Of a stretch of DNA of 36,298 nt, positions 1 to 36,298 are shown piece by piece. The notes beneath the pieces were generated by a model. The model was not told the DNA's origin and searched no databases. It was given only the letters and a program-made list of their open reading frames with translations. Origin of the DNA: Myxococcales bacterium (lineage in GTDB: Bacteria > Myxococcota_A > Polyangia > Polyangiales > Polyangiaceae); assembly GCA_013297655.1 (NCBI GenBank), contig JAAFHV010000068.1, positions 1 through 36,298 on the forward strand. Reading direction: 5' to 3'. The position numbers were made by a program, and so were the translations under genes. How positions within the stretch are numbered: position 1 is the stretch's first letter; the number at the start of each line of letters is the position of its first letter.

Positions 1-131
1 CTGCCGTCGGGACCGGGAGGTACCGAGGCGTCTTGGTCGATCGGCACGCCCGGGTCGACCGAGCTGCCACACGCCGCCACGAGCAGCAGGAGCCATAACG
101 ACCGTGACGGAGCCTTGATCATCGATTTCAT
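1..131 (-). CDS. Putative lipoprotein, N-terminal fragment (cut by window edge)
   Basis: Reading leftwards from an ATG at 131, the frame encodes a basic start followed by a hydrophobic run ending in LLLLVAACGSS. This is a typical lipoprotein signal peptide with an A-A-C lipobox, and it is followed by an Asp/Pro/Gly-rich linker. The product should be exported and lipid-anchored. Its function cannot be judged because only about 43 codons are inside the window. The start ATG overlaps the TGA stop of the NRDE gene (shared ATGA at 128-131), which suggests translational coupling. A second in-frame ATG at 122 is an alternative start. Confidence 0.7.
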   Translation of the reverse strand, partial: MKSMIKAPSRSLWLLLLVAACGSSVDPGVPIDQDASVPPGPDG

Positions 132-913
132 GGTGCTTGTGATTCGGCCGAAATGCACGGCTTGATCCATACGGATTCTCGTACCTCTCCCGACACCGCA
201 CCGGTTGCGTCGAAGGTTCGCTCGATGACCTCGATTTTTTCGCGATCGAAGCGCACCACCGTGGAGCACCGCGTTCCGTAGGCGGGAAGGAGCGCGTGGA
301 TGAACGCCGAGGAGAGGGATCGCTCGAGATCGCGGGGCACCCCGGTGCTCGGCAGCGCCGTATCTTCCGCGAGGGCGCGCGAGCCCAAGATCTCGAAACC
401 TGCCTCGAGCGGGGCGCGACTCTCCACGAGCTCGCGGAGCGCACGAGTGCCCGTTTCGACCTTCGGCCAACGTGTATCGAGGCGCGCGTTCGATAGCCCG
501 TGGAAGCCTTCGCTCACCCTCACGACGCGACCCTCGTCGTCCGCCGAGACGAGCGCGTCGCCGTCGAAGAAGAGCGCATTGAAGGACGGAAATGCCGCGA
601 ACGTGAGCGCCTCGGCATAGTCGAGCGCGGAGCGAGGCGGCTCTTTCAGGAAGTCCGCCACGAGGGCGCCGCGCGACTTGCCTTCCCTCCGCGCGGAGGG
701 TGATCGCACGTTCGTCACGCACGCGAGGCGGCCGTCGCGGGTCGCGCCGAGCCACGTGCCCCCCTTCTCGAGATCGCGGCCGGCGAAGACCGCGGGGGCA
801 TCGGACCAGAATGCGGCGGGGGCGGCGGGACGAGCGAACATCTCGTCACGATTGGCCAAAACGACGAGCGGCCACTCGGCACTTGCGCGATACGCCACGA
901 GAATGAGGCACAT
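128..913 (-). CDS. NRDE (TANGO2-like) family protein
   Basis: The 261-residue product begins MCLILVAY and carries NRDE at residues 21-24 in the context VVLANRDEMFARPAAP. These are the hallmarks of the NRDE/TANGO2 family, in which Cys2 is exposed after Met removal. The family has an Ntn-hydrolase-like fold; its biochemical role in bacteria is unsettled, and eukaryotic TANGO2 has been linked to heme and lipid handling. The frame runs 17 codons further upstream, but the family's conserved MC start argues for 913. A -10-like TATCTT lies 8 bases before this ATG. The gene overlaps the downstream lipoprotein gene by four bases. The family call is confident; the reaction is unknown. Confidence 0.85.
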   Translation of the reverse strand: MCLILVAYRASAEWPLVVLANRDEMFARPAAPAAFWSDAPAVFAGRDLEKGGTWLGATRDGRLACVTNVRSPSARREGKSRGALVADFLKEPPRSALDYAEALTFAAFPSFNALFFDGDALVSADDEGRVVRVSEGFHGLSNARLDTRWPKVETGTRALRELVESRAPLEAGFEILGSRALAEDTALPSTGVPRDLERSLSSAFIHALLPAYGTRCSTVVRFDREKIEVIERTFDATGAVSGEVRESVWIKPCISAESQAP

Positions 914-921
914 GGGGTCCG

Positions 922-927
922 AAGATA
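922..927 (-). promoter_or_regulatory. -10-like hexamer directly before the NRDE gene
   Basis: On the minus strand TATCTT ends 8 bases before the ATG at 913. It matches the TANNNT form of a sigma70-type -10 element. Transcription would start within about two bases of the start codon, giving an almost leaderless mRNA. No -35 match is visible. Confidence 0.4.
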
Positions 928-958
928 GCCCGTCCCCGCGACGGCGCAGACCCTCGAG

Positions 959-1018
959 CCTCACGTCGCTCTGGAGGCGCGAGCCTCACGTCGCTCTGGA
1001 GGCGCGAGCCTCGCGCTT
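959..1018 (+). repeat. 25-bp tandem repeat, 2.4 copies (family copy 1)
   Basis: Two perfect 25-bp units start at 959 and 984 and read CCTCACGTCGCTCTGGAG followed by GCGCGAG. A third unit breaks off after CCTCGCGCTT. The same unit recurs, with a few changes, at 8360-8559 (reversed) and 33720-33995. It lies between the divergent start regions of the NRDE and PH-like genes, where upstream promoter elements would be expected. A possible decayed copy (CCTGACGTCGCTC) sits at 1874-1886. Confidence 0.9.
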
Positions 1019-1034
1019 CACGCCTCGAGTTGGG

Positions 1035-1040
1035 TAGACT
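1035..1040 (+). promoter_or_regulatory. -10-like hexamer directly before the PH-like gene
   Basis: TAGACT ends 7 bases before the ATG at 1048 and fits TANNNT. It predicts a transcript with almost no leader. There is no clear -35 and no good ribosome binding site, which agrees with leaderless initiation. Confidence 0.4.
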
Positions 1041-1047
1041 CGGTGCG

Positions 1048-1878
1048 ATGGAGGGCTCGAACACGGAGGTCGATCCGGCCGCACTCGCACCACGCGAATC
1101 GTTCGAGGTCGGCGCGCCGCCTTTCTTGACGGGGCAGCCCCTCCTCGCCGTGTTCGCGGGGGCGCTCGTCGCTTCGCTCGCTGCGCTACCGGTCATCGGA
1201 CCATCGGCGATCGTGTTCGTGCTCGGAGCTTTTTTCGTCGGTTTCCTGCTGACGACCATCCCCGCGCGGCTCGTCGTCGGGAGCGACGGCATCGCGGTCA
1301 CGTGGCTTTGGCGTCGCCTCTTCGTCCCCTACTCCGCGATCGGAGCCGAGAGCCGCGCGCTGAATGGAGTGTTCGTCGAGGTGCTTGGAGGGCGCTCGCT
1401 CGAGCTCCGAACGGACGCGCCGGAGCGGCTCCTTTCCCTCCTGCGCACGCGAAAGGGGTTCGCGTACTCCGTTCAGGGAATGCTGGCGGAAGAAGCCCTC
1501 GCGAACGACAAGAGCCTGCTCGCGCCATCGGGAAAAATCGAGGAGTGGGCGATACGGCTTCGAGGCATGTCGGACGCGGACTACCGCTCCGTGAGCATGC
1601 CGCGGGATCGTCTGCTCGCCGTCGTCGGCGCCCCGCACGTGGCTCCGGAGCTCCGCGCGGCGGCAGCGTTCGTCCTCGGAAAACCCGTCGGAGACGAAGA
1701 AGCCGACGTGCTCCGCCGGGCTCAGCAATCGACCGCCTCGCGCACTCTGGAGCGCGCCCTCACTCGCGCGCAGTCCGATGATCCCGCCGAGCGCACACGA
1801 GGTCTGCGGACCGTGCTCGCCGCGAGCCGGCGCGAGGACGAAGATCGGCGGCGAGGATCTGCTCCGCCCGCGACCTGA
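1048..1878 (+). CDS. Membrane protein with PH-like domain and helical tail
   Basis: The 276-residue product has two hydrophobic segments at about 31-49 and 52-71 that should form a membrane hairpin. A stretch at about 76-136 follows, with the pattern GSDGIAV..VPYSAIGA..FVEVLGGRSLELRTD, resembling bacterial PH-like (bPH/DUF304) domains. The C-terminal 110 residues are alpha-helical with HEAT-like spacing (ELRAAAAFVLG, ALTRAQSDDPAERTRGLRTVLA) and end in a charged tail. The role is unknown. ATG 1048 was chosen over an in-frame TTG at 1030 because the -10-like TAGACT lies between them. The domain assignment is by pattern only. Confidence 0.6.
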   Translation: MEGSNTEVDPAALAPRESFEVGAPPFLTGQPLLAVFAGALVASLAALPVIGPSAIVFVLGAFFVGFLLTTIPARLVVGSDGIAVTWLWRRLFVPYSAIGAESRALNGVFVEVLGGRSLELRTDAPERLLSLLRTRKGFAYSVQGMLAEEALANDKSLLAPSGKIEEWAIRLRGMSDADYRSVSMPRDRLLAVVGAPHVAPELRAAAAFVLGKPVGDEEADVLRRAQQSTASRTLERALTRAQSDDPAERTRGLRTVLAASRREDEDRRRGSAPPAT

Positions 1879-1956
1879 CGTCGCTCGGCGCGCCACCGCC
1901 TCGCGTGCTCACGCGCGGTCGAACGCAGCCGAGCGGCCAAGGGACAAAAACCGCGC

Positions 1957-1962
1957 TATTGT
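1957..1962 (+). promoter_or_regulatory. -10-like hexamer directly before the subtilase gene
   Basis: TATTGT ends 6 bases before the ATG at 1969, which would place the transcription start at the A of the start codon. No -35 match was found at the usual distance. Confidence 0.4.
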
Positions 1963-1968
1963 CCGGCG

Positions 1969-4431
1969 ATGCATCGCGTACGCCACATCGGCGTCCTGAC
2001 TTCGCTTTTTCTCCTCGGCACGGTGTCCATCGCCCACGCCGACGCGCCGAACGGGCCCGCGCTGCTGCGGGTCCTCGGTGACCGAGCAGAGGCGGCGCTC
2101 TCCCCGTCGAAGCACCACATCTCCGCGATCGTCGAGCTGCCGAGCGGTACGAGCGCGCGGTCCCTCGGGCTCCGCGAAGCCGCGCCGGGCTTCGCGTGGG
2201 TCGAAGGGCGCACCGCCGCGCTCGCATTTTCGCGCGCGCACCCGAACATTCCGCTCGAGGTCGCGCCGTCGCTCAAGCTCCTCAACGATCGCGTCGGCAC
2301 CTTCGTGCGCTCGCGCGTCGCGAACCAACAGGGCGTCGACGGTCGAGGGACCCTCGTCGGAGTCGCCGACACCGGCGCAGATGTCACACACCCCGACTTT
2401 CTCGATGAAAATGGCAAAATTCGCATCGAGTGGGTGCTCGATTTGTCGCGCCCTCCTCGGGGGGTGCACAAGGAGCTCGAAGAGCTTTTCGGCGTGAAGG
2501 ACGACGCCGGCGTGCTCACCTCGGGCGCCGTCTACTCGCGCGCCGATCTCCAACAGTTGGTCGACGCCGGGCGCACGCTCGACCTCCCGACCGACGACGT
2601 GGGCCACGGCTCGCACGTCGCCGGCAGCGCGGTCGGCGGCGGCGGAGGGAGCGCCTACGCGGGCGTCGCACCGAAAGCGGGCCTCGTCGTCGCGCGCATC
2701 TCGCGACCCGGGACCGACTCGATCGACAACGACGACCTCGTGCGCGCGGTGGGCTTCATGTTCGCGGTCGGCGAGCTCATGAAGCGACCCGTGTCGGTGA
2801 ACCTCTCGCTCGGGAGCGACTTCGGCCCCCACGACGGCTCGATGATTTGGGAGCGCGCGATCGCCGCCTACGTCGGGCCGAGCCACCCCGGCCGCGCGAT
2901 CGTGGCCGCCGCGGGAAACAGCGGCTCGGTCGCCGAGCTCGCGGTCCACCAGAGCGTGCACGTGCCGCGCGGGGCGACCGTGCGCGTGCCGATCAAGAGC
3001 AAAGGAGCGGCGAGCGGCGCGGTCCAAATTTGGGCCACCTGGCGCGGCGCCACGAGCCTCGCCCTCGGCCTCGACTCCCCCGCCGGCGCGTGGGTCAACC
3101 CGGTCTCGGAAGGCAAGGAAGACGGCGAACGATTCGAGTCGGTCAGCGTCGGCGTCGTGAACGGCCGCAGCGGCGAGATCAAGCTCGTCCCGGACGGTCA
3201 TCGCGGCGCGGTCGCGGTGTGGAACGGAAGCTTCCCCGCCGGCACGTACGCCGCCGTGATCACGAACGAGGGTGACAGCGCGGGCGACGCCGACCTCTAC
3301 ATCCAGGCGGTCGGCGGCGCGGCGGCGAGTGATCCCCCCACCCAGTTCACCAACGGCGTACGCGAAGGGACGATCAACCTCCCCGCCGGGCACCCGTCGA
3401 TCATCGGGGTCGGCTGTAGCGTGAACCGCGTCAAATGGCGGAGCGCGGCGGGGTCCGACGTGGCGCTCACCGTCCCCGCGACCGACGCGCTCGGGCTCGT
3501 CTCTACGGGCGAAGCGCGCGATCTCGTCGAGGGCGAGGTGTGCTGGTTCTCGAGCGCGGGACCGAACGTCGACGGCGTCCAGAAGCCCGAGATCGCCGCG
3601 CCCGGCGGCATCGTCGCTTCGACCGCATCACGCCAGGCCGCGCCCGGCTCGAACCGCAGCATCTTCACTTCGGCGGCGTGCCCGAGTCGCACCGGGAAGG
3701 CGGATCCGAAGTGCCTCCTCGTCGACGCGAACCACGGAATCAGCGCTGGCACGAGCATGTCGTCGCCGATCGTCGCCGGCGTGGTGGCGCTCCTCTTCCA
3801 AAACGATCCCACGCTCACCCAAGACAAGATCGCCGCGCTCCTTCAAGCCGGCGCGCACCCCTTCCGCGGGCCCGCTCCGTACGACGACCAAAGCGGTCCG
3901 GGAGAGGTCGACGTGCTCGGCTCACTCGACGCGCTCGAGCGCTCGAAGAGCCCCGCCGCGTTCCTCCCGAGCGCAGAAAAGAGCTGGATCGCGCTCAGCT
4001 CGTCGTACGTGCCGGCCGACGGCTCGCGCGCCGTCACCGCCATCGTGGAGCTTCGAACGGACGACGGAGAGCACCGCGCCGACATGTTCGACACCCAGCG
4101 CCTCGCCGCCGACGTACGGGTCGACGGAGTGAGCAAGACCACCGGGGCCATCACGCGAAAAGCACCTGGACTCTACACGTATTCGTTTCGCGTCGGGGAA
4201 GAGGGGCTCGGGCTCTCGAACGCGACGTTCGGCGCCACCTTCGACGGCGCCCCGATCGTCGCGCCGCGCACGATCCCCGTCGCGACCGACGGGTGGAACG
4301 CCGGTTATCCGAGCCAATTCACCGGCGGCTGCGGCACCGTCGCGCGCGACCGCACCGACCTCGCCGGTGCGTCGGTCCTCACCCTCGCGACGATCGCGGG
4401 CCTCGCGGCGCTTCGGCGGAGGCGCCGCTAA
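1969..4431 (+). CDS. Secreted S8 (subtilisin-family) serine protease with MYXO-CTERM-like tail
   Basis: The 820-residue product starts with a Sec signal peptide (cleavage likely after AHA, about residue 24). The S8 catalytic set is complete: Asp134 in GVADTGADVTHPDF, His213 in VGHGSHVAG, oxyanion Asn317 in VAAAGNSG and Ser596 in GISAGTSMSSPIVAG. About 280 residues separate Asn317 and Ser596, far more than in subtilisin. This insert contains a beta-rich stretch with GDADLYIQ, reminiscent of a pre-peptidase C-terminal (PPC) domain. The C-terminus has Cys788, a hydrophobic segment and five arginines, like the MYXO-CTERM sorting signal of myxobacteria, so surface anchoring is likely. It faces the convergent gene at 4493 with a 61-bp gap. 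Confidence 0.92.
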   Translation: MHRVRHIGVLTSLFLLGTVSIAHADAPNGPALLRVLGDRAEAALSPSKHHISAIVELPSGTSARSLGLREAAPGFAWVEGRTAALAFSRAHPNIPLEVAPSLKLLNDRVGTFVRSRVANQQGVDGRGTLVGVADTGADVTHPDFLDENGKIRIEWVLDLSRPPRGVHKELEELFGVKDDAGVLTSGAVYSRADLQQLVDAGRTLDLPTDDVGHGSHVAGSAVGGGGGSAYAGVAPKAGLVVARISRPGTDSIDNDDLVRAVGFMFAVGELMKRPVSVNLSLGSDFGPHDGSMIWERAIAAYVGPSHPGRAIVAAAGNSGSVAELAVHQSVHVPRGATVRVPIKSKGAASGAVQIWATWRGATSLALGLDSPAGAWVNPVSEGKEDGERFESVSVGVVNGRSGEIKLVPDGHRGAVAVWNGSFPAGTYAAVITNEGDSAGDADLYIQAVGGAAASDPPTQFTNGVREGTINLPAGHPSIIGVGCSVNRVKWRSAAGSDVALTVPATDALGLVSTGEARDLVEGEVCWFSSAGPNVDGVQKPEIAAPGGIVASTASRQAAPGSNRSIFTSAACPSRTGKADPKCLLVDANHGISAGTSMSSPIVAGVVALLFQNDPTLTQDKIAALLQAGAHPFRGPAPYDDQSGPGEVDVLGSLDALERSKSPAAFLPSAEKSWIALSSSYVPADGSRAVTAIVELRTDDGEHRADMFDTQRLAADVRVDGVSKTTGAITRKAPGLYTYSFRVGEEGLGLSNATFGATFDGAPIVAPRTIPVATDGWNAGYPSQFTGGCGTVARDRTDLAGASVLTLATIAGLAALRRRRR

Positions 4432-4492
4432 CTTTAGGGAGCTTTTGGCTCGGGTCTGCGCGCGGCTCTGCACGCACCCGTGACGGGCGTGG

Positions 4493-5920
4493 TCACTCCG
4501 CGACGACGGTGAGAGTGTAGCCGTGCGGCTCGTGCACCACGTCGTCCGGGTCGAAATGGAACGCCGGATCGCCGAGGTTGGTCGTCACGATGACGACCTT
4601 CGCCGTCGCGGTGAGGTCCGCGACGGTCATCTGCGCTTCGCGCGCGGTCGGCGGAGCGTTCACACGCGCGCGGGCGAGCTCTTTCCCGTCGGCGCCGAGG
4701 CGCGCGAAGGCGACCCTCATGCGCGCGTGATCTTCCCACGCCGCCTCCAGCCGAAGACGCGCGCCAGTCGGTGCTCCGTCCGTGCGCACCACCACGTACG
4801 ACACGCCGGTCGGTTCGAGCGGGTACGCGGGCGCGAGCCTTCGCGCGGTGCTCGGCCAGGGCACGTCCCAATCGACGCGCACGCGTGGCGCGTCGCCCAA
4901 GGCCGCCGCTGCGCCCCCCTGCCCCGGCTCGCCGAAACGCGCGCGAGAGATCGCGAAGTCGACCAACAGATCGTCGAGGGTCGCGCCGTCGAAGAGCTTG
5001 TCCTTGAAGCTCTTCGCGAGCACGTCGAAGGCGTCCGGCTCGTTCGTGAAGCGCGGAGCATCGAGCGGCGATTTGGCTCCCCGAAGCGCAAAAAGCCCAC
5101 GCAGCACCGCCCCGGGCTCGGTCGAAAATCCGCGATCGAGCCAACGATAGAAGAGCGCGCTCCCCATCGCTTGCGTCGCTTCTGCGTGCACGTCGCGTGC
5201 GCCCGCGGCAGGCTCGAAGCGCGCCTCGAAGCGCTCTCCCTCTCCTTCGAGCACGCGCGACACGAGCGCTCGCTCGGGATGATCTTGGAAGCTGAGGAAC
5301 GACGCCGAGGCTCGGATCGGCGCGCACGGTTCGAGCAGCTCGGTCACCGCTTGCGCTTCGGCCTGAGCCGAGCCCTCGTCGGTCCCCGGCGCGGTGCGCA
5401 GCAGCACGCCGCGCACGACCGTCCGCGCGACCGCGACGTCGAGAGGGCACCCGATCGAGAGCCTCCGCGACACACGGCCGTAGCCGCTCGCGCGATCGAG
5501 CGGCGACCGCGGATCGCGCTCCGAGAGCACGATCTCGGTCTCCGTCCCCAGCTCGCCGAGGACGAGATCGAACGTGCCGGTGACGAGATCACCATCGGGA
5601 ACGACCATCCGCAGCGGGCCGCGAAGGAGACGCTCGACACGCTCGGCCTGATGGAGCGCCGCCATGACCTTCGCTTCGTCACCCACCTCTCCCGACACGC
5701 AGACGGGCCCCTCGAACGAGCATGCACGGAGCGGAAGGGAGGGCCGCGGCGGGCCGTACCGGACCATGCGTCCGCTCGGCGCATCGTCAGGAACGTGGGC
5801 GAAAAGACCCGCATCTGGCCCATCGAGCCCCTCCGCGCGGGCCGAAGACGACACCAAAATGGCGAGCCCGATAGCGAGCCACGGGAGCCACGCGGTTGGC
5901 CTTCGGACGGTCGTGCTCAT
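4493..5920 (-). CDS. Secreted protein of unknown function
   Basis: The product (475 residues from ATG 5920) has a Sec signal peptide, with a hydrophobic core WLPWLAIGLAILV and a likely cleavage after SSARA. The mature part has Cys pairs near ACSFEGPVCVSG and later Cys in IGCPLD and EPCAPI, consistent with an extracytoplasmic protein. The centre is helical (FYRWLDRGFSTEPGAVLRGLF, FDVLAKSFKDKLFDGATLDDLLVDF) and the last 130 residues look like a beta-sandwich. I do not recognise a family or catalytic motif. A GTG at 5935 is an alternative start. The gene converges on the protease gene and diverges from the promoter at 5929-5958. Confidence 0.75.
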   Translation of the reverse strand: MSTTVRRPTAWLPWLAIGLAILVSSSARAEGLDGPDAGLFAHVPDDAPSGRMVRYGPPRPSLPLRACSFEGPVCVSGEVGDEAKVMAALHQAERVERLLRGPLRMVVPDGDLVTGTFDLVLGELGTETEIVLSERDPRSPLDRASGYGRVSRRLSIGCPLDVAVARTVVRGVLLRTAPGTDEGSAQAEAQAVTELLEPCAPIRASASFLSFQDHPERALVSRVLEGEGERFEARFEPAAGARDVHAEATQAMGSALFYRWLDRGFSTEPGAVLRGLFALRGAKSPLDAPRFTNEPDAFDVLAKSFKDKLFDGATLDDLLVDFAISRARFGEPGQGGAAAALGDAPRVRVDWDVPWPSTARRLAPAYPLEPTGVSYVVVRTDGAPTGARLRLEAAWEDHARMRVAFARLGADGKELARARVNAPPTAREAQMTVADLTATAKVVIVTTNLGDPAFHFDPDDVVHEPHGYTLTVVAE

Positions 5921-5928
5921 GCGCGCAT

Positions 5929-5958
5929 TTGACACCGAGTTTTTGCCCCATCTATAAC
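5929..5958 (+). promoter_or_regulatory. Near-consensus sigma70-type promoter for the 6040-7607 genes
   Basis: A perfect -35 TTGACA (5929-5934) is followed after 18 bp by TATAAC (5953-5958), five of six matches to the -10 consensus. Transcription should start near 5965, about 75 bases before the ATG at 6040. The -35 lies just upstream of the start of the divergent gene at 4493-5920, so the two initiation regions overlap. This is the best promoter match seen in the intergenic regions of the window. Confidence 0.6.
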
Positions 5959-5959
5959 G

Positions 5960-5975
5960 AAAGCCGGGCTTTTTT
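5960..5975 (+). other. Small hairpin followed by six T at the predicted transcript start
   Basis: AAAGC (5960-5964) pairs with GCTTT (5968-5972) around a CGG loop, and the T run extends to 5975. It has the form of a minimal intrinsic terminator. No plus-strand gene lies upstream within 1.5 kb, and it coincides with the expected start of the transcript from 5929-5958. It might act as an early pause or attenuation site, or may be chance. Confidence 0.3.
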
Positions 5976-6039
5976 CGGACTGCGCTCTCACTCGAAACCC
6001 GTCGAGCGAGACCGAAGCCCGGGCCCCCGCGAAAATACC

Positions 6040-6594
6040 ATGGTCTCCACCTTCGACCCCGCTCGCGCAGTGAGACTCGATTTTCCCCGTGGCGCTGCCC
6101 TCGCGTCCGACGACGAGCGCCTCGTGCTGCTCCCCGCGGCGGCCCTGATCGAGCTCACGCTCGAAGCCCCCGCCGAGCTTCGTGTCACGCTCGGGAAAGC
6201 CCTCGGGGCCTCTCTCGGAGCGCGGGTCGCGAAGCGGCTCGGAGGGAGCGACGGCGCCACGAAGGCCACCCTCGAGGGTTTTCTGAACGAGCTCGCCGGT
6301 GAGGTCGCTGCGGCGGGCCTCGGCACGCTCGGGCTCGAACGCTGGGGGCGCGCGCTGGTCGTCACGGTCGGAAACCCGGCGGTCGAGGACGACGCCTTCC
6401 TCGCTGGCCTCGTGGGCGCTGCGCTGGCGACGGCGACTGGCAAAGATACGCACGCCGTTCACCTCGCCAACGCCGATGGCCAAGCGAAGCTCCTCGTCGC
6501 GAGCCGCGGAACCGCCGAACGCGTACGTGGGTTCGTCGCGGACGGTGTGTCGTTCGGCGCGATCCTCGAGAAGCTCCACGGAGGTGCGGCATGA
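6040..6594 (+). CDS. Conserved-looking alpha/beta protein of unknown function
   Basis: The 184-residue product has no signal peptide or membrane segment, so it should be cytoplasmic. It alternates helices (LRVTLGKALGASLGARVAKRL) with beta strands (RALVVTVGNP, HAVHLANADGQAKLLVASRG) and ends RVRGFVADGVSFGAILEKLHGGAA. The second half loosely recalls V4R-type ligand-binding domains, but the resemblance is too weak to assign. Start 6040 is preferred over the longer frame opening at 5896, because that would begin inside the divergent gene and upstream of the promoter. The next gene starts in an ATGA overlap with this stop, so the two are probably translated together. Confidence 0.65.
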   Translation: MVSTFDPARAVRLDFPRGAALASDDERLVLLPAAALIELTLEAPAELRVTLGKALGASLGARVAKRLGGSDGATKATLEGFLNELAGEVAAAGLGTLGLERWGRALVVTVGNPAVEDDAFLAGLVGAALATATGKDTHAVHLANADGQAKLLVASRGTAERVRGFVADGVSFGAILEKLHGGAA

Positions 6595-7607
6595 GCCAGC
6601 TCGACCCGCGCGTCCCCAAGCTCGAAGCGCTCCTCACCCGCATCAAGACCCGCGCCGCGGAGCCCCGCGCCGCTCAGCCGGTCCAAGCTGCTCCAGTAAA
6701 GGTCGCGGCTGCCGCTCCCGCGCCGCAGCCGATCCCGATCGCCGCGAAGGGCCCAGCGACCGCGCCGCCTCCCACTGCGCCGCCCCCCACCGCCCCGCCT
6801 CCCACCGCGCCGCCCGCCGAGTCGGTCGTGCGTTCTGCGCCGCACACCATCGGTGGGCCGCCCCCGAGCCGCCGAAGCCATGGCGCGCTCCCCGCTGTAA
6901 GCCCGCCCCCTGCGCGCCCGTCGTCGCCCGCGAACACGGCGATCCGAATCCCGGAGGACCGCAAGACCCCCGTCCCCACGTCGACCGAGCCCGCCAGCTT
7001 CGGGAGCGACGCCACCCTCTCCGCCGTGCGGATCGACGCCGACTCCTCCGTCGACGCGCTGCTCGCACAGCAGGGCGAGGGGGAGGCCGATTACGACGAC
7101 GCGACGATCCAAGCGAGCGTCGAGAAGCCCTCCACCACCCTCGCAGGTGTCGGCGTGGGAACGTTGCCACCGCTCACCCGCTCCCCGGTCACCCCGATCC
7201 CGCAGGCGCCGGCCTCGGCCCCCCGCGCGATCGAGGCTCCCTACGAGGAAGAAGAGCGGCATCACACGCCGCCGCCCGAGTCGGGAAAACAGAAGGCGCC
7301 TTCGCTCGTCCCGGCGGTCGCTGCGCCCGTGGCCGTGCCCGCCGCGCGGAAGTCGGGAGAGCTCCCCCGCCTCAACGACGACGATCCGGCAGACGACGAG
7401 GGCACGCTCTCCGGTGTCGGCGGCGGGCTCGGCGCGCCGGCCGCGAAGGTGACCGGCTCGGTCGTGGCCGAGGCGAGGCCGATCGTGCAGACCGTGCATG
7501 CGGCGAGTCTCCCGAAGGGAACCGTCGCGGCAGCAACGTCCGGAAGCGCTGCACCGACGGCGCCTTCCAGCCTCGGTGACCTTCTCGACCTCACGCTCGC
7601 GCTCTAA
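6591..7607 (+). CDS. Pro/Ala-rich, largely disordered protein of unknown function
   Basis: The 338-residue product starts with a short helix (LDPRVPKLEALLTRIKTRAAE) and then becomes Pro/Ala-rich and probably disordered almost to its end, where SSLGDLLDLTLAL forms a short hydrophobic helix. It contains four TAPPP-type repeats at about residues 57-76. Terminal helices with a long flexible middle suggest a tether between two binding partners; this is inference. Its start overlaps the previous stop (ATGA, 6591-6594), and a GGAGG ribosome binding site lies at 6580-6584. It should be co-transcribed with the 6040 gene from the promoter at 5929. Confidence 0.7.
   Translation: MSQLDPRVPKLEALLTRIKTRAAEPRAAQPVQAAPVKVAAAAPAPQPIPIAAKGPATAPPPTAPPPTAPPPTAPPAESVVRSAPHTIGGPPPSRRSHGALPAVSPPPARPSSPANTAIRIPEDRKTPVPTSTEPASFGSDATLSAVRIDADSSVDALLAQQGEGEADYDDATIQASVEKPSTTLAGVGVGTLPPLTRSPVTPIPQAPASAPRAIEAPYEEEERHHTPPPESGKQKAPSLVPAVAAPVAVPAARKSGELPRLNDDDPADDEGTLSGVGGGLGAPAAKVTGSVVAEARPIVQTVHAASLPKGTVAAATSGSAAPTAPSSLGDLLDLTLAL
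6759..6818 (+). repeat. Four in-frame 15-bp repeats encoding TAPPP
   Basis: Units begin at 6759, 6774, 6789 and 6804 and follow the pattern ACCGCGCCGCCTCCC with a few third-position changes. The last unit ends PPA. They lie in frame inside the Pro-rich gene, so copy-number change would lengthen or shorten the linker without a frameshift. Confidence 0.85.
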
Positions 7608-7823
7608 CGACACGCGCTCACGGCGGCCTCGCGCGCGGAGACGCGTATCGAGGCGATGCCGACAAAAGACCGACCTCGACGCGTGCAGGGAAGCACGGTC
7701 GAGGTCGCGTCGTTTCAGATGCCCGAGCCTGGGGAGCGCCGAGGACGCCGTACGTGCCGGACCGGAAACCAAGGCGTTAAGGAGGAACCGCAGCCCCTGG
7801 TCCAGCGCTCACGACGTCATATC

Positions 7824-7842
7824 GAAAACGACTTTCAATATC
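7824..7842. promoter_or_regulatory. Fur-box-like sequence in the 7608-7938 gap
   Basis: The 331-bp stretch 7608-7938 holds no convincing gene. Its part around 7800-7870 is clearly richer in A/T than the surroundings. GAAAACGACTTTCAATATC matches the classical 19-bp Fur consensus at 13 positions by eye, and outer arms GACGT (7813-7817) and ACGTC (7846-7850) flank it. It lies about 100 bp before the gene at 7939. No clear -10/-35 pair was found beside it. It could be a binding site for Fur or another regulator, or an AT-rich coincidence. Confidence 0.35.
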
Positions 7843-7938
7843 ATTACGTCTCGATTCCCTCCTCGTCAAGGCGCACGTGGGAAGGTCGGTCGATGGCTTC
7901 CGTATGCAGCGAGAACGGTCGGCGCGGGAGATCGAGCA

Positions 7939-8355
7939 ATGTCCAAAGTGTGGCTGGAAGTCGAGGGCGGGGCACTTTTGGTAGACGCGCGAGGGGTCTG
8001 CGCCGACGTCGTCCCGCTCGGATCGCTCGAGCTCGCGCCCTTCGTCGGCGCTCGATTCGTGGGGGCGGTCGATCGCGACGCGCCCCTCGGCCTCGGCGAC
8101 ACGTTCCGCACGGGCACGCGCCCGCTCTTCGTGATCCACGATCCGGTGACGGGGCCTGCGCTCCTGCGCGCGCCCGAGATCACGGGCGTCGTCGAGACGA
8201 GCGGGAGCCTCGTGACCGGGGAGCACCTCGTGGTCGCGTGCGATCGCGCCACCGAGCTGGTCGACGAGGACGACGATCCGACCGAGCGCTTCTCGCGTGC
8301 CCGGCTCGAAGAAGAGCGCTCCACGGTGCGCAACCTCGCCGACCTCATCGTCTGA
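7939..8355 (+). CDS. Small protein of unknown function, possibly CheW-like
   Basis: The 138-residue product starts MSKVWLEVEGG and is predicted to be mostly beta strands, with an acidic helical tail (LVDEDDDPTERFSRARLEEERSTVRNLADLIV). The order of strands and the segment VPLGSLELAPFVGARFVGAV, followed by RPLFVIHDP, loosely recalls the first half of CheW-type adaptor domains. This is a weak, pattern-level similarity. The ATG was chosen because GGGAG lies about 9 bases upstream (near 7926-7930) and the coding signature begins here. The frame is open from 7498, but that part overlaps the previous gene. The stop is immediately followed by the repeat array at 8360. Confidence 0.6.
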   Translation: MSKVWLEVEGGALLVDARGVCADVVPLGSLELAPFVGARFVGAVDRDAPLGLGDTFRTGTRPLFVIHDPVTGPALLRAPEITGVVETSGSLVTGEHLVVACDRATELVDEDDDPTERFSRARLEEERSTVRNLADLIV

Positions 8356-8359
8356 GCCG

Positions 8360-8559
8360 CTCGCGCCTCCAGAGCGACGCGACGCTCGCGCCTCCAGAGC
8401 GACGCGACGCTCGCGCCTCCAGAGCGACGCGACGCTCGCGCCTCCAGAGCGACGCGACGCTCGCGCCTCCAGAGCGACGTGACGCTCGCGCCTCCAGAGC
8501 GACGTGACGCTCGCGCCTCCAGAGCGACGTGACGCTCGCGCCTCCAGAGCGACGCGAGG
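8360..8559 (-). repeat. 25-bp tandem repeat, eight copies (family copy 2)
   Basis: Units start at 8360, 8385, 8410, 8435, 8460, 8485, 8510 and 8535, exactly 25 bp apart, reading CTCGCGCCTCCAGAGCGACG plus GGACG-like ends on the plus strand (CGACG, TGACG or CGAGG). Position 21 of the unit is C in copies 1-4 and 8 and T in copies 5-7. The reverse complement is the repeat at 959-1018 with one to three changes. Each unit can pair GAGCG with CGCTC across its junction. The array fills the gap between the convergent genes ending at 8355 and 8583. Confidence 0.95.
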
Positions 8560-8582
8560 CTAGACGACGATTACGTCCGCGG

Positions 8583-9524
8583 TCAGGACGCTACGCAGAG
8601 CGCGATGAACACGCCGACGAGGTAGACGAGCGACACGAGGAAGAGCCCGCGCGCCCAGCGCCGATCCGAGGTCTTCGCGAGGCCGACCACGCCGGCCGAG
8701 AAGAACATCGCGCCGAGCAGCGAGACCGCCACGATGTACCCGATGCCGTGGACGAGGCCGAGCGGAACGACGAGGAACGAGCAGGCGATGGTGGGCACGA
8801 GCCAGCGCGCGATAGCGTGTTTTACCGCGACGTCGCCGGTGACGTTGGGCATCACGACGAGGCCTGCGCGCGCGTACTCGCCCTTGCGAAAGAGCGCGAT
8901 CGCGAGCGAGTGCGGAACTTGCCACGTGAACATGAGCCCGAAGAGCACGAGGCCGGCCGCGTCGATGCGACCGGTCGCCGCCGTCCACCCGAGGAGCGGA
9001 GGGATCGCGCCCGGGATCGCGCCGACGAGGAGCGCGTGGTGCGAGCGCTGCTTGAGCGGCGTGTAGGCGAGCACGTACAGCAGGTTCGCGAGCACGGCGA
9101 GCAGCGCCGTGAGCGCGTTGGCGCCGATGGCCAACACCGGCACCGCGACCGACGACGTGACGACGCCGAACCACAGCGCCGCGCGCGGCGAGAGCCGACC
9201 CTTCGGCAGCGGGCGGTTCTTCGTGCGCTCCATTTTGCGGTCGAAATCGCGCTCGATGTACATGTTCAGCGCGTTGGCGCCGGAGACGACGAGCGACGTA
9301 CCGACCAGCGTCGCGACCAAGAGCGCGAACGTTACGGGAGAGCTGCCGGTGCTCGCGAGGGCCGCCTTGTGCGCGAGCCAGAGCCCGCCGGCGGTGGTGA
9401 CCACGACCATGAACGTGATGCGCGGCTTCGCGAGGGCCACGTAGTCCGAGAAGCGTCCAACCCCAACAGCCCGAGAAGACTCGGTTTTTTCGGATTCGAC
9501 GGCGGGTTCTACGGGGGCGTTCAT
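8583..9524 (-). CDS. ctaB: Protoheme IX farnesyltransferase (heme O synthase)
   Basis: CtaB/CyoE transfers a farnesyl group from farnesyl diphosphate to heme b, giving heme O for terminal oxidases, in the cytoplasmic membrane. The 313-residue product has the family signature NALNMYIERDFDRKMERTKN at about residues 84-103, with the Asp-rich diphosphate/Mg-binding motif. The second conserved loop reads YTPLKQRSHHALLVGAIPGA. About nine hydrophobic segments are present. ATG 9524 gives a 25-residue soluble leader before DYVALAKPRITFM; the longer frame to 9734 runs into the divergent gene and was rejected. No oxidase subunit or ctaA gene is visible nearby, so the gene appears isolated. It is divergent from the giant TPR gene. 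Confidence 0.93.
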   Translation of the reverse strand: MNAPVEPAVESEKTESSRAVGVGRFSDYVALAKPRITFMVVVTTAGGLWLAHKAALASTGSSPVTFALLVATLVGTSLVVSGANALNMYIERDFDRKMERTKNRPLPKGRLSPRAALWFGVVTSSVAVPVLAIGANALTALLAVLANLLYVLAYTPLKQRSHHALLVGAIPGAIPPLLGWTAATGRIDAAGLVLFGLMFTWQVPHSLAIALFRKGEYARAGLVVMPNVTGDVAVKHAIARWLVPTIACSFLVVPLGLVHGIGYIVAVSLLGAMFFSAGVVGLAKTSDRRWARGLFLVSLVYLVGVFIALCVAS

Positions 9525-9720
9525 GGGAATCTCGGCGAACCGCGGAGTCGCGGCCAGCGTGGGCCGTATAGGTACGGGCTTCTCGTGCGTCAAGGAAAAG
9601 GCGGAGCGCGGACCTGTCCTGGCCCTGCGCTGCGAAACCCTTCCGCTTTTCCGCCACACTCGCCCGGAACGGATAACCTCTAGGCCCCGCCGCGCGGCAC
9701 GCGTCGCGGGCCGAAATTCC

Positions 9721-12700
9721 ATGGCCACCGACATCCTGGCAGCGCTGAGCTCCCCCCTCGAGAACGAGGAAGCCCTCCTCGATCAACTGCTCCTCTCATT
9801 GTCTCGCGGGGAGCTCCCGCCGGACGTGTGGAGCACCCTCAACGACGCCGCGATCCGAGACGACCGCGTCTCCGAGCTCGCGTTCGCGTTCGAGATCGTG
9901 ATTCAGGGCAAGCGCCTGAAGAGCGTCGCGAACGCGGTAGGCGCGGAGTTTTTGCTCCGCGCCGCGTCGTTCTTCCAAGAGTCCCTCGGGGACGACGTGG
10001 GGGCGATCGGGTACCTGGAGCGTGCGGTCGGCCTCGCGCCCACGTACGTACCGGCGTTCGAGAAGCTCGACGACCTGCTGTCCGCTGCGAACGAGACGAA
10101 GAAGCTCGCCGACCTCTGCTTTTCGCAGGTGTCGCATCGTACGGAGCCGAGCGACAAGATCGCGCTCCTGCGCCGCGCGGCCATCCTCTACGAGACGCTC
10201 GGCGGGCAAGAGGATCGCGGGGTGGAAGCGCTCCAGCAGATCCTCAAGATCGCCCCCGCCGATGGAGAAGCGCGGCGCGCCCTCGAAGCGCGCTACGTGA
10301 AGCAGAACCGGCACCGTGACGTGACGAAGCTGCTCGAAGCGGCGCTCGCGACCACCCCGCCGCCGAGCGACGAAGAGTCGGGGGAGATTCGTCTGCGGCT
10401 CCTCGATCTCTACGCGAACCAGCTCCAAGAGCCGGAGCGCGCGCTCCCCCACGCCGAGACGGTGCTCGAGCTCGACCCGTTCCACGAGGACGCGAAGCGG
10501 GTCGCGGCGAAGCTGCTCGTGAACAAGGCCCACGCCGCGCGTGCGGCAGCGGCGCTGTCGCGTGCTTCGTTCGCGACCGGCGATCTCGTCGAGATGGAGA
10601 AGTTCCTCGTCATCGAGCTCGAGCACACGCGCGGCGCGAAGCGCTTCGGGGTGTTGAAGCGCCTCGGGGTGCTCCGCCAAGACTCGCTGAACCAACCGAC
10701 GTCCGCGTTCGAGGCGTTCGACGCCGCGCTCGCGATCGATCCGACGGACGACGATCTGCGCGCACGTTACGTGGAGCTCGCCGTCACCCTCGGCAACCCG
10801 CTCGACGCCGCGCGGAGCCTGACCCGCGTCTCGACGGCGGCGAAAGAGCCCCAGCTCCGCTCGCGGATCGCGGCCGAATCGGGCGCCCTCTTGCGCGTGG
10901 GCGGCGACATGAAGCGCGCGCGCGCCACCTTCGTGAGCGTGCTCGGGATGCCACAAGCCGACGACGCGGCGATCGTTCGTGCGGCGCGCGAGCTCGTCGA
11001 CATCTACGGCGCGGAGGGCGACACGAAGGCCCTCATCGAGGTGCTCGACAAGCTCGGAGAGCTCGATCCGGAAGAAGATCTCCGCCGCGCCGCGAACGAG
11101 AAGCTCGCCGAGATCGCGGTCTCGCGCGGGGACGACGCGCGCGCGATCGTCGCCTACACGCGCCTCGTCGGTAGCTCGTCGCGGCAGACGGCGCTCGCCG
11201 AGCTCGAGCTCCTCCACGAGCGCGCGGGCAACCACACCCAGCTCGCCGACATCCTCCACGAACGTGAGAAAGAAGCCACTTCGCGAGGCGAAGCGCGCCA
11301 GATCGCGTTCCGCGCGGCGGAGATCCTCACGAACCTCACGAACGACGTCGCGCGCGCGGCGGCGGCGTGGAAAGGGATCGCCGACCGCTACGGCGCGACG
11401 CGCAACGTGCATATTGCATGGATTCCGTTGCTCGAGGCGCAGCGCGATTGGGCCGGGCTCGCGGACGTGCTCGCCGCCGACGCGGACATCGCACCGGAAG
11501 CGGAGCGCGCCAGCATCCTCGCGCGCCTCGGACACGTGTATCTCACACGCTTGTCCGACGACGCGCAGGCGTTCGAGACGTTCGCGCGCGTGCTCGAGTT
11601 CGACCCCGCCGAGCCGCAGACGCGCGGCACCTTGGAGAAGCTTCTCTCGGGTAAGGATCACCGCGCGAGGGCGGCAGAGGTGCTCGAGCCGCTCTACCGC
11701 ACCGAGCGCAACACGGCGGGGCTCTTGCGTGTGCTCGAGGTCCGCGTCGAGGACGCCGATGGCGTCGAAAGCCGGCAAAAGGCGCTCCTCGAAGCCTCGC
11801 GCGTCGCGGAAGAGGTCGCGCCCGATCGCGCGCTTCTCTTGTCGAGCCGCGGACTCATCGACGCGGCAGAGAGCCACCTCGATGTTCACCCTTGGCTCGA
11901 GCGGGTGGAGCGCCTCTCGACCGGCCTCGACGCCAAGCGACGCGCCGGGCTCTTCGCGCGCGCGCTAGGGGAGCTCGAGGTCGACTCCCCCGGCATGCTC
12001 GCCCTCGCGCGACGAACGGGCGACGCGCTCGCCCTCGCCGGCGACGTGGCGCAGGCGCTCGCTGTTTACAAGCGCGCGCTCGCGTTCGATCCGTCGGCCG
12101 AAGACTTGATGTCGCGCGTCGACGAGCTCCTGAAGGAGCAAGGAAACGCCGAAGAGCGCGTGGCCCTTTACCGCGCCGCGCTCGAGCAGGGCACCGGCGA
12201 TCGTGAGCGTCGTCGCCAGCTCCTCCACGGAATCGGCTCGATCGAGCGCTACGAGCTCTCGAACCCGGCCGCCGCGATCCTCGCCTATCGCGCCGCGCTC
12301 CGCGACGACGCCCACGATCGCGAGGCGTTCGCCGCGCTCGTCGCGCTCTACGAAGAGACGTCACAGTGGGGCGAGCTCTGCGACGTGCTCGAGAGCAGCC
12401 TCGAAATCGTGACGCCGGAAGAGTCGCGCCGCCTCCGCGCCCAGCTCGCGGAGGTCACGTCGACGCACGGGCAGCCAGATCGCGCGCGCGCCCACGTGAG
12501 CATCTTGCTCGCCGACGCGGGCCTCGCCGGCGTGGAGCTCGACACCGCCGAGCGTGTCGCGACGACCCTCGGTGACGTCGACCTCGCCGAGGCGGTGCTC
12601 GAACGCCGCCTCCGCGAGACCCCCGACGTCCGCGAGCACGTGAGCCTCCTCGAACGCCTCGGTGTGCTCGCCCTCGAACGGAAAAACGATCCCGCCCTCG

Positions 12701-15700
12701 CCCTCGAGCGTCTCCGCGCGGCCGCCGATCTCGCGAAGGCGCTCGGCGAGCAAGACGACGCCGCGCGCCTCTACGAGGTGATCCTCCGCCTCTTCCCGAG
12801 CGACGCAGGAGCCGCCGCCGAGCTCGCCGAAATCTCCGAAGAACGCGGTGATTTCGCGAAGTTGCCCAACTTGCTCGACGTGCTCCTCGCCGCCGAGCCG
12901 GACACGCGCACGAAGGTCGCGTTGATGCTGAAGAAGAGCCGCGTGCTCTCTCAGCAGCTCGGTGACGAACGCGGCGCGCTCGAGGCTTCCGCGGAGGCGT
13001 TCGCGCTCGCGCCAGAAGATCGCGCGGTGCTCTCGGTCTTCGGAGACCTCGCGAATCGCACCGGCGAGACCGACCTGTTCTGCGAAGCGCTCGACGCCAA
13101 GCTCACGTCCGGGATGGAAGGAAAGGACGCCTCGGTGCGCTCCGACCTCGTGCTCGCGAAGGCACGCCTGCTCGGAAAGGATCCCGATCGCTACGAAGAA
13201 GCAGCCCTCGCCTACCGGAGCGTGCTCCGCGGAGTCGGCCTCGACGACACCCGAAGCGCGCTCGCAGCGAGCGAGTTCGAGGAGCTCGCCCTCTCCGACG
13301 TCGCGCCGGCGACGGTGTCCGACGGCGCAAAAGACGACGGCGATACTCGGCACGCCGATCTGCGCTGGCTGTGGAATTTTCGCGTCGATCGCGCCGACTT
13401 CGAAGAGCGTGTCGCGCTCGTGCTCGCCTGGGCGCGGACGGAAGAGACCACGCTCGCCGATCCGGAGCGCGCCCTCGGCCTCTATCACCGCGTGACCGAG
13501 ATCGAACCGGAGCAAGACGAGGCCCTCCAAGGGATCGCTCGCCTGTCGCTCGCGATCGGCGACGTGGAGGGCGGCGTCGCGGCGCTCGCTTCGCGTCGTG
13601 ATCGCTCGAACGGCGAGGCGAAGAACCTCCTCGATCTCGAGATCGCGGAGATCTTGCTCTCGCGGACGACGCGCCTCTCCGAGGCCCTCGCGAGCGTGGG
13701 CGCGGTGCTCGAGAGCACGCCTCACGACGCGCGCGCGATCGCCCTCGGCGCGAAGCTGCTCCGCGCGCCGGCGGTTCGCGCACGCGCGGTGGAGACGTTC
13801 GAGAACGCGCTCGATCTCTCCGACGACGCCGACGCGAAGATCGCGATCTTGAACGAGCTTTTGACGAGCGCGGACGACTCGGGGGAGACACCGGACGCAC
13901 TCTTTCGCTGGTACGAGGAGCTCGCGACCCTCCACACCGACAAGGGGCGCGCACAAGACGCGCTCGACGCCGTGCTCCGCGCGACGAGCAAGCTCCCCAC
14001 GAACCACGCGCTCTGGGATCGCGCCGAGTCGCTCTCGCGCGACCTCGAGAACCCTCACGCCGTCGCCGAGCTGTACGAGAGCACCCTCGACGGCTCCCTC
14101 ACCCGCGAGGACGCGGTCGAGCTCGGGAAGCGCGCCGTCTCGTTCTTCGAGGAGTGGTACGACGACTCGAACCGAAGCGCGCGCGTGCTCGAGCGGATCC
14201 TCGAGACCGACCCCAACGAGCCATGGGCATTCGATCGGCTGAAGCTGCTCTTCGACGCGGAGGAGCGCTGGCAAGATTTGTTCGGGCTCTTCGATCGCGC
14301 GATCGTCGCGGCGCCGGCGGACAAGAAGCTCGAGCTCTTGGACGAAGCGGCGCAGGTCGCGAAAGACTTCGCGAGCGATCCGATCAAAGCTATCGAGTAC
14401 CTCGAACAAATTCGGAAGATTCGACCGAACGTCGCGCGCGTCGACGCCGCGCTCGAGCGCCTCTACGAGCGCACCGGGCGCTTCCGCGAGCTCATTGCAC
14501 TCTACACCGGCCAGATCCCGAACCAAGCCGAGCCGGAGGCGCAAGACACGCGCGCGCGAATCGCGAGGATCCTCGTCGACGAGCTGAAAGACGTGACCGC
14601 CGCCCTCGCCGTGGTCGAAGAGCTCATCTTGCGCGAGCCAGAGCTCGGGCCGCGGAAAGACGTCGAGCCGATCCTCGAGCGTATCCTCGACGCGACGGCG
14701 CACGGGACCGAGGCGCGCGAAGAGGGCAAATCGGGTCGCCCGCAGGGCGGAAAGCGGGCTCAGACTCGCCAACGCGCGGCCGCCATTTTGAAGGAGCGGT
14801 ACACGGCCGCGCAGCGTGAATCGGACCTCGTGCGCATCCTCGAGGTGGAGCTCGAGGCGGTCAAGGGCACGAAGGATCGCGCGCGCAGGCACGAGCAAAT
14901 CGCCGTCCTCCACGAGACGCTCGGTGACGCGAAGGACGCCCTCGAGCACGTCGAGCAGCTCGTGCTCCTCGAGCCGCACGTGAAGGAGCACCGCGACCGA
15001 CTCGAAGATCTCGCCGCGCGCACCTCGGCGTTCCCGAAGCTCGTCGAGGTGCTCGTCACCGTCGCCGAGAAGGTCGACGACGACGTGCTCCGCGTGGAGC
15101 TGTACCTCCACGCCGGCCTCGTGACGGCGGAGCACATCAAGGACGAAGAACGCGCGATCGACCTATTTTCAAAGGTCATTTCTGCGCCGCAGCCCCCCGA
15201 CGAGCTCGTGCTCGCGGCCTGCCGCGCGACCGAGCCGCTCCTCGAGCGAGCGCGGCAAGGCGCGGCGCCCGAGCACCTCGAGGTCCTCGAACGGCAAGGC
15301 AGCCTCGAGCCGGAGCCGGACGTGCGCTTCCGCGTGCTCGCGAAGGCGGCGCGCCTCGCGACGGAGCTGTTCGAGCTCGACCGCGCGATTTGGGCGTGGG
15401 AGTCGTGCCGCGACATCGTGCCGACCGACGCGGCGACGCTCGACGGCCTCGCGGACCTCTTCGAGCGAACGAACCGCAGCAAGGAGCTCGTCGGCGTGCT
15501 CTCGGTGCGCTCGCGCCTCGCGCAGCGGCCCACCCCGCAGCGACGCGCCGATTACGTGCGTGTTGCACACATCCTCGGAGAGGCCCTCGGCGAGGTCAAA
15601 GAAGCGATTTTGGCTTGGGACGCGGAGGAGCAAGAGTTCGGCGAGTCCGACGAGAACATCCGCGCGCGGCTCTCGCTCTACCGAGCCTCGCGCCAGTGGG

Positions 15701-18700
15701 ACAAGCTCGCCGCGCTCCTCGAGCGCGCCGCGCTCCGCCCCGCGACCCCTGAGGTGCAGGCCACGTTCCTCCACGAGCTCGGCGACGTCGCGCGCGAGTA
15801 CCTCGAGACGGGGCCGAAGGCGATCCACAGCTACGAGGCCGCGCTGCAGAAGGATCCGCGGAACGAAGGCGCACGCGCGGGTCTTCGCACGTTGCTCCGC
15901 CGCGGTGATCTCCGCGCCGAAGCGGTGCGTGTGCTCTTGTTCGCGCACACCTCGACCGACGAGTGGCGCGCGATCCTCGACTTGACCGAGCACCGCGTCG
16001 CGACCGCGAAGGACGGCCCCGCCCGGATCGCCATTTTCCACGAAGCGGCGAGCATCTCCGAGCGACGCGGAGAGGACCGCGAAGCTGCATTTTCCCTCGT
16101 TCGACGCGCGTTCCTGCTCGACTCGGGCCGCGCCGACAGCGAGGCCGAGCTCTTCCGGCTCGCCGACGCGACGAGGCAGTGGCGCTCCGTCGCCGACGCG
16201 CAACGCGAAGCTATCGAAGCGAAGGAGAGCATCGACGCGGAGCCACCTTGGCTCCCCGGCCTCCGCTACCGCATGGGCGAGGTGCTCGAGGGTCGGCTCG
16301 AAGATCCGCGCGCGGCGCTCGCGGCCTACGCACGCGTCGCATCCGACGATCCGAATGACCTGCAAGCGGGACGCGCGACGATTCGCACCGCCGGAAAGAC
16401 GATGCGATGGGACGCCGCGGCACGCGCGCTGGTCGACGCGGCGCGGGCCGCAGAGGGCCTCGTGCCCCAGCTCGTCAGCGCGTTCGAGGAGTCCGCGACG
16501 GCAGCGAGCGGGTGGGACTCGGCCACGTCGGCGGTCGCCGCGCTCGTCGCGGATCGCGGGGAGACAGGGCCCCTCGCGAAGGAGCTCGAGACCCAAGTCG
16601 CGCGCTGGCACCGCGAACGACGCAAGGATCCCGAGGCCGCCGAGGCTGCTTACCTGCGCGCCCTCGGCCACGACCGCGACGATCCCGCGTTGCTGCTCGA
16701 GCTCGCTCAGCTCCAGCGCCGCGCGCGCGGCAAGCCGCTCATCGACAGCTTGATTCGGCTCTCCCAGGCGACGGGAGGCGACCTCGACCTCTTGCGCGAA
16801 GCGGCCGACATCGCGAAGGACGACGTCGGCGATCGCGCGCTCGCAAAATCGATCCTCGCGAAGCTCCTCAAGCTCGCGACCGATCGTTGGGTCGGTGACG
16901 AAGCCGATACGTCGGTGTCGTCCGGCGCGCCAGGCGAGCCCGCGAGCTACCTGCGAAGAGCGGTCCGCGACCTCGTCGAGATCCACCGCGCAGAGGGAGA
17001 CCTCGATCGCGTGACGACGCTCCTCTTGGACACGTCGACGCTCCCGTTTCCCCGCCCCGAGCAGCGCGCCCTCAGGCACGAAGCCGCTCGTATCTACGCG
17101 CAAGAGCTCAGGAATATCGATCTGGCGATCGCGGTATACGACAAGCTCTTCAGCGAGGACTCGAACGACGAGATCGCCGTCCACGAGCTCACCGAGATCC
17201 TCGAGCGAGAGGGGCGAACGCGCGACTTGCTCGCCCTCGCGAAGCGCCGGGTCGCGGTCGCGGGGGGCACCACGATGCGCCTCGCGCTCCGGATCGAGAC
17301 GGCACGAATCGAGACCACGCTCGGCGAGACGACCGAAGCCCTCGCCACGTTGCGAGAGAACCTCGCCGAATCTCCGCGCCACCCCGAGTCGGTCGAGGCG
17401 CTCGTCGTGCTCCTCGACCGCGAGCGGAAATTCAAAGACCTCGAAGAGCTCTACGCGACACAAGCCGAGCGCGCGGAGGCGGACGTCGACCTCGCGGAGG
17501 CGGCCGAGCTTTTCGAACGGGCCGCCGAGGTCGCGCTGAATCGGCTCTCCCAGGCTCCCCTCGCCGCCCAGCATTTCCGGCGCGTCGTCGCGCTCGAGCC
17601 ACGGCCCACCGCGCTCGACGCGCTCGCGAAGCTCGCGATCGACGCCGCCGAGCTGGCCGGCGCGGCAGAGTACCTCGAGCGCCTCCGCCACGTCGTGAAG
17701 GACAAGGAGCGCACCGAGGTGGTGCTCCGCATGGTTTACGCCCTCGAAAAAGCAGACTTCGCCGGCACCGCGATCGAGCGCCTCGAGGAGGAGGTCTCTC
17801 GCGCGCCGGAGTCGGAGCCGCTCCGCATCAAGCTCCTCGCGCTCTACCGCGAGCGCGACGACTTCGCGAACCTCGCCCGCACCCTTACCGTCGGCGCGCA
17901 ATACGCCCCTGACAAACACACCCGCCTCGGTCGTCTCCGCGAGGCCTCACATCTCTATTGCACCGAGGTTCGTGAGCCTGCGCTCGCGATCCCCCTCCTC
18001 GAGATGGCCTGCGATCTCGCGCCCGACGAGCGCCCCGTGAGGCTCGCCCTCGCCGACGCGCTCGGTCTGAGCGGCCGCATCGACGAAGCGAGGACCATGC
18101 TCCGCGCGATCATCGACGACTTCGCGGGGAGGCGCCCGAAGGAGCGCGCGCCGGTGCACTACCACCTCGCGCGACTCGATCTCGTGGTCGGCGATCGGCC
18201 GCGTGCGCTCGTCGAGCTCGACGCCGCGACACGCATCGATCCCGCGAACCCGGAGATCTTGCGCACCCTCGCGGAGCTCTCTCGCGACGACGGGCAGCTC
18301 GATCGCGCCGAGCGTTCGTACCGCGCGCTCCTCACCGTCCTAAGGCGCCAAGAAGACGTCCACGGCTCCGGAATTTCGCGTGGTGAGGTGCTCCTCGAGC
18401 TCGCGAACGTGGCGGAGCGTCAAGACCAACACGAGCGCGCGGCGGAGCTCTTCGAGTCGGCGCTCGAGGTGGCGGCCGAGAGCGACACGGAGAGCAAGCG
18501 CCTCGAGCGCGCCCTCCGAGAACGTGGAAACTACAAGGGTCTCGTACGTGCGCTCTCGCAGCGGCTGCAAAAGGGCAAAGGCGAGGACCGCGATTTCGAC
18601 GCCACGGTAGAGCTCGCGCGCGCCCTCGACGAGCACCTCCAGACACCGGAGCAAGCCCTCGTCGCGTGGCTCGACGCGCTCCGCGTTCGGCCCGGCTCGC

Positions 18701-21700
18701 AGAACGCACACGAAGCTTCACTCGCGCTCGCCGAGCGCCTCGGTCTCGTCTCGCGCTACACGAGCGAGCTCCAGAAGCTGGCGCGGACGATCGAGAAACC
18801 CACCTCGCTCGCGAGCGATCTCCAAAAGCGCCTCGGTGACACCCTCGAGCGATTCGCGGGAGACGCGAAGGGCGCGATCGAGGCCTACGAGCGCTCGCTC
18901 GAGCTCGACCCGTCCGCGAACGAGACCCTGGAGGCGCTCGACCGCCTCTACGAACGGCTCGGCGACGACGCTGGCCAAGCCCGCACGCTCGCCGCGCGAA
19001 TCGCCCTCGGCAAGGAGTCGAGCGACGCCCTCTATCGCCTCGCGCAGCTTCGCTACAAGTCGAAGGTCACCGTCGACGACGCGTGCGACGCGCTGGAAGA
19101 GGCGCTCGAACGCGAGCCTCTGCTCGACCGCGCCGAGTCGATCTTGCGCCAAGCGGCGGAGGCTCACCCGAGCGAAGAACGTGTGCTCGCGCTCTACGAG
19201 CGGATCGGCCGTCAGGGTTATCCTCGCGCCCTCGTCGACGCGCTGACGAAGCGTTGGTCGATGGAGCTCGGCGAGGCCTACGTGCTCCGCGAGGCGATCG
19301 AGACGGCGAAGAGCCTCCCCGATATGGACCTCGCCGAGTTCTGGCTCCGGCGTTTCCTCGAACGCGACGGCCAGACGACCGAGGATCGCACCTGGGCACT
19401 GGTCGAGCTTTCCCATATTTGTGTGGAAAAACGCGATCTTGCCGAAGCAGTACTCTTGAAGAAGGAGGCCGCCGAGGCGAGCGCACCGGAGGAGGCACGC
19501 GCGCTCTTCCTGGAGGTCGCCCACCTCGCGGCGAACGAGCTCGCCGACCTGCCGCTCGCGGCGCAGACGTACGAAGAGCTGCGCTTCCAAGACCCCGCCG
19601 ACCGCACGATCTGGGAGCCGCTGCTCTCGGTGTACGAGCGGATGGGCGAGTACGAGAAGGTGTCGCAGCTCCTCGGACAGGTCGTCGAGTTCGTCGACGA
19701 TCGGGCCGAACGCTCCAAGATTCGCCTCCGCCGCGTCGAGATCGGGATCGACAAGCTCGGCCTCGGCGACGACGCCGCGACCCAGCTCAAAGAGATCCTC
19801 GACGACGACCCGAGCCAGGCCAACGCCGCGATCTTGCTCGGCAGCATCCTCGAGCGAAATGGCCGCGAAGAAGAGCTCATCGAGCTTCTCTCTCGCCAGC
19901 TCGAGGCGGCGCGCGATCGCGAGGACGCCGCGTCCATCGTGTCGCTCTCGAAGCGGCTCGGCGCGCTCCTCGAGACGCGCGCGCCGGACGAAGCAAAGGA
20001 CGTCTACCGCCGAATGCTCGAGGTTCGCGGCGACGACCGCGGGGTGCTGGAGGCCCTCGCGCGCCTCTCGGAACAATCGGGCGACGCGCAGGAGCACGCC
20101 GAGATTTTGGAGCGGCTGCTCTCGGTGACCGACGGTCAAGAGGCCGAGAAGCTCTCGATCCGGGTCGGCGGGATCTTCCGCGAGCTCGGCGATCCGGAGC
20201 GCGCGCGCTCGGCTTTCGAAAGAGGATTCGCGGCCTATCCGCAGAGCTCGAGCCTGCGCACGGAGCTCGAGACGAGCTACCGCGACACGCGGGCGTGGGA
20301 GAAGCTCGCCGGGATGTACGAGCTCGAGGCCGGCGCGCAGCCGAACCCCGAACGCCGCGTCGCGGTGCTTCGAATGGCAGCGGCGGTGTACCGCGACGAG
20401 CTCCACATGCACGTCGCGGGGGCGCGGGTGATGCGACTCGCGAAGGAGGTCATGCCGCACGACATGACGATCTTGCGCGAGCTCACCGATTTGCTCATCG
20501 CTTCCGGCGAGCATCAAACCGCGGCCGACGAGATCGGCCTCGCGCTCGCGGACATCGCGCTCGACAGCCCCGATCGTGGCAGCTTGCTCTCCGAACGTGC
20601 GGCGCTGTTCGCCCAAATCGACCGCGACGAAGAGGCCCTCGCCGACTGGGAAGAAGCGCTCGCGGCCGGTGATCGCATGGTGATCGACCCGCTCGCGATT
20701 CACCTCACGAAGCTCGCGACGAAGGCAGCCGGCGCCGGCGACACGCGCGGCTGGAGGAAGCGAAGGCTTCGTCTGGCCGAGCTACGCCACGACGGAGGCC
20801 AGACCGAAGAGGCACGCGCGATCCTCACCGAGCTGCTCAAGTCCGACGGCCGCGATCGCGACGCGATTCGGTCCCTCGCGCGAATGGAGGAGCAGCTCGA
20901 ACGATGGGACGCGGCGAGCGCCACCTACCGCCGCCTCGTCACCCTCGAGGACAAGGAAGCGATCGTCGACGTCGCGCTCCGCCTCGCGAACGCGTGCGAG
21001 CGCGCGGGACGGCTCGCCGACGCGCGTGGTGGCATCGAGCGAGCACGCACCGTGGAGCCGCAGAACGAGGCGCTGCGCAACGTACTCGAGCGTATCTACA
21101 AGGAAACACTCGCACTTCGGGAGCTGGCCGAGCTCTACCTCGAGGACGCTCGCGCCGCGATGGACGTCGCGGGGCGCTTCTCGCACCTCATTCGCGCCGG
21201 CTCGCTGTTCCTCCAGCACGCCCAAGATCCGAACCTGGCGATCGAGCCACTCGAAGAAGCGCGAACCCTGCGCCCGAACGATCTCGACTGCGTCGCGCTG
21301 CTCGCCGATGCGTACACGGCGGGCGGTCGTTATGCAGAAGCGAGCGACGTGCTGGTGGGCGCCGTCACCGCGCACAAGGGCCGGAGGAGCCGCGAGCTCT
21401 CCACCCTCTACCACCGGCTCGCGCGCGTCGCGCAGGCGACCGACAACCGCAACGCAGAGCTCCAGAACCTGACCACCGCGCTCGACATCGACGCGCAGAA
21501 CGGCCACGTCGCGTCCGAGCTCGCGTACCTCGCGATGGAGCTCGGCGAGTGGGACACCGCGAACCGCGCCCTCCGCGCCGTCACGATGCTCAAGACCGCC
21601 GCTCCGCTTCCCCGCTCCCTCGCGTACCAGCACCTCGGCGAAATCGCGCAGGCGCAGGGCGACGTTCGGCGCGCGGTGGGCTTCTTGAAGCGCGCGCTCG

Positions 21701-21753
21701 ACGAGGATCCCAACCTCGACACCGCCCGCGCCCTCCTCGACCAGCTCTCGTGA
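9721..21753 (+). CDS. Giant tetratricopeptide repeat protein (about 4,010 residues)
   Basis: A single uninterrupted frame encodes about 4,010 residues, almost entirely helix-turn-helix repeats of the TPR type. Clear examples are GDDVGAIGYLERAVGLAP near residue 90, EPERALPHAETVLELDP near 237, and a canonical final repeat (GEIAQAQGDVRRAVGFLKRALDEDP) ending at the C-terminus. No signal peptide, membrane segment or enzymatic motif was seen, so a cytoplasmic scaffold is most likely. Repeat regularity is broken by a Gly/Lys/Arg-rich linker at about 1661-1680 (EEGKSGRPQGGKR) and a Ser/Gly/Pro linker near 2395. The ATG at 9721 was chosen because repeats begin soon after it. The in-frame ATG at 9523 would lie in the divergent ctaB start region and adds 66 residues without TPR character. 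Myxobacteria are known to have very large TPR proteins, some linked to motility; that role is not shown here. Confidence 0.92.
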   Translation: MATDILAALSSPLENEEALLDQLLLSLSRGELPPDVWSTLNDAAIRDDRVSELAFAFEIVIQGKRLKSVANAVGAEFLLRAASFFQESLGDDVGAIGYLERAVGLAPTYVPAFEKLDDLLSAANETKKLADLCFSQVSHRTEPSDKIALLRRAAILYETLGGQEDRGVEALQQILKIAPADGEARRALEARYVKQNRHRDVTKLLEAALATTPPPSDEESGEIRLRLLDLYANQLQEPERALPHAETVLELDPFHEDAKRVAAKLLVNKAHAARAAAALSRASFATGDLVEMEKFLVIELEHTRGAKRFGVLKRLGVLRQDSLNQPTSAFEAFDAALAIDPTDDDLRARYVELAVTLGNPLDAARSLTRVSTAAKEPQLRSRIAAESGALLRVGGDMKRARATFVSVLGMPQADDAAIVRAARELVDIYGAEGDTKALIEVLDKLGELDPEEDLRRAANEKLAEIAVSRGDDARAIVAYTRLVGSSSRQTALAELELLHERAGNHTQLADILHEREKEATSRGEARQIAFRAAEILTNLTNDVARAAAAWKGIADRYGATRNVHIAWIPLLEAQRDWAGLADVLAADADIAPEAERASILARLGHVYLTRLSDDAQAFETFARVLEFDPAEPQTRGTLEKLLSGKDHRARAAEVLEPLYRTERNTAGLLRVLEVRVEDADGVESRQKALLEASRVAEEVAPDRALLLSSRGLIDAAESHLDVHPWLERVERLSTGLDAKRRAGLFARALGELEVDSPGMLALARRTGDALALAGDVAQALAVYKRALAFDPSAEDLMSRVDELLKEQGNAEERVALYRAALEQGTGDRERRRQLLHGIGSIERYELSNPAAAILAYRAALRDDAHDREAFAALVALYEETSQWGELCDVLESSLEIVTPEESRRLRAQLAEVTSTHGQPDRARAHVSILLADAGLAGVELDTAERVATTLGDVDLAEAVLERRLRETPDVREHVSLLERLGVLALERKNDPALALERLRAAADLAKALGEQDDAARLYEVILRLFPSDAGAAAELAEISEERGDFAKLPNLLDVLLAAEPDTRTKVALMLKKSRVLSQQLGDERGALEASAEAFALAPEDRAVLSVFGDLANRTGETDLFCEALDAKLTSGMEGKDASVRSDLVLAKARLLGKDPDRYEEAALAYRSVLRGVGLDDTRSALAASEFEELALSDVAPATVSDGAKDDGDTRHADLRWLWNFRVDRADFEERVALVLAWARTEETTLADPERALGLYHRVTEIEPEQDEALQGIARLSLAIGDVEGGVAALASRRDRSNGEAKNLLDLEIAEILLSRTTRLSEALASVGAVLESTPHDARAIALGAKLLRAPAVRARAVETFENALDLSDDADAKIAILNELLTSADDSGETPDALFRWYEELATLHTDKGRAQDALDAVLRATSKLPTNHALWDRAESLSRDLENPHAVAELYESTLDGSLTREDAVELGKRAVSFFEEWYDDSNRSARVLERILETDPNEPWAFDRLKLLFDAEERWQDLFGLFDRAIVAAPADKKLELLDEAAQVAKDFASDPIKAIEYLEQIRKIRPNVARVDAALERLYERTGRFRELIALYTGQIPNQAEPEAQDTRARIARILVDELKDVTAALAVVEELILREPELGPRKDVEPILERILDATAHGTEAREEGKSGRPQGGKRAQTRQRAAAILKERYTAAQRESDLVRILEVELEAVKGTKDRARRHEQIAVLHETLGDAKDALEHVEQLVLLEPHVKEHRDRLEDLAARTSAFPKLVEVLVTVAEKVDDDVLRVELYLHAGLVTAEHIKDEERAIDLFSKVISAPQPPDELVLAACRATEPLLERARQGAAPEHLEVLERQGSLEPEPDVRFRVLAKAARLATELFELDRAIWAWESCRDIVPTDAATLDGLADLFERTNRSKELVGVLSVRSRLAQRPTPQRRADYVRVAHILGEALGEVKEAILAWDAEEQEFGESDENIRARLSLYRASRQWDKLAALLERAALRPATPEVQATFLHELGDVAREYLETGPKAIHSYEAALQKDPRNEGARAGLRTLLRRGDLRAEAVRVLLFAHTSTDEWRAILDLTEHRVATAKDGPARIAIFHEAASISERRGEDREAAFSLVRRAFLLDSGRADSEAELFRLADATRQWRSVADAQREAIEAKESIDAEPPWLPGLRYRMGEVLEGRLEDPRAALAAYARVASDDPNDLQAGRATIRTAGKTMRWDAAARALVDAARAAEGLVPQLVSAFEESATAASGWDSATSAVAALVADRGETGPLAKELETQVARWHRERRKDPEAAEAAYLRALGHDRDDPALLLELAQLQRRARGKPLIDSLIRLSQATGGDLDLLREAADIAKDDVGDRALAKSILAKLLKLATDRWVGDEADTSVSSGAPGEPASYLRRAVRDLVEIHRAEGDLDRVTTLLLDTSTLPFPRPEQRALRHEAARIYAQELRNIDLAIAVYDKLFSEDSNDEIAVHELTEILEREGRTRDLLALAKRRVAVAGGTTMRLALRIETARIETTLGETTEALATLRENLAESPRHPESVEALVVLLDRERKFKDLEELYATQAERAEADVDLAEAAELFERAAEVALNRLSQAPLAAQHFRRVVALEPRPTALDALAKLAIDAAELAGAAEYLERLRHVVKDKERTEVVLRMVYALEKADFAGTAIERLEEEVSRAPESEPLRIKLLALYRERDDFANLARTLTVGAQYAPDKHTRLGRLREASHLYCTEVREPALAIPLLEMACDLAPDERPVRLALADALGLSGRIDEARTMLRAIIDDFAGRRPKERAPVHYHLARLDLVVGDRPRALVELDAATRIDPANPEILRTLAELSRDDGQLDRAERSYRALLTVLRRQEDVHGSGISRGEVLLELANVAERQDQHERAAELFESALEVAAESDTESKRLERALRERGNYKGLVRALSQRLQKGKGEDRDFDATVELARALDEHLQTPEQALVAWLDALRVRPGSQNAHEASLALAERLGLVSRYTSELQKLARTIEKPTSLASDLQKRLGDTLERFAGDAKGAIEAYERSLELDPSANETLEALDRLYERLGDDAGQARTLAARIALGKESSDALYRLAQLRYKSKVTVDDACDALEEALEREPLLDRAESILRQAAEAHPSEERVLALYERIGRQGYPRALVDALTKRWSMELGEAYVLREAIETAKSLPDMDLAEFWLRRFLERDGQTTEDRTWALVELSHICVEKRDLAEAVLLKKEAAEASAPEEARALFLEVAHLAANELADLPLAAQTYEELRFQDPADRTIWEPLLSVYERMGEYEKVSQLLGQVVEFVDDRAERSKIRLRRVEIGIDKLGLGDDAATQLKEILDDDPSQANAAILLGSILERNGREEELIELLSRQLEAARDREDAASIVSLSKRLGALLETRAPDEAKDVYRRMLEVRGDDRGVLEALARLSEQSGDAQEHAEILERLLSVTDGQEAEKLSIRVGGIFRELGDPERARSAFERGFAAYPQSSSLRTELETSYRDTRAWEKLAGMYELEAGAQPNPERRVAVLRMAAAVYRDELHMHVAGARVMRLAKEVMPHDMTILRELTDLLIASGEHQTAADEIGLALADIALDSPDRGSLLSERAALFAQIDRDEEALADWEEALAAGDRMVIDPLAIHLTKLATKAAGAGDTRGWRKRRLRLAELRHDGGQTEEARAILTELLKSDGRDRDAIRSLARMEEQLERWDAASATYRRLVTLEDKEAIVDVALRLANACERAGRLADARGGIERARTVEPQNEALRNVLERIYKETLALRELAELYLEDARAAMDVAGRFSHLIRAGSLFLQHAQDPNLAIEPLEEARTLRPNDLDCVALLADAYTAGGRYAEASDVLVGAVTAHKGRRSRELSTLYHRLARVAQATDNRNAELQNLTTALDIDAQNGHVASELAYLAMELGEWDTANRALRAVTMLKTAAPLPRSLAYQHLGEIAQAQGDVRRAVGFLKRALDEDPNLDTARALLDQLS

Positions 21754-21758
21754 TCGGT

Positions 21759-21780
21759 CGCGCGTCTCTCGGGACGCGCG
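21759..21780 (+). terminator. GC-rich hairpin between convergent genes
   Basis: CGCGCGTC (21759-21766) and GACGCGCG (21773-21780) form a perfect 8-bp stem with a TCTCGG loop, starting five bases after the giant gene's stop. There is no T run, only a pyrimidine-rich TCTCGGTCTCTC after it. It may end transcription from the TPR gene and, read the other way, from the operon that ends at 21865. Confidence 0.45.
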
Positions 21781-21864
21781 TCTCGGTCTCTCGTCGCATC
21801 GCGCCTCGCGAGATGCATGCATACGGCATGTGTTCGTGGTTCGGCGCGTCGATGCGGGTCCGTC

Positions 21865-22383
21865 TCAGCCCTTGCGGGCGATCGCCTCGTAGATGCGGGT
21901 CATCGCGATCTTGAGCTCGTCGTTGAACGGATCGCATTGGATCGCGGTCGCGAGCTCGAGGCGCGCTTGCTCGAAGTTGCCGATCGAGGCGAGGCGGTCC
22001 GCCTTGCGGGCGTGGGTCTTCGCCTCGGGGGTCTGCGCGATCGTCTCGAGCGTCTTCGCGACCGCCTTCGCCTTCTGTTCGGCGAGGGCATGCTCGTCGA
22101 TGCGGAGCTTGCCGGCGCGGAGCGCGTCGTCGTACTTCGCACGTTGATCGGGCCGCGAGAGCACGCGGTAGGCCTCGACTCCACGCTTGAAGACCTCTGC
22201 CGCGGCGACGGCGGCTTCTTGCGTGAACTCCACGTAGCGGTCTGGGTGGCACTTGAGCGCGAACTCGTGGAACGCCGCCTTCACCGACTCTTGGGACGCC
22301 CTCTCGTCGACCTTCAAGATGGCGTAATAACTCATCTCTTCGAGCGACTCGTGCCAGGCGCGGAGGAGCGCGGGGGACAGCAT
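21865..22383 (-). CDS. J-domain protein with TPR-like C-terminus
   Basis: The 172-residue product has a J domain at about residues 17-85 (SYYAILKVDERASQESVKAAF) with the essential HPD tripeptide at 46-48 (KCHPDRY), which stimulates Hsp70 ATPase. It lacks the Gly/Phe-rich and zinc-finger regions of DnaJ. Its C-terminal part (DRLASIGNFEQARLELATAI followed by CDPFNDEL) has the spacing of one TPR unit and may bind a client or partner. The ATG overlaps the stop of the Hsp70 gene (TGATG at 22381-22385), with GAGAGG about 7 bases upstream, so the two proteins should be made together. It is almost certainly the dedicated co-chaperone of the neighbouring Hsp70. It is the last gene of the operon that begins with gltB. 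Confidence 0.88.
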   Translation of the reverse strand: MLSPALLRAWHESLEEMSYYAILKVDERASQESVKAAFHEFALKCHPDRYVEFTQEAAVAAAEVFKRGVEAYRVLSRPDQRAKYDDALRAGKLRIDEHALAEQKAKAVAKTLETIAQTPEAKTHARKADRLASIGNFEQARLELATAIQCDPFNDELKIAMTRIYEAIARKG

Positions 22384-24746
22384 CAGAGCACCTCTCGCAG
22401 CGCTTGGCGGTTCATCATCGCTTCGATGTCGGCGGCCTCGGTGAGCGCGCCGAAAGAACGCAAGGTCGCGCGTGTCTCGGTGCCGCTCTGTTTGTCCTTG
22501 GCCTTCACGTTCAAGATGCCGTCGGCGTCGAGCTCGAACGTGACCACGATCGCCGCGTCGCCGCGCTTGCCGGGCCGGATCCCGGAGAGCTCGAGCTCGC
22601 CGAGGTACGTGTTCTGATCGAAGCGGTTCGACGCTCCCTGCGCGACGCGGATGAACACGCGCGTCTGGCCGTCCTGCGCGGTGCGGAAGACACGAGTCTT
22701 GTCGCACGGCACGGGCGTGTTGGCGGCGAGGAGCACGTCGCAGTAGCCCGCGACCGTCTCGACGAGGAGGCTGAGCGGCGTCACGTCGACGAGCAGCGGC
22801 GCACGTCCGCGCGTCGCGATGCCCCCCTGCTCCACCATCCGCGCGCGCTCGAGCAACGCGCTCTCCGACTCGTCGACCTCGATCGCGCCGTCGGCCGCCT
22901 CGATGTCGTCGCGCGAGTAGAGCGCCCTCGGCATGCGCGGCTCGGAGCGCGGGTGCTGAGGCGGCATCGCCGGCCAAGGGCTCGTTTCTCCTGGCTTTCC
23001 AGGTACATACACCGCGGCCGGCTGGACCCGCGGGCGACCGGGCACGGCCGGGATGAGCTCTTCGGGAGTGCCCGCTTCCGCCGGCGGAGGAGGCGCCGCT
23101 GGCCTCGCCGCGCCGGCGACGAGGCTGACGTCGGAGGCATCGACGGCGAGTCGCCCTGCGGCGGATGGAGCCAAATCGGGCACCGGCGGCATCTCGCGAT
23201 CGGCGCCGGGGACGGGCATGGTGCTCACGACCTGATGAGGCGCCTCGGTGAGGGGCGCGCTCGCCCCCGCGAGGAGGGCGCTCATCGCTTCGGTCTTTTG
23301 CGCGGCGACGGTGGGCGCTTCAGGCGGCCGAGTGCTCGCCACGTCGCGATCGGTGGCTTCGAGGATCGCCGGCGGAGTGAACGTGAGGACCGGCATCGCC
23401 GAAGAGCTCGGCGGTGGCTCGGGTACGAAGTCGGAGATCGGCTTCGCCGCCTTGGGCCGGAGCGTCTCTCGCTCGGCCTCCCCGTCGACGGGATCGCGCG
23501 ACGGGAACGCGTCGAGGCCGGACTTTACGCCGCCGGCGGTAGCCTCGGGGAACGCGTCGAGGGCTCCGGCCCCTTTTTTCTTGGCCTTCGGACGATCGCC
23601 GCGCGTTCGAACGAGGGAGTGCGCTTGGATCGCGGCGCCGAGAGCGACGACCTCGTCCGGGTTCACGCGTACGCTCGGAGGCTGCGAGAAGAACTCGCCC
23701 ACGCGTCGCGCGATGAGCGGCATGCGCGTCGAGCCGCCGACGAGGATCACGCGGCGGAAGTCGGAGGGAGAGAGCCGCGCCATCGTGAGCGACTGACGCG
23801 TGACCTCGAGGGTGCGATCGACGAGCGGCTGCGCGAGCACTTCGAGCTCGGCGCGGGTGAGCTTTCCTCGCACGTCGATCGGGACGCCGTTCGGGGAGTA
23901 CACGATGTCGCGGATCTCGTGCTCGACCACGGTCGCGACTGACAAATCGCGCTTCATCGTCTCGGCCGCGAGGCGAAGGCGCCCGAAGGCGATCGGATCG
24001 CGACGCGCTTCGACGCCGTGGCCTTCGCGGACCTGATCGGCGAGACGCTCCGCGACCAAGCTGTCGAGATCGTCGCCCCCGAGCGCGGTGTCGCCTGCGG
24101 TCGCGAGCACCTCGAACACGTTGCCGTCGAGATCGAGGAGCGTGATGTCGAACGTTCCGCCACCGAGGTCGTAAACGGCGATGCGCTCGTTGTCCTCGAT
24201 CGCCTGACCGTACGCGAGCGCGGCCGCCGTGGGCTCGTTCAAGATGCGGAGCACCTCGAGCCCCGCGAGCTTGCCCGCGAGCTTCGTCGCCGCGCGCTGC
24301 AGGTCGTTGAAGTTCGCCGGCACGGTAATGACGGCGCGATCGACCTTCTCGCCGAGCTGCGCCTCCGCCACCTTCTTCGCGCGGCGGAGCACGAACGCGC
24401 TGATCTCGGGGAGCGCGTAGGGCGTGCCCTGCGCGACGACCATCGTGGCGTCCTTGTCGCCGCGCACGACGCTGAACGGAAAGCGCTCGGCGATGTACTG
24501 CACCTCGGGCGAGTTGAACGGGCGGCCGATGAGACGCTTGACCGAGTAGATGCTGTTCTTCGGATCGGTGAGGCGGCGGTCGCGCGCGGCCTCCCCGACG
24601 AGGACCTGGCCGTCGGGGGTGAACGAAACGATCGACGGGATGAGACGCCGATTTTTTTCGTCCGTCAGCGTGACGGCGACACCGTTGACCACCGCACCGA
24701 CGACGGTGTTGGTCGTTCCGAGATCGATCCCGATCGCTAGGCCCAT
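22383..24746 (-). CDS. Hsp70 (DnaK-like) chaperone with long inter-domain insert and no lid
   Basis: The 787-residue product has a complete Hsp70 ATPase domain at about 1-378, with phosphate-1 IGIDLGTTNTVVG, phosphate-2 VYDLGGGTFDITLL and adenosine motif VILVGGSTRMPLI. In ordinary DnaK the DVTPLSLG linker follows at once. Here about 270 Pro/Ala/Glu-rich, probably disordered residues (379-648) intervene, including two LDAFP motifs. Then LLVDVTPLSLLVETVAGY opens a beta substrate-binding domain with the usual LGELELSGI..FELDADGILNVKAKDK core. The protein ends about 20 residues after this domain, so the alpha-helical lid of DnaK is essentially absent. It is therefore a specialised paralogue, not the housekeeping DnaK. 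The start is 4 bp after gltD and the stop overlaps the J-protein gene. Confidence 0.93.
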   Translation of the reverse strand: MGLAIGIDLGTTNTVVGAVVNGVAVTLTDEKNRRLIPSIVSFTPDGQVLVGEAARDRRLTDPKNSIYSVKRLIGRPFNSPEVQYIAERFPFSVVRGDKDATMVVAQGTPYALPEISAFVLRRAKKVAEAQLGEKVDRAVITVPANFNDLQRAATKLAGKLAGLEVLRILNEPTAAALAYGQAIEDNERIAVYDLGGGTFDITLLDLDGNVFEVLATAGDTALGGDDLDSLVAERLADQVREGHGVEARRDPIAFGRLRLAAETMKRDLSVATVVEHEIRDIVYSPNGVPIDVRGKLTRAELEVLAQPLVDRTLEVTRQSLTMARLSPSDFRRVILVGGSTRMPLIARRVGEFFSQPPSVRVNPDEVVALGAAIQAHSLVRTRGDRPKAKKKGAGALDAFPEATAGGVKSGLDAFPSRDPVDGEAERETLRPKAAKPISDFVPEPPPSSSAMPVLTFTPPAILEATDRDVASTRPPEAPTVAAQKTEAMSALLAGASAPLTEAPHQVVSTMPVPGADREMPPVPDLAPSAAGRLAVDASDVSLVAGAARPAAPPPPAEAGTPEELIPAVPGRPRVQPAAVYVPGKPGETSPWPAMPPQHPRSEPRMPRALYSRDDIEAADGAIEVDESESALLERARMVEQGGIATRGRAPLLVDVTPLSLLVETVAGYCDVLLAANTPVPCDKTRVFRTAQDGQTRVFIRVAQGASNRFDQNTYLGELELSGIRPGKRGDAAIVVTFELDADGILNVKAKDKQSGTETRATLRSFGALTEAADIEAMMNRQALREVL

Positions 24747-24750
24747 GCGT

Positions 24751-26164
24751 CTATGTCGATGCTACACGAGGCGCACCGATCGACGTCAAATACCCATGGA
24801 TGCCGCGGGCTACGCGGCGGCCGTCGGCGATCGCCCAGACCACGAGCGATTGCCCACGTGACACGTCGCCGGCCGCAAAAATCCCGGGCTTCGAGGTTCG
24901 TCCGTCCGCGTCCGACACCGCGTTTCCACGCGCGTCTCGCGCGACGCCGAGGGCGTCGAGGAGGGCAGGCTCCGGCCCGGTGAACCCCATCGCGAGGAAG
25001 ACGCGCTGCGCTGGGATCTCGAAGTCGGCCCCTTCCTGCGCCACGACGCGGCCCCCCGAGAGCGCGACACGCTCCACCAGCAGGGCGCGCACCTTCCCCT
25101 CGGCGTCGCCGAGGAACGCCTTCGTGCGCACCCCGAAATCACGATCGCATCCCTCCTCGTGGGACGACGAGGTGCGCAGAACGAGGGGCCACTCGGGCCA
25201 GGGATTTTCCTTCGATCGAACGAGCGGAGGCTTCGGCATCAGCTCCAGTTGCGTCACGCTCGAGGCGCGCTGACGGTTCGAGGTGCCGACGCAGTCGGAG
25301 CCCGTGTCGCCGCCGCCGATCACCACCACCGGCAAGCCACACGTCGTGATCGCGTCCGCGACGGTGTCTTTCGCGACGACGCGGTTCTCGCGCTCCAAGA
25401 AGTCCATCGCGTAGTGCACACCGGCGAGGTCACGCCCCGGGATCGGGAGATCGCGCGCGACACGGGCGCCCATCGCGAGCACCGTCGCGTCGAAGGGCGC
25501 GAGCAGCGCTTCACACGAGCTCGCGTCGACGTCGGTGCTCGTTCGAAACACGACGCCCTCCGCCTCGAGCTGCGCGATGCGTGTATCAATCACGTGTTTC
25601 TCGAGCTTGAAATCCGGGATCCCGTAGCGAAGGAGGCCTCCGACACGATCGTCGCGCTCGAACACGGTGACGTCGTGGCCGCGCCGCGCGAGCTCTTGGG
25701 CGCACGCGAGGCCGGCGGGCCCGGACCCCACGACCGCGACCCGCTTCCCGGTCCGCGAGGCCGCGATTTGCGGCACGAGCCCCTGCGCGAACGCGTGGTG
25801 AGCGAGGTTTCGCTCCACGTCTTTGATCGTGACCGGGCTCTCGCGGAGGTTCAGCACGCACGAGGCCTCGCAGGGCGCAGGGCACACACGACCGGTCATC
25901 TCCGGGAAGTTGTTCGTCGCGTGCAAGTTGCGGAGCGCCTCGTCCGTGTTGCCGCGGTAAACGAGGTCGTTGAACTCGGGGATCACGTTCCCGAGGGGGC
26001 AGCCCTCGTGACAGAACGGGATCCCGCAGTCCATGCAGCGCGAAGCTTGGAGCTTGAGGGCCGCTTCGTCCGGCTCGATCGTGAACTCGTGAGAGTGAGC
26101 ACGACGCTCGGTGGCGGGAGCCTCTTTGGCCTTCGCGCGCTCCACGTCGAGGAAGCCTCGGGGA

Positions 26165-26172
<8 letters not shown>
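24751..26172 (-). CDS. gltD: Glutamate synthase (NADPH) small subunit
   Basis: GltD passes electrons from NADPH through FAD and iron-sulfur clusters to GltB, which makes two glutamates from glutamine and 2-oxoglutarate in the cytoplasm. The 473-residue product has the N-terminal cluster-binding cysteines C46, C49, C54, C58 ([14 protein letters not shown]) and C97, C101, C105 (CPAPCEASC). An FAD-binding [12 protein letters not shown] follows at about 147-158, and an NAD(P)-binding [13 protein letters not shown] at about 283. The GTG start at 26172 has GGAGG 6 bases upstream (26179-26183 on the plus strand) and overlaps the end of gltB by 8 bases. Length and motifs are normal for the family. 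Confidence 0.96.
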
Positions 26173-30772
<4,600 letters not shown>

Positions 30773-30780
30773 TTTCCCAC

Positions 30781-30786
30781 GCTATA
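30781..30786 (-). promoter_or_regulatory. -10-like hexamer before gltB
   Basis: Reading leftwards, TATAGC ends 8 bases before the gltB ATG at 30772. It is a weaker match to the TANNNT pattern seen at other starts, since the last base is C. A transcript from here would have almost no leader. Confidence 0.3.
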
Positions 30787-30826
30787 CTCCCGAATAACGC
30801 GCCGTGCCACACAAAGAGGGCTCTTA

Positions 30827-30846
30827 GTAACTCTTCGATGAGTTAC
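30827..30846. promoter_or_regulatory. Perfect palindrome between gltB and the divergent gene (candidate operator)
   Basis: GTAACTC (30827-30833) and GAGTTAC (30840-30846) are perfect 7-bp arms around TTCGAT. The 20-bp element lies 54 bp upstream of gltB and 56 bp upstream of the gene at 30903, the usual place for a dimeric regulator that could serve both genes. The regulator is not identifiable from the window. It is not T-tailed, so it does not look like a terminator. Confidence 0.45.
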
Positions 30847-30888
30847 GAAACTGCCACGGGCGATGCACGCGCGCTCTCCGATCTCGGC

Positions 30889-30894
30889 TAACTT
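30889..30894 (+). promoter_or_regulatory. -10-like hexamer directly before the gene at 30903
   Basis: TAACTT ends 8 bases before the ATG at 30903 and fits TANNNT. It predicts a nearly leaderless transcript. No -35 match is present at 16-18 bp. Confidence 0.4.
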
Positions 30895-30902
30895 CGCGGA
30901 CG

Positions 30903-32381
30903 ATGTCGCAGCTCAAGGAGAAGACGGTCGTCACCATCGGGGCTGCGCTCCTCGCGGGGGTGGTCATTTGGGCCGTCGCGAAGAAGGAGCCCGATGCGCC
31001 GGCGGTGCCCGTCATCACCGAGGCCGCCGCTCCGCTCGAGGCCGGGCCCACGAACGCGTCGTTGGCCGTGGCGGAGGCCGGGGCCGACGCGGCGAAGAGC
31101 GCGACGCAGACGCCGGAGCCGCTCCCGATCGAGCACGAGGTCACGATCGAGCTCGCGGTGATCGCGCCGAAGGCCACCGCCGCGAAGCTCGCCGAGTACG
31201 CGGCGCAGACGGCCGACAAGTGGCCGCTGAAGACATCCGATTGTGCAGGCGACTGCGCCCCGATCCGAAAGTTTCTCGCCGACGCGAAGGCCACCGTCGA
31301 GGTGATGGCGGCAGCCGATTGGATCCTGCCCCCGAAAGACAGCTTGGGCACCGTCGCGCGCACCGTCCCGGAGGGAGAACGGAACGCGCTCTACGACGCG
31401 AAGAGCCTGCTCGTCGTGCACGTGCAGGGCGAGAGCACCTCCGATCACATGCCCTTCCGCGCCGGCTTCGGGCTCACCGCCGCGCTCGCACGTGAGCTTC
31501 AGGGGTATGTCCACGACGAGGTCACGCACCGCATCGATCCCGCGATCGCTTTCGCCGATCGTCTGCCGAAGACCCCGATCGGGACGCCTTTTTTCGTACC
31601 CGAATCGCTCCTCGTGCAGCTTCACCCGCTCGACGAAGAAGACGTCGCGGGCCCGTATCGGCTCCTGACGCTCGGCCTCGCGCGCTACGGCGTCCCCGAC
31701 CTCGAGATGCGCGGGTTCCACGAAAAAGACGGAGGCCGACTCGCCCTCGTGCTCAACACCATCGCGTCGAAGGTGGCGCAGGGCGAGCGCGGACCAGAGA
31801 TCCGCGTGAGCCTCGCGGACGTGGCGAAGGTCGCAAAAAAGAAGCCGGAGGACCTCTCGAAGGGCTCCGCAAAGGCCAAAGATCTCAAACTTTTGCTCAC
31901 GTTGTCGGAGCGCATGCCGGCCGATCCGGACAACGACGTGTATCGCGTCGAAGCGCCGGGCGATGGCGACGAAGAGGCCCACGGCGAGCTCTTGGCGACG
32001 CTCTTCGGCGAGCCTCGTGTGCTCACGCAAGGTACGAACGATCCCTTGCTCCTCGCCGCCGAAGCGCGCGCCAAAAAATCGGTCGCGGCGGCGGTGGCGA
32101 AGTGGAAAAAAGGCGGAGGGAGCCTCATCCTTCGGGTGCCCTTTCCCGTCGAGGGCGAGAAGGGAAAAGCGGAGGTCATGTGGATGAAGGTGACCTCCTG
32201 CGACGACGGGGGGCTCTGCAAGGGCACCCTCTCGAGCCGACCCGTGTTCGCGAAGAACCTCAAGCCCGGAGGCGACGTGAGCGGGAAGCTGACCGACGTC
32301 TCGGATTACCTCCTCGAGCTCGCCGACGGCACGAAGGAAGGCGGGGAGACGATCCCGCTGTTGGAGCGAGCAGGCAGGTAG
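30903..32381 (+). CDS. Membrane-anchored protein with DUF2314-like C-terminus
   Basis: The 492-residue product has one N-terminal hydrophobic segment at about 8-25 (VVTIGAALLAGVVIWAV), then an Ala/Pro/Glu-rich linker to about residue 75. It is therefore probably anchored in the inner membrane, facing outward. A folded middle region with a Cys pair (SDCAGDCAPIRKFL) follows, and the last 100 residues include AEVMWMKVTSCDDGGLCKGTLSSRPVF and GGDVSGKLTDVSDYLLEL. That end resembles DUF2314 domains, which carry a conserved E-x-M-W motif and a G-x-L segment. The biochemical function of that domain is unknown. The gene diverges from gltB and is followed 24 bp later by a lipoprotein gene. Confidence 0.75.
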   Translation: MSQLKEKTVVTIGAALLAGVVIWAVAKKEPDAPAVPVITEAAAPLEAGPTNASLAVAEAGADAAKSATQTPEPLPIEHEVTIELAVIAPKATAAKLAEYAAQTADKWPLKTSDCAGDCAPIRKFLADAKATVEVMAAADWILPPKDSLGTVARTVPEGERNALYDAKSLLVVHVQGESTSDHMPFRAGFGLTAALARELQGYVHDEVTHRIDPAIAFADRLPKTPIGTPFFVPESLLVQLHPLDEEDVAGPYRLLTLGLARYGVPDLEMRGFHEKDGGRLALVLNTIASKVAQGERGPEIRVSLADVAKVAKKKPEDLSKGSAKAKDLKLLLTLSERMPADPDNDVYRVEAPGDGDEEAHGELLATLFGEPRVLTQGTNDPLLLAAEARAKKSVAAAVAKWKKGGGSLILRVPFPVEGEKGKAEVMWMKVTSCDDGGLCKGTLSSRPVFAKNLKPGGDVSGKLTDVSDYLLELADGTKEGGETIPLLERAGR

Positions 32382-32390
32382 CTCTCGCGC

Positions 32391-32396
32391 TAAAGT
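32391..32396 (+). promoter_or_regulatory. -10-like hexamer directly before the lipoprotein gene
   Basis: TAAAGT ends 9 bases before the GTG at 32406 and fits TANNNT. It lies in the 24-bp gap after the previous stop, so the lipoprotein gene may have its own promoter despite being close to the upstream gene. Confidence 0.35.
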
Positions 32397-32405
32397 AGGG
32401 CCACC

Positions 32406-33704
32406 GTGGCTTCCCTTCGCTCGCGCGCTTTGGTCGTGTTCGTTGGCGCTTTCGCGTCGTTCAGCGCTGCCCTCGCGGCGTGCTCCGATCTGAAGGCCGG
32501 TGGAGACGGCGCCGACGCGAGCCCCGAGGCGAGCCCCACGTCGACAGGCCCTGTCGAGCCGCTCGTCGACGGCGCGCTCCCGGACGGCGCGCTCCCGGAC
32601 GGCGCGAAGCCGCCCACTTCCGGCGATGCGAGCGGCGACGCGCAGTTCCAGTTCGACGGCGGGATCGTCCCGCGCCCCACCTGCGTCGGCAACACGTCGG
32701 AGAGCTGGGTGCCGGCCCCGGGCTGCGTGCCCAACGCGGGCCCTGGCCGCTGCACGTTCACCAAGGTGTCCCGCACGTGCAAGAACGGGAGCTGCCAAAA
32801 AGGGTATTGCCAGGAGCTCGAGTTCACCGCCGAGCAGCCGAGCACTCCCGCCAAGTTCGTATACCAAGTATGGGGAGCGGCGCCGGACGCGATCTGGGCC
32901 GTCGGTCAGGGAGTCTTCTTCTTCAACGGGACGAGCTGGGCTCCGGTCGACGTCGGCGAGACGTTCGACAACTTCACGGAGGCCTTCGCGGTCGCGGGCA
33001 CCACCCGAGACGACGTCACGATCCTCACTGGCAATTTCAACACCGGCCCGATGGTGCTCCGCCGCCGCGACGCGGGCGGCATTTGGCGCGCCGTAAACAG
33101 CGTGCCGGCAGCGGTGTGGGGTGGCGGCCTCTTCGCCCTCGGCCAGAACCGATTCCTCGTGCATCTCGGCACGAGGGGCGCGTACTACGCCGCCCCGGGA
33201 CAGACCACGTTTCTCAAAGATCTCTTTGGGTTCCCGGGCAGTCATCACTACACGAACGCGCTCTCGGGGTTCAAAGCAGACGACGTGCTCATCGCGAACG
33301 CCGGCTTCGACGGCACGTACTTCTTCAATGGCAGCGAGGCGAAGAAGCTCGGCACGAACGGCGGGCCGCCCGCCCACGCGGTGCTCTACACCCCCGACGT
33401 GCTCGGCTTTCTCTCCGTCGGCTCCAAGGTCGATTTGTTCGACGCGGTCGCCGGCACTCGCATCGGCGCTCAAGTCGACTTGCCTACGACGCTCGCGGCC
33501 CCGAGCAGCGTGTGGAAAGGCATGGATGGCACGAGCGCCGATCGTATGTTCGTCTGCGCGGCCGAGGGCGTGCTCGCGCGTCGCGACAGCACCGGCACCT
33601 TCTCGCGCGTGACGGTCCCGACGCCGCTTCAGATGAACGCGGTCTTCGCGAGCCCGTGGGGCGACGTCTACGTCGCGGGCTCCCGCGTCTGGCACGGCAA
33701 GTAA
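32406..33704 (+). CDS. Lipoprotein, possibly beta-propeller
   Basis: The 432-residue product begins at a GTG and has a lipoprotein signal peptide with lipobox LAAC (Cys26). An Asp/Ala/Pro-rich tether with three DGALP-type repeats (about 55-69) follows. A small Cys-rich stretch, CTFTKVSRTCKNGSCQKGYC, comes next and may be disulfide-bonded. From about residue 150 to the end there are repeated strands with a W-x-x-G/A-V pattern (VWGAAPDAIWAVGQGVFFFNG, FASPWGDVYVAGSRVWHG), suggesting a beta-propeller like those in many myxobacterial lipoproteins. The ligand or partner is unknown. The stop is followed at once by the repeat array at 33720. Confidence 0.75.
   Translation: MASLRSRALVVFVGAFASFSAALAACSDLKAGGDGADASPEASPTSTGPVEPLVDGALPDGALPDGAKPPTSGDASGDAQFQFDGGIVPRPTCVGNTSESWVPAPGCVPNAGPGRCTFTKVSRTCKNGSCQKGYCQELEFTAEQPSTPAKFVYQVWGAAPDAIWAVGQGVFFFNGTSWAPVDVGETFDNFTEAFAVAGTTRDDVTILTGNFNTGPMVLRRRDAGGIWRAVNSVPAAVWGGGLFALGQNRFLVHLGTRGAYYAAPGQTTFLKDLFGFPGSHHYTNALSGFKADDVLIANAGFDGTYFFNGSEAKKLGTNGGPPAHAVLYTPDVLGFLSVGSKVDLFDAVAGTRIGAQVDLPTTLAAPSSVWKGMDGTSADRMFVCAAEGVLARRDSTGTFSRVTVPTPLQMNAVFASPWGDVYVAGSRVWHGK
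32568..32612 (+). repeat. Three in-frame 15-bp repeats in the lipoprotein tether
   Basis: GACGGCGCGCTCCCG occurs at 32568 and 32583, and a partly diverged third unit starts at 32598. They encode DGALP, DGALP and DGAKP in the linker after the lipid anchor. Confidence 0.85.
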
Positions 33705-33719
33705 GTATCGCGGGCCGCG

Positions 33720-33995
33720 CGAGCCGCGCGTCGCTCCGGAGCCTCGCGTCGCTCCCGGAGGCGCGAGCCTCACGTCGCTCCCGAGGCGCGAGCCTCACGT
33801 CGCTCCCGAGGCGCGAGCCTCACGTCGCTCCCGAGGCGCGAGCCTCACGTCGCTCCCGAGGCGCGAGCCTCACGTCGCTCCCGAGGCGCACGGTGCCTCA
33901 CGTCGCTCCCGAGGCGCGAGCCTCACGTCGCTCCCGAGGCGCGAGCCTCACGTCGCTCCCGAGGCGCGAGCCTCACGTCGCTCCCGAGGCGCACG
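33720..33995 (+). repeat. 25-bp tandem repeat, about eleven copies (family copy 3)
   Basis: The core CGTCGCT recurs at 33729, 33747, 33773, 33798, 33823, 33848, 33873, 33901, 33926, 33951 and 33976. The spacing is 25 bp except at the degenerate left edge (18 and 26) and one step of 28 bp caused by an extra CACGGTG-type insertion. The main unit reads CCTCACGTCGCTCCCGAG plus GCGCGAG and differs from the repeat at 959 only at two bases (CC instead of TG). Arms GCCTC and GAGGC could form a hairpin in each unit. The units are contiguous, with no unique spacers. Confidence 0.95.
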
Positions 33996-34423
33996 TGCGC
34001 GTCCCACGAGGTGACATTCGCGGGCACCGACCGGCTGCAACGTGAGCCGGATCGACCAAAGAGTCAGCGCGCTGCTTTTCGTTTGAATCGCTTGCGCAAT
34101 TCGCGTGCCACCGCTTCGGCGCGAAGCGCTCTATCGCCGAGGTCCATGAAATCCAAAGGATCTCTTGGATGGAGCGGCGCGCGGCGAGCGCGAGTCGCGC
34201 CACTTCTGGCACGCCAATCGCGCCACTTTTGGCTCGATTTTGGTCGCCCCAGGGCACGGCCCCTCGCTTGACAATCGAGGGATAGCGCTCAAAACTCGAG
34301 TCGCGTTATCGCCTCGCGCTCGAGCGTGGGGCGCGGCGCCCTCGGGGATGACGAGATACCGAACGCGCCGCAGCACGTCGCGTCGTCGGAGCGTTGTCCT
34401 CACGTCCGAGCGCTCCTTCATCC
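33996..34423. other. 428-bp gap without a convincing gene
   Basis: No supported coding region was found. The gap holds a direct repeat, TCGCGCCACTTCTGGC (34195-34210) and TCGCGCCACTTTTGGC (34218-34233), differing at one base. It also holds perfect 6-bp arms CCCTCG (34261-34266) and CGAGGG (34276-34281). A perfect -35 TTGACA lies at 34268-34273, mostly inside the loop of that inverted repeat. The best -10 partner is a weak AAAACT at 34291-34296 (spacing 17), so a promoter for the kinase gene is possible but poorly supported. Confidence 0.5.
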
Positions 34424-36130
34424 ATGTCTTCCGCCCTTCCCGATCGTCCGCCGACGCCCTCCGCTTCACGGATCGACGCGACCTTGCTCGCGACCGTGCT
34501 GGCGGGCCTTTTGCTGTTGGGGGTAGCGGTCTCGTCGTTAGTGCAGCTCAGGCACTCGTCGGACGAGAGGGCGTGGGTCGCCCATACGCGCGCGGTGATC
34601 GACGAGCTGACGGAGGCGAAGTCGCTCGCGAAGGCGCTCGAGTTCCCCGCGCTCGGGCCCGTGGTCGCCGCTGATCCGCCGAAGCTCTCGGCGCTCGAGA
34701 GCTCGGCCGGCGCCTTGCGAAAGCTCACCGCCGACAATCCCGATCAGCAGCGCCGCCTCGACCGCCTCGGGTCCGCGCTCGAACGCTTGCACACGGCACC
34801 GACGCTCGCGGACGCGACGTTCGTGGCGTCGACCCTCGACGAGATGCAAACACACGAGCGCGCGCTCCTCGCCGGGAGGGGTGCGCGCGCGAAGGCCGCG
34901 AACGAGCGCGCCGAGCTCCTCGTCCTCGTCGGCAACGCGCTCGCGTTCGCCCTGGTGGGATACTCGGTTTGGCAATCAAGGCGCGAGATCCGCGCGCGCA
35001 AGGCCGCACAAGATCTCGCCGACGAGCAACGTCGCGCGGCCGAGGATCTCTACAACCAAGCGCCTTGCGGTTACCACGTGAGCCGAAGCCCCGATCTCGT
35101 CTACGACCGGGTGAACGACACCGAGCTCGCGTGGCTCGGCAGGTCGCGCGAAGAGCTGATTGGCAAGAAGCGGTTCTTCGATTTTCTCACGCCCGAGAGC
35201 AAAGCCAAGATCGACGCCCTCTCGATGGCCGACCGACTCGCAGCGAAGGGCTCGATCGAGCTCGATCTCGTCCGTCACGACGGGAGCACGCTGACCGTCA
35301 CGGTCGCATCTTCGCCCGCGCGCGACGCCGCCGGCGAGGTCACCGGCTGGAGGACGACGCTCTTCGACATCGACGAGCGAAAGAAATCGGCGCGCGAAAC
35401 GGAGGCGCTCCGCAAGGAGCTCGAGATCCGCGCCGCGAGCCTCGAGGAGGTCAACAAAGACCTCGAGTCGTTCAGCTACTCGATCTCGCACGACCTCCGC
35501 GCGCCGCTCCGCGCGATCGGCGGGTTTGCGCGAATTCTCGAGGAAGATCACGGTGAGGCGCTGGGACCGGAGGGCCTTCGTGTGCTCGGTGTGGTGCGTT
35601 CGAACACGTCGCGGATGTCGCAGCTCGTCGACGATCTCTTGACCTTCTCGCGCCTCGGGCGGAAGTCGGTCGCGCGCGTCGACCTCGACATGAAACGACT
35701 CGCGGAGGACGTGGTGGAGGAGCTGCGAAACCAGGCCGGCGCGCTCTCCGCCGAGGTGATCGTGGGCGACCTCCCCCGCGCCCACGCCGACGCCCGCCTC
35801 GTACGCCAGGTGCTCGTGAATCTGGTCTCGAACGCCTTAAAATACAGCTCCGGCAAGGAGAGCGCAAGGGTCGAGGTCACGGCGACGGAGGAAGACGGCG
35901 CCGCCGTCTACCACGTGAAGGACAACGGCGCCGGCTTCGACATGCAGGGCTACGAGAAGCTCTTCGGGGTGTTCCAGCGGCTCCACCGCCACGAGGAGTT
36001 CCCCGGTACCGGCGTGGGCCTCGCGATCGCGCACCGCGTGGTGTCGAAGCACGGCGGCAAGATCTGGGGTGAAGGCGCGGTCGGCGTCGGCGCCGAGTTC
36101 CATTTTACGTTACCGAAGGAGGGCGTGTGA
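34424..36130 (+). CDS. PAS-domain sensor histidine kinase
   Basis: The 568-residue product has two membrane segments (about 20-41 and 164-182) flanking a helical extracytoplasmic sensor region that resembles four-helix CHASE3-type domains. A PAS domain (about 205-318, ending FDIDERKK) and a short coiled coil follow. A HisKA domain has the phosphorylated His356 in [20 protein letters not shown]. The ATPase domain has an N box ([13 protein letters not shown]), G1 (VKDNGAGFD) and G2 ([13 protein letters not shown]). The kinase should autophosphorylate and signal to the response regulator encoded next. ATG 34424 was chosen over the in-frame TTG at 34394. Its stop overlaps the next start. Confidence 0.93.
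36116..36122 (+). promoter_or_regulatory. Strong ribosome binding site for the response regulator
   Basis: AAGGAGG lies 7 bases before the ATG at 36130, inside the last codons of the kinase gene. It is a full match to the anti-Shine-Dalgarno sequence and supports the chosen start, in contrast to the many starts here that lack such a site. Confidence 0.7.
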
Positions 36131-36298
36131 TGTCCGATCGAGTCGAAATTTTGCTTGTAGAGGATAACCCTGCCGACGCCGAGCTGACCCAGCGCGCCCT
36201 CCGCCGGAACCGTGTTCGAAACGACATCCACTGGGTGCAGGACGGCGCCGAGGCGCTCGACTTCTTGTTCTCCGAGGGGGCCTACGCCTCGCGCGCCG
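36130..36298 (+). CDS. Response regulator receiver protein, N-terminal part (cut by window edge)
   Basis: The visible 56 residues begin [20 protein letters not shown] and continue [19 protein letters not shown]. This is a CheY-like receiver domain with the acidic pair Glu11/Asp12 that binds Mg; the phosphorylated Asp lies beyond the window. The spacing and the [10 protein letters not shown] segment resemble the Rcp1-type single-domain regulators found beside phytochrome-like and PAS kinases. The ATG shares a base with the kinase stop (TGATG), so the pair should be translationally coupled. Confidence 0.9.

Follow-up and report, generated by a model that had tools for sequence, protein, structure and literature searches.

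A 4,010-residue TPR protein of modular build in a Myxococcales bacterium, a separate paralogue in a family of giant myxobacterial proteins

The window analysed here, a stretch of 36,298 nucleotides from a Myxococcales bacterium (contig JAAFHV010000068.1), carries a gene whose product is one old, maintained and nearly pure TPR superhelix. The protein is a separate paralogue in a family of giant myxobacterial proteins and a cousin of the gliding-motor scaffold GltI. New in this analysis are old duplications of large internal stretches and the presence of a conserved end module in two copies, and the giant represents a distinct family of modular build with duplicated large units and a shared end module. 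Among open-licence papers, the literature on giant TPR proteins of myxobacteria or other bacteria was found to deal almost only with GltI; here three giants are encoded in one genome. With moderate confidence, the window's giant is regarded as a stand-alone cytosolic scaffold that would be GltI-like in action but not GltI. The features of the gene are the following.

9721..21753, + strand: giant TPR solenoid gene, 4,010 aa (open frame, codon-model start, Pfam TPR, AlphaFold segments)
9721..13980, + strand: N-terminal part absent from the short forms of ~2,600 residues, residues 1-1420 (short-form start points)
9826..11853, + strand: large unit one, first copy, residues 36-711 (250 bits to the profile of segment 1421-2160)
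14008..16044, + strand: large unit one, second copy, residues 1430-2108 (segment profiles)
15988..18273, + strand: large unit two, first copy, residues 2090-2851 (129 bits to the profile of segment 2931-3770)
18556..20730, + strand: large unit two, second copy, residues 2946-3670 (segment profiles)
17791..18510, + strand: END1, internal end module, residues 2691-2930 (best conserved part of the family)
18127-18171, + strand: END1 motif GRRPKERAPVHYHLA, residues 2803-2817
21052..21702, + strand: END2, terminal end module, residues 3778-3994 (108 bits to the END1 profile; tree)
21376-21423, + strand: END2 motif KGRRSRELSTLYHRLA, residues 3886-3901

The frame is open from 9523 to 21753 on the + strand, and a codon-usage model placed the start at ATG 9721 and gave the gene the top coding score of the window. 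The product of 4,010 aa has a mass of 443 kDa and a pI of 5.0. No signal peptide was recognised by inspection of the N-terminus (MATDILAALSSPLENEEALLDQ), the maximal Kyte-Doolittle mean over 19 residues was 1.31 and thus too low for a membrane segment, and no enzymatic domain was found among the Pfam matches of the protein, which comprised TPR families above the cut-off and a few weak alpha-solenoid families. NCBIfam returned mainly TPR families, every match being below the cut-off. In all these respects the first-pass annotation, which had described a single uninterrupted frame for about 4,010 residues and roughly 440 kDa without signal peptide, membrane segment or enzymatic domain, was correct. 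Its view that the protein is exceptionally long does not hold within myxobacteria: according to PMC3169522, M. xanthus GltI is 4,132 residues long, and the genome of the window encodes two further giants of 3,800 residues (contig C2, assigned to group B) and 3,844 residues (contig C514).

The identity autocorrelation of the protein peaks at 72 residues, which corresponds to two hairpins. A 34-residue consensus TPR used as first seed shrank to 20 columns with 15-20 matches in the giant and was substituted by a model of the two-hairpin unit. TPR-profile counting with this model, which had been proposed as a check, yielded 49 units at E<0.1 with a median spacing of 72 residues, and these covered 74% of the length, a value that is generous by construction because the model was trained on the window protein's own family; the same model and threshold gave 0 matches in each of 10 shuffles. 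Structure prediction, likewise proposed, was performed with AlphaFold for two segments spanning 1,801 of the 4,010 residues. Residues 1-900 (8 orthologues) gave 51 helices at a mean pLDDT of 91.3 and residues 2500-3400 (14 orthologues) gave 50 helices at a mean pLDDT of 90.5, arranged in hairpins throughout, and the stretch 663-763 that was missed by the unit model is helical as well. Since the pTM was 0.48-0.49, the models do not fix the overall curvature. Extrapolation from the two segments suggests about 111 TPR-like hairpins for the whole chain. By Pfam, unit model and AlphaFold alike, the protein thus belongs to the TPR repeat proteins, which are defined by hairpins of ~34-38 residues with the TPR signature.

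The repeats had been described as diverged rather than near-identical, and 46 aligned units indeed showed a mean pairwise identity of 20% and a maximum of 39%. Only short and imperfect tandem repeats are present in the DNA of the gene, and a recent expansion at the DNA level is therefore not supported. Eukaryotic TPR scaffolds in the PDB (an IFT-A subunit, Ski3, Ctr9 and the O-GlcNAc transferase OGT) are likewise long TPR solenoids and were matched by Foldseek with E values of 1e-15 to 1e-8, but they are much shorter and reach only 11-18% identity and TM-scores of 0.13-0.45, so that the likeness is one of fold only.

While the earlier description as an almost pure TPR superhelix applies insofar as the chain is TPR-like nearly throughout, the repeats are not strung together uniformly. 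The build of the protein consists of old duplications of roughly 680-760 residues, with residues 36-711 being a copy of 1430-2108 and residues 2090-2851 a copy of 2946-3670, and of the two end-module copies. The end module comprises ~240 residues, and a third instance (184 bits) was found as the C-terminus of the 3,800-aa group B paralogue on C2. An Arg at position 2805 is conserved in 93% of the internal (n=15), 100% of the group B (n=9) and 93% of the terminal (n=15) copies. All 15 internal copies have R2809 and H2813, but in group B and terminal copies Leu predominates at position 2809, which counts against one identical site. In a tree of 39 modules, which like the end-module comparison included the fragment from genome G006, internal and terminal copies were split with 100/100 support. 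Both end modules are present in long and short forms of the protein, and the doubling therefore predates the split of these forms.

The proposed search for orthologues retrieved two proteins collinear over the full length, with 4,034 aa (50.7% identity over 4,043 columns) and 4,031 aa (46.1% over 4,056 columns). Residues 1201-2200 were matched at 1e-30 in 25 of 30 related genomes. An alignment of 14 rows, which omits the two group A fragments G001_C1342 and G006_C459 as well as a stretch of G015_C2 where no gene was called, showed 28-51% identity to the window protein. Six of the 14 rows are short forms of 2,548-2,643 residues that begin at reference residue 1411-1455; one of these (G007) belongs to the family of the window's organism and the remaining five to other families within the order. 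When the best conserved 311 residues were used as an alignment, 97 of 108 family genomes matched at 1e-40, which is a maximum for the protein family of the window's giant since group B C-termini pass this threshold too. In a sample of 282 genomes of the phylum, 33 matched at 1e-60, every one of them within the same class. Among the named records with a match are Labilithrix, Polyangium, Nannocystis, Sandaracinus and Kofleriaceae. Three overlapping Polyangium comparisons gave a dN/dS of 0.098-0.117, and no 300-codon window exceeded 0.2; judged from these ratios, purifying selection acts along the whole gene in Polyangium. The supposition of an old, maintained protein is consequently well founded on collinear orthologues at 28-51% identity and a dN/dS of about 0.1 in Polyangium.

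The 3,800-residue group B giant is likewise TPR throughout, carries at its C-terminus the module homologous to END1 and END2, and is collinear with the window protein over its residues 763-1867 (1014-2138 of the window protein). It differs by its single end module, an identity of 28.6% over 1,183 columns, and other neighbours. Its gene is located at ~33355-44757 (- strand) of contig C2 in genome G000, surrounded by DUF374, polysaccharide deacetylase, acyltransferase and diacylglycerol kinase (DAGK) genes, and full-length orthologues within group B share 39-56% identity.

For the window's giant, we propose that a single chain of ~111 TPR-like hairpins would coil into a long, flexible superhelix and hold partner proteins, in analogy to the paralogous GltI, an intracellular scaffold of the gliding machine. 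END1 and END2, which lie ~860 residues of solenoid apart, would be the main docking sites, and the remaining solenoid may serve as spacer and weaker docking surface. On the basis of sequence conservation, partners probably dock at the two end modules, and conservation of these modules could instead serve folding or stability. The functional likeness to GltI is suggested from a distant paralogue relationship (24% identity), and the giant would act outside the Glt machine. A further idea, which is put forward only tentatively and appears doubtful, is that the class of the organism, Polyangiia to judge by its named carriers, has a second, motility-independent giant scaffold, in which the modules ~860 residues apart would tether two partners over a long range as a cytoskeletal cross-linker derived from the fused ends of two ancestral giants; if true, the giant would in effect be a bacterial cytoskeletal cross-linker. 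Being short, well conserved and expressible, the end modules make it directly testable what such giants hold.

Among the closest known systems is GltI/AgmK (MXAN_4863) from the Myxococcus xanthus Agl-Glt gliding machine, which PMC3169522 describes as a TPR protein of likewise ~4,000 residues with neither signal peptide nor membrane segment, and which figures in PMC13104615 as a large scaffold helping to connect the motor to MreB. Size class, fold, the missing signal peptide and a predicted cytosolic place (4,010 aa, no hydrophobic segment) are shared by the window protein, which is a distant paralogue of the giant encoded in the Glt cluster, and gene clusters of the gliding machine are often scattered, as stated in PMC3169522. 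The window's giant might on these grounds be GltI itself, or an obligate extra part of the Glt machine whose gene lies apart from the Glt cluster, but this is considered unlikely. A better counterpart is present on contig C514, where the 3,844-residue giant adjoins relatives of GltG (NF033760, 6e-98), GltC (NF033756, 1e-72) and GltE (3e-18), all under the curated cut-offs; because of this company it was taken as the GltI/AgmK counterpart. The G1-type Glt cluster of the genome thus lies on C514 with its own giant, and the gene in the window lies outside it. The window protein and the C514 protein are distant homologues (24% identity), the two end modules of the former match the latter weakly (39-63 bits), and the C514 protein scores higher against group B (439-480 bits) than against the window protein (109-137 bits). 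The last ~360 residues of the C514 protein form a non-TPR domain without a Pfam family match that is absent from the window protein; as a mark of GltI this domain is defined from the C514 counterpart and not from M. xanthus GltI. A BLAST search with the domain found it in a kinase-TPR protein on contig C500 (33%, 9e-54). In the genomes sampled, the window protein is moreover restricted to its own class, which was noted as a difference from GltI/AgmK. A GltG-like match at 1e-40 was obtained in 103 of 108 family genomes, 0 of them above the curated cut-off, for which reason some may be paralogues. The GltG-like gene is still present in 9 of 11 genomes without a match to the giant, and the giant is clearly present in 2 of 5 genomes without a GltG-like match; single absences weigh little since many of the family genomes are incomplete MAGs. 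The earlier remark that no motility genes are visible nearby is accurate for the window, in which no Glt gliding gene was recognised, but a link to motility does exist as paralogy with the GltI counterpart on C514.

Upstream of the giant lies UbiA, encoded on the opposite strand; the genes downstream, DnaJ, Hsp70, GltD and GltB, are convergent with the giant. The adjoining Hsp70 and DnaJ genes, seen in the window and in related genomes, would fit a giant co-chaperone platform formed by all three proteins, which we judge to be quite improbable. Across the 80 named loci (of 104 named relatives), DnaJ was recorded in at least 10, Hsp70 in at least 9 and UbiA in at least 9, but GltD, a housekeeping gene, is equally frequent (at least 9); these counts are lower bounds because the flanks are unequal, and nearly all loci concerned are Labilithrix-like. 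In 5 of 8 giant-bearing genomes tested the best Hsp70 match is at most 50% identical and confined to the ATPase domain, so that Hsp70/DnaJ are not supported as constant companions. A second Hsp70-DnaJ pair of the same type, on contig C539 of this genome, is beside no giant match, and the Hsp70 of the window does not end in EEVD, the terminus bound by the carboxylate-clamp TPRs of Hsp70/Hsp90 co-chaperones. Elsewhere the surroundings are different: in six genomes (G003, G014, G034, G081, G099 and G112) a small gene of one cluster, HU-like in both copies inspected, comes after the giant, and five of these six genomes also carry an SHMT-cluster gene downstream of the giant. Operon partners are not supported given that the neighbours change with the lineage, and the gene order around the giant is synteny within lineages that involves housekeeping genes, not an operon. 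Very improbable, finally, is that the single frame gives rise by proteolysis or internal starts to several proteins acting separately. The short forms (~2,600 residues, start ~1411-1455) indicate that the C-terminal part can stand alone, and residues 1195-1225 and 1655-1690 look disordered by composition; against this, the frame stays open as one across many genomes, and coding signal and constraint are even along the gene.

Several further observations were made on the genes around the giants. No Pfam match was obtained for the window genes at 4493-5932, 6591-7607 and 32436-33704, and the gene assignment near 4493-5932 is uncertain because two competing frames overlap there on opposite strands. 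The C500 protein (locus L010, 6777-12161, genome G000) has 1,794 aa and combines an N-terminal protein kinase domain and TPRs with the C-terminal domain of the GltI counterpart. The J-domain protein of the window (21865-22383, - strand) has 172 aa with an HPD motif and a TPR-like C-terminal helix pair, and its gene lies directly after that of Hsp70 (22383-24746, - strand). In this Hsp70 the ATPase domain extends to about residue 380 and is followed by a proline-rich linker of ~260 residues and the beta part of the substrate domain at ~650-780, with neither a helical lid nor an EEVD end. Relatives of this Hsp70 with variable linker length are present in genomes G010, G070 and G073.
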